Positions 1 through 64,000 of a stretch of DNA of 64,000 nucleotides are shown here, piece after piece; position 1 is the first letter of the stretch, and every line of letters starts with the position of its first letter. Source of the stretch: Stentor roeselii (Eukaryota > Ciliophora > Heterotrichea > Heterotrichida > Stentoridae); NCBI GenBank assembly GCA_006503475.1, contig RSEH01000059.1:117191-181190 (forward strand), written 5' to 3'. The position numbers and the translations under genes are program-made. The notes beneath the pieces are model-generated. The model saw only the letters and a program-made list of their open reading frames with translations, searched no databases and was not told the origin of the DNA.

Positions 1-1
1 A

Positions 2-2572
2 ATCATCGGAGCTTCTCACCTGATGATAGGAAGTAAAGTTTACTTTATGTTCGGACGATCGTTATTCGGAATTTCCAACTCGATTAAAACAATAGACTTG
101 TCAGAAGAAGTTCCAAAACTAGAAGAGCTGACCCCGAACTTCATCTCACCATCAAGCAGATATCTTCACTTTAGCACAGTCATCAATCAGTACATGTATA
201 TGTTTGGAGGGGTTTATAAAAGCAGTCAAGACTCTTTAGAGTACTTTGCTGATATGTGGAGATTCGACCTTCATAGTGAAAAGTGGGAATCGGTTCTAAC
301 GATAGGGCAAACCCCTTCGAAAAGAAAGAATAGCGCATTTTGTAAACATGGAGGAACTCGAATCTTTTTATTTGGAGGCGATTTTGAAGAGAGTTATTTT
401 AATGACTTGTACTTTTTTTATACACCGCTATTGACTTGGTATAAAGTTGAACCTGAAGGTCGACAGATCAATGAAAGGACGGAGTCTTGCTTGGCTTCTT
501 TTGGAAATTACTTGTTTATTGTAGGAGGGAATAGTATTAATGGTGGGAATAGCGATATTTGGATTTATGAATTTGAAAATAATCGCTTGGATGTGTTTGT
601 TAAAAATCTTACTAGTGATGGACTCAGTTCTGTTAAATGCTGGGTTGATGAGATTGATGAGAATAAAGGGGATTTAGTTATTATTGGAGGAAATAATTAT
701 TTTGGAGTTCCAAATAGTGAAAAAATCAAGGTGTCAATAAATCTGCTTAATATTAAAAGTTTTAATATAAGCAGATATAGTTCTGGCAATTATTCCTGCA
801 GTGTTAAGAAAAATTCGGCTCTTTTAAATTTTCAGGATAAAATTATAGTGCTGGGAGGATATATTTATGAAAGTTTGATGATTTCTCCGTTGATTGTTAT
901 AGATCAAGTTACATCTAACTGTGATATTTTAGATACGAAAAATGAACTTACACTTTATGGTCATACTGCAGTTCATTATAAAAACAATATATATGTCTTT
1001 GGTGGTGGAGGATACATAGAAATTTATAAATCAAATACTAAATTTTTCAATAATATTTACAAGATGTCGTTTAATCAAACAGATTCCATAGCTTTAAACT
1101 GTAGTGCAGGTACAAAATCACCTAAATGCGACCTTTGTCCGAAAGGAACCTATTTTAAGAATGGAAAATGCGAATTATGTCCAATAGGTACCTTTAATGA
1201 TGAACTTGGATCTACAAATATTGATCAATGTATGCCATGCCCTTATGGAACATTCTCTCCTCATGAGGGATCTCGCTACTGTCTTTATTGTAATGAAGGA
1301 TATGAGTGCCCGATTGGTTCTTCAAGTCCAAGTAACAAACTGGCATCTTTGGTAAATGCAACCATCAACCCAGTCAAATATAAAAATGAAAAAGATTACT
1401 TGTCTAATCTAACAAGGTCTCTTTGGTTTGGGTTTCTGTCCTTTTTCATTTTACTTCTAGTTATTTCGATATTTTCAAAGCGAACAAGTAGACTTGTCAA
1501 AAGATTAGATATGTTTGTTAAAAGTCACGATCAACAATTGAACGTTCCTATTCAGTATTATAAAACAAACGTTGGAGGAATTTTTTCTGTTTCATTTATA
1601 ATGGCTTGTTTTGTTTCAGTGGCTTTATTATTTATGACTTTCCAGCTTGATAATATAATTGAAATCAGAGGTCTTGTCCCTGTTATTACTTTAGAGGATT
1701 CAATAAAAGCAAGTCATTTTCAAGTCAGTTTTTCTTTGCATACCTACGGAGGAGTTTGTGTAGTTGATAAAAATTGCCACCCAGACATCGAACTAAGCCT
1801 AAAGCATTTAAAATATCAAAAAATAAAAAAACAATGCATTAAATTAGCTGGAATATGCGAGGTAGTCCTAACACTAAAAGATGCTAAACTTCTTTCAAAA
1901 ATAGCTGAAATTGAATTACAAATGAAAGAAATAAGCAGTTTTGCCTCTAGTTTAAGTGTGAATCTAACCGTCTCTTCTTCTATTCCTGATCAAATCAGTA
2001 GTGTATCCTCATATATCCAAGTCCCATCGAACCACGTGGTATTTAAAGGACTAAAACCTTCAACTTTTTACTATTCTTTCACTCCATCTGTAATTTTTAC
2101 TCAGGTTTTTTCTTCAGAGTTAGACAAGTGGCCTTCAAAAGACACTGGATTTCATATTGACACTTCTAAAGATCCGGAAATTGGATCTACAGCAGATAGT
2201 CTTCAGTAAAAAATACTTAGTGTCAATATTCAACTTTTCCTTAAAGTCAAAATTGTGATTGAAGAAAGTGAAACTGCTATGGAAACTTCTAGGATTTTAA
2301 GACAAACTTGGTTGGGATTTTTAAGTACGTTACTTGGAACTATATTTGGACTTATGGGAACTTTTGCTACTGGGATGGAGTATTTTGAGAACTTTTTTAA
2401 GAGGATTCAACATAGGGCAAGGAGAAATATGAAAATTTCTAGGGTTTTATCTAGGGAAAATTTGCTGAAGAGTGAATTTCTGAAATGGAAGAATAGACCT
2501 AAAGATTCTAAAATTATTCCTCTTTCTACTCATCATCTACCATCAGAAAATAAAACAGAAACATTATATTAA
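2..2572 (+). CDS. Kelch-Cys-rich-3TM membrane protein, copy A (5' truncated by window edge)
   Basis: The reading frame is open from base 2, so the gene begins outside the window; the Met at 23 is internal because paralogs continue upstream of it. A 15-nt intron at 2206-2220 removes an in-frame stop and joins ...STADS to the C-terminal exon that starts LHVNIQLFLKV. About 851 aa are visible. They include the end of a kelch propeller (MFGGVY, FLFGGDF, IVGGN, IIGGN, VLGGY, VFGGGG), a cysteine-rich block with CPxGTF repeats, TM1 (LWFGFLSFFILLLVISIF), TM2 (GGIFSVSFIMACFVSVALLF), a conserved ectodomain ending near SSSIPDQISSV, and TM3 with a basic cytoplasmic tail. It is closest in sequence to copies C, D and E but lies on the opposite strand. 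The function is unknown; a surface adhesion or receptor role is inferred from the domains. Confidence 0.85.
2206..2220 (+). other. 15-nt intron in copy A
   Basis: GTAAAAAATACTTAG. It begins with an in-frame stop context, and removing it joins the frame to the conserved C-terminal exon. It is phase 2, the same position as intron 2 of copies B to E. Confidence 0.93.
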
Positions 2573-3982
2573 TTAGATTCACTCAATTGATTGGCATTTA
2601 GATAGATTAAATTCTCTATAGATACCTGAGTTAATTTAGAAAATATATAGTATCTATTATATTTATAAATTTTGAATTTTTTTATTGAAGAACTAATGTC
2701 AAATACAACAAGAATTAAAAGCATCTTAAAGTAATTCAAGATCTTTGTGAAACGTAATTTACAATTTTAATTACAAATTTTTTACAGATAATGATTTACA
2801 AAATTTCACTTTACTATTGGTTTCATAACATTCAACTTAGAAATAATGAATATTATTTAATAATAATTATCACATCAAAATGATAATATTTTTTTACTCA
2901 TTCTATGATTATTTATATTTCATACTTAAGAATCTAATAAAGTTGTTCAATTTTCTTAACATCTAATGAACATTACCAATTTATTTACATTCGGAAATTA
3001 TTAAATAAGCCCTCAGAGTTCATTTTTTAAGAATTAAACTATAAAGATATGATGAGATAGATTATTATTAAACAAAAGAGCACTACTAAGAAGGCACCCA
3101 AGATTAAGGATGACATAAGGGTGAGACGAATCCTACAAAAGGAAGATATTCACTAATATTCTGATAAAAAATCGTCAAATTCATTGAGGAAGATGAAAAA
3201 TCCGAACCTACCATTAATGATTAATTAATGAAAAAAAAATAAAATACAAAGATAATTATACCTATAATAAAATTTATTTTCCAATATACAATAACAGTCA
3301 TTTTTTATTCTTTTAAATCAAAATTTCTACCGAATCTAAAAAATATGAAGTCATCCTAATTGATTTTCTAAACTAGTACTCATCAAATTGATTAAAAAGA
3401 TGAATATTTCCATAATATGGATTTTTAAAGCAGAGTCCAAAATTAAGAATCAAACCTTATCATCACTACAAAGTTATTATAATTGATAGCTTCCAGTCTT
3501 TTTCATATATATTATTAAAATTTCTACAATATTCAAATTTTTAAGTCTTTCGTAACTTTGTAAGCTTTATCATCATCGACCATTTAAAATTCTTTTATTG
3601 AAGTTTCTTAAATATTTAGTAAAATCTGTATCACTTCTCTATTACCATTTATTATTGATTGAGAAAGTAATAATTGTAAAATATTGAATTTTAAAGATGA
3701 AAATAAAGTTGAATATTAATCAATTTTTAAGTTAAATATTCAAATTATATATATCTATTAATAAATATATATTTATAATGATGCAATCAATTGAAGTTTT
3801 GATTATTCATTTCTTATCTTAATAAATAATTAATAATAATTTGTTTAGTAGTCTTAATAAAACAAGCGATTATTTCATTCTTACATATATTAAATAATTA
3901 AATTAATTAAAATAATAAATAAAATTCTTAATTTTCTATAATTAATTCAACATAACCCCCATCCTATTAAATTTATATAAAA
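2573..3982. other. Gene-free AT-rich interval
   Basis: This 1.4 kb is very AT-rich, with many short TA and poly-A/T runs. I see no supported gene. A slightly less AT-rich patch at about 3049-3235 encodes short basic peptides interrupted by TAG and TAA. I do not call it a gene. Confidence 0.6.
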
Positions 3983-5851
3983 ATGCAAGATACCTGCTCA
4001 TGCGAAGAATGCAAAGGAAGTCCTAAAAATCTCTGCTCATGTAACCATTCCTTCAAATGGTGCGATTATCACATTTCTCATCACTCCCATAATCGATTTT
4101 TCTCTTCAGAAGCCCTAACTTCAAATCTCCAAACCTCATTCCCGGATCTCTTATCAAAAGAATTTCTTCAGGTATCAAGCACAATGTCTAAAGTGATAAA
4201 GTCAGGTGAAGAAATGTTTCAAGAAATCTGCAACAAACTATCAGAAATAACTGAAAGTCTTTCTAAACGACAAGAAAGACTAGTGTCAATAGCATCTAAC
4301 CTCACTAGTTCTGAAAACTTCACAACTGAAACACTCCAGAGCTTAGGAGAAATAGAGATACAGCTTCGAGGAAAGGCAGAATTTGCTAAATTACTTGATC
4401 AGCACTTTTCGAAGCAAGGTTCAATAATAGATTTTACACTTTTTTCACAGGAATTTAATAGGATATGTGAATTTTTGAGAGTAAGCAATGAGTTGATTCT
4501 TAAGGTGCAAGAACAGTCATCAAAGGAGAGTTTATTAAAAGAAGACATTCACATAAAGATCTCTCAAATTGAGAAAGAAACTCAATCAAATAAATCAATT
4601 CTTCAAAATCAAATCAACTTACTAAATCTTCGGCTAAACCAACAAGAATCCCTTTATTCAAAGAAAGCAGATTTTCAGGCACTCGATGATAAAATTGAGT
4701 TCATTCAAAACGATTTATTCTCTCAAATTATAAAAAAAAAACGACCTAGTGTTGCAAGGTCTTTCAATCCAAAAAATCTTATCCAGACAAATGAAAAGTC
4801 AATTCTTTAATTCAAAATTGCCTCCGAAAGTCAGATTTTATCAAGTTTGACTTCTTTTTCACATCAATTCGACCAAAAGCTTTTTGATTTAAATCGAACT
4901 TTAAATACCAACATTAATGAATTAAGGACACGAGTGAACCAAGACCATCAGCATGAACTTCAAGGTTTAAACATGAAAAAATTCAAAGAATTCAACAAGA
5001 TATCGATGAAAATTTTGCTGTGGTTATCAAAGATTTTAGGCAATATAATCAGCAGATGATTGAAAAAATTTTAAATGTTTCCATGAGAGTTGAAAAAAGT
5101 GTTTCTGGAATTTTGCAAAATTTTAAAAAGGAATTTGATGAGAGTTACAAAAAATTGATTAACCAGGATGTATCTTTTCAAAACTGCTTACAAAATCAGT
5201 CGAAATTGCTTGATGTTTGGATGAAAGAAACTACCAAACCATGTACAGAATGGATATCAAAAATAAGTCTTAAGAAAGATTTTGAAGAAAATACTCAAAA
5301 AATCGAAGATCTACCCAAGCGTCAGTTTTTTTCACAAGGTAAAAAAATCAGCAAGCAAGAAACCGAAGAACTCGTAAAAGCGAAAACTATCAAAAAATTT
5401 ACCCAAGAAGACTTTTTATCAAGACAATTCGAAAAGTTCACATTTTTACAAGAAGAACAAAAAAGAATCAACAGTGGTATTCAAACAGACTTTCAAAAAA
5501 TGAGCTTTTCTCAGAAGAAGGATTATGTAAAAAAGACCTGGATTTTCATCAAGTCTGATAAAAATGACAAAGAATTTCTAATTACAAATGATGGGAGGTA
5601 TTTATTTAGGTGTAATATTTTTGTAGGTATTGAAAATGAAGATCGTGAGGGTTATGAAGGATGTAAAAGACATGAAGATGGTCTATTTAATAAGAAAGTT
5701 AAATTTAGTCAGGGAAAGGTAAAATTTATTAGTGCAAATTTGGAATATTTGTTTGAAAAAGCAAGAGTTTTAGGGAGATTTTGATGCTTCGAAAGCTAGA
5801 GAGTTCAAGGAAATGTTTCCTGAATGTGTTGATAGAAGATTGGGTTTTTAA
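3983..5851 (+). pseudogene. Broken B-box zinc finger/coiled-coil gene
   Basis: The N-terminus has a B-box-like Cys/His cluster (CSCEECK...CSCNHSFKWCDYHISHHSHN) followed by long heptad-rich coiled coil. The frame is broken three times. There is an in-frame TAA at 4808-4810, after which the same frame continues as coiled coil. There is a -1 shift in or near the A-run at about 4976-4984; the correct downstream frame reads IQRIQQDIDENFAV. A third shift lies near 5770-5780, after which a plausible tail runs to the TAA at 5849-5851. No GT-AG interval of 15 or 16 nt repairs any of these, whereas true introns in this window are clean. It is either a decayed gene or a gene with assembly errors in homopolymers. 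The C-terminal part (about 5530-5780) is a globular domain I do not recognise. Confidence 0.6.
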
Positions 5852-6058
5852 ATGGTTTAATATTTTAGAAAAGTTTAATGATTAAAAATGATCATCTGAG
5901 TTAATTTTGGCTTCCATTCAATTGATATGAATCTGCTTTTTTATCGATAATTAAATTTTCAGAATTATCTCATTAAAATTTCAGTAATAAAAATATCTAT
6001 TTTCCCCCAAAAAACTCTAATATACACTAATTTAATTTTTCTCTACTAAATTTAATAA

Positions 6059-9000
6059 CTATTCATGTTCATAAGGTTCAGTAACCTTCCATTTAATTGG
6101 ACTGACTTTCGAATCCCTCTTATTCCATTCAACAGGAAAAAACTGTTCCTTAAATCCATTCCGCTTCTCAATAATCCTATTAATTTTTTCTCTTTCCTGA
6201 AGCTTATCATTAAAAACTTTCACAAATCTTTCCCAAACCTTCATAAATCCAGCGAAACTTCCCATGATTCCAAAAACTGACCCAATAATAGTTCCAAAAA
6301 AAGCGAAGACTTTTTGATTAATCATTCGATTTGTTTGCATGGCAGTTTCGCTTTCAATTATGACTATTTTCATGTTCAAAGTAGGAAAAATGTTAAGTCT
6401 AAATGATTCTTACGTGTCTTGAGTGGCCATTGAGCCAGGGATTGGATCTGAATTCATAGAAACATGGAAGCCTGTTTCTTTACTCGGCCATTCAGAGCTT
6501 TCGCTGAAAAACACCTTTTTAAATATTACGGAAGGGATGAACTTAAAGGAAAAAATTGAAGGATTTGAACCTCGAAATAGTTTTTCTTGAGAGTTTGTAT
6601 CGAAAACAGTGAAAATGTTACTTATTTGGTCTGGAATTGAGGAAGTTGAGGAGATGTTTACGCTGACAGCACTAGAGTACCCTGACAAATCAGTAATTCT
6701 AATATTGATCTCTGCTTCTTTATCTATAAGTTTAAACTGTTGAAAAGTCATAATAACATCACAATTTTGTTCCGTTTCCCTACAACTAAAAAAGAATTTT
6801 CTATAAGTAAACCCAAAATACTGATAAGACACCTTAGAACTGCAATTTCCTTCAAAGGCACATTCCCCTCCATACATATAAAAAGTAGCAGTGACATTAA
6901 CTTTATCAGCAACAACTTCCTCTTCTAATGACAACAAAGGCACAAGAGCCTTGATTTCCGACACATTATCCAAATAATACCCAATAAATCCAGAACTAAC
7001 TAAAACCCCAGCAACAACAATAAAAAGGACAGAAACAAATCCTCCAATACTTGTTTTTCTATAAACAACAGGAATTTCCAGTCCTTGCGAATGACTCTCA
7101 GAAAACAAGTCAAAACCTTTAAGCTTAATCCAAAGCATCGGAATAAAAATGACTAAAAACGCAATAAATGAAACACTCATCAAAGCCAATAACCAAATCC
7201 TTAAATTCAAATCAGAAATAAACCCTTTCATACTTTTTAACTTAAAAGGCTGTAAAGAGCTATTTTTCGGTAAACTGTAAAAATTTTTAGGAGATTTCGA
7301 ACCAATTGGACAGAAAAAGCCAGAAGGACACTCAAGACATGTTTTCGCTCCAGTCTTATTGTTGAAGAAGCCTTTTGGGCAAGGTAAGCACAATTCAGGA
7401 CTTGTGGAGTAAATCAAATTGTTGAACTTGCCTTCAGGACACTTTTGACATTTTCCATCAAATGAAAAATTTCCTTCTAAGCAAGGTTCGCAAGTTTTTT
7501 TATCAGTTCCTCCGCTGCATGCAAGTTCAAAAGAATCTTCTTTTCCAAATTTCACTAAAAGTAAATTTTTATTAAGTTTATCAGAACTTTTATAAATCTC
7601 ATTCGCGCCAATTCCACCGAAAATAAGCAGAAAGTCTTTGAAATGAACAGCAGAATGCCCGAAAAGGTCTAAAGATTTGTTGGTTTTCAACAGGTTTACC
7701 TCTGAAGTGCGTGGATTTACAATTAAAATATTTGGAAGGACTAGTTTTGAAAGAGCGGCTCCTGAAAGTCTGATTAAATAATCCCCTACCTTTAGAATTG
7801 ATGTCTCTGAGCCGAACATTGATAAAGAATGAATGTTTCCGAAAGGTTGAAAATAGTAAAAAATAGAGGTTTTCGTGAAGTAGATACTCATTATTCCCAT
7901 GTTTGGGTAACCGATATAGTTAGTACCTCCTACTATGCTGAGAACATCCATTTTTTCAAATAAGTCCACATAACAAAAGGCGTCGTTGATATCAGTAAGA
8001 GTTTGGTTCGGAACATTTTGAATTTTTGCTGAAGTTGAAGAGTATTTATTGCTTAGAAAGTCGAAAATCCAGATATCTCCAAAGCCTTTTTCACCATTTT
8101 TCCCTCCAACGATATAAAACTTGTTCTCACCCATCGTGATGCAAGAGTTCGCTCTAAACTCAGGTTTTTCCCCAGTCACTTCAAATAAAATCCACTTGAC
8201 CTGGCCTTGATGAAACATAAAAAAATCATTTTTATACCCTTCTGAGCTTTTTCCTCCAAAAATAATGAAAGTATTTCCTCCCATCAAAGTAAACGCCATG
8301 TTTTTTCTTGCTGAAGGCACATCTCCAGTGGCATAAACGAGCTTCCACTGATTCAAGGTCAAGTCGAAGGACCAAAGGTCATTAAAAAACTTTTCAGTTC
8401 CTAAAACTGCGCCGTCGCTGCCTCCAAAAATAAACATGTATTGGTTTACAATGAAACTTGCGTGATGGACTCGCCCGTTTGGAGAGATCCAGTCTTTACT
8501 TATAATGATCGGAATTGGAGATTCTAGACTAAGATCAAGAAAAACAGCAGAATTCATAGTTTTTGTGCTGTTTTTTCCATAAAAAAGATAAACTTTACTT
8601 CCAATTTTCACATCAGCTGAAAAAACTCTTCCTGCGGTTTTAACATCATTTACTAGTTTCCAGGTGAAATTTTTGAAATTATACTTAAAAATCGATTGAT
8701 GTTCAAAAGAATACTCAGGAATAATTCCATAAATAATAAACATCTCCATTTCATGCACATATGCGTAATGACTAACTCTCATTTCTGGTTTATTTCCAAA
8801 AGTTTCAACGATTTTCCAGGTGCCTTGTCGCAAGTCATACTTAAACAACTCGTCTCCAGTTTCTTTCCCGAAACTTACCTGTTGAAAAGAGTATCCAAAA
8901 ACATATAAAGATTCTTGAAAAAACACTAAAGAAGACCCCATTCTTGGAGAAGGACCATTTCCTTCAAGTTTCCGACATTCCAGGGTGTTAACATCGATGC

Positions 9001-9496
9001 TGCTTAGCCCTTACAGATAAAGTCCATTGACGTAAGTATCGCCGATGATCCCTCCGAAAATCGCAACGAAATCCCTGTCTTCATATCGAAAATAGTCGAA
9101 AGCGAAAGTCTCAACGCCGTTCAACTGGTCTCCTTTCAAAGTGTCTTTAGACCAGGTTGAACTTTCGACGTCGAATAAGAAGACTTCTGAATGTTTTCCG
9201 AAAATTATGCATTTTCGACCTTTTAGAATCATTCGATGGTTTACGAGACTTGAAGGAGAATATTCTGAGTTTATTTGAGGACTTGACCAGGCTTTTGAGG
9301 ATAAGTTGAAGATGTGAACTTCGGATGAGGCTTGATTTGATCCGAAATGATGACCTCCGATTGTGATTATGCAGTTGGTTGTAGTGTCGTATACTGCAGC
9401 TGAAGATGAACTTGCTAATGGAGGAGAACCTCCTTCTGGAATTGACTTTATTGAAAAACCTTGAAGGAGTTGAAGAATGATTAAAATTTGGATCAT
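6059..9496 (-). CDS. Kelch-Cys-rich-3TM membrane protein, copy B
   Basis: The gene has three exons, 9496-9015, 8999-6414 and 6398-6059, with 15-nt introns at 9000-9014 and 6399-6413. The product is 1,135 aa. It has an N-terminal signal peptide (MIQILIILQLLQGFS), kelch motifs (TIGGHHFG, IFGGII, FIFGGSDG, IIFGGKSS, IVGGKNG, IVGGTNY, IFGGIGA), a CxxC-rich block with CPEGKF and CPKGFF, TM1 (WLLALMSVSFIAFLVIFI), TM2 following YRKTSIGG, an ectodomain ending SSTSSIPDQISNI, TM3 and a short basic tail. It is the most divergent copy: it has a larger second exon, a shifted cysteine-block spacing, and a C-terminus ending EPYEHE. Its role is unknown, with surface receptor or adhesion inferred. Confidence 0.88.
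6399..6413 (-). other. 15-nt intron 2 of copy B
   Basis: On the minus strand it reads GTAAGAATCATTTAG. Splicing joins ATQD to TLNIFPTLNMKIVIIESETA, matching the paralogs. Phase 2. Confidence 0.93.
9000..9014 (-). other. 15-nt intron 1 of copy B
   Basis: On the minus strand it reads GTAAGGGCTAAGCAG. Splicing joins GLYL to IDVNTLECRKLEGNGPSPR, which matches the exon 1/2 junction of copies C to E. Phase 2. Confidence 0.93.
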
Positions 9497-9762
9497 TTTT
9501 TTTAAATTTTTATTTAATATTGATTTTTGAGTAAGATTGAGTTGAGGGTTTGATTAGAAAGTTTTGGCTTTATGAGAAAATTTAAGGGGATATGAATCGT
9601 TGGTTGAATATGGTTTTTTGTGAGATGAGGTTTTAGAAATTGTTATAGAATTAACTTCGATATTATCATATATGTGATAATCAGCTTCCTATTTCTATAA
9701 TTTTCTTTCCTCCATAATCTATTCATTTTAATCACTTTTTGTCTAATTCTAAGATTAATTCA

Positions 9763-10602
9763 CTAAAAGAAAACTTCTCTAGCCTCATTAATTCTAATTC
9801 GACAAGCAGGGCACTTAACCAATTTTTGTCCAAAAATAACATTAACCTGAAAATTGTACTTAAAAATAAAGCAATTTTTACAAATAATCAAATGTCCGCA
9901 AGGTAAAAAAATGACATTTCGATTCAAAACTTTACAGTTTTGACATTCAAGTTTCTGAAAGTCATCAATTTTCAATTTATCGTAAAGAATTTTTATGGTT
10001 TTTCTAGCCGTTTCACTTTTTCCTGTTAATTCGAGATTTTCACAGTTTAGATCCTTTATCTGATTTTTCAAAGTTTCGACATTGAAAGAAAGGGATTCTA
10101 AGTCTTGATCACATCGGCTTAAAGACTTTGACAAGTTCTGGTTGTATCGCTTGATTTCGTTCAAATATGAAATATGCTTTTCGTGGTCGTCCTCCATCAG
10201 ATCCTGATAGGAAAACTTGAACAAGGCTACTTTCGCTCCTCGAAAGCACCTGGAGAAAAGCCCTGGATGATCTAGATGCACAGCAATGAAGATATTGGCA
10301 AAGTTGTTCATCGGCTCATGGAAGATGCCGAGTTCATATTCATTCTGGTCGTTTCTCAAGAGCTTTTCAAGCTTTAGAAATGATCTTGTTGGAGTCTTGG
10401 TCTCAGGCATTTCGTACAACAAGGCGAATAAGTGACTTTGCATCACTGGCATTGTGATGTGAGAAAAAGTAGATGATCGACTCAGGTGATCAAAAACTAG
10501 TGAAAGACAATGTTTTTTTGAACGAACTTTAATCATTTGGACCTCGATCTCGTCGTAGAGTAATTGGAGTTTAAGCCTGCATAACTCTGGAAGCGTTATC
10601 AT
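9763..10602 (-). CDS. RING finger protein (IAP-like C-terminal RING)
   Basis: The product is 279 aa, starting MITLPELC. The C-terminus (about residues 220-267) carries a C3HC4 RING: CQNC, then CGHLIICKNC, then CPAC, with the LPCGH signature typical of RING-HC domains in IAP, MUL1 and neuralized-type E3 ligases. An insertion lengthens the segment before the last CPAC pair. Residues about 130-205 form a coiled coil. The N-terminal 125 residues are not recognised. A ubiquitin E3 ligase is the likely role, from the RING alone. The gene lies tail-on to the start of copy B, with 266 bp between them. Confidence 0.8.
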   Translation of the reverse strand: MITLPELCRLKLQLLYDEIEVQMIKVRSKKHCLSLVFDHLSRSSTFSHITMPVMQSHLFALLYEMPETKTPTRSFLKLEKLLRNDQNEYELGIFHEPMNNFANIFIAVHLDHPGLFSRCFRGAKVALFKFSYQDLMEDDHEKHISYLNEIKRYNQNLSKSLSRCDQDLESLSFNVETLKNQIKDLNCENLELTGKSETARKTIKILYDKLKIDDFQKLECQNCKVLNRNVIFLPCGHLIICKNCFIFKYNFQVNVIFGQKLVKCPACRIRINEAREVFF

Positions 10603-12095
10603 CTAATTATTGTATTAATTTTTTGACAAAATCATATAGAATACTTTAATTTCTTGAGAAATTTACACCTTTGCGGTGATTGAAAATGAGAATGGATCGT
10701 AAACAGATAAGAAAATTTTGGTTCAGGCAAATGGGTCTGAACCAGCTGAAATTTTCATGGAGTTAAATTTTTATCAAGTTTTAGGATTTTTATTATATTT
10801 AGAGAATTTTATATGATTTTTAAGATTTTGATTCTTGATGTGTGTTTAAAAAGAATTTTTTTTATTATTTCATCATTTTAAAGGGTCTAAGGTGTTGAAA
10901 TGTAAAAATATTATCAATTTTGAAGGCAATCAAGGATAGATTTTGTATTTTTTTTTAATTATTGATTTGTAGATGTGCTTCAATAATATATTATGATTTT
11001 TTTAAGTTTTAAGAAGTTTTTTGAGTTAAGCTTTTATTGATTATCTTGGAGCTTAAGGATATTTGATATGCGAGCCTAAACTGATTTCATTAAATTATGA
11101 ATTATATTACTTCAAATAGTAATTAATCGATAATATATGATTGGAAAGCATTTAAAAGCCTTTATAAAGGCTTAAATTTTAAGAATCTAGATGATTTTTG
11201 GATTTTCTGATAAAATCATTTTTTTTTAGAAGTATGATTTAAATTTGATAATGCTTATTGAAATTTAATACAGAGCAGAAAAAATTGTATTTTTAGTGAT
11301 AAGATAATATAGCTTTAATCAAATTAGCTTTCAAATAGAAAAATTTTGATAGATCCTCTAAATTTTGTCAAGATTGCAACATGCTTGATATTATGCTCTA
11401 AAAGAGTTAATTAGCCAATATTTAATTAATGATGAATATTTATCCAATAATTGAAGTTTGTCACTAAATATATTTAGCATACAAGAAGACAGTTCAATCC
11501 ATTTATTGAAGTTTGTCACTATATATTTAGCATAGAAGAAGACAGTTCAATAATATATTGAATTCAGAGTTGTTATTTATATTTATCCACATATTTACTC
11601 TTATGTGATTTTATTAAAAAGCTTTAGAATATAAGAAATCAGTTCAATCAAATTTGAATCACCAGATTGTATTATTTATAATTATCCAAATCTTTCCTCA
11701 TATATGTTTATTCATAAAAAGATAACTTTCTCTAACTACAACTTCTAAAAATTCAATCATAATACCCATGATTATAGCCTTCACTTATAATTGATATTTC
11801 TATGCATCAATCCTTTATATAAAAAACATCATCAATCAAATCCCTCTTCTAATCCAACTCCAACCTTTACAATCCCTTCATTCACTTTCCACCAATCCAA
11901 CACTCACAATAAATCCAATCTCAAAAATAACCCCAACACCCACCCTTCCAAAAAATCTTCTAAAAACCCATCCAAAGTCCATCCTGTAACAATTTTCCAA
12001 AACCCTCCAAATTGTCCCTAAATTCCCAAAACTCTCTAAATTTTTCATCTCCAAAAGTAAAATTTTCTAATTTCTCTACAAGGAAAAATATAAAA
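10603..12095. other. Gene-free AT-rich interval with a local repeat
   Basis: This 1.5 kb interval lies between the divergently transcribed RING gene and the BPI-like gene. It is AT-rich and holds no supported gene. It contains a direct repeat (11450-11556). Bases about 11850-12010 are C/A-rich and pyrimidine-biased on the plus strand, as seen just upstream of some other starts here. The frame is open upstream of 12096 but uses no ATG. Confidence 0.6.
11450..11556. repeat. Two-copy direct repeat, about 55 bp unit
   Basis: ATTGAAGTTTGTCACTA followed by TATTTAGCATA, then GAAGAAGACAGTTCAAT-like sequence, begins at 11450 and again at 11505. A weaker third relative (AGAATATAAGAAATCAGTTCAAT) follows near 11625. 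It is non-coding. Confidence 0.75.
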
Positions 12096-13505
12096 ATGTT
12101 TAGAATCCTTTTCTTAGCCACGCTTTCCCTGTGTCAGGATCAACAAGGAGGCTTTGTTTTTTCTCGAGGTTACGCAGACGAGTCATCTCTAATGAAGAAA
12201 TTGACTCCAGTCCTGATGTCGAATTTCATAGTGACTCCTGACGTCTCATTGCAATTTACAACCCGTGACTTTATAACCCAAGTATCAGTAGTTCTCAACA
12301 ACCTGGTAATGAAAGAGTTTATTATCCAGCCATCCAACGTGAACGTTTCTTTCACAAGTCCCCAAAGCATCGGTCTGGGTATCTCGAACTTCACCTGCAA
12401 CATTTACTACAACTACACGGAAGTTGGCTTTGACATCAACAAGGCAGGTTCAGCAATAACGACGTTTTCAGGCTCGATAATGATAATAAACTTGTTAGCT
12501 TACTACAAAAACGGGACATTGTCTTACATGCCAGACTACTCGAACTTTACAATGAAAATCGAGAAATCAAGCACGATCTCTGACTCGATGTCAAGTTCGA
12601 TCATCAGCGAGTCCAACACGAACATGAGGAACTACTGGAACGAGGCACAGAATCAAGAAGTGGTTGTGAAACAAATGGATACTTATATTGATAGTATTCA
12701 GCCTGGAGTTGATTATAATTATATTGTACCTGGAACTTCGATTTATATGAGGGGAGACCTCCAGAGCCCTGGGTTCGAGATTGGAAGTGATTATGTCTCG
12801 ACACAGTTAAATGGAACTTTTGGAGTACTTAAGGGAAAAATTGATTACTCACTTAATCAGGGCTTTAAGCTTCCATATCGTGTCAATGCCCAGAAGTACT
12901 CTGGCATGTCGCAAGTGGTGGTTAGCAATTATACACTTACTAGTTATTTTCAAGCACTTTCGGATTATTATGGAACTGTCAATGCCTCTACTTTACCTTC
13001 AGGGTACCCGAATTATATGACCACTAATAATGGGTATTTCCCTGAACTTTACTCGAAGTATGGAAATGCGAATTTAGGATTAATTGTTACTTTGCCGAAT
13101 AGACCTTTCGCTTTTATCCTGTCGACGGGAATTTTGATTAGAATGAATGTGACGTGTAACTTGCAGGTTAAAACTGGAGGAACTTTTTCTACTGTCGCGA
13201 TTTTCAGCTACTTGTTTGACTATAGCTGTGTTCCGGAAATCACAGGAGGTGTCATCACTGGAGCATGTTACAAGCCTCGACCTATTAAAGTAGGAATCAC
13301 TCAAAATCCTGGAGGAGTTTCAAGTTTAGGCTTCAAGAAGTTTATCGGTGATTTAGTCCAAACGAGTTTCTTTGCAGGTGATTCAAACTACTTCTTCCCA
13401 AAGATTCCTCTCGGTTATCAAAACGGGACAAATATCACTGACTATTACATTGACTACGCGCAAGGTTACTACTCAGTTTCCTACAATCTCAAGATAATTA
13501 GTTAG
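12096..13505 (+). CDS. Secreted BPI/LBP-like lipid-binding protein
   Basis: The product is 469 aa. I chose the ATG at 12096 because it begins a clear signal peptide (MFRILFLATLSLCQD). The mature part has the alternating hydrophobic pattern and features of BPI/LBP/CETP (TULIP) proteins: an N-terminal LTPVLMSNFIVTPDVSLQF, IGLGISNFTCN, and a second half beginning near PGTSIYMRGDL. Many N-glycosylation sequons (NFT, NYT, NGT, NVS) support secretion. The family binds lipids such as lipopolysaccharide, and in a bacterivorous ciliate it could act in phagosomes or defence. The fold assignment is by eye and moderate; the role is inferred. Confidence 0.6.
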   Translation: MFRILFLATLSLCQDQQGGFVFSRGYADESSLMKKLTPVLMSNFIVTPDVSLQFTTRDFITQVSVVLNNLVMKEFIIQPSNVNVSFTSPQSIGLGISNFTCNIYYNYTEVGFDINKAGSAITTFSGSIMIINLLAYYKNGTLSYMPDYSNFTMKIEKSSTISDSMSSSIISESNTNMRNYWNEAQNQEVVVKQMDTYIDSIQPGVDYNYIVPGTSIYMRGDLQSPGFEIGSDYVSTQLNGTFGVLKGKIDYSLNQGFKLPYRVNAQKYSGMSQVVVSNYTLTSYFQALSDYYGTVNASTLPSGYPNYMTTNNGYFPELYSKYGNANLGLIVTLPNRPFAFILSTGILIRMNVTCNLQVKTGGTFSTVAIFSYLFDYSCVPEITGGVITGACYKPRPIKVGITQNPGGVSSLGFKKFIGDLVQTSFFAGDSNYFFPKIPLGYQNGTNITDYYIDYAQGYYSVSYNLKIIS

Positions 13506-13580
13506 TTAATTTAGATCGAAATTACTAAAATCAATGATCTTCTTATTGACTCCTTAAAAAAATCACTTAATTATTTAAAA

Positions 13581-14687
13581 CTAGTTCAATTTCGCGTTTC
13601 CATGTTTTCCACAGTACTTCGTTGAATACCCCTTCGACAACAAATGGTCACAAGTCTTGCAATGTCTGGACCTTCTTGGAGTCAAGTCGCTTTCTCCAAC
13701 AAGGGTGTTGTTCGAAGCGTTTCTCTTGAGTCGCCTTGTTGATAAGTCTCTTGGCGTGATTGACCTTGACTTGCATTTGCGAGTTGGGGACTTTGACAAT
13801 GATTTTCCTTTTGACTTACTTCTGGCTTTCGCTTTAGAGCGACTTCTGGGCAAAGAGACAAGACTTGCATGAGAGTTTTTCGTGAGTTGAAGTCGAAGTT
13901 TCATGTTTTCTTGTCTCAAAGCTTCAATTTCACTAAGTAAGCTTTTTTCTGAATAGGTTTCTGAGGATTGCATCGTTTTGAGACTTGTACTGCTTTTCAA
14001 GATAGACTCAGGCATTTTCTTTGGAGGTTTTAATTCAGATCGATAAGGATTTTCAAAGGGTTGAGTGAAGTTCGCTGCTTGTTGGGCTAAAGACTCGTTA
14101 AAAGACTTGTCTTGAAGAGTTTTATTTAGACTTTCATCATTGTAAAAAGAACTGAAAGAGTCTTTAAGGATTTGAGGTTCAACTTTCACATCTTTCTTAG
14201 TTTTTTCACTGAAATCAGGAGAATCTTCACTGCGGTCAAGAGAATTTTGAATTTTTATCGATTCGTCTTCTAAAGTCCCGATAGACCTGGGACTATGAAG
14301 AGCTTCGAAGTACTCAACTTTATTATTTTTTTCAGTATTTTCAAAAGTTTCAGAGTTTTTCGATAAATTTACTTGTTTCGGCATTTCGAGATGTTTTTCA
14401 TCTTCATGTCCAAAACTCGCAACCATGTCTTCTTCATTCAAATCTTTCAGAACTTTCGGTTGTTTCAATAGCTCCTTTGTGGGCATCATGTAGTTTAAAC
14501 GAGTATCGATTTCTTCTCTTAGTTCCTTTTTGCGGTCTTTTGAAATAGGTGACTTTTCCTGAAAGGCCTTGAGGGGAAGTTCTTCACTAGAGTCTAGATG
14601 AATATCTTTAAGAGCGCCTTTCAATCTTTTTATCTCATCTCGAAGTTTCGAGTTTTCCTGTTGGAGTCTTCCAACCCTTTGAGCCAT
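13581..14687 (-). CDS. Coiled-coil protein with C-terminal Cys/His cluster
   Basis: The product is 368 aa. It starts with a coiled coil (MAQRVGRLQQENSKLRDEIK), followed by a low-complexity Ser/Lys/Glu-rich middle and a second coiled coil near residue 250 (SLLSEIEALRQENMKLRLQL). A basic region rich in SRSK follows, and the last 35 residues carry CKTC...YCGKHG, a possible zinc site. I do not recognise the family. The composition suggests a cytoskeletal or scaffold protein. It converges with the BPI-like gene 75 bp away and is followed upstream by the kinase gene on the same strand. Confidence 0.7.
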   Translation of the reverse strand: MAQRVGRLQQENSKLRDEIKRLKGALKDIHLDSSEELPLKAFQEKSPISKDRKKELREEIDTRLNYMMPTKELLKQPKVLKDLNEEDMVASFGHEDEKHLEMPKQVNLSKNSETFENTEKNNKVEYFEALHSPRSIGTLEDESIKIQNSLDRSEDSPDFSEKTKKDVKVEPQILKDSFSSFYNDESLNKTLQDKSFNESLAQQAANFTQPFENPYRSELKPPKKMPESILKSSTSLKTMQSSETYSEKSLLSEIEALRQENMKLRLQLTKNSHASLVSLPRSRSKAKARSKSKGKSLSKSPTRKCKSRSITPRDLSTRRLKRNASNNTLVGESDLTPRRSRHCKTCDHLLSKGYSTKYCGKHGNAKLN

Positions 14688-14705
14688 TATTAAGGTTTAA
14701 TGTGA

Positions 14706-15470
14706 TTAACTAAAAAAACTATGAGAAAAAACTGTTTCAATCGCTGGGCGGTTAGACGGTTCTTGACTCACCATTTCTTCTATCAATTTTACTGCTTCTG
14801 AGTCAAGACCTGGGAAGTCTGGATGTGATTTTTTAGTCAAAGCTTCTAAACCCACCCAAAAAGCTTCAGGACGAGTTTTGAATGTGAATGTGTTTGGAAA
14901 GGCTTCTTTGTTACGTGAACAAGGCACCTTGCCCACCATCAGAGCTGTCAGGCAAATGCCCAGACTGAAAATGTCAGCCTTTTTACCGTCGTAGTTCCGA
15001 AATTGCCTTTCGTGTGAGTTGTACTCTGAAGTTCCTCTCACTGACTTGATAGGATTTTTAGAAGAGCAGGCATGCCCGAAGTCAAGAAGTTTTATAGTGC
15101 CTTCTGAGTTTCGCACGAAATTCGAGAGTTTTAAGTCTAAGTGGCAGATTTCTTTAGAATGTAGATACTCGATTGACTTGCACATTTGAAAAAAATCGCT
15201 TTGGAGAGACTCGGTACTTTTAAAGGGATTACCTGTGTTGATATCGCCAAGTTCACAGAATTCCATTGAGTAAGTCTTGGAGGATAGTTGTTTGAAGGGT
15301 TTTATTATGTGGTCGTTTTCGCATTTTTGGAGGATTGAAAATTCTTGAGAAATGTTGTAGTTTGCTTCTTTTATTATCTGCTTCGTGTCTTGGGTCGTGA
15401 TGAGGAAAATTTTTGATTGGCAGGGTGTTGGTGGGGTAATTTCTGAGATTTGATGATATTCTTGACTCAT
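14706..15470 (-). CDS. Small Ser/Thr protein kinase with degenerate glycine loop
   Basis: The product is 254 aa, about the size of a bare kinase domain. It has a candidate beta3 lysine at K34 (QIIK), an alpha-C glutamate at E43, the catalytic loop HLDLKLSN (110-117; D112 and N117 present, the usual Arg of HRD is Leu), DFG at 130-132, and GTSEYNSHE in the APE position. ADIFSLGICLTALMVGKVPC is a typical F-helix. No GxGxxG loop is visible at the N-terminus. The key Lys, Glu, Asp and Asn remain, so activity is possible. HLD with Leu points away from RD kinases. The substrate is unknown. Confidence 0.85.
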   Translation of the reverse strand: MSQEYHQISEITPPTPCQSKIFLITTQDTKQIIKEANYNISQEFSILQKCENDHIIKPFKQLSSKTYSMEFCELGDINTGNPFKSTESLQSDFFQMCKSIEYLHSKEICHLDLKLSNFVRNSEGTIKLLDFGHACSSKNPIKSVRGTSEYNSHERQFRNYDGKKADIFSLGICLTALMVGKVPCSRNKEAFPNTFTFKTRPEAFWVGLEALTKKSHPDFPGLDSEAVKLIEEMVSQEPSNRPAIETVFSHSFFS

Positions 15471-15780
15471 GGAAATATATTATAATAGGCTTTAGAAAAT
15501 GATTGTAAATTGAATATTTTGTAGATAATTAACACAGAATTATTTATTTTTTGAAGAATTGATGGATTTGAGGTGGTTTTAGAGACGGTTATGGTTTTTT
15601 TTAATAACTGACAAGTAATCAATATTTATCCTGGTATAAAACAAAATGTATTTATTCAGAATTTTAGAAGTGCTCAATTTTTTAGAGACTCGTGATTGAA
15701 CAAGTAAAGGATATTTTGATGACTCTATTCAAGAATTTCCTGGTTTAAAGATATAAATAAACCTGTACCATCTAATATAA
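15471..15780. other. Divergent intergenic region
   Basis: This 310 bp interval lies between the divergent kinase and CCT-motif starts. It is AT-rich. I see no gene, repeat or recognisable element. Confidence 0.5.
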
Positions 15781-16296
15781 ATGCTCAAAACTCACCTAGA
15801 CGACGAGTTAGCTTTCTTCTTAGCAGAAGATCTACAGTGTGAGCATTTTTATCCTAACCCTATCCGAAAGAATTCATTTATTGACCTACTAACTCCTCCA
15901 TCAGGTATTCCTAAAGATGCATCGATCGAAATTCATACGGACTTGTCAGACTGGGAACTGCCCGAAGTGCCCAGTATCCGTCTTGAACTGTGTCCTCAAG
16001 AAATCAATGTAGAAGACCTGCTTGACCTTCAATGTCCTAAAAAACCAGAAATCAAGGTTAGTGTAACAATCGCTAAACCTTCTCCATCTCTTATTGGGAC
16101 TTTGACCCTCGAGCAACGAAAGGAAAAAATAGAGAAATACTTAGCAAAAAGGAAGAAAAGAACCTGGCAAAAGCGAATTTACTACGACTGCAGGAAAAAA
16201 GTAGCAGATAAACGATTAAGAATCAAGGGAAGGTTTGTGACGAAAGACCAGGTGATAAGCAAATTCGGTGCTGATGCATTAAAAAATTTATTGTAA
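15781..16296 (+). CDS. CCT-motif protein (CONSTANS/TOC1-type)
   Basis: The product is 171 aa. Residues about 111-154 match the CCT motif: EQRKEKIEKYLAKRKKR, then IYYDCRKKVADKRLRIKGRF, the pattern R..ki.rY..KRk.R.f.KkirY..RK..A..R.RikGRFv. In plants CCT domains act in nuclear localisation and in binding NF-Y-type partners and DNA. The 110 N-terminal residues are acidic and Pro-rich, as in an activation segment, and carry no B-box. It is probably a transcription regulator. The motif call is strong; the target genes are unknown. Confidence 0.88.
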   Translation: MLKTHLDDELAFFLAEDLQCEHFYPNPIRKNSFIDLLTPPSGIPKDASIEIHTDLSDWELPEVPSIRLELCPQEINVEDLLDLQCPKKPEIKVSVTIAKPSPSLIGTLTLEQRKEKIEKYLAKRKKRTWQKRIYYDCRKKVADKRLRIKGRFVTKDQVISKFGADALKNLL

Positions 16297-16335
16297 GTAA
16301 CATTAGTTATTTACTATTGCGATTAATAAACCATA

Positions 16336-18012
16336 ATGATCAGGAACAACAGTCCTGAGCCTTTTTCATATAACCGAAAGCCATCAAACCGCCGAGTAAA
16401 AAGTGAAGTCCCCGATTTCTTCTACGACAAATCCACTAAAAAAGACCCAAAACAATCTTTTTTACAAGTAAGTTTCAACGTTTCAAAGTTTTCTAACAGT
16501 CCCGATTCACTTCTAACAAAACATCGCGAAATAATCTTAGACCTTCTGAAAGTCGCTGTGAATGTCAGCGACGAGACCTGGCTTAAACTAAAAGAAATCA
16601 CTCAAGTCCCAGACTTACTGACAGACGTGATTTACAGAAAGATCCGAGGCGACTTAATTTCAAACATTTCAAAAAATAAACAAAAAGAACAACTCGTTGA
16701 ATACCGAAAGTTTACTTCAAACTTACAGACTCAATTGATGAATGCGAAAAAGTCTAATGATGAGTTGACAAATATGTTACTTTCTGTTGAGGTTCAACAA
16801 AAACTGAATGTAAAATTTAAATAGAGAGATTTAAATGAATCGATCAGTCTTATTACTAGTATCAACTCGTCAAAACCGACACATCCTGCGAAAAAAAGGT
16901 CAGGATTCGCTTCAAGACTTGAATATGAAAAAATTTTACATGTCGCTCAAGTCGCAAGGGACCAGGACGGGTTAAAAGTTTTGTGTGAAGAGGTTAGAAG
17001 AAGTGTCTTAGCTGATAATGTTATTGTTTTAACACCCAATGCCCAAAATACCTACTTTTCAGGGATAATTAACGGAGATAATGTAAAAATTTCAGCAAAA
17101 GCTACAGTTTTATCTACGATTTTTCACTCTGGTCAGTCAATATCAGCGAAATCAGGAGATACGAGTTTCGATCCCCGCATCCAGCAGGTGTTAAAAACGA
17201 AAATAAAGGCTTTTTCATCAGGAGTCCTTTCAGATCACTTAGGACATAAAATCGGACTGCTTTTAATAATTCGAAAAAGACCTGAATTGCATTTTGAACG
17301 TGAACTTCCAAATATTCTCAACATTTTTTCTCTTTTTATCGTTCGGTGGAAGCTTTATAAAGACTCTTTGAAATATGAAGAAAGAATTGAACAGCTCTTG
17401 GAAGCTGCTAATGAAATGCTGAACTCTAAGATATTGAGTGGCTTGTTGGGAAAATTGGGTGCTAGACTTCCTAGTATGTTTGGATGTGAAAGAGCGAATA
17501 TTTTGATGTTTGACTATGAAAGGAATAACTTGTTTCGCAAGATTAGTGAAACGAGTTATGATAATTTCCCGATTTTTCATGGACTTAGTGGACATTGTGT
17601 TAATACGAAAAAACCCATCATTTGTAATGAAGTACTTGCTGAAAGACTGTTTAATAAGGAAATGGATGACCCTCTTGGAGATAATACTAGAAGTATATTG
17701 TCTGTACCGCTTTTTAGTAAAGTTTATGAAGACATTCCTGAAGCTGTTTTGCAGATCATTAATAAAGTTGACGGAGCGTACTTTAATTTAGTGGATCAAG
17801 AAAATTTGATGAATCTCTCTAAAATGGCAACTAATTGTTTGATTGTTTTGAAATTTTCCCAAATGTCCGCAAGCATGATCGACCTTTTAAAAAAACTCGA
17901 AGAATCAATGGAAAGAATCCACCACGAGATGAATGCAAGACAATACGATTTCGGTTCAGTAAAATCAAGTATCGCGATGTTTAAAGGTTTCATTTCCCAA
18001 CATTTCAGCTAA
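16336..18012 (+). CDS. GAF-domain protein
   Basis: An in-frame TAG at 16822 is removed by a 15-nt intron (16810-16824), giving a single 553-aa protein. The N-terminal 160 residues are basic, then helical. Two GAF-like modules follow: a degenerate one around 17000-17330, and a clearer one around 17440-17810 with GLSGHCVNTKKPIICNEV, then SILSVPLF and AVLQIINK, the classic GAF core. A C-terminal helix follows. GAF domains bind cyclic nucleotides or other small ligands and often sit in phosphodiesterases. No catalytic domain is present, so it may be a ligand-binding adaptor. The ligand cannot be told from sequence. Confidence 0.82.
16810..16824 (+). other. 15-nt intron in GAF gene
   Basis: GTAAAATTTAAATAG. 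It is phase 0; removal joins QQKLN to RDLNESISL in the same frame. Confidence 0.9.
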
Positions 18013-18045
18013 TCTTTTATCCCATTTTAAAATAATAACCAAAAT

Positions 18046-19467
18046 ATGAGTCTTCAAAGAACATCTCCAGTCGACTTCAAAATCCAGTCATATCTTCAAA
18101 GACCAGGAAAACTCGATCATCAAGATTTCTTGAGCACGATAATCGAATCGTTTGAATCCTTCAAGTCCTCCTCAGAGACCTTCAAAAAGACGTATCTTTT
18201 AAGTTCTTCTCAAGAAATAGTGACCTTCCAACACGGTTCTTACGAAAACAATCCAATCACCAGTCCAAAAAATTCATTCAAACCTTCTACCCCGTCAATT
18301 CAAGAAATTATAGAAATTAAAGAAGTCAAAAGCCACCCCATGCAATTAAAAATTGAGGAAAACTTGAAAAAAATCAATGAAAATCAGCCATCCTCCGCAT
18401 TGGGCAACAGCAAAGGACCTGCAGGAAACTTAAAAATAGAAAAAAATTCTTCTGTGAATTCGAAGCAAAAAGAATTCATTTTACCAGCTTCTAAGACTCG
18501 ACAAGTCACTTCAAATGAGGTGAAAAGTCCTCAGGTAAGTCAGTTAAAACCTGTAGAAACAAATGAAGGTCCTCAAAAGATCTCAAAAAATATTGAAAAA
18601 ATTTCAGATACTGAAGAACAGTTAAAACAAGTAAGAGAAAAGAGAAACAACGATTTTTTAAATTCACGAAAAGATGTAGAAAACTTTAAAATTCAGAAGG
18701 TTCCGATTCAAAAGGAAAATTCTTCAGTATCAAATTTTTTGGTTTCAAGTCAAACATCTGAGAAACTTCCAAAAGTAAATAAAGTTAATTTCGATGAACA
18801 AAAGGACTTGGTAAAAAATATTCCAATTAAATCTGATCCTCTGCCTACTCCAACAATGGTTAAACCTGCACCGATAAAAAAAGTAGAGATTTCTAACTCA
18901 AAAGCAAATCCTCAACATATCAAAGAACCAAATTCTCATTCAAACATGAAGCCTTCCTTCAAGGCTAACTTCAATCAAGATAAATATAATCCTCTGCCAA
19001 AAGTACCTGAAAAAAAAGATACAAAGAAAGAAATTCCTTTACCATTGCCTGCGACTCCAGTTTTGAATCAACGTGTTGAAGAAGTCAAAAGTAAAAGAAA
19101 ACCGAGAGGTTGTCATTTTAATAGTTTTATTGAAATGCCAGCTCCTGTATCAGCGAGAAGAGAACCAGGATTAGTCGTTGATGAAATGTCTTATGAGAAC
19201 CTTTTGGAACTTGATAGACATAATTATGATAAAGGAAATGGATTTGATTTTGATACTTTGTCGTTTTTGAATCAGTATAAATTTGAAGCTAGAGCCCAGG
19301 ATGTTGCCAATTGTAATGTTTGTCAGGAGAATTTGGAAAATGGACAAAATGTGACTTGTTTGAAGTGTGGACATGTTTTTCATTATGATTGCATTTATGA
19401 GTGGCTAAGTAGGAAAAAAAAGTGCTCTTATAATTGTGATTTGAGTCAAGAAGACTTTTTTACGTAA
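18046..19467 (+). CDS. RING-H2 finger protein with long disordered N-terminus
   Basis: The product is 473 aa. Residues 1-370 are low-complexity, rich in Lys, Ser, Pro, Asn and Glu, and probably disordered. The C-terminus (about 423-464) is a RING-H2: CNVC, CLKCGHVFHYDC, WLSRKKKC, with the last CxxxC spaced by three instead of two residues. A conserved-looking segment lies just before it (SYENLLELDRHNYDKGNGFD). It is a probable E3 ubiquitin ligase. It follows the GAF gene by 33 bp on the same strand. Confidence 0.85.
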   Translation: MSLQRTSPVDFKIQSYLQRPGKLDHQDFLSTIIESFESFKSSSETFKKTYLLSSSQEIVTFQHGSYENNPITSPKNSFKPSTPSIQEIIEIKEVKSHPMQLKIEENLKKINENQPSSALGNSKGPAGNLKIEKNSSVNSKQKEFILPASKTRQVTSNEVKSPQVSQLKPVETNEGPQKISKNIEKISDTEEQLKQVREKRNNDFLNSRKDVENFKIQKVPIQKENSSVSNFLVSSQTSEKLPKVNKVNFDEQKDLVKNIPIKSDPLPTPTMVKPAPIKKVEISNSKANPQHIKEPNSHSNMKPSFKANFNQDKYNPLPKVPEKKDTKKEIPLPLPATPVLNQRVEEVKSKRKPRGCHFNSFIEMPAPVSARREPGLVVDEMSYENLLELDRHNYDKGNGFDFDTLSFLNQYKFEARAQDVANCNVCQENLENGQNVTCLKCGHVFHYDCIYEWLSRKKKCSYNCDLSQEDFFT

Positions 19468-20215
19468 TAAATTGGCGGATAAGATTATTGGGTATTTCTA
19501 GGGATATATAATTATTATGTTGGGTTAGGTTTTCTTCAATATGATAATTAAACAAGTATGATTCTTTATTGAATCTTCAACTTCACTTATAGATTCTAAG
19601 ATTTTTTACTTGATTAAAAATATATAAGTAAGTCAACTTTTAGCCATTTTTTAGTGGATATAATAATTACTCTGGTAGCATGGAAGTCTCCCTGAGAGGG
19701 AGACTTAAAAATTTGCTAAGGTCTGAGTCAAGCCATGCTACAGTGATTATTCCCTTAGCAAAACGACGAAGACTTGATCTTCATCAAAATCCAGAGAGAG
19801 AAAGAAACAACCGGCTTAGTTAAATAAATATTTTATTAGTTTGTCTTTTCTTACTAGTCGAATTCTTCACTCCTCACCCTAAATCTGTGTTAAAGTCTCT
19901 TTATCCTCCGCATACACATAAAAATTCAGGTTTTCAACACCTTGAACCTATACAAAACAATTGAAAGTCATCAAGTCTCTTATCTTTGAATAAGAATCAT
20001 GTTTAAATGATTGATTTTTGAATAAAGTCCCTTCACTATTCTATAATTTCCCGATGATTAAAAATTAGATAATCAATTCAATTAGTCCAAACCCTTTTGT
20101 TATTGAAGCAGACTTGATAAACCGTTCATGTAAAAAATTTTCAATCTTTCAATTGAAACCCTACCAAGTCCACCAAATAAACATTCTAAAACTTTCATCA
20201 TACCTCGAATAAATA
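19468..20215. other. Intergenic region holding a candidate structured RNA
   Basis: This 748 bp interval lies between two plus-strand genes and holds no protein gene I can support. Bases 19663-19782 contain several long complementary arms, described separately. The rest is AT-rich. Confidence 0.6.
19663..19782 (+). ncRNA. Candidate structured RNA with pseudoknot
   Basis: Four sets of complementary arms lie within 120 nt. Stem A pairs 19663-19683 with 19733-19750, including 8 perfect bp TAGCATGG/CCATGCTA. Hairpin B inside it is AAGTCTCCC (19684-19692) with GGGAGACTT (19698-19706) and a 5-nt loop. TTTGCTAAGG (19712-19721), inside stem A, pairs perfectly with CCTTAGCAAA (19753-19762) outside it, forming an H-type pseudoknot. 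A short hairpin GAAGA/TCTTC follows at 19768-19782. The strand is not proven, since the complement folds equally. I found no match to tRNA, 5S, U1-U6, or a telomerase template. It could instead be a DNA-level inverted repeat. Confidence 0.4.
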
Positions 20216-20923
20216 ATGACACAAGCAAGTATCATCCTAATAGCAACTTTCCCCGACATAACAATAGAAAAGTGGAAAATAAAGGAAGATTCCAGCTCAA
20301 AACAAGTAAAATACTTCAAATCCCTCAATATCGAAAAATATTTACCAAAGTTACAACATGAGTTTAACTTCCTATCATCCCAAGCCGAAAGCGGCTGTTT
20401 CAGCCGTGTGTTGAACGAAATAACATCAGAAACCTGTTACAGTTATTCAACTGAAATCCACGAAAACATCTTAAAACATTCCCTGGGCTATTTAAAGTTC
20501 AGTACCCAATCAGTTCTACATTTTTTCGAATTCGCGTTGGACATCTACGAAAGGTCTCTCGACTCTTTTAAAATCAACTGGTTCGACCCATCATTAATAG
20601 CAATAAAATCAGAAACCAGTTTCATTTTAACAGACCTTCCATCAAAATACCTTCTTCCAGACCAAAAGTACTTGCCTTACAACTTTTCAAGGAAAGAGTC
20701 AAATTTCCAGAAATGTTTTTTTTCCGTCGGAATGATTGCCTTAGAAATGCTTGGAGAGGACATCGAAGGACTTCAAATCAAAAACGCAGCTTTTTTGATA
20801 GAAAAGAAGATTCGAAAACTTAATATTTCAAATTCTTTGAAGAACCATTTAAAGGGAATATTTTGTGAAGGCAACTCTAAATACAGGACTTGTGAAGATT
20901 TTAAGAGAAAGCTTTTGGTATAA
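20216..20923 (+). CDS. Probable pseudokinase (degenerate kinase C-lobe)
   Basis: The product is 235 aa. WFDPSLIAIKSETSFILTDL occupies the place of the catalytic loop and DFG strand (compare HxxLKPxNIxx...KLxDFG), with the catalytic Asp and DFG Gly absent. YLLPDQKYLPY resembles the APE segment, and FSVGMIALEMLGE is a typical kinase F-helix. The N-terminal lobe is short and unrecognised. The kinase fold is inferred and catalysis is unlikely. The next gene starts 8 bp after its stop, but no 15-nt intron joins them. Confidence 0.55.
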   Translation: MTQASIILIATFPDITIEKWKIKEDSSSKQVKYFKSLNIEKYLPKLQHEFNFLSSQAESGCFSRVLNEITSETCYSYSTEIHENILKHSLGYLKFSTQSVLHFFEFALDIYERSLDSFKINWFDPSLIAIKSETSFILTDLPSKYLLPDQKYLPYNFSRKESNFQKCFFSVGMIALEMLGEDIEGLQIKNAAFLIEKKIRKLNISNSLKNHLKGIFCEGNSKYRTCEDFKRKLLV

Positions 20924-20931
20924 TTTTATAA

Positions 20932-21894
20932 ATGATGAGCGAGTTAGATGAAATCACTCAGGAGATCAGGAATCAGGTCTCGAACTTCCCGGGAGAGACT
21001 TCTCGAGGCTTTTTAGCCTTTTTAGATTCTGGGAATACGGTGAATGTTTCTTCTGCAAGGTACTTTGCTTTGAGTATTGAAGAGAAAATCGAGGTACTTG
21101 CAAAGATTTATTTTAAAGCTCTTGGAAAAAGAGAGGCGAAATCTTTGAATAAGCTTGACTCAATGTGTGAAGTTGCCTTGAATCATAAAGGAGTTGTAGA
21201 TAATGAAGGGTTCAGAAATGTCTATAATTTTTTAGCAAAAGGAATCACTTCAGAAACTATGGAAGAATGCACTGAATATATAAAAAATAACTACCCTTGT
21301 ATCATGATCATCATCGGGATAAGAGTTACTGGTAAATCATTTCAACATCAAATTCAAGCTTGTAAAAGTTATAAACTGAAAGATTTTTATTCTTCAGAAT
21401 TTCTTCCAGATATTCCTTTCTTCTTGAAATTTGATCATGGATGTTTAAATGTTACTCAACAAGTAAGTGATTCAGATTTGAACCTTTATTACTACGAGTG
21501 TGACCAGATCAATATAGAGGAAAAAATGATGATAAAATTCAACAATATCACAATAAAAATCTTAAAACTTTCAATTGAAAAAATTGAGTTTGTCTCTTAT
21601 AGTTCTCAAGGAAATCAGGTGTTAATCAATTTTACAAAAGAAGGAAGATTTTTAAGAATTGACAGAAATTCTCAGAATGATATTTTCCGAGAGTGTCAGA
21701 GATTATTGGATTTCAAAAAACATGGTGAAAACTGGAAGATGTCTTTAATGAATAAAAGTAATTTTTTTGTGCCTCTTTCGAATGTTGACAGGTCAGAACA
21801 AGAAAAGGAGCCATTGCAGATCCACGAGGGTGAGATCAAGAAATTCATGACAGAAACATTCGAATTCGACCTTCAATTAAAATATTATAACTAA
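20932..21894 (+). CDS. Hypothetical protein
   Basis: The product is 320 aa and starts MMSELDEITQEIRN. Residues 1-130 are mainly helical, with EF-hand-like spacing but no complete calcium loop. Residues 150-280 look like a beta-rich domain (FLKFDHGCLNV, NITIKILKLSIEKIEF, VLINFTKEGRFLRI). I do not recognise the family. No signal peptide or membrane segment is seen. It ends 3 bp from the convergent protease gene. Confidence 0.65.
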   Translation: MMSELDEITQEIRNQVSNFPGETSRGFLAFLDSGNTVNVSSARYFALSIEEKIEVLAKIYFKALGKREAKSLNKLDSMCEVALNHKGVVDNEGFRNVYNFLAKGITSETMEECTEYIKNNYPCIMIIIGIRVTGKSFQHQIQACKSYKLKDFYSSEFLPDIPFFLKFDHGCLNVTQQVSDSDLNLYYYECDQINIEEKMMIKFNNITIKILKLSIEKIEFVSYSSQGNQVLINFTKEGRFLRIDRNSQNDIFRECQRLLDFKKHGENWKMSLMNKSNFFVPLSNVDRSEQEKEPLQIHEGEIKKFMTETFEFDLQLKYYN

Positions 21895-21897
21895 TAC

Positions 21898-23151
21898 CTA
21901 CTTCTCAATCATTTCCGTCATTTCAAGCAGTGCAGGACTCGCCCTTCTGTTATTTCTATACTGTTTAACCCATCCCCATCCATAATAAGCAACAACTGAA
22001 AGTACCGAAGCAGCACAAGCCCAAAACAAGATCCTTATCAACAAGTTGCTATTATCATTAAGCTTGTCCTTATTCACACTTCTAACAATTCCAACTTTTT
22101 TTCCCTCCACATCAAAGATCGTGTAATACCTTCTCAAAAAAACATCTCCTAAAATCCACATCTCAAGTCCCTTATCCGGTTTCATCAAAACCTGACACTT
22201 TCCTCCATTCTTCAACAAATAGTTCTCAGGGACTATCTCGAATTCAAATTCCGATAATGTGATCTTGACAGTTGGGTAGTCTTCAACTTTGTCACAGTCG
22301 CAATACCAGTAATCGTCTTTGAATTCGCAGTCTTTGTCTTCGTCGATTAATTTGATTACTTGGTTGACTTCGTAGTCGGGACCCATGATGAGACTTGTGC
22401 CTGTGTCGAGAATTGCTGAAATTGAAGGCTTTAAGATTGTTTTGGATTTTACTTTTATTGATGATAGTCGAACACTCCAGTACCCGTCGTTTAAGATGTT
22501 CATGTAAGATACTTCTGAACCTTTTTTGCTGTATTTTGATAGGTTTATCTCACCGAATAATACGCAGGATTTCAGGGATGAGTCGGTGTCTGATAAAAAT
22601 ACTGAAAATAAAGGGGATTTTATTAGACCTTGAGATATCATTGAGTAGATTAGAGGAGGGTAGGAGGACACACTAAATCCAGGTCCCATCCCTAAAATTC
22701 CATCAGCCTTTAAATTCCCGAAGTCTTTATCTTTAACTACAACAAGTAAATACTGATCAGTAACAACAGACCCTCCAATTTTAACTGAATCACTGCTGAG
22801 TTCACCAATAGCCTGTCCTTGTCCATAATACAAAGGAAGAGTTTTGTTGAAATTTTTATAAGTCTTTGAAGACTTCGAGTTAAACTTTGACGAAACATCA
22901 TGACATGATTTACAAGAAGAAGAAACAACCCAAAGCCACTATTTAAAACTTACAGTGCTTCCTGTATCAAATATCACATCAAATGTTTGAGGAGGAGACC
23001 CGATTGAAAGTTTTCCTTTGTATTGCATCTGAATTTTTCTTACGTTTTCGTAGTTTTTTAAGCTGACATCTGATGTAAGTAGTTGAGAAGATTTGCTTAA
23101 TTCCATGTAAACTTGGGTTGAACATAATTTGATAAGTAAAAATAGTATCAT
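21898..23151 (-). CDS. Pepsin-like aspartic protease with C-terminal membrane anchor
   Basis: The product is 412 aa after removal of one 15-nt intron (22939-22953). It has a signal peptide ([14 protein letters not shown]), a short propeptide, and the first active site FDTGST (D62), whose WLWVVSS continuation comes from exon 2. The flap [11 protein letters not shown], the ADGILGMG motif and the second active site ILDTGTS (D244) are all present. A C-terminal hydrophobic segment ([20 protein letters not shown]) and a basic tail suggest a type I membrane anchor, as in some apicomplexan and oomycete A1 proteases. A secretory, lysosomal or surface location is likely. Confidence 0.93.
22939..22953 (-). 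other. 15-nt intron in aspartic protease gene
   Basis: On the minus strand it reads GTAAGTTTTAAATAG. It is phase 0, exactly between Thr and Trp of the catalytic DTGST-W motif. Confidence 0.95.
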
Positions 23152-23368
23152 TTTATTATTACATTATCAAACCAATTAGTTGAAAAAATATTTCCTTGAT
23201 TGGAGAAGAATGTCATTTAATTAAATTTTCAAGAATAAAGAATTTTTCATTAGTTTGATGGTCTTTAGATTATAAAGATTTTTGATATAATTAACAATGG
23301 TCGAAAAGTTCAAACTGAAAGTTGAATATATTTTAATCTAACTTCTTTGAACATCCTTACATAGTAAT

Positions 23369-24295
23369 TTAATTACTAGCTAATACCATTTCTACCTGCT
23401 TCTTTATAGTCTTGAACCACTTTAGCACAGAAGAAGGCAGAGTAACTTTCAATAACTTTTTTGGGATTTCTCCTTTAAGATCGGCTTGAAAGATAGAGGT
23501 TATCATTAAACTTGTTTTTCCTGTATTAGGCGAAATCCGTTTCCTATAAATTTGTCCTCCGAGAATAGTTTCACCTCTGACCACCTTATCACCTTTCTGT
23601 TCAAAACTCTCATTCTGACTGTTACAAAAGAAAATCTCTACATCCCCATTAATCCTTCTCCTAATAAACCTGGTTTCAACGAAATCCCTATCAGCAAAAG
23701 GCCACGGTGCTTTATTATGCATATAATACTGAACAACATCCTCTTCAACCTGCTGAATTTCTTCATAAACCTGAATATTTGTGTCCCATTTTCTCCTTAA
23801 CTCAGGTTTATAAATGACGTCAACAAGTACCTGAGGGTCAACTTCCATTTCCATATCAAAAAAAGCTTTCATTATAGGAACCTCAGGACGATCTGAACTT
23901 CCACTTTTGATCATCACATAAGCTGTTGGGTTTTCTAATTTCGTTTCCCAGTCACTTTCTGCTTCAAGATTTAAAATCATGTCAAAATCTGAAGATTTAC
24001 TCAATACCAGCTCTGAACTCACTGCTAAAGGGTCGCTGCTTGGGTAAAATAAAGGACAAACTCCTGGGGAGTAACGATTTGCGTCGTTTGATAGAGGTTG
24101 AGATGAGGAAGAATCTGTCGATCCTTCTATTTCGCTGTCTGCCTTCGCTGATAAGTCTTCTGCAGGGGTTTCCTCGATACTTGGAAGGGAATTTTCGATT
24201 GAGTTTGAATAGTGGCCTGAGGGGTTTTCTTTTATTGAAATCTCATCTTCAGATTTTTTCTTCTTTTTATGAAAAACGAGGCAGCACCTTAACAT
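23369..24295 (-). CDS. START-domain lipid-binding protein
   Basis: The product is 308 aa. Residues about 85-305 match the START fold: an N-terminal helix, IMKAFFDMEMEVDP, RRKWDTNIQVYEEIQQV, YYMHNKAPWPFADRDFVETR, then a C-terminal long helix. The W-D and APWPFADRDFV motifs are typical of PCTP/STARD2/STARD7-like proteins, which carry phospholipids or sterols between membranes. The N-terminus begins MLRCC, a possible acylation site, followed by a basic run and an acidic disordered stretch. The ligand is not predictable. Confidence 0.88.
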   Translation of the reverse strand: MLRCCLVFHKKKKKSEDEISIKENPSGHYSNSIENSLPSIEETPAEDLSAKADSEIEGSTDSSSSQPLSNDANRYSPGVCPLFYPSSDPLAVSSELVLSKSSDFDMILNLEAESDWETKLENPTAYVMIKSGSSDRPEVPIMKAFFDMEMEVDPQVLVDVIYKPELRRKWDTNIQVYEEIQQVEEDVVQYYMHNKAPWPFADRDFVETRFIRRRINGDVEIFFCNSQNESFEQKGDKVVRGETILGGQIYRKRISPNTGKTSLMITSIFQADLKGEIPKKLLKVTLPSSVLKWFKTIKKQVEMVLASN

Positions 24296-24886
24296 TTATT
24301 ATTATTATAAGAAAGAGTCAATATGAGGACTATGAACGACTTTTTCAATTATTTCGCCATGTTTGTTAATAACTTAAATGCATAGTCAATTCAAAAAAGA
24401 CTATCTTACTGGTATTAACTCTTTTATTTAACGGAGATATTGCTCGAAATGAAAGGAAAAGTAAATTTGAGAATAAAAAAAAAATAGATTAACATGCTAT
24501 TTTGAATTATTCATTTCAATGGTTTACTTCAATATATCATCGATATTATCATCTTAATTATTTCGATACAAAGATCTTAATAAGGTTGTTAATTACTTGG
24601 TTCTCTTCTTATTTGAAATGAATTAAATCAAACAGAACTTGGTAGTACAAAAGAATTATTTCTTATGCAAAAATCATACCGAAAATCATGTTAAACTCGT
24701 AAATTTAGACCATAAGCTTACAGTCCTGATATATAGAAATTATTTCTAAACTACTTCCATATAATCTCTTTAGTTTAACATGAATTGTGTATTAAATCTA
24801 AAATAAGTAATCCAAAGTAGTGAATAAATAATCTAAAGCCATTAAATAATTTGTATTCTTTAAATAATCTTTATAAAATACTTGTT
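24296..24886. other. Divergent intergenic region
   Basis: This 591 bp AT-rich interval lies between the START gene and a coiled-coil gene. I see no gene or clear element. The frame of the downstream gene is open from 24851 without an ATG before 24887. Confidence 0.5.
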
Positions 24887-25798
24887 ATGGAAAATCCAAA
24901 ACTGAAAGTATCTCAAAAGCTCCTATCAAAATCTAAACAAACTCCTCAATCCAAGAAGCAAAAACCTCGAAAAATCACTCGATCTCATAACAAAGCCCAT
25001 TCTCACATCAACCTTCATGAATTGATCAGTGGTTTTGAAGACTTGGATGAATCTCGTGCATTTTACATAACTTTAAAAGAAAATCAACTGATGAACCTTT
25101 TTAGCGCAGTGAGAATTAAATCAATATCAGCAAAAAGACGATACAAGACCCTAATGCAGAAGATTTTCGACCTACAAGAAAAATTCAAGCTTTACCCATT
25201 ATCAACGGTGATCCCATCGCCAAGATACCTTCCAAACATGAGTCCAATCACCTTAAGCGATTCTCATTTTTTCAGTTCAAGTTTTTCCAGTTCCTTCGAA
25301 ACAAAAAGCATCCAACCATCCAAACAAGAACTCCTAAAGCGACTAGACCTGGTCCAACAAGAGAGTTTCCAGACAATAGAATCAAGCTGCTACATCCAAG
25401 AAAGACTGAAACTTCTAACAGAAGAAAAAGTTTCCCTGATATTAAAAATCGGAAACCTCTACCAAAAAAAGCAGCTTCTTGCCCAGTCCCAAGACAAGCA
25501 CCTTCGATTCGAGCAAGACCTGCAAACAAAGCACTCAGAATTAAAAAAGCTTGAAAATCACTTAAAATCTCTAAAAGAAAAACTAAAAAACCATCAAAAA
25601 AAGAACTCAGCCCTGATCGAAACCCGACTAAGAATCCTTCACTTATCAGAAAGACTTGAAAATAAACGTCCAGAGACTTCTTCTCTCTTCCAAAAGTTAT
25701 CAGATCTGGAGTCTTCAAACAATTTAAAAGAAACCTACCTAAAAACCCTTCTTTCACTGAAAAGTGAAATCCTTTCAAGGACCGGTCAAAAGAAATGA
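24887..25798 (+). CDS. Coiled-coil protein, unknown
   Basis: The product is 303 aa from the ATG at 24887. It has a basic, Lys/Ser/Gln-rich N-terminus, a short conserved-looking block (HINLHELISGFEDLDESRAF), and a long coiled coil from about residue 160 to the end (KLLTEEKVSLILKIGNLYQK; LKKLENHLKSLKEKL). The family is not recognised. A centrosomal, cortical or cytoskeletal role is common for such proteins in ciliates, but this is inference. Confidence 0.7.
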   Translation: MENPKLKVSQKLLSKSKQTPQSKKQKPRKITRSHNKAHSHINLHELISGFEDLDESRAFYITLKENQLMNLFSAVRIKSISAKRRYKTLMQKIFDLQEKFKLYPLSTVIPSPRYLPNMSPITLSDSHFFSSSFSSSFETKSIQPSKQELLKRLDLVQQESFQTIESSCYIQERLKLLTEEKVSLILKIGNLYQKKQLLAQSQDKHLRFEQDLQTKHSELKKLENHLKSLKEKLKNHQKKNSALIETRLRILHLSERLENKRPETSSLFQKLSDLESSNNLKETYLKTLLSLKSEILSRTGQKK

Positions 25799-25840
25799 CT
25801 CGAGTTTTCTCGAGATTCAGTTTTCCTAAACTAAATACAT

Positions 25841-26482
25841 TCACTTAAATACCGGCATTGAAACCTGCCGTCCAAGCCTCGAAGTTAAGATATGAGAGTT
25901 GATCCTTTGGCGGAAAATCTGACTCGGTGGTTTCGCATTGTTGAATAAAGGCGAAGTGTAAGGCTTCTTCACCGTCACCCGAGTTGTTTTAAGTCCTTCT
26001 TTCCAGTCATCAGGAGGAAGACTTTCTAGTTTTGAAAGAAGTCTTAAGCTTTCACTTTCGACTAAAGTCTTGATGGTCGAGTTGCTGGCTTCAAGACATT
26101 TGCAGGTCTTGCAGTGAAGCTTGTCTTTTCTTTCAGATGATTTTAAAATGGACTTAGGGACTTCTAGAGTTACTCTTGGAGGCTTGGAGGACTTGCTTTC
26201 TTCTATTAAGGTCATTTCAGAGTTCTTTGAACTTTTTGATATCGCGAATGTGTCAGTGCTGGCAAGGTCAGCAACACTGAGAGACTTTTCTTCATTTGAT
26301 GACTTGTGCAAAAGGCTTTTCTGTCCTTTTTTATCAGAAAAAGAGGAAAAAGACAGCATTTTTGACTTGCTACCGAAAAGAGACTCGGTGTTGCAGGAGC
26401 TTTCGCCGATTTCTTCAAAAGCTTTAGAGATGTTTATTGGGAGATGGTCGCGATAAGCACTTTGGTCGAAGGGGTTGAGCAT
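25841..26482 (-). CDS. Hypothetical Ser/Lys-rich protein with CKTCKC motif
   Basis: The product is 213 aa, low-complexity and Ser-rich, with a central basic segment PKSILKSSERKDKLHCKTCK and a C-terminus of basic, Pro/Ser-rich sequence. HCKTC and SILKSS also occur in the 368-aa protein at 13581-14687, so the two may be distant relatives or share a docking motif. No domain is recognised. It converges with the coiled-coil gene, 42 bp apart. Confidence 0.6.
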   Translation of the reverse strand: MLNPFDQSAYRDHLPINISKAFEEIGESSCNTESLFGSKSKMLSFSSFSDKKGQKSLLHKSSNEEKSLSVADLASTDTFAISKSSKNSEMTLIEESKSSKPPRVTLEVPKSILKSSERKDKLHCKTCKCLEASNSTIKTLVESESLRLLSKLESLPPDDWKEGLKTTRVTVKKPYTSPLFNNAKPPSQIFRQRINSHILTSRLGRQVSMPVFK

Positions 26483-26503
26483 TAAATATTAGATAATTAA
26501 AGT

Positions 26504-26580
26504 ATTAGGATAGAGAATTAATATATTAGGATAGATAATTAATATATTAGGATAGAGAATTAATATATTAGGATAGAGAG
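26504..26580. repeat. 21-bp tandem repeat, about 3.7 units
   Basis: ATTAGGATAGAGAATTAATA(T) starts at 26504, 26525, 26546 and 26567 (partial). A decayed unit precedes it at about 26488. It fills the gap between two minus-strand genes. Confidence 0.9.
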
Positions 26581-27882
26581 TTAAGGAAAAGGAGCGTTTT
26601 CTTCAAGGAACTCTCGACGGTCAAGGATTTCTTGAGGGACTTCAATGATTTCTTCAATGACTACTTTTTCTGGAATTCGACTTCTCATCATTGTTTTTCT
26701 TCCTGTCTTTTTAATCACTTTTTCTTTCCTTCTTTGCATTTTTTCACTAGTTTCTTTAGATTTTTGGATTTCTTTGATTTTCTGGGCTTCGACGTTTTTG
26801 AGTCTTCTGTTTTTTTCGACGTCTTTTTCTTTGTGTTTTAAGATTTCTTCGTCCATTTGCATGGTTTTGTTCATTTCGCCTCGAATCGCGTTTTCTAGTC
26901 TTTCGAGGATTTCAAAGTCAGTGGGCTGAACATTGATATCTCCTCCAATCATAACAAAAATATCACCGAGACAATCATGTATTTTTTTCATGGTTTCTTC
27001 ATTGACCAGAGGCTCTTCAACTTTTTCATAAAGAATAGAATCAAGTTTCATTCTAAGGACTTCCTCATTTTTTTCAATATTTTTGATGTTATTTTTGATA
27101 TTTTCACTTTCAATTTGAAGTATCTTCTCTTCATTCTTATCTTTTGACCTAAGGTTCTCAATGGTTGACTCAACTTCCTGAACCTGCTGAATAAGAAAAA
27201 GGTTTTTTTGCTCTAAAGTATTGACAGACCTAAGCAAAGCTGAAGGTGTGTAAGTCTCTTCCACCCCAGCCGTGATAAAAGTATTTTTATTCTCCTTACT
27301 CGAAAGTTCTTCTACAAAAGCCTTAAGAACACAAAGTTGTTTAAACTCTTCAGTTTTTCTCTCAACTTTCGCAGTAAGTCTTTCAATATCCTGTTCTAAA
27401 ACAGCGATTTTCGCCTGTTTTTCAATTCTTTCCTTAGTTTTCTTTTCAGCAAGGTCCGCTTTAAGTTTCGCTTCAGTTTTCAATTTTTCTTCATATTTTT
27501 CAAACATAAGAAGATTTTCCTCAATAGCCTTTGCGATTTTTTTCTGTTCATCTTCACGTGACTTTGTAATGTCATCAAGAAGCGAGATACTAACTTTTTT
27601 ATGTTCTATTTTTTTCTTAGTCAGAAGAATTTCCCTTTTTCTTAAAATAAGTTCTTGAATGTTTTCTCGATTACAACTTTTCGCTCGGCGGGAACGTTCA
27701 AAAGAACTTGAAGTCAAATGATTTTTTTTCAGTTCTTCCAGCATATTGTACGTGTTTTTTGCCTTGCGAAGGTGAATAGGGACGAGCCGTTGTTCAGCAG
27801 TAGTCGACCTTTCAACAGCCCTTTGCTGTTCACGTAGCAGGTAAAGTTCAGGGTCTGAGATGGGAAGGCTGAAAGGGTTCAT
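26581..27882 (-). CDS. CFAP100/CCDC37-like axonemal coiled-coil protein
   Basis: The product is 433 aa. It starts MNPFSLPISDPELYLLREQQ, matching the NPF..P.D...LR.QE start of CFAP100/CCDC37 family proteins, followed by a DUF4200-type coiled coil (KREILLTKKKIEHKKVSISL through KQLCVLKAFVEEL). The C-terminal half is also coiled coil with a basic end. In Chlamydomonas the CFAP100 orthologue MIA1 works with MIA2/CFAP73 on inner dynein arm f and ciliary motility. Ciliary location is expected in this heavily ciliated organism. The family call is by motif only. Confidence 0.65.
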   Translation of the reverse strand: MNPFSLPISDPELYLLREQQRAVERSTTAEQRLVPIHLRKAKNTYNMLEELKKNHLTSSSFERSRRAKSCNRENIQELILRKREILLTKKKIEHKKVSISLLDDITKSREDEQKKIAKAIEENLLMFEKYEEKLKTEAKLKADLAEKKTKERIEKQAKIAVLEQDIERLTAKVERKTEEFKQLCVLKAFVEELSSKENKNTFITAGVEETYTPSALLRSVNTLEQKNLFLIQQVQEVESTIENLRSKDKNEEKILQIESENIKNNIKNIEKNEEVLRMKLDSILYEKVEEPLVNEETMKKIHDCLGDIFVMIGGDINVQPTDFEILERLENAIRGEMNKTMQMDEEILKHKEKDVEKNRRLKNVEAQKIKEIQKSKETSEKMQRRKEKVIKKTGRKTMMRSRIPEKVVIEEIIEVPQEILDRREFLEENAPFP

Positions 27883-27887
27883 TTATA

Positions 27888-28862
27888 TTAACTAGGGTGT
27901 CTTAAGTCGAATTCCTTGACAACTTTCTTATGACTCAAGAAGCTGGTATCAGAGTCAGAAATTTTACTCTTGTCTTTGCTTTGGTCCAGGTGAAGACTTT
28001 GCCCGATTGAGTTGTTTTCTTCATGTTCAAAGCCTTCCCGGTTGTCACTGATTTTGTGGGTCTGGGGCCAGACCACCCCGTCGCCTTCAGGTTTCCCGGT
28101 GCTTCCGTAAATCGGCGTGAACCAAAGCCAAGGATTCCTGCCGAAGACTTGTCCCCAGTTTTTTCTTTTCCCGGCATCGTACAAGTTGGGACCTTCTGTT
28201 TTTTCGAAGTTTTCGATTGTTGTTGAGTTGGTTAATACGAGTTTCAAGTGAAATTTTGTGAAATAAGTTAGAATTATCATCAAAAAACACACCAGGAGAA
28301 ATACGCCGATGTATTGAAATGATGGGAAAAAATTCACTGCTGCTCGTTGTTCCTAAGTAAATATCACGAGAATTGTTTGGAATGTCTCAAGAATCATTGG
28401 AAGGAAGAAGAGGAAGATGAAGTAAAGGTTGGCTAATGAGTATAGAAGAAGAAGGATGAAGGTTTTACGGTTTGAAAAACCTACGCAGTTGTTTATCCAT
28501 GGACAGTGATGGTCCATGTTTAATACACATCGGTTGCATACTGAACAGTGATGGCATCTTTCTGGCTTGAATACGTGGCATAACATGCAGTAACGCTTTT
28601 GACGGGATTCTTCATTTGTTTGGTAAAAACCCTGATTGGAGATTACCCAGTATGGAGGAACTTTTCCTGGCTCTGAAAAGATTACTGAGACCAGACACCA
28701 AATCTCCATAAAAAATAAAAAGTGTCCAACAATAAGTATCCACTTGACACTAGGTTCTTTCAAATATCTAGGAAAGAATAACTTCCAATAAAACGTATAG
28801 TAAATAAGCGCAAGTATCGAAAATAAAGCAGCAATAAAAAAGTATCCTATAATTTTCCGCAT
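27888..28862 (-). CDS. DHHC palmitoyltransferase
   Basis: The product is 319 aa after removal of a 15-nt intron (28353-28367). It has two N-terminal membrane helices, then the cysteine-rich domain [20 protein letters not shown] with catalytic [12 protein letters not shown], two more helices (one in each exon), and a cytoplasmic tail. [15 protein letters not shown] is close to the TTxE-following and PaCCT regions of DHHC enzymes. These integral membrane enzymes attach palmitate to protein cysteines. The gene before it on the same strand starts 5 bp beyond its stop. Confidence 0.95.
28353..28367 (-). other. 15-nt intron in DHHC gene, 5' site GTGAT
   Basis: On the minus strand it reads GTGATATTTACTTAG. 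It is phase 0 and contains the stop that would otherwise truncate the enzyme after TM3. The 5' end is GTGA, unlike the GTAA of the other introns in this window. Confidence 0.85.
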
Positions 28863-29060
28863 TTATTTAAAACTTTCAAAACAATCCAAAAAACATTCAC
28901 AAAAAAAACCATAAAAAAATTCACATCCCCTAAAAAAACCTCAAAAAATCCAAAAAAAATTCCCATCACATAAAAAACCCTGAAAATTCCAAAAAAAATT
29001 CAAATATTCCTCATCCAAAACATTATTTCCATAATCATTCTAAAAATAACCAAACACAAA

Positions 29061-30317
29061 ATGAACCAACTCTTAATCGAAGAGTCCCAACACAACCACC
29101 TTCTTCAAGTTTCCGACCCCAGCGAAAAGTTCGTGATCCCAATGGACTGGTACCTTCGCTACATGCGGTATAAAAAAGGAGGAGATCACCCAGGTCGAAT
29201 AATTTTATCAAATCTCTTGTCTTCCCCTCAATCAATCGATTCAAAATTCCAAGAAAACCTTGACTACCGACTTGTGACCTCCTCTCAATGGTCGCATTTC
29301 TCCAAGACCTTCGGATTCGACTATCAAATCGCGATGGCCAGTCGAAGACCGAGTTTTCGAAGCGTGTCATCAGGAGGCTACAACGACGACACCCAGCGCT
29401 TGGCCTCTGAACTTCAAAAGTTTCCAATAAGTGCTCGGAAGTCATTTGAGTACTCAAGCGAGGTCTCATCTGAAATGGCTTCAAAGCCAACTTCAATTGA
29501 CCAAGAATTTCATTCAATAAAAAAATTTTCAGTGAGTCCAAAGATGACACTTGCCTCATTTAACAATTCCTCTGGTTTTAATTCAGTTCTGCAAATTTTG
29601 ATGAGTATTGAGGACTTAGTTGAGTTTATATCAAAGTTGTCTTCATTTGGAGACTGCTATAATTCTGAATTTTTGATACAGATTTCACTTGTTTTTCTTG
29701 CAGCGAGTCATAGTCATTCAGGAGTTGTGGAAACTGAGCATTTTTACAGTAGTTTAAAATTTTCTGATGCGGACCCAGGACAGATTCTTCAAATGCTGGT
29801 TAATAAGTTGGAAGTGGAAACATGCAACAGTGGCTCGATTAATTTGTTTCTGAATGGAATGGTGAATAAAGAGATTCAATGTCTTGCTTGTGGAAAAGTT
29901 TCTTGTTTTGAATCGAGGTTCAGTTATTTAGCTTTGAAGTCTTCAAAGTCAGTGAAAAAGTCTTTAGAAAGATTTTCCAGGAACTCGACTCAGATAAGCT
30001 TTTGTTCAAGTTGCAATAAGGAGAACGACTGTTATGTTTCAAATAAAATCGTTCAATTCCCTAAGTATTTTCTTCTTGTTTTTAAGAGGTGGGAGGAAGG
30101 GTTAGAGAAAGAAGAGTGCAGGTTCTACGCAAAGGCTTCTTTTGGAAAAGACTATCGACTTGTTGCAGTTATTTCGCAGGTGAATAAAGAAGTGGTCAGT
30201 TTTTGCAAGAGAGGGAAAAACTGGGTGGTTTATGAAGGAGAGGACTGGAAAAAAGTCCAGATTTCCAATGTTTTGGCAAATTCTCCTTATGTGTTGTTAT
30301 ATAAACTAGCTAATTAG
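29061..30317 (+). CDS. DUSP-USP protein lacking catalytic residues
   Basis: The product is 418 aa. Residues about 27-90 match a DUSP domain (DWYLRYMRYKKGG, HPGRIILSNLL, DYRLVTSSQW). Residues about 163-416 match a ubiquitin-specific protease fold, including the zinc-type CxxC pairs CLACGK and FCSSC and the final SPYVLLYK strand. In the Cys box, canonical NTCYMNSxLQ is NSSGFNSVLQ here, so the nucleophile position is Ser171. The His box normally has GHY but reads VVSFCKRGKNWVVYEG, with no His. It is therefore probably a non-hydrolytic ubiquitin-binding scaffold. It overlaps the convergent neighbour by 8 bp at the stops. Confidence 0.8.
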   Translation: MNQLLIEESQHNHLLQVSDPSEKFVIPMDWYLRYMRYKKGGDHPGRIILSNLLSSPQSIDSKFQENLDYRLVTSSQWSHFSKTFGFDYQIAMASRRPSFRSVSSGGYNDDTQRLASELQKFPISARKSFEYSSEVSSEMASKPTSIDQEFHSIKKFSVSPKMTLASFNNSSGFNSVLQILMSIEDLVEFISKLSSFGDCYNSEFLIQISLVFLAASHSHSGVVETEHFYSSLKFSDADPGQILQMLVNKLEVETCNSGSINLFLNGMVNKEIQCLACGKVSCFESRFSYLALKSSKSVKKSLERFSRNSTQISFCSSCNKENDCYVSNKIVQFPKYFLLVFKRWEEGLEKEECRFYAKASFGKDYRLVAVISQVNKEVVSFCKRGKNWVVYEGEDWKKVQISNVLANSPYVLLYKLAN

Positions 30318-31617
30318 ACTTCACCAGGCTTGTATCGTCCAGGTTAGACTTAACAAGGTTTGTTTCATCGAGGTTAGACTTCACAAGGTTTGCATCGTCA
30401 AGGTTTAATGAAGCGTCTTTTGATAAAGCTATTGAGTTGTAATGCCGCAAGTCAATCGTTAGGCTCATCTGGACTTCTTCTCGTTTATTGAAAATTACAA
30501 TAAATACAAGAGATGATGGAAAAATGAAGAAGTTTGAAATAATGGAAAGTTGAGGACCTAGTGATCCGCAGGGTTCTGAATGAGAACAGACCAACTTGCT
30601 CTCTGACTTTAAAAACCAGAAAAGAATACTGATCAAGTTCGTCAATGAAAGACACCCAGGGACCAAATAATTCAAAAAAGCGGGTCCATGCAAAGTCTGA
30701 TTCAAGAGACTTGTAATACTTTGAAAGAAGTAGGCAAGTAAAAACATTGAAACCACCTGAAGACCTAAATGGACCTCATTCGCTTTTGAAAGATTTTTGT
30801 ATTCTTTACAAGATGAACTTGAATCGTTTATCTCGCATTGCTCGGATTTTAAACAACTCCAGGATAACCATTCTACTTCTTGGCAGTCTTTACATCGACT
30901 TAGGCTTCCTTGGTAGTTGTCTGAGTGGATCCAGTCGGTCACGCTTAATGAAGCGAATAGAAAAAAGGTGTAAGCTGTTGTGAGTGTCAGGCAAATCTTT
31001 GACCAGGTTCTTCCGGATAACCAGAGGAACCCTCCTGGATGAATCTCGATGCGAAGAGGAAGGGCTTCTTTATAGATGCTCCAAGTTGAGAGAATAAAGA
31101 CAAAGATCATTAAAAATGAATTTATCAATGCAAGAATTGGACCTCTTCCTATGCATATATCGGGTCTTGATTTGAAATCTGTTGAGTCGCAATTAAGACC
31201 GGCTTTACTGTAGATAAACCAGAGTAGGATTCCGAGAGTATGGAATATCAGCATTAGAAGACCTGGTATTAGAAGAGTTACTTTTGGGCCTGGGTAACGA
31301 CCAGTAAACAAAAGTAAAACCTTCATATAAAATAGCCAAAGCATCATTAAAGAAGCGAGCTCTAACGAGGTATAAGCATATCCAGCAAAATACAAATCCT
31401 GATAAAACTCACATTCTTCCCCAGTCAATTCACAGTAACTTCTGGCCAAGCATTCAAAAGTCCAATCCTTTTTAAAATCTCCGCAGTCATGACAAGTGAG
31501 TAGCTTGAGCTCTTTAAAACGATCAAAAGTGCTCCAACTGACTGAAAGCGAAGCAATCATAAGTGAGGCATTGAGTATTAAAACCGTTAGTATCACTATT
31601 TTATTGAACCCTTTCAT
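30310..31617 (-). CDS. Internally duplicated multi-spanning membrane protein
   Basis: The product is 435 aa. Two similar halves each have a first hydrophobic segment, a Cys-rich extracellular loop and three further helices. The loops share the pattern CxxC...C...C...C (CHDCGDFKKDWTFECLARSYC versus CKDCQEVEWLSWSCLKSEQC). W residues before the loop and the 4TM unit recall claudin/PMP22-type topology, but I cannot assign a family. The C-terminus is a repeat of ten residues, NLDDANLVKS in three versions, encoded by a 30-bp tandem repeat. The stop overlaps the stop of the convergent USP gene. Confidence 0.75.
   Translation of the reverse strand: MKGFNKIVILTVLILNASLMIASLSVSWSTFDRFKELKLLTCHDCGDFKKDWTFECLARSYCELTGEECEFYQDLYFAGYAYTSLELASLMMLWLFYMKVLLLFTGRYPGPKVTLLIPGLLMLIFHTLGILLWFIYSKAGLNCDSTDFKSRPDICIGRGPILALINSFLMIFVFILSTWSIYKEALPLRIEIHPGGFLWLSGRTWSKICLTLTTAYTFFLFASLSVTDWIHSDNYQGSLSRCKDCQEVEWLSWSCLKSEQCEINDSSSSCKEYKNLSKANEVHLGLQVVSMFLLAYFFQSITSLLNQTLHGPAFLNYLVPGCLSLTNLISILFWFLKSESKLVCSHSEPCGSLGPQLSIISNFFIFPSSLVFIVIFNKREEVQMSLTIDLRHYNSIALSKDASLNLDDANLVKSNLDETNLVKSNLDDTSLVKSN
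30317..30406 (-). repeat. 30-bp tandem repeat, three units, coding
   Basis: Units at 30317-30346, 30347-30376 and 30377-30406 encode the C-terminal ten-residue repeats of the membrane protein. The first base also belongs to the neighbouring USP stop codon. Confidence 0.9.
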
Positions 31618-31665
31618 TTATAATCATCCAAATCAGTAAAAAATCATCATCATCCAATTTAATAA

Positions 31666-32229
31666 ATGTTTCTACGACGCATAATCCCTTTTCGGTCAGT
31701 CCAGACCTACGCAGAGCAAATGCAAGCTCAAGAAATGCAGAAACAAAAAGAAAGGTTCAAGCAAATGATTGAAGAACTATCAAAAAAAGACACTTACACC
31801 TTGAAAGACTTCAAAAAAGAAATCATTTCACAAGAAGTCAAAAAAGGATTCTTGAGAAGAATGTTTACTGAAGCCCAACCTGAAGAGATTCAACAGGAAA
31901 AGTTTAAAACGATCATGAATGCGATAAAAGAAGAAGAACTGACCAGTTCTCAGCCTTTGAATGGAGATGCAAAGCTGGAAATTTCTCAGATTACTCAGAT
32001 ACCTGTGAAGGATATCAATAATTTGCTGACTCAGTTTAAGATTCAGGCTAAACTTCATGGGTATCTCAAGGCTAGAAGGGAAAAAGGGGATTATATTCCA
32101 CAGTCACAGGAAGAATTACAAGTTATGTTGAGATCTGATAGGCCCCCTAGTACTAGAGAAGAAAGGTATGAACATCAGAAGAAGTATTCTACCAAACAAA
32201 GGAAATGGCTTAATAGTTTAATGAGATAG
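31666..32229 (+). CDS. SRP54 M-domain-like protein, probably mitochondrial
   Basis: The product is 187 aa. The N-terminus MFLRRIIPFRSVQTYA is basic and amphipathic, like a mitochondrial presequence. Residues about 45-140 follow the SRP54/Ffh M-domain order: YTLKDFKKEI, then FKTIMNAIKEEELTSSQPLN (compare MEAIINSMT..E...P..i.GS), then QIPVKDINNLLTQFKIQAKL (compare sv.dVN.LLkqF..m.k). The arginine-rich helix that binds SRP RNA (RKRRIA) is replaced by AKLEISQ, so RNA binding through that helix is doubtful. No GTPase domain is present. It may be a mitochondrial translation or insertion factor; this is inference. It is divergent from the neighbour by 48 bp. Confidence 0.5.
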   Translation: MFLRRIIPFRSVQTYAEQMQAQEMQKQKERFKQMIEELSKKDTYTLKDFKKEIISQEVKKGFLRRMFTEAQPEEIQQEKFKTIMNAIKEEELTSSQPLNGDAKLEISQITQIPVKDINNLLTQFKIQAKLHGYLKARREKGDYIPQSQEELQVMLRSDRPPSTREERYEHQKKYSTKQRKWLNSLMR

Positions 32230-32441
32230 AAATAGTTATTCAATTTTAGTCTTATGTCAAGTTCTTTAACTTCGTTTAAATTTAACCTGAATCATCATAT
32301 TTACGATTTCCTTCAACCTAAAGATTCTCATCTATATCCTATCTTTCTGATCAATTTTTTTATTTCAACTATAATTTTTTCAAACAACCTCATCTTAAAT
32401 AATCCCACATAAAAATAATAGCTGTTTCATATTATCTTATA

Positions 32442-33836
32442 ATGGAAAAAAAGATAATAATCCAGAGACAATGGTTCATAAGTTCAAAAACCACAGATTT
32501 CATGCTCGACTATCAAATTCTATCAGAAATCGGCTCAGGTTCCTACGGCAAAGTCTACCAAGTCCGCGACCTAAGAAGTCAAATACTTCGAGCAGTAAAA
32601 GTAATCCAAAAGATCAGAGTCCAAGACTACCAAACCTTCGTAAACGAAATCAACATCTTAAAAAAGCTAGACCACCCAAACATAGTAAACATAATAGAAA
32701 CCTACGAAACCGAAAGAAACTGTTTCGTAGTCCTCGAGTATTGTTTAGGAGGTGAGTTATTTTCAAGACTCGTCCAACAAAAGCAATTTTCAGAAGGACA
32801 CGTAGCTCACATAATGAAGCAGTTACTTTCAGCATTAATGTATTGTCACAATAACGGCGTCTGTCATCGTGACTTGAAGCCTGAAAACTGTTTATATATC
32901 CTTCCGGAAGAAAACAGTGAAATCAAAGTAATCGACTTCGGCTTATCAGCCACAATCACCGAAGACGATTTACTTCATGACCTGACAGGAACTCCTTATT
33001 ACATCGCTCCTGAAATGCTTTCAGGCAACTACTCCCTCTCCGTGGACTGCTGGTCTTTAGGCGTCATGATGTACTTGATGCTCTCTGGCGTTCCTCCATT
33101 CAACGGCAAGGACAACAACGAGATCTTGATGAATGTTTACAATGGATCTTTCACCTTTCGGCCAAAGGTCTTTTCAAGTGTTTCTGATCAGGCCAAAGAC
33201 TTAGTCGTTCGTCTTTTAACGAAAGACCCTTCCTTGAGACTTACAGCTTCGCAAGCTTATTCACATCCTTGGGTCCAGGGAGCGGTTCCAAGATACAACG
33301 AATTACCTGAAAGTCTCTTAAGAAGTATTCAAAATTTCATGAAAACAACGAGTATTAAAAAGGCGTCTTTGATGTTCATCGCTTCGAAGCTCTCTGAAAA
33401 TGATATCAGTAAGATTCGTGGACATTTCAAACAAATTGACGTGAACGGCGATGGAGTCATCACTAAAGACGAACTTGTTGGAGGGATTCAGTTCATGTCG
33501 AACTTTCCCAAGGAAAACATGGACATGGTCGTTAGTTCCCTTGATGTGAATGACAATGGAGTCGTTGATTATACTGAGTTCCTTACTGGATGCTTACTTA
33601 GAAAAAGCTTCTCGAATAGTGGGTATGTTGAAAGCGCTTTCAAACATTTTGATAAAGATGACAGTGGCTTTATCACTGCAAATGAAATTCGTGAAGCTTT
33701 ATGTGCTGGTGATATTATTCATGGACTTTCTACTCATGAAATCGAAGCCATGATTGGAGAAATCGATAAAAATAAAGATGGGTGCATTGACTATCGCGAG
33801 TTTATTGAAATGATGAATCAGAGAAGCTTACTGTAG
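32442..33836 (+). CDS. Calcium-dependent protein kinase (CDPK)
   Basis: The product is 464 aa. The kinase domain, about residues 24-282, has GSGSYG (31-36), AVKVI, CHRDLKPEN, DFGLSA, GTPYYIAPE and HPWV. A junction region precedes four EF hands: DVNGDGVITKDE, DVNDNGVVDYTE, DKDDSGFITANE and DKNKDGCIDYRE, all with intact calcium ligands. This is the full CDPK layout found in plants, apicomplexans and ciliates, where calcium relieves autoinhibition directly. The N-terminus (MEKK) lacks a myristoylation glycine. In Stentor-like cells, calcium controls contraction and regeneration; a link here is only inference. Its stop is 4 bp from the convergent GTPase stop. Confidence 0.96.
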   Translation: MEKKIIIQRQWFISSKTTDFMLDYQILSEIGSGSYGKVYQVRDLRSQILRAVKVIQKIRVQDYQTFVNEINILKKLDHPNIVNIIETYETERNCFVVLEYCLGGELFSRLVQQKQFSEGHVAHIMKQLLSALMYCHNNGVCHRDLKPENCLYILPEENSEIKVIDFGLSATITEDDLLHDLTGTPYYIAPEMLSGNYSLSVDCWSLGVMMYLMLSGVPPFNGKDNNEILMNVYNGSFTFRPKVFSSVSDQAKDLVVRLLTKDPSLRLTASQAYSHPWVQGAVPRYNELPESLLRSIQNFMKTTSIKKASLMFIASKLSENDISKIRGHFKQIDVNGDGVITKDELVGGIQFMSNFPKENMDMVVSSLDVNDNGVVDYTEFLTGCLLRKSFSNSGYVESAFKHFDKDDSGFITANEIREALCAGDIIHGLSTHEIEAMIGEIDKNKDGCIDYREFIEMMNQRSLL

Positions 33837-33840
33837 GTAG

Positions 33841-34572
33841 TTAAATTATCATGCAAGTTTGCAGGGTATCTCCGCGGATTGAACAGTCGTACCAAGGACC
33901 TCGTCTTGATAATTCTTTTTTCGTTTCGATGAATGAAAAGTCGGTGGTTTTAGAAAGTTTTGAGAACTTTTGAGAAAATATCGATGTTATTAGGTTTTTG
34001 AAGGCTTTTTCTATGTTTTTGTTGGTTTTTGAACTGGTTTTCAGGTAGTCTAAGGAATAGGTTAGCTTTAATCTTTCGATGTCGCTTGGTTTCACTTGGG
34101 AGGTTTTTAGGTCGCTTTTGGTTCCGATTAGAAGCTTTTTGGGGATTTTTGGAGTTTTTAGACCCATTCGAAGTCTTTCTTTTTCAGTTAAGAACTTTAG
34201 GAACTTTTCGAGTAGGTCGAATGATTCTGGGTTGCCTTGGTCGAAAATTAAAAGCATTCCGTCTAGGACTTTGTCGTCAGGTACTCCTGCGATTTTTAGG
34301 CCTTTTTTGTTTTCGAGGATTTTTTCGAAGATGTTTTGGTTTTCTTCATTTTTCGAGAATAATGACGGATGGTTTATTGGGAACAAGTCATCAATACGAA
34401 CCATAACAGGCACCTTCTCAACAGTTACAAGTCTTCTATAGCAAGTTAAATAATCAGTTTTCAAATAAATATCATGAAAACTTCCATTAACAAATCTATA
34501 ACAAAGACTAGACTTTCCAACACAACACGATCCCATCAAGCAAATCCTAACAAAACAAGTGCCATCATCCAT
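33841..34572 (-). CDS. Ras-like small GTPase with CAAX end
   Basis: The product is 243 aa. It has a P-loop GSCCVGKS (14-21), G4 as GTKSDL (T in place of the usual N), and a G5-like TSSKTN. The G3 DxxG is degenerate (IDDLFPIN), and the switch II region has an insertion (NEENQNIF). The C-terminus ends CMII, a CAAX box for prenylation, so membrane attachment is likely. The weak G3 means GTP hydrolysis may be altered. The subfamily is uncertain, Ras/Rheb-like by the CAAX end. Its start codon is 14 bp from that of the divergent OSCA/TMEM63 gene. Confidence 0.82.
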   Translation of the reverse strand: MDDGTCFVRICLMGSCCVGKSSLCYRFVNGSFHDIYLKTDYLTCYRRLVTVEKVPVMVRIDDLFPINHPSLFSKNEENQNIFEKILENKKGLKIAGVPDDKVLDGMLLIFDQGNPESFDLLEKFLKFLTEKERLRMGLKTPKIPKKLLIGTKSDLKTSQVKPSDIERLKLTYSLDYLKTSSKTNKNIEKAFKNLITSIFSQKFSKLSKTTDFSFIETKKELSRRGPWYDCSIRGDTLQTCMII

Positions 34573-34586
34573 TCAATATCTAATAA
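34573..34586. promoter_or_regulatory. 14-bp gap between divergent start codons
   Basis: TCAATATCTAATAA separates the ATG of the GTPase (minus) and the ATG of the OSCA channel (plus). Any core promoter must lie in this gap or inside the coding sequences. No defined motif is claimed. Confidence 0.5.
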
Positions 34587-37031
34587 ATGGAACAAGTGAT
34601 CGGAGCAAACCTTGGAATGATGGGCGAAGGCGAAGTAGGCTTTCAAGCTTCTGACTCTTTGGACTACTCTAATCCCGAGGCAGCGGCAAGGAAGGCAGAC
34701 CTAAGCCTTGCCAGAAAATATCGAAATTCAACGTGTTTCATGCGACAGGTCGACGGAAAGTACGAAAAGTACCCGATTTGGGGAACGACTTTAGAAGAAA
34801 TCGGCCAATATGGCTCAGGGATGCAGCTTTACTTGAAACTTGTGAAATATCTTTGCTTTTGTTTTTTTGTTATTTCTGGAATTTCGATTTACCCGATTTA
34901 CCTTAACTCGAAGGGCGATGGACTTAATGCTGGAGAGATTCGACAGAGATGGGACGCTTGGGCTGTTAGTAATACTGATTGGGTTACGGATGAGGATGAA
35001 AAAAAGGATAATGAAGATAACTTGTTTCGGCTTTTTGTTTCTGATGCGGTTTATTCAGTTTTTTTTATACTTTTTGTAGTTTTCTTGCAGATCAGATCGA
35101 ATTTAACTGTTCAAAAGAACTTTCAGACAAACGTCACTCTTGCTGATTATTCGCTTGAAGTCAAAGGACTTCCTGAAGATGACACTGAAAAAGAAAGTCT
35201 AAAACAACATTTTCAACAATTTGGAGAGGTCCATGAAGTGTTCCTGGCAAGGAAATATGACGGACTACTCAAAGTTTATAGAGAAAGAGCCATCACTTCC
35301 AATGAACTCGCTTATAACAACTTGCAGAAAACCTTCGGCAAGAAACTTGATAAAACAATAAACAAGCTCAAAGTAAAAATCGATAAATTCGATGAAAAAA
35401 TCTCTAAAACTGAAGAAAATTCCAATAAAATGCATGATGAGCTCCCAGTGATCAAAGCCTTCATAGTCTTCAACAGTTTTGAAGCGAGAAAGTCCTGTTT
35501 CGATTCATATAAAAAAGACAAAGGATGCTGCAAACGTCTTAAAAACCAGAAAGAAAACTTGAAATACAAGAAAATTTACCCATTAAGAGTAACAAAAACT
35601 GATGCACCTTCAAATATTTTATATGAAAACTTAGAGGTCTCGAAGTGTTCAAGATTTATCAGAAGAGTCATTTCTTACTTTTGTGTTTTAATTTGTTTAA
35701 TCGCTTCTGCTGCGATGGTCTATTCACTGAAAATCTACCAAGACGACCTTCCTTCACGACAGAAATGTTTAGATATGGGTGTTTATAAAGATTATTCTCT
35801 GGCAGTAGCCAAGGATAAATACACTACAAACACTGAAAAATACTGTTACTGCAAACAACAATCAATCTCTAAAATCATCGACAACTCAGACATGTTCGAC
35901 TATTGTTCTTATTTCATCGAAAAGCTATCAACTACAGTTCTTTTCCGAATTCTCGTCAGCTTCGGTGTAGTTTTCATCAACTTTTTCATAAAAATCATCT
36001 TTCGAATCCTAGGAAGGTATGAAAGACATCCAAGTAAATCCGAAGAACAGCAGAAATTAATGGGAAAGGTGTTTTTAGCGACATTTATAAATACAGCTTT
36101 AGTGATTTTAGCTGTTAATGCTGATTTTTCTGATTTGAATACTCAAAGTTGGCTTCCTGAGTTTATTTTCAATGCAGATTATTCAGATTTTTCAAGAGAC
36201 TGGTACGTTGAAGTAGGTTCGACAATAGTTTCCACAATGATGATCTCGATTTTTTCACCTCATTGTGTCATGCTGATGACTTTTTACCCTCTCGGTCTTT
36301 GCAAGCGTCACTGCTGCACAAAGAGATACTTAAGTCAAGCAGAGGCGAATTTAAAGTTCTCAGGTGCTGACTTTGACTTGGCAACGCGAAATTCATTTGT
36401 AATGACAGTTGTTTTTACTTGTTTGTTGTACTCTGGAGGAATGCCGATTTTAAACGTTATCTGTTTTCTGACGATGTTTTGCTTGTACTGGGTGGATAAG
36501 TTCTTGATTTTAAGACATTATAAGCGACCCCCACATTACAACCATATGTTAAATGAGAAAGTTTTGCAGTATTTACCCTTCGCAGTAATTTTTCACTGCG
36601 GGTTTTCACTTTACATGTATGGAGCTTCTGACTTGTTTCCCTTGCACTTGAAAGGTCCTTATGTGGAGGACCAAGTCCCAGTGCATGAAACGAATACTTT
36701 AGGAGACCGAATAAGAAGAATAACAGGTTTCGTGAACATCATCATCATGATCGCTGCTTTTCTCTCATTAGGCTGGGTGGTGCTTTACTCAAGCATTTTC
36801 AAGTGTATAATGAAAAGAAAAGTCATGGACATCTCAGAAGAAAAAAACGCGCAAGGGACCATCGAGCACGAGTTGAACAACATCAAAGCACATGACCTGG
36901 ACTCTTACGACATAAAAAAACACCCAGATTACCGAGACCTGATAAAATCAATGGAAAGTTCAGTGAAACGAACTCGAAGACTAGACTCAAACGCCCACGA
37001 TATCACTTCTTTACATAACCTAGGTTCTTAG
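34587..37031 (+). CDS. OSCA/TMEM63-type ion channel
   Basis: The product is 814 aa with about 10 membrane segments. After the first two helices comes a cytosolic RRM-like region (LEVKGLPEDDTEKESLKQHF), a coiled coil, then VIKAFIVFNSFEAR. Next comes TDAPSNILYENLEVSKCSR, matching the APePsdIiWENL signature of OSCA/TMEM63/CSC1 proteins before the main pore-forming helices. The C-terminal helices include NSFVMTVVFTCLLYSGGMPI. Family members are mechanosensitive or osmosensitive cation channels related to TMEM16. A plasma membrane role is likely. The next gene starts 2 bp after its stop. Confidence 0.85.
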   Translation: MEQVIGANLGMMGEGEVGFQASDSLDYSNPEAAARKADLSLARKYRNSTCFMRQVDGKYEKYPIWGTTLEEIGQYGSGMQLYLKLVKYLCFCFFVISGISIYPIYLNSKGDGLNAGEIRQRWDAWAVSNTDWVTDEDEKKDNEDNLFRLFVSDAVYSVFFILFVVFLQIRSNLTVQKNFQTNVTLADYSLEVKGLPEDDTEKESLKQHFQQFGEVHEVFLARKYDGLLKVYRERAITSNELAYNNLQKTFGKKLDKTINKLKVKIDKFDEKISKTEENSNKMHDELPVIKAFIVFNSFEARKSCFDSYKKDKGCCKRLKNQKENLKYKKIYPLRVTKTDAPSNILYENLEVSKCSRFIRRVISYFCVLICLIASAAMVYSLKIYQDDLPSRQKCLDMGVYKDYSLAVAKDKYTTNTEKYCYCKQQSISKIIDNSDMFDYCSYFIEKLSTTVLFRILVSFGVVFINFFIKIIFRILGRYERHPSKSEEQQKLMGKVFLATFINTALVILAVNADFSDLNTQSWLPEFIFNADYSDFSRDWYVEVGSTIVSTMMISIFSPHCVMLMTFYPLGLCKRHCCTKRYLSQAEANLKFSGADFDLATRNSFVMTVVFTCLLYSGGMPILNVICFLTMFCLYWVDKFLILRHYKRPPHYNHMLNEKVLQYLPFAVIFHCGFSLYMYGASDLFPLHLKGPYVEDQVPVHETNTLGDRIRRITGFVNIIIMIAAFLSLGWVVLYSSIFKCIMKRKVMDISEEKNAQGTIEHELNNIKAHDLDSYDIKKHPDYRDLIKSMESSVKRTRRLDSNAHDITSLHNLGS

Positions 37032-37033
37032 AA

Positions 37034-38158
37034 ATGGAAGAAATAAGGAATGCGTTTTGGTGGTTTTTGATCATTAAGAAAATTTCACTTAAATTCCTGA
37101 AAATCGGGTTCAATAGAATTAAAAGCTTCTCAGTCCTTGTGAAAAAAACTAGAATGAAGAAGTTTTTTAAAAAGGTCTCCAGGGATAAAGGAAAAATCGC
37201 TTGGATCATGAACTGGATTTTTCGCACTGGCAGGATAAATGTGCAACAAAGAGGCTTCATACGATGGAAAATCAACGTTTTTCCTTTGTTAAGGCCGAGA
37301 CATTTGATGTTTAAGAACTCAGAAAAATTTTTAGTGTTGAAATCGTTTTTATCTGTATCAAACCTTTTTCTTACAAAATTAAAATTCACTTATCTAAGCA
37401 CTTGGAAGGATGTAGTCATGAAGAGCAAACAATTAAAATTCAAAGAAAATCAAATAAAGTCTAAACTTTTAAGTCTTTTCATTTTTTTCAATAACCGATT
37501 ATCAACAGGTCTAAACCACTGGAAAAAGTGGAGTGTTCGACAAGGTCGAATAAAAGAAAAATTCCGATTGATTAAAAAGCTATTCTTGAAGAACTTTCAA
37601 AAGTCTTTTGATAACTTCTGCTCAGAAGAATATTACTATGAAAGTTACTACATCGAAACTGTAGTTCGGACTGATAAAATCACGAAAAGTTTTAAAATCA
37701 TGCAGAAACCAGTTTCTCAGATAGAATTTCATGATATTCATTTTTATGACCCTGCTTATCGCGCTGTTAGTCGAAACTTGAACCATTTCTTAAAGAAGAA
37801 AAAGTCTTTTTTCTTGAAAATCTGGAAAAAAGCTGTCTTGGTTGAGAGAATATCGAGTCAATCACTCGCTTTCTACCTTCAAGGCTCCCAGACACAGAGA
37901 TATCAACTTGACACTTCAACTTTAACAAAACTAAAAAAGCTTCTGATACAATTTTCACTAATTCAAAGCAGAAGATCTGAAATGCCTGAAAAATGTTTAA
38001 CGACCTGGGCAGCAAAGTCACATTTAAACCTTCTGAAAACCTTGAAATTCAAGATTTTAGTGGAAAAAACACAGAAACTCTATTCGAACCTCCGAGTTTT
38101 CCTTAATAAATGGAAGTTATTCCAGAAGTCTTTTCATATGTTCACAGATATTGAGTGA
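37034..38158 (+). CDS. Basic tryptophan-repeat protein, Sfi1-like
   Basis: The product is 374 aa, very basic and rich in Phe, Leu, Lys and Trp. Spaced F/L..W motifs recur (GFIRWK, LSTWKD, GLNHWKKW, FFLKIWKK, CLTTWAA, FLNKWK), like the centrin-binding L..F..W repeats of Sfi1 family proteins, although the spacing is irregular. Sfi1-type proteins bind centrins in basal bodies and in contractile fibres of ciliates. No other domain is seen. The ATG follows the OSCA stop by 2 bp, and no intron fuses them. The family call is tentative. Confidence 0.5.
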   Translation: MEEIRNAFWWFLIIKKISLKFLKIGFNRIKSFSVLVKKTRMKKFFKKVSRDKGKIAWIMNWIFRTGRINVQQRGFIRWKINVFPLLRPRHLMFKNSEKFLVLKSFLSVSNLFLTKLKFTYLSTWKDVVMKSKQLKFKENQIKSKLLSLFIFFNNRLSTGLNHWKKWSVRQGRIKEKFRLIKKLFLKNFQKSFDNFCSEEYYYESYYIETVVRTDKITKSFKIMQKPVSQIEFHDIHFYDPAYRAVSRNLNHFLKKKKSFFLKIWKKAVLVERISSQSLAFYLQGSQTQRYQLDTSTLTKLKKLLIQFSLIQSRRSEMPEKCLTTWAAKSHLNLLKTLKFKILVEKTQKLYSNLRVFLNKWKLFQKSFHMFTDIE

Positions 38159-38179
38159 GTTCTTGAATATTAATAATTT

Positions 38180-39271
38180 ATGTCTTTAGAAGCTTTTATT
38201 GATATCAGGCTCTGTGACCCTGTAGTTGCCTTGAGTCTCAACTCGGAGGGCCTTGTTTATGGCTCGATGATGGGAAGGCTCTTGTACTTCAACTTTTCTA
38301 CGAAGGATGAAAGGGTCATCAATGAACTCTCTGATGAGTTCATCTCTGGCGCTTGGCTTTCTCGTGATAATGTTTTGTATGCTTGCATTGGAGACTTGAG
38401 GGCTTTGGTCATTTCTAATCCTGATGCTGAGAGGTACTCTAAGCAGTATATCAACTTTGAAAAAATACATACTTCGATTTCTTGTGAATTAAGTCAGATC
38501 AAAATGCATGAAGATCGGATTTTTATTGGGTTTCTTGAACCTTCGAGTACTAGTGACTCTTTGGCTCATACAGTATCCCCGACCTACTGCTACGACATAA
38601 TCCAAGGTTCCAACAAAACAATAGAAGGTCAAAAATTTCCTCCTCACAGCGTATTTTTCGACTTTGACGGAAAAAGACTTCTCTGGATGGAATTCGAAAG
38701 CAACCATCGAAAGCTTCAAATATTTACAATCGATCACGCAAATATCGACGTAAGAACGATGGACAGATCATTCGGCAAAGTAGGTTTCTGCAAGTTTTTA
38801 GGAGACAAAATAATTTACGTCTGGAACCAAAAAGTAATCCGATTGATGACTCTTGATGGAAAAGATATTCAAGTGGGTTCTCATGATAACTACATCGTTG
38901 CTTTGAACTGCGTGAAGATATTTAAAGTTGATAGAAATCGCAGAATTAATCGGATTGTCAATGGTTTAAATGATGCCAGAGTCGAAAACTTGCCTTTTGA
39001 AGAGGAAAAAAGAACCCAGGCAAAGACTTATGTTATTTCTGTTGATGATCAAGGTGTTATCAGGATCTGGGATTCTGAAAAAATGGCTGAAGAGATTTTG
39101 ATTAGGAACTTACCTCAACTTACTGAAAGGTATCAAAAAATGCAGTATTTTTCTTTAGGGTTTCCTTATTTTGTTGAAGCTTATGGACCGAGACTTGCGA
39201 TTTCTACTGATTTAGGAGTTTTAGTTATTAGGTCCAGGGAGTTGGAATTAGAAAGTCAGTTGATGAGATGA
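38180..39271 (+). CDS. WD40-like beta-propeller protein
   Basis: The product is 363 aa. Repeating beta-strand patterns include VVALSLNSEGLVYGSMMGRL, FISGAWLSRDNVLYACIGDL, GFCKFLGDKIIYVWNQKVIR and AKTYVISVDDQGVIRIWDSE, the last closest to a canonical WD repeat. It is probably a seven-bladed propeller acting as a scaffold. There is no other domain, signal or membrane segment. The partner is unknown. The start is 21 bp after the preceding stop. Confidence 0.65.
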   Translation: MSLEAFIDIRLCDPVVALSLNSEGLVYGSMMGRLLYFNFSTKDERVINELSDEFISGAWLSRDNVLYACIGDLRALVISNPDAERYSKQYINFEKIHTSISCELSQIKMHEDRIFIGFLEPSSTSDSLAHTVSPTYCYDIIQGSNKTIEGQKFPPHSVFFDFDGKRLLWMEFESNHRKLQIFTIDHANIDVRTMDRSFGKVGFCKFLGDKIIYVWNQKVIRLMTLDGKDIQVGSHDNYIVALNCVKIFKVDRNRRINRIVNGLNDARVENLPFEEEKRTQAKTYVISVDDQGVIRIWDSEKMAEEILIRNLPQLTERYQKMQYFSLGFPYFVEAYGPRLAISTDLGVLVIRSRELELESQLMR

Positions 39272-39591
39272 TTGTAAATTATAAGAGTGAATATTTTAGT
39301 AAAAGATGATGAAAAGTTTAATCTTTTTGGGTAATACTTCTTTGGTCAAACTAATAAAAAATGAACGAATTTCAATAAAAATTATTTTTCAGCCTGAACT
39401 CGATCTATTAGAATAAACCGAATTTTTAATTAAAATCACTTCAAAAAAGACCTAAAAACCTTAAAACCCAAAAACCCAGTTCAGTCCACTATCCTTAAAA
39501 TTTCCTCTAACAAAAACCAATCCTCCACTCGAAAACTTTCCTAACGTTTAGAAATTCCTCGATTAATTTCTCTCCACACCCATCAAGATAA
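39272..39591. other. Intergenic region
   Basis: This 320 bp interval separates the WD40-like gene from the transporter. The last 150 bp are rich in A and C on the plus strand, as before several other plus-strand starts here. I see no gene or repeat. Confidence 0.5.
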
Positions 39592-41133
39592 ATGGAGTCA
39601 ACTAAGAATTTCAAATCCTCTCAAGTATGGGTCCAAGCGATAAACATTGCTTTGTCAGGTTTTGTATTCTTATACACTTCAGGTGTGTTCAACACATGCC
39701 AGGCGAATGTGTCGGTGTCTTTGAACTGGGGTTCGAATTCAGGAACCTTTATAAATATTTTCAGTACATTATTCGTTGCAGGGCAAACATTTGGATGTTG
39801 TTTCGCTGGGTCTTTGATGGACTATTTTGGCCGAAGGAAGGCAATTATATTAGCTCATGTCTTCTATGTGATATTTACTGTTATACTTGTCATGCCTTCT
39901 ACTGTCTGCTTTGGGATTGGAAGGTTCATGGTCGGGGCTACTGTTGGAATTTTTGGAAATATTGCACCTGTGTATATTGGTGAAATCACTCCAATTGAAA
40001 TGATGCCTAAAGTCGCTCCAATACTTTATGTTAATAGTGGACTTGGGTTGTTAGTAGCCTATGCATTCGGGCTAATGCTTCCATATGAAGATCTAGAAAA
40101 TGACCCAAACAATGATTTATGGATTTTTATGTTCTTGTTTCCCACTCTTATAAGTATTTACACAATCATTTACTTCTTCTTCTGTGTCAAGTATGACACT
40201 CCACAATTTTACATGTCAAGAAGCAGGTCCTTAGAAGCTGAGTCAGCCTTAAGAGTGACTCACAACGAGTCAGGCATTTCTCATGGTTTGAGAAGAGTCA
40301 ACAGTGAAATTCAAGGAAAGACTTTAAACGGTTTAAGGGTTTCAATGATTTCCATGCTCAGAAATAAGAAATTTTCAAAAATGATCAGATTTGCTATTTT
40401 CTTTACATTAATTCAGGCCTTAAGTGGGATTACTGCTATTTACTTTTACTCTACGAGCATCTTTTTCCAGCTTGGTGGAGGTCTTTTGCTTGCCAGAGTT
40501 TTTACTTTAATCCTTGGAATAATTAATTTCATTTCTATGCTATCAGGACAATTTTTGTTGCCTTGCTTTGGAAGGAAGACACTGATTGTCCAGAGTCAGT
40601 TCACAATATCAATTCTACTCCTGTTACTCGGACTATTCGCAGGCTACCTCAACGTTCCGCCAATAATCGGAGCAGTATTTTTGTTACTTTACTTTGTGCC
40701 ATTTGGGTATGGTTTGATAACTACATTCTATGTATATGCTTCAGAAGTTTTGAATGACCAACTTTTTACTTTTTTCAATATATTGAACTTTGGATTCGGA
40801 GTTTTAGTTTCGCTTCTGTTTCCAATTTCAGTTCAGTATATAGGACTAAATAATACTTTTTTGATATTGGCTGGGTCAACTTTTGTTTTTGGAGTTTTAG
40901 GTTATTTGTATTTTATTGAAACGAAAGACAAAGACAAAGAAACTATTCTTATTGAAATGAAAGTGATTTCTAATGAAATTATTCCACAGATACATGATAA
41001 TAGTGAATTGGAATCTCCGAATGATTGCGAAGAAGATGATGAAAATAAAGATCTGCAGGATGAAGGAGCGAAGTTGAAAGAAATTGGGTTGAATAGCACT
41101 GGGTTTAATGATGCCATTCAAGCTGCTGAATAA
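39592..41133 (+). CDS. MFS sugar transporter
   Basis: The product is 513 aa with 12 predicted membrane helices. Sugar-porter features: GSLMDYFGRRKAIIL (the D-x3-GRR loop 2-3 motif), GRFMVGATVGIFGNIAPVYIGEITP in TM4-5, a DTPQFYMS segment in place of PESPR, QALSGITAIYFYS (the QxxG.na.yYs motif of TM7), LPCFGRKTL between TM8 and TM9, and YVYASEVL before TM11, where sugar porters have E. It is probably a facilitative or proton-linked sugar carrier. The cytoplasmic C-terminus is acidic and about 60 residues long. Confidence 0.92.
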   Translation: MESTKNFKSSQVWVQAINIALSGFVFLYTSGVFNTCQANVSVSLNWGSNSGTFINIFSTLFVAGQTFGCCFAGSLMDYFGRRKAIILAHVFYVIFTVILVMPSTVCFGIGRFMVGATVGIFGNIAPVYIGEITPIEMMPKVAPILYVNSGLGLLVAYAFGLMLPYEDLENDPNNDLWIFMFLFPTLISIYTIIYFFFCVKYDTPQFYMSRSRSLEAESALRVTHNESGISHGLRRVNSEIQGKTLNGLRVSMISMLRNKKFSKMIRFAIFFTLIQALSGITAIYFYSTSIFFQLGGGLLLARVFTLILGIINFISMLSGQFLLPCFGRKTLIVQSQFTISILLLLLGLFAGYLNVPPIIGAVFLLLYFVPFGYGLITTFYVYASEVLNDQLFTFFNILNFGFGVLVSLLFPISVQYIGLNNTFLILAGSTFVFGVLGYLYFIETKDKDKETILIEMKVISNEIIPQIHDNSELESPNDCEEDDENKDLQDEGAKLKEIGLNSTGFNDAIQAAE

Positions 41134-41362
41134 CACATTTATTAGATAGGTTTAAGTTTATTGAAGTCTTTATTTATAGAAAGATGTATGTGTTGTTATT
41201 TAAGGAAATTAATCAACAACCTAAAACATCAAAATCTCCAAAACTCTCAAAAACCCTCAACAAAAAATAACCCCAATCTCTCCAAACATCCTAAAATCTC
41301 AAAACCCACTCCTTCCTCCCTATCAAAAACCACGAAATTCCAAATACTTCCCAATAAATTAA

Positions 41363-43057
41363 ATGTCAACACCTGAAACCAGTTCCAAGTCACGCATCCC
41401 AACAATATCCCAAAAAAATTCCTTCCTCTCCTCAGAAAAGGCAGTTGACACAAGCCCAAGAAGCCCAGTTTCCCCAGAGTTTTTTTCTCCCCGTATAAAA
41501 AAGCATCAAAGCCCTCAAAAATCAAAGTACATAATCGACGAGGAGTTTCCAAATTCAAGTAAAAAAGGTAACTTCGGCGACTTCATCACAAAAATCGAAT
41601 TATTCCAAAAAGCCAAAAACGACAAACTTATCTGTTTACAAGCAATAAAAAAACAACGAGAAGAAGAAGAAGTGAAAAATATTCCAAAAGTCCGAATGTC
41701 TGAAAACTCAAAAAAAATCCTGGCAGAAAAACAAAAAAAAACACAAAAAAACGACCAGCCTCCTCCAGCAGGAGTTTTTTCAAGCTTAACGAAAGTCCAG
41801 AGCCAGAAATGTTTTTCATATTCTTCAAAAATGATGAAAAATAAGCCGAATCCTGTCTCATTTTTAGAAGAAACAAAAGTTAAACAAGTAAAAGACGTGC
41901 CAAGTCAGGTAAAGTCAGAAAAAGTTCTAGCAAGTAAGTTCATTAAAGAATTCACTAAATCATTCGAAGAGGTCAGTTCAGGTCGACATTTCCTTCAAGA
42001 GCAAGAAACTCGGCAGTTATTAAAAAATCTTTACTTTTTATCAGACTCTGAAAATCTTGTGAAAAAAGAAATCGAGGAAAAACTTTTCTTGAAATTGTGG
42101 AAAATTACTGGAAGTGATGAAAATGACTCTGTTTCTTTTGATAGTCTTAAAACTTTCACACTTGGAGTTATGAATTTTTTCCTTCCAAGCATGTCGCACA
42201 ATCAGCCACCTGGGCAACTTGGTCGGGTGATACTAGGAAAATTTCATCTCTGCCAAGAGGAGGTGCTGAAAGTTCACAAACTTTTTTTTACTTTCTATGA
42301 AAATCGAGTCAATAATGTAAAAAAACACGCTCAAACCACTCGATTTGAAAAGTTTATAAAAATGCAGGAAAACTTCAAAACACAAAAAATTAAAGAAAAT
42401 TCTAGAAATTTCATATCAGTTAAAAATCGCACTGAAAAAAATACGAAAAATTTAAGTCCTGCGAAAAGTTGGGCGAAACTTTCGCAGAGAAGTACTTGTT
42501 TTACACCTGCGAAAGAAAAGATGAATACGTCGTTTAGGTCTGCTAGATCTCGGTCTCGGTCTAAGTCTCGGGTGAAGGATTCGCCGGCAGAAGTTGAGTG
42601 GGTTGGGGTGAACCACGACCAAATCGCAGACCCATCAATAATCGCCAGAGCTCAGGACATCCTCGGTATTTTCAACGTAAAGAAAAAAGAAGAAACATCT
42701 GAACCACCAAAACCTGAACCTACCCCCGACCATATTCCTGAAAATCAAACCGAAAAATCAAAAATCTCTGAAGTTCCCAAGTCAAAAAGCCAGGGCCTTT
42801 TATTCAACCGACGAGAAATCCCATCAAAAGGCGTTAACTTAATCGACGAAGGTCTTAAAAAAGTTCATCAACTTTTAAAAGAAAGAAGCCAAAACGACGA
42901 CCTGATCGTCGACGTCAACATGCCCGACGGAACAATGAAAACTTTACAAATCCCAAAAGGTTCAAACCAACGACTGGTAGTTCAAAAGTTCATAAAAGAA
43001 AACAAGCTTTCTCAAGAAATGGGAAAGACTTTATTAAATAGTATAAATAATTCATAG
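41363..43057 (+). CDS. Low-complexity protein with conserved C-terminal block
   Basis: The product is 564 aa. The N-terminus is Ser/Pro/Lys-rich, with SPRSPVSPEFFSPR-type motifs, followed by a helical segment with KILAEKQKKTQKN. The middle (about 190-310) is helical. An SR-type stretch (SARSRSRSKSR) lies near residue 395. The C-terminus (about 510-560) has LIVDVNMPDGTMKTLQIP followed by helix, reminiscent of a ubiquitin-like PB1/UBX strand pair, but I cannot assign a domain. Its stop overlaps the convergent Beclin stop by 6 bp. The role is unknown. Confidence 0.65.
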   Translation: MSTPETSSKSRIPTISQKNSFLSSEKAVDTSPRSPVSPEFFSPRIKKHQSPQKSKYIIDEEFPNSSKKGNFGDFITKIELFQKAKNDKLICLQAIKKQREEEEVKNIPKVRMSENSKKILAEKQKKTQKNDQPPPAGVFSSLTKVQSQKCFSYSSKMMKNKPNPVSFLEETKVKQVKDVPSQVKSEKVLASKFIKEFTKSFEEVSSGRHFLQEQETRQLLKNLYFLSDSENLVKKEIEEKLFLKLWKITGSDENDSVSFDSLKTFTLGVMNFFLPSMSHNQPPGQLGRVILGKFHLCQEEVLKVHKLFFTFYENRVNNVKKHAQTTRFEKFIKMQENFKTQKIKENSRNFISVKNRTEKNTKNLSPAKSWAKLSQRSTCFTPAKEKMNTSFRSARSRSRSKSRVKDSPAEVEWVGVNHDQIADPSIIARAQDILGIFNVKKKEETSEPPKPEPTPDHIPENQTEKSKISEVPKSKSQGLLFNRREIPSKGVNLIDEGLKKVHQLLKERSQNDDLIVDVNMPDGTMKTLQIPKGSNQRLVVQKFIKENKLSQEMGKTLLNSINNS

Positions 43058-44077
43058 TACTTTATGCAGCAGGTAGTTCAGATCTTGAAGTAAAAACATC
43101 AGAGCTTGTGTCCATCTTTCCTTGTAATTCGGTTCAAACCTAAGAGGAAGTCCTCCAATGAACCCTTTTTCAATGTTGTAAGGTGCGCCTTTATCACCCA
43201 GCATATTTTGAGTCTCGTCAACGAGTTCCAAGAAAATTTCCTGTGCCTTGTTAAATCCGACGATTAAGTTGGTATAATTGCAGTCTGAGAAAAAAAGTTG
43301 ATATCTTTTATCATCTCCTTTTTTATAAGAAATTCTGCTAAAAGCTCCTAAAGGGTACAAGTTAATTTTCGTACTTTTCAGTCTTTTTACTTCTAAAACT
43401 GTCTGTAATAAAAAAGCACATTGGCCCCACCCGGCGTTTATCTCTTCCCAAGGGATCTGAAGATGATCAAGTCGTCCAAGTCGAAGACCGTTGATTGACC
43501 CGACCTTTTCTTTAACACGAATATGAAAAACTCTTAAAAGTACAGGAATACTTGATAAATACTCCAGTTCTTCTTGAATCACTTTTGACCGAGTTTCAAC
43601 TTCAAAAAAATTATCAGCTCTTCGCATCGTATGATGAATTTCTTCAATTTGACGAGAGTTGTGGTTCTGTATCTTTAACTCAAGATCTCTTATCTCTTGA
43701 TTTATTTTTTCAATGTTTAAAGCAACTTCTGAAGAAATTTTCTCGATTTGGGTAAGATCACTTTTAATTTCTTCTAAGTTGACTGGGTTACTTTTCAAGA
43801 TCTCTTCATTCATTTTCTGAGCTTTTTCAATAGAAAAGTCTAAAGATTCCGCGAGACTTTCAGAGTCACTTATCTGTTTATCAAGAGTGATTTCTAATAA
43901 ATACCTGCAAGACTTACATAAAATTACATCTTCATGATTTTCAGCGAGTTTGTTGATGATCTTTTGTTTGTTCAGGTCTTCGAAAAGACTGACTTCCATT
44001 GATTCGTTTTCATGACTGACGTCGGAATTTTCGCAGTTTAGTTTTTCATTGCAGAGAAGACAAGAGTTGATTTCCAT
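43052..44077 (-). CDS. ATG6: Beclin 1/ATG6 autophagy protein
   Basis: The product is 341 aa, shorter than human Beclin (about 450). The N-terminus has CLLCNEKL...CKSC, like the CxxC pairs of ATG6. A coiled coil spans about 75-165. The evolutionarily conserved domain follows, with VGSINGLRLGRLDHLQIPWEEINAGWGQ almost matching the VGTINgfRLGrLps..VeWnEINAAWGQ signature, then YQLFFSDC, FNKAQEIF and ERWTQALMFLLQDLNYLL. Beclin is a subunit of the VPS34 PI3-kinase complex in autophagy and endosomal sorting. A BH3 segment is not evident. Confidence 0.93.
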   Translation of the reverse strand: MEINSCLLCNEKLNCENSDVSHENESMEVSLFEDLNKQKIINKLAENHEDVILCKSCRYLLEITLDKQISDSESLAESLDFSIEKAQKMNEEILKSNPVNLEEIKSDLTQIEKISSEVALNIEKINQEIRDLELKIQNHNSRQIEEIHHTMRRADNFFEVETRSKVIQEELEYLSSIPVLLRVFHIRVKEKVGSINGLRLGRLDHLQIPWEEINAGWGQCAFLLQTVLEVKRLKSTKINLYPLGAFSRISYKKGDDKRYQLFFSDCNYTNLIVGFNKAQEIFLELVDETQNMLGDKGAPYNIEKGFIGGLPLRFEPNYKERWTQALMFLLQDLNYLLHKVL

Positions 44078-44104
44078 TTTACATTGATTTCCATTTTACA
44101 TTGA

Positions 44105-45250
44105 TTAATTACTTATTGAAATTTCGGAATCTGAAGAACTTCCTCGCTCGGTGAAACTGTTTGGCTCGACTTTGTTCATGTCCAGACTTGGAATGTTTCC
44201 GGGCTTTGGACGAGACTTTGGAGGCTCTGTGCTGGGATAGTCACTTTCTGAAAGGTCTTCGGGTGGCTTGCTGCTTATTTTAGGCTTTTTTGTGTTTTGG
44301 CTTTCGTAGATTTCTTCGACTGGGTAACCTTTTTGTTTTAGTGTCCAGAATAGTTTCATTAGTTTTTTTTCTTGGGACTTTAGAGATCTTAGCTTTTTTT
44401 TTAGACTGCTGCACATCTCCGCATAACTTTTATTTTCATTAACAAGAACCTTCCACGACGTTTTATCTTGAGGCACATCATTAATATCAATAGTCGTGAT
44501 TTTCAACAGATGTTCCTGCAATGTCCTACAGTTACTCTCTCTCTCCTCTAAACTCCTTCCAAGTTCCGCATTTTCCCTAGAAAACTTCTGTATTTTCCTA
44601 TGCAATCTTTTATTTTCCTCAATCTCTTCCGTGAGTTTTTTGCTAAACTCCATGATTTCTGCCCTAAGTCTAGAAATTTCAGCAGAAGGTGTAAGTTTAA
44701 ATCTGATCCACTCATCAAAAGCGACTTTAATTTTTTTCAAAGAAGCTCCAAAGATCTTATCTTTGCTGATGAGCTCTTCAAAGCATTCCTGCAACTTTTC
44801 AAAGATTTCAACAGAATAACTAGTTTCTTTCAATTTATTCGAAATTTCTTCTATTTTCAAGTCAATTAAATAAACCTGATTGTCAACACTTTTCCTTTCT
44901 CCAATTATTGGCTTTTTCTTTGTGATCCGCACTTGACTCTCGTTGTTTTCTTTTATTTTCGACATGAAAGACGCGTTTAGACTTAACTTTTGCTTGAGAC
45001 TCACTGCGAACTTCGGGTTTAAAGGAGGTGAGATGATTCCTGAGTTATGGTAAAGGGAAGGGTCTTTTAAATTAGAAGTCGATCGCATTTTAGGCATTTT
45101 TTGAGCGTAGGGCGACTCGGAGTAAAGTTCAGGTTTTTCTGTTGATTGGTTGAAGTTGTTTAAAGAGTGGTTTATTTGAGAAAGTGAAGAATGGTGGCTT
45201 ATTTTTTGATCTGTCAATTTTTTGACCTGCACTTTCTTAGCTTTTGACAT
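44105..45250 (-). CDS. Coiled-coil protein, unknown
   Basis: The product is 381 aa. It has a basic, disordered N-terminus (MSKAKKVQVKKLTDQ), a helical region from about 125, then a strong coiled coil from about 195 to 300 (LRAEIMEFSKKLTEEIEENK; ERESNCRTLQEHLLKIT). A Pro/Ser-rich acidic tail follows. The family is not recognised. It is probably a cytoskeletal component. Confidence 0.7.
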   Translation of the reverse strand: MSKAKKVQVKKLTDQKISHHSSLSQINHSLNNFNQSTEKPELYSESPYAQKMPKMRSTSNLKDPSLYHNSGIISPPLNPKFAVSLKQKLSLNASFMSKIKENNESQVRITKKKPIIGERKSVDNQVYLIDLKIEEISNKLKETSYSVEIFEKLQECFEELISKDKIFGASLKKIKVAFDEWIRFKLTPSAEISRLRAEIMEFSKKLTEEIEENKRLHRKIQKFSRENAELGRSLEERESNCRTLQEHLLKITTIDINDVPQDKTSWKVLVNENKSYAEMCSSLKKKLRSLKSQEKKLMKLFWTLKQKGYPVEEIYESQNTKKPKISSKPPEDLSESDYPSTEPPKSRPKPGNIPSLDMNKVEPNSFTERGSSSDSEISISN

Positions 45251-45333
45251 ATTATCAATAGTTTATTCTAAGAGACGTTTGATAGTGGATTAATGGTTTG
45301 GTTGGATTAAGAAGGAGATTGATTCAATATTAT

Positions 45334-46020
45334 TCATTTGGGGAAGAAGTGATAGATACTGGATTGCTTTGAGATTTTTAGCATTTTTATTGGATGGACT
45401 TCTAGTTGAGACTTTCGTTTTAGGTAGAGGGAGAGACGAGTTTTTTCAGAGGATTCGATATTTGTGTAGGTTGATGATTTTAGGATTATGTCGATGTCGT
45501 TTTCTTTGCGTTCTCGGATTTGGTTTAGATGACCTGTCGCTTTACGTGTTGAGTACTTTTTAACCTGCAGGGACTCATCGTCTGATGCTTTTGGTGAGTT
45601 TTCAAATTCAGTTTCAAAATTTATCAATTTTAAGCGATTTATAAATGATGTAGAACATAACAATTCTGGTAGCTTGTTAAGAAGAGAAATTGAATGAATT
45701 TCGCCTCGAGTTCTCATTGTGCACTTCATAAAAGTAATGTGAACTGTAATCATCCCTGGGTATTCCAGACTCGAAAGTGAAACCATCAGTGCTTTCGCAG
45801 TGACTTCCTCAATTTTCAAGTACCTCTTCATCATTATCACGTCAACCTTCTTGAATTTTTCAAGTAATTGTAAAGCGCGGAAAATAAGATTCATTAATAA
45901 TAAACTACTATTAAAATATCCTCTAAAATATCCAATTTTCGCATCAAGATTCCCTAAAACATAATTTAAACCCTTCACCAAAAGACCTAAAGAACTACAA
46001 AATCTTAAAAGGATCTCCAT
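45334..46020 (-). CDS. Unknown protein with C-terminal PIP box
   Basis: The product is 228 aa from the ATG at 46020; the frame is open to 46038 but without an ATG. Residues 1-140 are helical and hydrophobic but not clearly membrane-spanning. The rest is basic and low-complexity. The C-terminus reads KQSSIYHFFPK, which contains QSSIYHFF, a perfect match to the PCNA-interacting Qxx[ILM]xx[FY][FY] consensus. Ends like this are seen in DNA polymerase delta subunits and replication/repair factors. The N-terminal family is not recognised. The divergent gene starts 18 bp away. Confidence 0.6.
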   Translation of the reverse strand: MEILLRFCSSLGLLVKGLNYVLGNLDAKIGYFRGYFNSSLLLMNLIFRALQLLEKFKKVDVIMMKRYLKIEEVTAKALMVSLSSLEYPGMITVHITFMKCTMRTRGEIHSISLLNKLPELLCSTSFINRLKLINFETEFENSPKASDDESLQVKKYSTRKATGHLNQIRERKENDIDIILKSSTYTNIESSEKTRLSLYLKRKSQLEVHPIKMLKISKQSSIYHFFPK

Positions 46021-46038
46021 ATATATCAAATATTTCAA

Positions 46039-47763
46039 ATGGAAGACCGCTCGACACTTCTGAAAATTTACAATGACCGGACAACGATCCTTAATAAAGC
46101 CACTTGGAGCTTAAAAGAACTTTTGGACTATTTAGACAACCGCGCTCTTCACTTGTCTAGGCATCTTTTATCAGCCATGGCAAATTCTTCTACAGTCAGT
46201 GGCTTGATTCGAGGTGAACTTTTGATTGAAGGCATTCTGCAGTTCTTGAAAGGCAAAAGAGACTATTTTTCCGAATCCTCACTGCTCAACTCGATGTTTC
46301 AAAAGGAAGACTTTTGGACTTTTCAAGAGTTTCGTGAAACTTTTTCGAGGAATTTTGAATCTTTGTATGAAATGAATGAGATATGTAGAATTCTTCAACT
46401 TGTGAAAAGGTTTGGATTGGATTCGCAGGATTTGGTCACTTTTGAGTATTTCTCGAAACTTGTTCTTACTAGCCAGCTAAAAACATTCGACCTTGTCCGA
46501 AAATGCAAGACTTTATCCCAAGTAATAAAAAAGTCCTTCATCAAAATCGCATTCATTTCAATCTTAAAATCAGAAAACTTTAAAAAAATCCGAAAATTTC
46601 CAGATTTCCAAGAATTTCCAAGAAAACCATTAAAAGTTGAAAGAAAACCCTTAGAAATAATTTCCAACACCGCCGTTTCAGTGACTCGAACAGTGAATAA
46701 AGACTCAGGAAATTCAAAGACATTAAGAAGTAAACTTTTTATCCAAGCCTGCAAAAACTTTTGCCTGACTTTCGAGAAAAAGCTAAAGTTTGAGACTTTT
46801 GTGATAGTGAAAAATCCTTATAAAAGTCGAGACCCTTTCATTCATAGAGCGATTTTTAAGGTTTATTTAAGGATTAGAAACAAGGCCTGTGAGATTTTAT
46901 CGAAAGCACTGATGAAATGGAATAATTTACCTGATGTTTTCATTGACTGTGTAAAGGATCTTACTGGTACCACTGGCTTTACAAGAGAAAACACGGTGGG
47001 CTACTCAAAGCAATACAGTTTTTTAACCCTCACTCATGAATACATTGAAAAAAACTCTAAAGTCTCAGCTTTACTCCTCCAAAAGTCCCTCATCATCGCT
47101 TTAAACAGAGTAAAAACCTTTTACATCTCAAAATTCTTCCCAAATCTTAAAAAACCTCTGAAAAAAATGACTGAAAACCTGAAAAAGTTCCAGTTTTTTT
47201 CACTTCGTAAGGCTTTTTCACAGTTTTTCACCTTTTCCACAATTTCCAAGTACCTAGAAGAACTTTCTAAAAAACAAGTGCATCAAGCGAAACGTCAGAA
47301 ATACTCTTTGCCCTCGAAAGCAAGAAAAATCGCTGCACGAAGTCTTTGCAAGATGATAAAAACTCTTCACATGCAAAGATTTTTCACTCGTTTTCGAACG
47401 AACACTCGTTTTCCCAGTCGAAAAATAGGCAGAAGCTTGAACAGAACAGTTGAAATAAGTCTTCCAAAGAAACCAGAAGGTTTATCTCGGTCTTTTGTTG
47501 AGTCTTCTCGTGATTTATCCCCTCGATTCTATGAAAGATGCAAAAACATGAAACAATCAGCACAAAAGGTAAGGGTCATGAATGGCATTCACCAAATTAT
47601 CGTCATTTTCAGAAAAATTCAACAGAAAAAAATAGAGAAACCATTGCAACGAGGGTTTTTTTTATGGAAAACTTTGAAAAATGGGAAGAGTTTCTTGATT
47701 AACTTGAAAAAAGTTCCAAAAAGTCACCATTCAAGTCAGTTCAGCTTCCGAGACAAGGTATGA
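46039..47763 (+). CDS. Large basic protein with Trp/Phe-rich helices, possibly Sfi1-like
   Basis: The product is 574 aa, basic. The N-terminus (about 1-150) is helical, with FQKEDFWTFQEFRETFSRNF resembling a paired helix of EF-hand type but without calcium ligands. The later parts contain scattered helix motifs ending in W or F (ILSKALMKWNNL, SLIIALNRVKTFYISKFF, LQRGFFLWKTLKN), similar in style to the protein at 37034-38158. A centrin-binding or cytoskeletal role is only inferred. It ends TGA at 47763. Confidence 0.55.
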   Translation: MEDRSTLLKIYNDRTTILNKATWSLKELLDYLDNRALHLSRHLLSAMANSSTVSGLIRGELLIEGILQFLKGKRDYFSESSLLNSMFQKEDFWTFQEFRETFSRNFESLYEMNEICRILQLVKRFGLDSQDLVTFEYFSKLVLTSQLKTFDLVRKCKTLSQVIKKSFIKIAFISILKSENFKKIRKFPDFQEFPRKPLKVERKPLEIISNTAVSVTRTVNKDSGNSKTLRSKLFIQACKNFCLTFEKKLKFETFVIVKNPYKSRDPFIHRAIFKVYLRIRNKACEILSKALMKWNNLPDVFIDCVKDLTGTTGFTRENTVGYSKQYSFLTLTHEYIEKNSKVSALLLQKSLIIALNRVKTFYISKFFPNLKKPLKKMTENLKKFQFFSLRKAFSQFFTFSTISKYLEELSKKQVHQAKRQKYSLPSKARKIAARSLCKMIKTLHMQRFFTRFRTNTRFPSRKIGRSLNRTVEISLPKKPEGLSRSFVESSRDLSPRFYERCKNMKQSAQKVRVMNGIHQIIVIFRKIQQKKIEKPLQRGFFLWKTLKNGKSFLINLKKVPKSHHSSQFSFRDKV

Positions 47764-47782
47764 TTAATTATGAATAATTAGA

Positions 47783-48241
47783 ATGATAGTAATGAATGAT
47801 ATTTCCTCAAGTCACAATAGAAAACTCTCAGTTTACGATATCGAATTCACTAAAAGAATCGAAGAAATCTTAAAAAAAATCAAAAGACTAGAAACCTCAG
47901 ATAAAGGCTTAAAACGTCGAAAAATTACAAAAGTTTTTCCACAGAAAAACCTGGAAAACTCAGGATTTCCTTTATTGACCTTCACTAAAATTCCATATCG
48001 TCCTGAAAGAGGTTTTTCTAATAGACTTCCAAAACCTTCTCCAGTCCACCCTCGGAACTCATCACTTTGCAGAACTATTTGTTACACAGAAACATCAGAA
48101 ATACCAGAATCTTTAAATGGCTCGAAACTTGCAATGCACGAAAGGATTCTCAGTCCAAATAAGGAAAAATATCAGAAAATCATGAAAATGACGGAAAAAA
48201 TGATTTTTAAAGACGAGTTAAGAGGATGGTCAAGACATTAA
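47783..48241 (+). CDS. Small basic protein, unknown
   Basis: The product is 152 aa, starting 19 bp after the preceding stop; a later Met at codon 4 is also possible. It has a short coiled coil (FTKRIEEILKKIKRLE), a Pro/Ser/Arg-rich middle, and a helical end (SPNKEKYQKIMKMTEKMIF). The frame differs from the upstream gene, and no 15- or 16-nt intron joins them. No domain is recognised. Confidence 0.5.
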   Translation: MIVMNDISSSHNRKLSVYDIEFTKRIEEILKKIKRLETSDKGLKRRKITKVFPQKNLENSGFPLLTFTKIPYRPERGFSNRLPKPSPVHPRNSSLCRTICYTETSEIPESLNGSKLAMHERILSPNKEKYQKIMKMTEKMIFKDELRGWSRH

Positions 48242-48252
48242 AATTAAAAAGT

Positions 48253-49584
48253 TCAAACTTTGACCAGAAGTCTTTCTCTTAGCTTATCCTGACTACTTAC
48301 ATCTCGCTGCTGGTAACTTGATGATGGTCTTCTTTTGTTAGGAACTGTTGAGATTAAAGGCTTTCGGTCTATGCTTGCTGTTGAGTTTTTCGCTTGGCTT
48401 GGAGAAAGACTTGCTCTTCTTTGGTCGAAGTTTTTTTGGGTTTTTGTTTTTACTTCGGTTAGAAGGTCGAGAACTAGTTTGTCGTTTAGGATTCTTTGTT
48501 TTTCCTCGCTTCGTAGTCGTGACTCGAGAAGGAAGAGTCTTGCTTCGGTGATTGGCATTCCTTTCAGTGATGAACTACTGTCTGGTAACCATTCTAGCTT
48601 TTCTTTTAATTGGAGAGTGTGACTGGCAATAGCTTTATGAATAGATTCAAGCGTCCAAGCCTCCATCTGATTCCTAGTTTCATTCAACTCATTTTTACTC
48701 AATTTAACCTGATCACTCAACAAATCCTGCCACTTTGCCTGTAATTCTTCTAAGTTATCCTCAACTTCTTTAATTCTAGAAAAAATCGGATTAACAACAG
48801 TTTCTGTTTTATTCACTGTTTTTTTTCGTTCAAAAGACTGAGGAGGTGGAGGTGGTTGTATCAAAGATTCAATGACAGCCTTAGTAGAATCATGATCTTT
48901 TTCAATATCTTCCATTTGCTCCTTAATCATTTTCATCCCCACTTCAAACTTCTCAATTCTTTCATTCAAAAAGCAAAAATTTTCATTTTGCTGAGAAAAC
49001 TGAAAGTTCACAATTTTAAGTTTTTCTTGAACTGATTCAAATTTTTTACTCATTTCTTCGAAATCTGAAGATTGTTGATACGACAAAGTTTGAAATTTCT
49101 TTAAAAGATTCGACTCAGCTGAGACAATTCTATCAAAAACCCTTTCAAATGATTCTTCAGATTCACTTTTTACATCAGTTTTCAGTTTTTCTAGTTTGTT
49201 AAGAATTTCACGTGTTTCTCGTTTGAGGTCTGATGAAATTGTTGATGTTTTTGATTTGAGTTCTTTTATTTTTTCTGTTATTGGGTGAAGTTTCGAGTCT
49301 GTTGATATGATGATTGAATCTGTTTTGGCTTTTAGTGTGTTTATGTCGTCTGAGATTTGTGGAAGTGAAGACTTTAAAGTTGATGTGTGCTCTTGGATTG
49401 ATGTGTCCATTCTTGAGGTTTTTACTTGAAATTTTATTGTCAGGTCTGTTAAAGATTCTTTGAGGTCTTCGATTTCAGTTGAATTTGAAGTGATTTTTTC
49501 GAGAAGAATGTTGATTGCTTGGGTTATACATTGAGGAATGTTTGTCCATCCTGATGTTGGGGGGTATTCTTCTTTAACATTCAT
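48253..49584 (-). CDS. Long coiled-coil protein, unknown
   Basis: The product is 443 aa. It starts MNVKEEYPPTSGWTNIPQCI and is almost entirely coiled coil (about 20-250 and 270-370), separated by a proline run (QPPPPPQSFERK). The C-terminus is Ser/Arg-rich and disordered. The layout resembles basal-body or cortical fibre proteins of ciliates, but no family is recognised. It converges with the small basic gene, 11 bp apart. Confidence 0.7.
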   Translation of the reverse strand: MNVKEEYPPTSGWTNIPQCITQAINILLEKITSNSTEIEDLKESLTDLTIKFQVKTSRMDTSIQEHTSTLKSSLPQISDDINTLKAKTDSIIISTDSKLHPITEKIKELKSKTSTISSDLKRETREILNKLEKLKTDVKSESEESFERVFDRIVSAESNLLKKFQTLSYQQSSDFEEMSKKFESVQEKLKIVNFQFSQQNENFCFLNERIEKFEVGMKMIKEQMEDIEKDHDSTKAVIESLIQPPPPPQSFERKKTVNKTETVVNPIFSRIKEVEDNLEELQAKWQDLLSDQVKLSKNELNETRNQMEAWTLESIHKAIASHTLQLKEKLEWLPDSSSSLKGMPITEARLFLLESRLRSEEKQRILNDKLVLDLLTEVKTKTQKNFDQRRASLSPSQAKNSTASIDRKPLISTVPNKRRPSSSYQQRDVSSQDKLRERLLVKV

Positions 49585-49668
49585 TTTTCGACTTATGAAG
49601 ATTGTTTTAGATTAGCAGTAATGATCTTATATCGAAAACATGTAAAAGGATAAAAACTAGATTTTTAA

Positions 49669-52600
49669 CTAAATTTTTTTATTGTTTTCTGTTGGAATTG
49701 TAAAAGCACTCATCGGTATTATTTTTGGATCTTTTACTCTTTTTCTCCATTTATTGAATTCACTCTTTAATGAATTTTCCTTCATCAAATAATTCGAAAT
49801 TTTAAATTTTCGTTTCTGAAATTTCTCAACTTTTTTAAAACAATTCTCAAAGAATCCCATTCCTGTTGCAAAAGTTCCCATAAGGCCGAATATTGATCCG
49901 AGTAAAGCGCTGATGAAATTGAACCAAGTTTGTTTTAAAATTCTTGAAGTTTCCATAGCAGTGTCACTTTTTTCAATGATTATTTTGACTCTAAGGAAGA
50001 GTTGAATATTGACACTAATTGTTTCTTACTGTTGACTATCTGCAGTTGAACCAATTTGAACATCTTCAGAGGTATCAATATGGAAACCTGTGGCTTTTGA
50101 AGGCCAGTTGGTTGATTCTGATGTGAAGACCTGAATAAAGACTACTGATGGAGTGAATGAATAGAAAAAGCTCGAAGGTCTAAACCCTTTTAATACTTCT
50201 TTACTTGAAGGAACCTTGAATGATTGGACAACACTGCTGATTTGGTCAGGGATTGAAGAGGATACTGAAAGATTTACACTTAAAGCAGATGCGAAACTGT
50301 TAGATTCTTTCATAAGTAACTCGATTTCTGCTTTTTTTGAAGGGATCTCAAGATTACTGAATTTTAAAACGACTTGGCAATTTCCAGTCACTTCAAAACA
50401 TTTTTTACTAACATCATCAAATTTAAGCTCTTTAAATTTTAATTCAATTTTTGGATGACAAAGTTGATTAACAACACAACTTCCTCCATAGGTGTACATC
50501 GTGAAGTTAACTTGAAATTGATTCGCTTTAATCGTGTCTTCTAAGGTAATAACAGGGACCAATCCTCTTATTTCAATGATATTATCAAATTGAAAAGCCA
50601 TGAATAAAACAATAACAGAAATACAACAACCAAAAGCAAAAGCAACAGAAAAAATTCCTCCAACTTTAGTTTTATAATATTTTATCGGAATGTTCAAGTT
50701 CTGTTCATGACTCTGAACAAAAATATCAAATCTTTTCATTAACCTTCCTGCCCTGTTCGAAATCAAAGAAACAATTAAAAATAAACTGAAAAAAGACAGA
50801 AAACCATACCAAAGTAAACTTGAAACTTCAGATAAATATTCTTTTTCATTTTTGTATTTTAATGGTTGGATTGTTTTGTTTAATAAAGACCGAAATCCTT
50901 CTTTAGGACTTGAAGAGCCTATTGGACAATCGTAACCTGAAGGACAGTCAAGGCAATAATGAGATCCTTGATTTGGGGAAAATGTTTGATGCGGGCATGG
51001 CATGCATTGATCTATGTTTGTTGAACCTTCTTGATTGTTGTAAGTTCCTTTTGGACATGGCTTGCATGTTTGGTTGTTAAAATAGGTTCCTTTGGGACAG
51101 AGATCACAATTAAGGTGTTCAGAACCTGGACTGCATTGTAGGTGAATTGGGTCGGTTTTGTTTAGGGAGACCTTGTAGATATTGTTGTAAAACTTTGAAC
51201 TTGATTTGTAGATGTCTGAATAACCTCCACCTCCGAAGACGAACAAATTTTTCTTGTAATGGACTGAAGTGTGCCCGTATAAAATCAGTTCATCGACTTC
51301 ATCTATTGTTGTACATTCCAAAGTTTCAAGGTCAGTAACAGTTAAAGATATCGACATGAATGTATCATATGTATAACCTCCCATTACTAATAACTTTCCA
51401 TCTGACATAATCACTGCTGAATTTTCTTTTATCGGACAATATTGATTAATGAGTTGCTGAAAATTTATAGTATAATTTTCAACATTTAAAGTATTTATTA
51501 AAATTTTAGTAACTTGGTATTGTGGAAGGTTGAAAAAGTTATTTCCTCCAACAATAAAAAGTACCCCTTCATTTTCATTTATTTCTTGAACCCAACATTT
51601 CGCAGCACTCAATCCATTTAGTGTAAAATTCGAAACAAAAACTTTCAATATATTCGTTTCAAGGTCATAAATCCAAATATCACTATTTCCATTATTAATA
51701 CTTTCCCCCCCAATAATAAACAGATAATTTCCAAAAGACGTCATACAAGACTGACTCCTTTCATTAATCTTTCCCCCTTCAGGATTCAATTTATACCAAA
51801 CAGAAATCGGTGTATAAAAAAAGTAAAAATCATTAAAATAACTCCCTTCAAATTCTCCTCCAAATAAAAATATTCGATTTCCACCAAATTTACAAATTGC
51901 AAAATTTTTTCTTTTCCCTGGTTTTTCACCTGTAGTTACAATTGACTCCCATTTATAAGCATCAAGGTCAAACTTCCAAAAATCAACAAAATATTCTTGT
52001 GAAATTTGACCATCTGAATCAACACCTCCATACATAAACATATATTGATTGATTACTGTGCTGAAATGAAGGATTCTGCTCAATGGTGATTCAAAGTTTT
52101 GAGTCATGAAAGAGACTTTAGGAAATTCATCTGAAAGGTCGAATGTTTGAATGGAGTTTAGAATGTTTGTGTAATTTCTTCCGTAGAGGAGAAATACCTT
52201 GCTTCCGATTTTTACACTTGCAGCGGCTGTGACTGGAGTTGATGAAAAATTGTGAATTTCTGTCCAGGTTTGAGAAATAAAGTTGAACTTATGAAGATCG
52301 CTGTATCTTATATTTTTGAATTCATTTATACCGTAAACTATGAACATTTCATTGTTTTCAATATAAGAATAATGCATTTTTCTATAAGGAGGCTCATTTG
52401 GTAGTTTTTCCATTCTTTCCCAAACTTCCAGATTCAAGTCATATTTAAAAAAAGTTCCAAGGACATCATCTGCAAAAGTAATATGTCCAAACATATACAA
52501 AGAATCATTATAAAAAACTAAAGAACAGTACCCTCTAGGAAAAGGTACATTTCCATTATTAGGCATTTTCCTCGACACCAATGAATCCACTTCAATTCTA

Positions 52601-53130
52601 AATAACTCTTACAAAAATAACTCATTTTTCGGTCCAAAAGTTGAAATCCCTCCAAAAATGGCAACAAATTTTGTATTATTGAACAAAATGTCAGTAAATC
52701 CAAAAGCTCTTAAATCTTCAACCTTATCTCCTTTTATCTCTTCACGACTCCAGGCCCAATTTTTTAAGTCAAATGAGTTGACCTCTGAGTTTGTTCCAAA
52801 AAGAAGGATTTTTTCGTCGTCTCTCAGAAACATTTGATGGAATTCGTAGGCCTGAGGCTCGTATGAGGAAAGTTTGTAAATTGGTTGAAATTCACCTTTT
52901 GTAAGACTATATGAAGAAATTCTTGGCTTTTTGTCATATGTCAGAGCATCGAAGCCGCCGATTGTGATTATTCGGTTTTGAGATGGGTCGAATACTGCTG
53001 CTGGAGATAAGAGACTTCTTGGAGGGGTCTTGCTTTTTGGGATTTTTTCTAGGTGTACTGATACGACTATTGAGAGAATAGAGGTCAATAATAGCATTTT
53101 ATTAAATGTAGAATTTGGATAATTATTCAT
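49669..53130 (-). CDS. Kelch-Cys-rich-3TM membrane protein, copy C
   Basis: The exons are 53130-52613, 52597-50030 and 50014-49669. The frame opens at Met 53130, but paralogs begin at the Met encoded at 53097 (MLLLTSILSIVVSVHLEKIP), which starts a clean signal peptide. That start gives 1,132 aa. It has kelch motifs (TIGGFDA, IFGGIST, YGGVDS, LFGGEFEGSYFND, IIGGES, IVGGNNFF, VMGGYTYD, VFGGGG), the Cys-rich CPKGTYFNNQTCKPCPKGTY block, TM1 (LWYGFLSFFSLFLIVSLI), TM2 (GGIFSVAFAFGCCISVIVLF), a second ectodomain ending SSSIPDQISSV, TM3 and a cytoplasmic tail. It is part of a head-to-tail array with D and E. Confidence 0.9.
50015..50029 (-). other. 15-nt intron 2 of copy C
   Basis: On the minus strand it reads GTAAGAAACAATTAG. 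Phase 2; it joins TADSQ to HVNIQLFLRVK. Confidence 0.93.
52598..52612 (-). other. 15-nt intron 1 of copy C
   Basis: On the minus strand it reads GTAAGAGTTATTTAG. Phase 2; it joins NELFL to IEVDSLVSRKMP. Confidence 0.93.
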
Positions 53131-55197
53131 TTGGATGAAGGATTTAAAGTTTTTTACAACTCAAACTGATTTTAAGGGTTTTTTTGTGAGTTTAGCATCT
53201 GTTGTATTTTTATTTTTTTTTTGGAGAATTTATTATTAAAGTGTTTGGGCTTGGTTAATAGAAATTTATACAGTCTCCATCGCTTATTGATAGATTTCTT
53301 CGATTTCTGCTTTTGTATTGTTAGCTAGAGCCTTTTATTTGAGATTTTTTATGGGTTTTAAAATATATGTAAAGGGTTTATCAATTTAATTTTATTAGGG
53401 TAAGAAACTAGATATTTTTGATTATATTTAAGTATTTTTCTGTTATTTCGAATTGTATTGCAAATTTCTGATTATGTTGAACCTAGGCTCAGTTTAAATC
53501 CAGATATTTTTAAAAAAGAAGATTAGTGTTTAGAGAAAAATTCTCATGATTGTATTCTTATCTGATTTAGTAGAGTACTTGATGAAAATATCAAAAGGCT
53601 TAGAGAATATCTTTTACCAAATATCTTAAAATTTTTTATTTTTTTCCATCTCGATTGTCCATAAGCTATCAGAAATTTCTTCCTCACACACAAGGGCTCT
53701 TGAAAGCCTATAATTTTCATTTGAAATGAAAATTTTGATATTTATAGATGGTAATTACACTTATATTAAAGTATTATTTATCCTGTTTTTCAGTCTTTTT
53801 AAGTAAAGTTCTATTTTAGATTGACATTTTTCTTCAAAATATATCTTCTTTCATATATATGAAGTTAATATTTGACTTAAACCGATTTGCAATCCTAAGA
53901 AAAAATATATTCAAAAAGTTTCCTACTTTCTAGTCTTATAATTTACTTATAAGGTTAAATCTTGAAATAAATTGTTAGGAAAGAAAGTTTGATTGTAAAA
54001 AGTTTAAAATCAGATTCCAAGTCATTAATGAACTAAGTTTAAATAAGGTAAAATTTATCAAGATAGAAAAGTATTCAAAGAGGAAGCCATGACTTAATCC
54101 ATATGCACACATTTCATACTATTAGGAGATATCTGTCCTTTTCTATTAAAAAAATAAAAGTGCAAAGATACATCGATCTCTAAAAGACTTTATGCTAAAA
54201 AACATCAGTCTTATGTATTTTGTAGAGCAAAACCTCAGAGGTTCTCAACTGTTCCACAAATATTCGGAAATATTGCGAAATATGTTCCAGCAGCTCATCA
54301 CTTGACCTCTAAAATCACCTGAAGTATTTATTATGAACATCACATAGTCAGCTAGATCTTTACTGAAGCAATCCTTTGGAATTCATCTTAAGTGATGGTC
54401 AAGCTAGGAATGTAGTCTTGGCATGGAATTACTCTATAATTATCGTTAAATCCCCTTTGGGAGGCGAAACCGAAATGATATTATAATCCTCATAGGGATT
54501 TTTCTTATTTTCATATTCAAATTTAAGGGCTGGATAATAATTTCGCAATTTTGAGCTTTAAGAGCTTTTTAAATTCTTTAAAGAAGTGTTTTTTCTGAAA
54601 TATCCTGATTTATTATTGAGTTTTTTATTCTTCGAATTATGAAGCATGAAAGCTGACCTTGTTAAGGAGTTTTGGACTTATTTATTTCGAAAATGCAATA
54701 TCTAAGCAAATTCGAAACAGAATGAGCAATTTTAAAGATATTGAATTTAAAGAATTAGAAAACTAATTATTTGGGAAATAGAGAATTTTATATATTTGAC
54801 TGGCTTATATGAAAATCGATAATTTTAGATATTTACTTGGTTAGTATAATATCTGAGTCTCAATCATATTTTTAATACTTTATCAATTTGATGGATAATA
54901 AATTAGTAATTTTTTAAAACGTTTAAGCTGAAAATTTCAAGATTCAACTGTTTACCGAAAAAAATTGAGAAGTGGGTGAAAATATTTTCAATTACTTAAT
55001 AACTTTATGCAGCTTTTAATAGTAATGAGAATTATTTGTACATATCTTTAATCTAGCTAAAAGAAGTTATATTTATACTAAGAATTCAGAGTAAATTATT
55101 CTTAATGATATCTTCGATTTAGGTTGCATATATCTTATATTAGAAGATTTAGTTGATTTTTAAAAGATCTAATAATAATTCTTAACTATTTCTATAC
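53131..55197. other. Long gene-free interval between copies C and D
   Basis: This 2.07 kb interval is mostly very AT-rich. The stretch at about 54060-54510 is more GC-rich than its surroundings and includes an imperfect fold around 54448-54501 (AAATCCC against GGGATTT, with TCCC/GGGA inside). A short palindromic patch lies near 53730. I see no supported gene. Confidence 0.55.
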
Positions 55198-58100
55198 CTA
55201 TCTAATTGTTTTTTGATTACAATCAGTTGGAACGCTTAAAGATGGAATCGGAATAACTTTTGTATATTTTTGGTGATTAGTTCTCCATTTATTGAATTCA
55301 CTTCTGAGTGAGATTTCTTTAATCAACAAATTCGAAATGTTAACATTTTCCTTCTGACGTTTCTCTATCTTTTTAAAGCAGCCCTCAAAAAATCCCATTC
55401 CAGTAGCAAAAGTCCCTAAAAGTCCAAAAATTGATCCAAGCATAGCACTGATAAAACTAAACCAAGTCTGTCTTAATATTCTTGAAGTTTCCATAGCAGT
55501 ATCACTTTCTTCAATCACAATTTTCACTTTAAGAAAAAGTTGAATATTGACACTAATCGTTTCTTACTGTTGACTATCAGCTGTTGATCCAATTTCAATT
55601 TCTTTTGAAGTGTCAATATGAAATCCAGTGTCTTTTGAAGGCCAGTCATTTGACTCTGAAGTAAAAACCTGTGTAAAATTTACAGATGGAGTAAATGAAT
55701 AGAAAAATGATGATGGTTTCAACCCTTTTAGCACTTCTTTATTGGAAGGGACTTTAAAAGATGATATGACACTGCTGATTTGATCAGGGATTGAAGAAGA
55801 GACTGAAAGATTTAAACTTAAAGCAGATGCAAAACTTCTTTCTTCTTTTAAGTTTAACTCGATTTCAGCTGTTTTTGAAAGTAGCTCTAAATCTTTTAAG
55901 GTTAGTAATACTTGGCAATTTCCTGCTATGTTAAAACACTTTTTGCTTATTTCTTTGTATTTCAATTGTTTCATTTCTTCGATTATTTTTGGATGGCATT
56001 TATCATCAATAGCACAACTTCCTCCATATGTATAGAGAGTTAAGTTAAGTTGAAAATGACTTGCTTTTATTGTATCTTCTAAAGTAATTACGGGTACAAG
56101 TCCTCTGATTTCAATTATGTTATCTAGTTGAAAAGTCATTAAAGAGATTATTATTGAAATGCCACAGGCTATTGCGAATGATATAGAAAAAATTCCTCCA
56201 GTTTTAGTTTTATAGTAAAAAACTGCCTTATTTAATTCATTATCATGACTTTGAACAAATATATCGAATTTTTCAATCAATCTACCTGCTGGCTTTGAAA
56301 TTAAAGAAACTATCAGGAATATAATAAAGAACGAGACGAACCCGTACCAAAGTAAACTTGAAAGGTCAGATAAATAGTTTTTTTCAATTTTATATTTTGA
56401 AGGCTGGACTGTTTTATTTACTAAAGATTTGAATCCACTCTTGGGACTTGATGAACCGACGGGACACTCAAATCCTTCAACACAATTCAGACAATATTGA
56501 GACCCTGGTTTAGGAGCAAAAGTTCCATAAGGACAAGGCATGCATTGATCAATATTTTTTGAACCTTGTTGATCATTAAAAGTTCCTTGAGGACACATAT
56601 TGCACTTTCCATTGCTTGAAAATGTTCCTTTAGGACAAAGGCTGCAATGAGAGTTTTGGGTACCTTCACTGCAGTTTAAAGATATTGGATCATGGTTTTC
56701 AAGGGAAATTTTATAAATATTGTTGTAAAACTTAGCATTCGATTTATATATTTCCAAGTAACCACCTCCTCCAAACACATAGATGTTTTTTTTGAAGTGA
56801 ACTGCAGTCTGCCCATATAATACTATTTCAGGTATCTGTGGTAAATAAGAACAATTCTGATGCACCAAATCAAACACAACTAAAGGTGAAAGCATAAAGT
56901 TATCATAAAGATACCCTCCAAAAGAAATAACTTTCTTCCCAGAACTCACAACAGCCGAATATTTTTTAACAAAACACAAAGGATCGACTGACACTGTTGA
57001 AATTTCGATGGAATGGTTCATTAAATCCATCAAATTAATCGAAACCCTAATCGTTCGATAATTCGGAACATTAAAATAATTAACTCCTCCAATAATAATC
57101 AAAACTCCTTCATTTTCATTAATCTGATCAACCCAGCATTTAACACTGCTTAATCCATCATCAGTAACATTTTTTTCCAATACCTCCAAACGATTATTCT
57201 CAAAAAGATAAACCCAAATATCGCTATTTCCACTATTCACGCTTTTCCCTCCAACAATAAACAAATAATTCCCAAAAGAAGCCAAGCAAGCCTCAGTCCT
57301 TTCATTGATCTTAAATCCTTCAGGTTCAACTTTATACCAAACAGAAAGCGGTGTATAAAAAAAGTAAAGATCATTGTAATAATTATCTTCAAATTCACCT
57401 CCAAACAAAAATATTCGATTTCCTCCATGTTTACAAATTGCACTGTTTTTTCTTTTAGAAGGACTTTGCCCTTTAGTAAGAATTGACTCCCACTTTTCAG
57501 CTTCTAAGTCGAATCTCCACATGTCCACAACTAACTCTTGAGAAGTATGACTAATGCTGTAGATCCCTCCATACATATACATGTATTGGTTTATCACTGT
57601 GCTGAAGTGTAAATATCTAGTTGAAGGTGAAATGAAGTTGGGAGTGATTATTTGAACTATTGGAATTTCTGATGATAAGTCAATTAACTGAATTGAATTT
57701 GAAATTTGTTTTAAAGTTCTGCCGTAGAGCAAATAGACTTTACTGCCTATATTTACTTGAGAAGCTCCAGTGATCGGGATGCCTTGGTAACCCTTGATTG
57801 AAGTCCAAGTAAGAGTAAGAAAGTTAAACTTGATTATTTCACTTAATTCTTCGATGACCTCTTCTCGAATTCCATAAATAATAAACATTTCATCACCCAA
57901 AACATAAGAATAATGCAATTTTCTGTATAAAGGCTTAGACCCGTTCACTATCATCTGTTCCCACGTTTCACTTCCCAAGTCATATCGATAAAAATCATTG
58001 AAAATCTCAAGCGAGTAAGAAAGATATCCATACATATATAAAGAGTCATTATAAAAAACCAACGAGCAATGACTTCGAGGACTCGGAAAGTTTCCCTTCT

Positions 58101-58638
58101 TTGGCATTTTTTTCGAGAAAAGGCTTTGAACATCGATTCTATTTAAACCTTACAAAAACAAATCATTCAAATACCCAGAATGGTCAAGTCCTCCAAAAAT
58201 CGCGACATATTCAGTGCCATTATAGATAAAGTCAGTAAACCCGTAACTTGAAAAATCTCCTAATTCATCCCCTGTCAAATTTTCTAAAGTCCACGCCCAA
58301 TTGTCCAAGTTGAAAGAATTGACCTCTGGACTCAACCCGAAGACTAGAATTTTTCGATCAGATCTTAGAAATGTTCGATGATAGTCATAAATAGGAGGCT
58401 CGTAGAAGGAAACTTTAAAAATTATCTCGAATTGGTTTGTTATCAGATTGAATGATGAAATAAGAGGCTTTCGATCATTTGTTATCGAGTCAGAACCTCC
58501 GATTGTTATGATTTTAGAGGTTATTGGGTCGTATATTGAAGATGAACTTGTTGTACTTCTGGGAGGAGTTTTGCATTTAGGGATGCTTTCTAGTGAGAGG
58601 GAAGATACTTGAAAGATAAAAAGAAGGAGAATCTGCAT
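55198..58638 (-). CDS. Kelch-Cys-rich-3TM membrane protein, copy D
   Basis: The exons are 58638-58154, 58138-55568 and 55552-55198; the product is 1,136 aa. It has a signal peptide (MQILLLFIFQVSSLSLESIP), kelch motifs (TIGGSDS, IFGGLDH, YMYGGIYS, LFGGEFEDNYYND, IVGGKSVN, IIGGVNYF, SFGGYLYD, VFGGGG), the Cys-rich block CPKGTFSSNGKCNMCPQGTF plus a third CPYGTF unit, TM1 (LWYGFVSFFIIFLIVSLIS), TM2 (GGIFSISFAIACGISIIISL), the conserved SSSIPDQISSV ectodomain, and TM3 in the third exon. It is the middle member of the C-D-E array and is most alike to E. Many NxS/T sites suggest glycosylation. The ligand is unknown. Confidence 0.92.
55553..55567 (-). other. 15-nt intron 2 of copy D
   Basis: On the minus strand it reads GTAAGAAACGATTAG. 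It differs from the introns in C and E by one base. Phase 2. Confidence 0.94.
58139..58153 (-). other. 15-nt intron 1 of copy D
   Basis: On the minus strand it reads GTAAGGTTTAAATAG. Phase 2; it joins NDLFL to IDVQSLFSKKMP. Confidence 0.94.
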
Positions 58639-59788
58639 TTTTATGGGTTTTAGGATTTATGGGAATTCTGGAGAGTTTTTGTTTATTTGAAAAATATGAA
58701 TTTTTTTATATCAATATCGGAGATTTTTTTAGGATTTTGATGAAATTGTTTTACTTAATTGGAAATACTTTGGAATATGAGTGGAAAATTTTGTTTTAGA
58801 TGTGATAGGAATCTATGTATTAATTTATAGTAATCTATAAGTAAATTTTTAGGAATCGATCAAATTGCACTTCGAGAATTTTAGGTAACTTATGGAATTG
58901 CTTTATACTTAGAATTCAGTCGATTTTAGAGAATTATTGTATAATTAATCAAGAATTTTCTATGGGAGAAAATATAATATAGGTAAATTATAGAATTTTT
59001 GTATGAATTATAGGAATTCTAGCAATAGCTTTTAGATATATTCGCTTTTATTTTATCAAATTAAGCTAGGTTGTGTTTAAGGTTTTGAATATCAATCTAT
59101 ATAATGACTCTGAGAAACTTTGTAGAATTTAACTTAAAGAACTTTTCTATGAATTTTTATTAGATTTCTTAATGTTTTATTCGATTCTGCATTTAGTTAG
59201 ATTTTCTTTATATATGTCTAAGGTTTTGTATAATTTACCCTTTTATACCTTATTACTAAACATATTTTATTATATATGCCCTTAAAATTCAAAAAAAGAA
59301 TAGTCTATATGTTTTAAAAATATGAAAAATATTAGGTTTTTTTCTCTATGTTTTTGATTTAGTTTCGAATTTCACCAAAAATCTTGATTGAACATTAATA
59401 ATGCATACCTAAAAAAAAAAATCATAATGAACTTTGGAGATTTATTTTTATTATAAATCCAAAACACTAAGAGTGATAATATGACGAACTACTGAAGTAG
59501 GGTTACCTTTATTAAAGAAAATGAAAATATCAGCTTTTTCATATAAAATAAGCCTAAATTAAATGTTGATATAAATATTACTCCAAGTACAATTATACTT
59601 CTATGTAAAGTTAGGCGATCATGTTTATTTTTTAACATTAACCACTTTCTAGTGATTCCTTGATTTAATTTACTTTTTGTAATTAATTAGCACTCAATAC
59701 CCTCAATTTTAGACATTTTATCATGAAATTACAAGTTTTAAACATAATCTCAATCATAATTACTAATACTAAACTATTTCACTAAATC
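58639..59788. other. Gene-free AT-rich interval between copies D and E
   Basis: This 1.15 kb interval consists of AT-rich sequence with no supported gene or clear repeat. It must hold the copy D promoter and the copy E 3' end. Confidence 0.6.
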
Positions 59789-62700
59789 TTAATGATATAA
59801 TTTTGGATTTGATTCAGTTGGAATACTCAATGAAGTAACAGGAATAACTTTTCGATCTTTGGGTTTACTTTTCCATTTATTGAATTGACTTCGTAATGAT
59901 GAATTTTTAATCAAATAATTTGAAATATTTGTTCTTTGCTTCTGACGATTGTCGATTTTTTTAAAGCAGCTTTCGAAATATCCCATCCCAGTAGCAAAAG
60001 TTCCCAAAAGTCCAAATATTGATCCAAGCAAGGCACTGATAAAACTGAACCAAGTTTGTCTTAAGATTCTTGAAGTTTCCATTGCGGTATCACTTTCTTC
60101 AATCACTATTTTCACTTTAAGGAAAAGTTGAATATTAACACTAATTGTTTCTTACTGTTGACTGTCAGCTGTTGATCCGATCTCTATATCCTTAGAGGTA
60201 TCAATATGAAATCCAGTGTCTTTCGAAGGCCACTTGTTTGACTCTGAAGTAAAAACCTGAATAAAATTTACAGATGGAGTGAATGAATAGTAAAACAATG
60301 AAGGTTTCAGTCCTTTTAATACTTCAGTATTAGTAGGAACTTTAAAGGATGACACAACACTGCTGATTTGATCAGGGATTGAAGAAGAGACCGAAAGATT
60401 GACACTTAAAGCAGATGCAAAACTGTTTGGTTCTTTCATTTGTAACTCAATTTCAGCGATTTTTGTAATAAGTTCAAATCCTTTCAATGTTAACAATACT
60501 TGACAATTTCCACTGAAATTTAAACACTTTATTGTTTTATCCCTATACTTAAGGCCATCCAAGTAAAGCTCGATTTTAGGATGGCATTTTTCATCAACAA
60601 TGCAACTTCCTCCATAAGTAAAAAGTGTAAAGTTAGCTTGAAAATAGTTTGCATTAATTTTATCTTCTAGTGTAATCACTGGAACCAATCCTCTGATTTC
60701 AATAATATTATCAAAATTAAATGCCATAAAAGAAACCACTACTGAAATGCAACAGGCAATTATAAATGATATCGAAAAAATTCCTCCGATTTTAGTCTTA
60801 TAATAATATATAGGTTTATTCAACTCACTTTCATGATTTTGAACGAATAAATCAAATCTTTGAACTAAATTTCCTGTCTTGGCTGAAACTAGTGAAATAA
60901 AAAGGAAAACAATGAAGAAAGAAATAAATCCATACCAAAGTGAACTTGATAAATTAGATAGGTAATATTTTTCATCTTTATATTTATAGGGCTGGACCGT
61001 TTCATTAAATAATGACTTGAATCCTTCTTTTACGTTTGAAGAACCTATTCTGCACTCACTACCTTCAAAACAATCAATACAATAATAGGATCCTTCGCTT
61101 GGAGAAAAAGTCCCATAAGGACAAGGAATGCATTGATCAATATTTGTTGAACCAAGTTGATCATTATAGGTGCCTCTTGGGCACATTGCGCAAGTTCCAT
61201 TGTTGAAATAAGTTCCTTTGAGACATAGGTTGCAATTAGGGCTATAGGTACCTGGACTACAGTTTAAATGAATTGGATCTGTTTCTGTTAATGAAATCTT
61301 GTATATATTATTATATAATCTTATTTTTGATTTATAAATCTCTGAGTAGCCTCCTCCTCCAAAAACAAAAATATTTTTCTTGAAGTGGACTGCAGTTAGT
61401 CCATGTAAAATAAGTTCATGCTCTGTTGGAAAATAAGAGCAATTTTGATTTACCATATCAACAACCAGCATATTATAAAGCATAAAAGTATCATACAAAT
61501 ATCCTCCTATCGCAACTATTTTATCTCCTGAAACAACAACAGACGAGTATTGTTTAACAACACAAAAAGGATCATTATAAGTCTTAAAACTTACTATGTT
61601 ACTTTGTAAATTTAAAAGATTGATTGAAACTCTAAATATCTTATAATTCGGCACATTAAAAAAATTAGTACCTCCAGCAATAACTAAAGTTCCTTCATTT
61701 TCATTAATTTCTTCAACCCAACATTTCACCCCACAGAGTCCATCATAAGTAAAATTTTTTTGAAAAATTTCTAATCTATTCGTTTCAAGTTTATATATCC
61801 AAACATCTTTATTTGCACTATTAATGCTTTTTCCTCCAACAATAAACAAGTAATTCCCAAAAGAAGCCAAGCAAGCCTGAGTCCTTTCGTTGATTTTCGA
61901 ACCTTCAGGCTCAACTTGATACCAAACAGAAAGCGGTGTATAAAAAAAGTAAAGATCATTATAATAATTATCTTCATATTCACCTCCAAATAAAAAAATC
62001 CGATTTCCTCCATGTTTGCAAAAAGCGCTGTTTTTTCTTGGTGAAGGATTTTGACCACTTGTGATAATTGACTCCCACTTCTTGACTTCCAAATCAAATC
62101 TCCACAAATCTGTTAAATATTCTAAAGAGTTTTCACCGTCATCATAAACTCCTCCATACATGTACATGTAATGGTTTATGACTGTGCTGAAGTGAAGAAT
62201 TCTGCTTGATGGAGAAGGGAAGTGAGGAGTGACTTCTTCAACTAATGGAATATCTTGAGATAAATCAATTGACTGAATTGAATTCGAAATTTCATATTTA
62301 GTCCTTCCATAAAGTAAATAAATTTTTTCACCTATTTTCACTTCAGAGGCAGCAGCAATAGGGACTCCACGAAACTCTTTAATTTGAATCCAGGTATTCG
62401 TTAAAAAGTTGAATTTAAAAATTTCATCAGAAATTTCAAAATATTCCTCAAAAACTCCATAAATAACAAACATTTCATCTTTAACAACATAAGAAAAATG
62501 AAATTTCCTAGGTCTAGGTTGATCTCCATCTGCATTAATTTTTTCCCATTTCATACTGATCAAGTCATACCTATAAAAATCATTCAAATATTCATTTGAA
62601 AAAGAGATATACCCATACATATACAAAGAGTCATTATAAAAGACTAAACTGCACTGAGATCGAGGACTAGGAACCTTTCCATCCTTCGGCATTTTCTTCG

Positions 62701-63223
62701 AGTGAAGGTTGTTAACATCAATCCTATTTATCCCTTACAAGAACAAGTCATTAGAATATCCATAAAATGAATGTCCTCCAAACATTGCAATATATTCAGT
62801 TTCATTAAAAATGAAATCTGTGTACCCGAAAGATGAAGTGTCTTGCAACTCATCACCTGTTAAAAGTTCTAATTTCCATCCTCTTGTTTCAAGGTTAAAT
62901 GAATTCACCTCTGGAGTGAAGCCAAAAAGAATGATTTTACGGTCTGACCTTAGATACATTCGATGAGCGCTGTATGTTAAAGGCTCGTAAGAGGAAACTT
63001 TGAAGATTTTTTCGAATTGTTTTGTTTTTAAGTCAAATGATGAGATTTTTGGTTTTCGATCTCCGGTTATGGAATCAGCTCCTCCGATTGTGATGATCTT
63101 TGAGGTCACTGGGTCGAATATTGAAGAAGAAGTTGTTGTACTTTTTGGGGGAGTCTTACATTCTGGGATTCTTTCTAAGGATAGGGAGGATGCGTGAGAA
63201 AGAAGAAGGAAAAGGATATGCAT
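59789..63223 (-). CDS. Kelch-Cys-rich-3TM membrane protein, copy E
   Basis: The exons are 63223-62739, 62723-60156 and 60140-59789; the product is 1,134 aa. It has a signal peptide (MHILFLLLSHASSLSLERIP), a kelch propeller to about residue 640 (TIGGADS, MFGGHSF, YGGVYDDG, LFGGEYEDNYYND, IVGGKSIN, IAGGTNFF, AIGGYLYD, VFGGGG), and a Cys-rich ephrin-receptor/TNFR-like block at about 650-720. TM1 is at about 756-776, TM2 at about 808-830 (GGIFSISFIIACCISVVVSF), a second ectodomain spans about 835-1040, TM3 about 1045-1070, and the cytoplasmic tail about 60 residues. The N-terminus should be outside, giving an even split of two ectodomains around a short TM1-TM2 loop. The role is inferred as a surface receptor or adhesion protein. 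Confidence 0.92.
60141..60155 (-). other. 15-nt intron 2 of copy E
   Basis: On the minus strand it reads GTAAGAAACAATTAG, identical to intron 2 of copy C. Phase 2. Confidence 0.94.
62724..62738 (-). other. 15-nt intron 1 of copy E
   Basis: On the minus strand it reads GTAAGGGATAAATAG. Phase 2; it joins NDLFL to IDVNNLHSKKMP. Confidence 0.94.
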
Positions 63224-64000
63224 ATTTATTAGAGCAAGTTAGGGTTTCTGGAGACTTTATTAAAGATGGGAAAATGGAATAGTTTAGAATGGATTTCAAT
63301 TTTCTTGAGAATTTTGTGAAATAAAGGTGCTGATTCAAGAAGTTAGGTCTTTAGGGGAAATGAATCAATTTTTTTTAGGTTTTTCAATGAAGGTATTAAG
63401 TAAATTCTTTAATAATATAAAGAAAATGATTATTTGGTAAATAATCTCTTAGTTCAGTGATTAAATTACTTGGAATTTTGAAAATTAGACAAGTATGTTG
63501 AAAGCCATTAGTTATAATAAGTTTTTTATTATAAGTGTGCTGCCTAAATCATTTCATCAAATATTTGATTAATATTTTTACTACTATCCTTCATTAGTTA
63601 AATTTTATCTTTTGATTTTAAAGTATTCTATTGTTTCAATAACCCTCAACTTGCTTTAAACTATCCAATTAATAAACGATATGCAAATCATACAACTATC
63701 TATTATATTCATGTGAATGAGGAAAAGATTAAATGAATCATTCATATTAAAAAGAGATTAAATCCAATAATGTTAAAATTTCAAAAATTAGATCATAATT
63801 CCAAAAATACCTATTAAATCATCAGAATTAGTTCACTATATTTATTAAAATAAAGAAAAATACCTAGAATTTTATTATCATTCTAAATCAAACAAAAAGA
63901 GTTTCTATCCAGTTCCGAACTCTTCGACTATAAAATTTACCTTTTAAAAAAAAATTTATAATTCTTATGAGAAACAACTAGAAAGTAGAGATATTAATAA
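63224..64000. other. Upstream region of copy E to window end
   Basis: This is 777 bp of AT-rich sequence upstream of copy E. No gene, repeat or RNA is supported. Confidence 0.5.

Follow-up and report, generated by a model that had tools for sequence, protein, structure and literature searches.

Gene structure and genetic code

The window, a stretch of 64,000 nucleotides of the Stentor roeselii genome, contained five copies (A to E) of a gene family encoding kelch, Cys-rich and three-transmembrane (TM) proteins (Table 1). Copies C, D and E were complete minus-strand genes, while copies A and B sit outside the range 49669-63223 and showed the same architecture, with A readable from mid-kelch on. 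The order in all copies was kelch region, Cys-rich block, TM1, short loop, TM2, an ectodomain of approximately 205 residues, TM3 and tail. An earlier reading of these genes without database searches (the sequence-only reading) had described this layout, which was confirmed with the corrections given below.

The genetic code was standard, and stop codons in 40 further copies from the genome were TAG (17), TAA (16) and TGA (7). All in-frame stops within copies C, D and E were inside 15-nt GT..AG stretches, which are introns, and two of these broke the reading frame in each copy. A third 15-nt intron is open in frame and would read VNFIQ in copy E; it was recognised because paralogues without the 15 nt miss exactly those five residues, and it was present in A and B too. 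Pairwise dN/dS among copies A, C, D and E was 0.03-0.48 over all regions, and a chance origin of the layout was therefore excluded.

Table 1. Family copies in the window and segments of copy E (positions in the window).
Feature	Positions	Strand	Remarks
Copy A	1..2572	+	5' part lost at left window edge; introns 2090..2104, 2206..2220
Copy B	6059..9496	-	more distant paralogue; introns 9014..9000, 6529..6515, 6413..6399
Copy C	49669..53130	-	complete gene, 1138 residues spliced; introns 52612..52598, 50145..50131, 50029..50015
Copy D	55198..58638	-	complete gene, 1131 residues spliced; introns 58153..58139, 55683..55669, 55567..55553
Copy E	59789..63223	-	complete gene, 1129 residues once three 15-nt introns are removed: 62738..62724, 60271..60257, 60155..60141
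Copy E kelch region	61289..63163	-	Pfam kelch models; holds intron 1; approximately 12 blades, hand-picked anchors 48-56 residues apart
Copy E Cys-rich block	61022..61264	-	Ephrin_rec_like / GCC2-GCC3 type (PF07699); Cys columns conserved in 45 copies
Copy E TM1	60881..60946	-	least conserved helix
Copy E cytosolic segment and TM2	60713..60880	-	DxF..H..KTKIGG; ERGIC_N-like module start (ERGIC_N matches, profile comparison)
Copy E second ectodomain	60068..60712	-	205 residues (833-1037); last two introns lie within
Copy E TM3	59972..60055	-	most conserved segment; GxxxG; invariant E at cytosolic end

Kelch head and Cys-rich stalk

The kelch assignment of the sequence-only reading was borne out by Pfam, with PF24681 as the best match (E 2.4e-77) and PF24981, PF13418, PF13964, PF01344, PF13415 and PF07646 also above their cut-offs; PF13854, PF24996 and PF25210, all kelch-type, matched below their own cut-offs. 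The blade count suggests that the region probably forms two six-bladed propellers. For the Cys-rich block, Ephrin_rec_like (PF07699) matched at E 1e-07, with 32.1 bits against a cut-off of 23.1. Attractin/MEGF8-type receptors consist of a kelch propeller, a Cys-rich part and one TM and are not known to carry a second membrane module, unlike the present family. The features shared with them were the kelch propeller (Pfam Beta-prop_ATRN-LZTR1, E 1.8e-49), the Cys-rich stalk and a TM.

Family size and conservation

The genome search showed approximately 117 loci of the family in Stentor roeselii, fragments counted. Forty-five copies were aligned (the five from the window, A from mid-kelch on, and 40 others), and the architecture was common to all of them. 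Both the tandem family and the combination of kelch, Cys-rich block and TM2-ectodomain-TM3 module that had been proposed earlier were supported. Hydropathy was above the threshold for TM1 and TM2 in 45/45 copies and for TM3 in 42/45; TM3 fell below it in C and in two copies from elsewhere in the genome (L010 and L011), where its sequence is nonetheless conserved. Mean column identity was highest for TM3 (0.42), followed by TM2 (0.36), the second ectodomain (0.34), the kelch region (0.27) and TM1 (0.18). The propeller showed no diversifying selection at this scale (dN/dS 0.18-0.24), and the module of copy B was 38-40% identical to those of the other copies. Searches of viral and prokaryote collections produced 5 and 30 pattern matches, respectively, with no relatives among them. 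A search of the open-access literature found no published account of a kelch/TM2-TM3 family, which is no proof of absence.

The TM2-ectodomain-TM3 module

The predicted topology, two helices with an ectodomain of approximately 205 residues between TM2 and TM3, supported the two-helix, large-ectodomain arrangement suggested previously. The motif SSSIPDQISSV had been taken as the end of the module, which was wrong, as SSSIPDQ corresponds to residues 941-947 of copy E and lies in the middle of the ectodomain. Two near-invariant cysteines were identified in the copy E ectodomain, Cys 869 (60602-60604) and Cys 902 (60503-60505), and this pair was kept in 43/45 and 44/45 copies.

The sequence-only reading had speculated on a likeness of the module to P2X or DEG/ENaC channels, for which no sequence support was found. 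A genome search with P2X_receptor (PF00864) up to E 10 produced three matches, all to genuine P2X genes with E values from 2e-44 to 2.4e-40 and none in the family, and a search with ASC (PF00858) up to the same E value produced zero matches. In addition, the score of a P2X protein of the same genome against the family profile was reached by 10/80 of its own shuffles. Such a channel shares the topology with the module, and P2X7 appeared at ranks 42 and 45 in the fold search with the copy E model, but a module of P2X or DEG/ENaC type is considered extremely improbable.

Two monomer models of the module were beta-rich, as far as could be read from mean pLDDT values of only 50.5 and 53.8; 149/306 and 141/307 residues were under pLDDT 50, and both models included two unspliced introns. 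With the low-confidence copy E model, Foldseek placed PAC/ASOR/TMEM206 entries at every one of ranks 1-16, with a best E of 7.8e-4 and probabilities of up to 0.89. With the model that had copy B first, also of low confidence, PAC led in probability (0.77) and accounted for 13 of the best 50 rows (best E 5.4e-3), but rank 1 was an unrelated viral envelope protein. The PAC family, like the module, has two TM helices flanking a beta-rich ectodomain, and the family profile aligned TM3, the most constrained segment, with TM2 of PAC across 28 columns. These results may suggest a PAC/TMEM206-type trimeric two-helix channel whose opening is controlled by the kelch head. However, the TM-scores of the PAC matches were 0.28 or lower and a link between PAC and the family was without sequence support: the comparison gave P 0.096, its score was reached by 21/150 shuffles of PAC, and in the first set of 60 shuffles the maximum was 19.7 compared to 18.3 for PAC itself. 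TMEM206 (PF15122) had no match in the genome, although this model matched no control genome either, and the PAC pore residue Lys319, as given in the part of PMC11059273 consulted, aligned with a Leu of copy E. Overall, the resemblance of the module to ion channels was weak, and a PAC-type channel appears quite unlikely.

The Erv41 structure 3zlc was not among the best 50 matches in either of the two Foldseek searches, both of which used these poor models. PDB sequence searches produced one match with the copy E module (E 1.6) and two with a 24-member profile (E 0.12 and 0.13), all attributable to chance.

Comparison with Erv41/Erv46 proteins

A profile search with the copy E module, as proposed in the earlier reading, produced no Pfam match at E ≤1, and the sole Pfam match for the copy B module was ERGIC_N (PF13850; E 0.11). 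When 24 modules were scanned, ERGIC_N matched 16 of them (best E 4.3e-4, none shown above cut-off) and was the only Pfam family that matched more than one; 20 other families matched one member each. A genome search with ERGIC_N up to E 10 showed 14 matches, five to true Erv genes and nine at E 0.01-0.32, and all of the latter fell in family loci at the TM2 end. As paralogues are not independent, the counts of 16/24 and 9/9 represent few events. Outside the true Erv genes the best score in this search was 21.2 bits, under the curated cut-off of 27. COPIIcoated_ERV (PF07970) was absent from the families that matched the 24 members at E ≤1, and its five matches in the genome were all true Erv genes.

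The module profile matched the five Erv proteins of the same genome at E 8.5e-4, and hhalign probabilities were low (27% at most). Significance was assessed with segment-wise column shuffles of the profile. The local score of the 24-member profile was 34.4 against a shuffle maximum of 24.2 and that of the 45-member profile was 29.9 against 22.4, with 0/100 shuffles reaching either score. In global full-length mode the 24-member profile scored 20.7 against a maximum of 13.7 (0/100), while the score of the 45-member profile was reached by 3/100 shuffles. The C-terminal part alone scored 21.6 locally against a shuffle maximum of 20.1 (0/150), and 1/150 shuffles reached its score in global mode. 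With single Erv proteins the scores were reached by 4, 0, 1, 2 and 1 of 150 shuffles. Conversely, an Erv profile scored 37/45 members higher than the best of 11 unrelated multi-TM control frames; the TM1 region, used as a control, scored 18.0, slightly over the best control frame (17.8). At the level of sequence profiles, the module was thus shown here to be statistically related to Erv proteins over both ends.

Low-threshold local alignments placed the T of KTxxGG and one G of TM3 on their Erv counterparts in 5/5 settings, the second Cys on an Erv Cys in 5/5 and the first Cys in 3/5. With Cys masked, T and G were kept in 5/5 settings, the second Cys in 3/5 and the first Cys in 0/5 (two residues off). 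Of five master sequences, one gave a sensible global alignment to Erv, and none did once Cys was masked. Both Cys of the pair are carried by yeast Erv41.

The module had been described as one not recognised, but a better-supported relative with the same topology was found in Erv41/Erv46. It could be a new module of its own, its likeness to ERGIC_N then being a convergence of a cytosolic motif and a hydrophobic helix, and the scores under the curated cut-offs, the COPIIcoated_ERV result (0/24 members) and the low hhalign probabilities are consistent with this. However, the C-terminal part beat its own shuffles alone and in line with the N-terminal part, and the T and G positions corresponded to Erv even with Cys masked, which makes convergence unlikely. 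The most likely reading of the module is that of a strongly diverged member of the Erv41/Erv46 (ERGIC) type.

Like the module, Erv41/Erv46 proteins (ERGIC1-3; PF13850 and PF07970) have a short cytosolic D..T..GG start followed by a TM, and at the other end a TM with GG/GxxG followed by a short cytosolic tail. Their luminal domain is beta-rich and has two conserved cysteines, to which the putatively beta-rich ectodomain of the module and its Cys pair may correspond. The family differs in the kelch and Cys-rich head and TM1 added in front, and in the lack of KKxx. The spacing of the helix hydropathy peaks was 213 residues in copy E, compared to 231-261 across the five Erv proteins that the genome encodes, and approximately 117 family loci compare with 5 Erv genes.

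Proposed organisation and related systems

These results suggest that the family is probably a large receptor-like one, in which a type I kelch head is fused ahead of a divergent Erv41/Erv46-type module. The head would comprise the signal peptide, kelch propellers, Cys-rich stalk and TM1, and the base the cytosolic DxF..KTxxGG segment, TM2, the beta-rich ectodomain with its Cys pair, TM3 and the cytosolic tail. TM1 would bring the chain back to the cytosolic side, and the Erv module could in this way retain the orientation native to it; a fused head with TM1 restoring the cytosolic start would therefore account for the three-TM layout. In the most likely mode of action, the propellers would bind an extracellular ligand or partner, or one in a secretory lumen, and the Erv-type module would hold the protein in oligomers and direct its passage along the secretory pathway. 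The topology, the oligomer, the location, ligand binding and any signalling are put forward as predictions, and the function may be surface recognition or cargo sorting.

The Erv kinship itself would also fit dedicated ER-Golgi cargo receptors, in which different kelch heads would select different secretory cargoes and the Erv module would provide for cycling, as in Erv41/Erv46, and a rearranged Erv module has a precedent in PDI-C, which carries a thioredoxin domain inside (consulted part of PMC4729789). However, approximately 117 loci are many for such a role, and the head appears to be built like that of a cell-surface receptor. In addition, the C-terminal KKxx retrieval signal of the Erv46 type was found in 0/45 copies and K at -3 in 2/45, and this favours onward transport past the Golgi. 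A role restricted to cargo transport is thus considered improbable.

If the receptor-like reading is true, some hundred loci that combine a kelch head with an Erv-type module would be an example of a trafficking receptor turned into the membrane part of a whole receptor repertoire, and heterotrich ciliates would gain a large candidate set of recognition proteins. The Erv reading also replaces the speculative channel reading with one open to testing by localisation. A further, rather doubtful extension is that a cargo receptor of the secretory pathway was co-opted as the membrane anchor for more than 100 kelch-headed surface receptors, as a second rearrangement of Erv41/46 after PDI-C; these might be used in self/non-self, mating or prey recognition, and paralogues might pair through the Erv module to form combinatorial receptors.

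The CRMPs of apicomplexans and Tetrahymena resemble the family in their large receptor-like ectodomain and Cys-rich ephrin-receptor-like repeats, by description only and as far as the consulted parts of PMC9815656 and PMC9670195 go, in which kelch is not mentioned for CRMPs. Membership was rejected, as the family has three TM helices compared to the nine given for Toxoplasma CRMPs in the consulted part of PMC9815656. According to the consulted part of PMC4729789 (2015), which covers plant, yeast and human Erv41/Erv46 homologues, domain rearrangements contributed little, with PDI-C as one notable exception that was reported absent from alveolates. PDI-C likewise combines the Erv41/46 module with a foreign domain, but there the thioredoxin domain is flanked on either side by an Erv part, whereas here a whole receptor would be joined at the N-terminus.

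Family size and conservation

The window (G000:C410:117191-181190, part of a 44.4-Mb genome) contained three whole family members (copies C, D and E), copy A, which was truncated at the window edge, and copy B, a more distant relative. A TM1-to-tail query from copy E produced 103 matches in the genome. With the module (TM2-ectodomain-TM3) of the intronless locus L029 as query, at least 128 matches up to E 1 were found, which merged into at least 117 loci on 69 contigs; these counts are lower bounds and the 117 loci include fragments. A total of 106 of the 128 matches spanned at least 233 codons, 93 of which belonged to frames 900 codons or longer, and 56 of the 117 loci had a family neighbour within 8 kb. 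Forty further copies were hand-picked for spread among the copy E-query matches and spliced, and all encoded proteins of 1094-1179 residues.

The 45-copy alignment (five window copies, with A partial, plus the 40; numbering precedes removal of hidden-intron residues) showed that the Cys of the Cys-rich block, D786, H792, N834, E837, TGxH, R1042, GxxxG, M1070 and E1074 were conserved in at least 41 copies, while the two Cys of the ectodomain pair were present in 43 and 44 copies. Mean column identity was 0.27 for kelch, 0.38 for the Cys block, 0.18 for TM1, 0.29 for the loop, 0.36 for TM2, 0.34 for the ectodomain, 0.42 for TM3 and 0.15 for the tail. On these values TM2 to TM3 looks like a functional unit, and TM1 has the variability of a simple linker. 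Pairwise dN/dS among copies A, C, D and E was 0.03-0.48 in all regions, hence the family is under purifying selection; no sign of diversifying selection was seen in any region at this coarse scale.

A divergent subgroup comprised loci L047 and L048 (module identity to family locus L025 of 23% and 18%) and clusters on contigs C281 and C207, where frames were mostly 1130-1200 residues. L047 and L048 lacked the threonine of KTxIGG and had no called introns.

Stop codons and introns

All three standard stops were used by the 40 further copies (TAG 17, TAA 16, TGA 7). Reading TAA/TAG as Gln falsely joined copy C and the frame at window 48253-49584 into 1625 residues. This frame, rich in coiled-coil-like sequence, lies immediately 3' of copy C on the same (minus) strand. 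In the same 40 copies, 59 of the 60 called introns were 15 nt and one was 16 nt, a length partly built in by a caller restricted to GT..AG and 15-17 nt. An A occupied position 10 in all 59 of the 15-nt introns, and this position played no part in the calling criteria. For Stentor coeruleus, PMC9505925 describes the standard code, introns of 15-16 nt and a branch-point A mostly at position 10; the genome was accordingly treated as that of a heterotrich of this kind.

Window copies carried two frame-breaking introns plus a third 15-nt GT..AG stretch, open in frame; every in-frame candidate was examined in C, D and E. The stretch of copy E translates as VNFIQ if unspliced, and paralogues without it were short by exactly these five residues. 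On this basis the plain ORF reading of each window protein is considered to include five false residues, and the lengths were reduced accordingly. Introns of this kind may escape automatic annotation of the genome.

Probable relationship of the module to Erv cargo receptors

The sequence-only reading had considered the kelch part and Cys block known domains, and Pfam recognised both. The copy E module had no Pfam match at E ≤ 1, and that of copy B had a single weak match, ERGIC_N (E 0.11), on its KTSIGG motif. Among 24 modules scanned, 16 matched ERGIC_N (best E 4.3e-4), while 20 other Pfam families matched one member apiece. Searched against the whole genome, ERGIC_N found five true Erv genes followed by nine matches (E 0.01-0.32), all nine at family places found with the copy E query and none passing the curated cut-off.

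Profile-profile comparison of the module with the five Erv proteins (alignment A2) produced E 8.5e-4; with the 45-member profile, E was 0.0037 in local mode and 0.00097 in global mode, compared with 0.15 and 0.55 when the Erv sequences were reversed. When columns were shuffled within segments, the local score was equalled by 0 of 100 shuffles for the 24-member and 45-member profiles alike, and the global score by 0 and 3 of 100, respectively. The C-terminal part by itself was equalled by 0 (local) and 1 (global) of 150, and single Erv proteins by 4, 0, 1, 2 and 1 of 150. The five hidden-intron residues were retained in copies E and B (alignment A1) and in B (45-member profile).

Against the Erv profile, 37 of 45 modules (median 21.0, minimum 15.0) exceeded the best (17.8) of 11 control frames, a small set because, of 73 ATG-to-stop frames in the analysed DNA that contained two or more hydrophobic stretches, 62 were removed for a BLAST match to the family or Erv set. 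The family TM1 region, including the loop start, scored 18.0, slightly over the best control.

Local alignments at a low threshold were built with each of the Erv proteins in turn as master, settings that are non-independent as the same five sequences were used throughout. In these, the T of KTxxGG and a TM3 G fell on their Erv counterparts in 5/5, the second ectodomain Cys in 5/5 and the first in 3/5. With Cys masked, the counts were 5/5, 5/5, 3/5 and 0/5, the first Cys being displaced by two residues in all five. Global mode gave a sensible alignment with one of five masters, and with none once Cys was masked. Yeast Erv41 carries both Cys, as aligned to the Erv profile. Overall, these comparisons gave moderate to good evidence, short of proof, that the module is related to Erv. 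The family matched neither curated Erv domain above its cut-off and lacked the retrieval signal, so it was not filed within Erv41/46, of which it is likely a divergent relative.

Channel readings and predicted structure

The proposed likeness to P2X or DEG/ENaC channels found no sequence support. The score of a P2X protein of the genome against the family profile was equalled by 10 of 80 shuffles. Three P2X receptor genes were present, on contigs C365, C33 and C69 (E 2e-44 to 2.4e-40). For human PAC, 21 of 150 shuffles equalled the score. Two AlphaFold runs, whose input was five rows (the modules of the window copies, with two introns still in place), had mean pLDDT of 50.5 and 53.8. They showed TM2, a beta-rich first ectodomain half in which ten-residue blocks reached 86, a second half that was not resolved and a strand running into TM3. 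With the first model, Foldseek against the PDB placed PAC/TMEM206 at ranks 1-16; with the second, PAC/TMEM206 accounted for 13 of the best 50 of 452 matches, and an unrelated viral envelope protein was top. TM-scores of these PAC matches were at most 0.28. Erv41 (3zlc) was not among the best 50 of 748 and 452 matches, which counts against Erv kinship as far as the models are trustworthy. Models of such quality cannot decide the fold, and a PAC-type channel is therefore kept as a rival to the Erv relationship.

Proposed origin and role

Tails of Erv41/46 proteins are cytosolic. The proteins have two TM helices with short tails at either end, according to PMC4729789. A type I receptor made up of a signal peptide, propellers, a Cys-rich stalk, TM1 and a short tail would have been fused upstream of an Erv protein, its tail becoming the cytosolic loop with the Erv module orientation unchanged. 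Such a fusion would explain the three helices, the variable TM1 and the D-x-F..KTxxGG motif in the loop. A precedent for Erv rearrangement is PDI-C, found in plants and other lineages, in which a thioredoxin domain lies between the two Erv parts; PMC4729789 terms it one notable exception and gives it as absent from alveolates.

KKxx was found in none of the 45 copies, so a surface-receptor, post-Golgi role is favoured over ER-Golgi cycling. The family may work like Erv41/46 in assembly and export; its ligand, location and signalling are what we infer. No publication on the family was found in the open-access literature.

Other genes and features

Coordinates of predicted hidden introns, neighbouring genes and Erv-related loci
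Feature	Location	Strand	Remarks
Hidden 15-nt intron, copy E	window 60271-60257	minus	GT..AG, open in frame
Hidden 15-nt intron, copy D	window 55683-55669	minus	GT..AG, open in frame
Hidden 15-nt intron, copy C	window 50145-50131	minus	GT..AG, open in frame
Hidden 15-nt intron, copy B	window 6529-6515	minus	GT..AG, open in frame
Hidden 15-nt intron, copy A	window 2090-2104	plus	GT..AG, open in frame
RING-finger protein gene	window 9763-10602	minus	PF13920 E 1.3e-07; adjoins copy B
OSCA/TMEM63-type (PHM7/RSN1) membrane protein gene	window 34587-37031	plus	PF14703 E 1.5e-08
Tandem array	window 26490-26584		21-base unit, 4.5 copies
Five Erv41/Erv46-like genes (L049-L053)	G000 contigs C178, C167, C22, C145, C114
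Cyclic-nucleotide-gated-type ion channel gene	L052:6-1373	minus	Ion_trans E 3.7e-14; cNMP_binding E 1.6e-06

The OSCA/TMEM63-type gene also had a PF02714 match slightly under its cut-off. Erv genes on C167 and C22 carried CGSC and CCN(S/T)C motifs, of Erv46 type. The cyclic-nucleotide-gated-type channel gene adjoins one of the five Erv genes.
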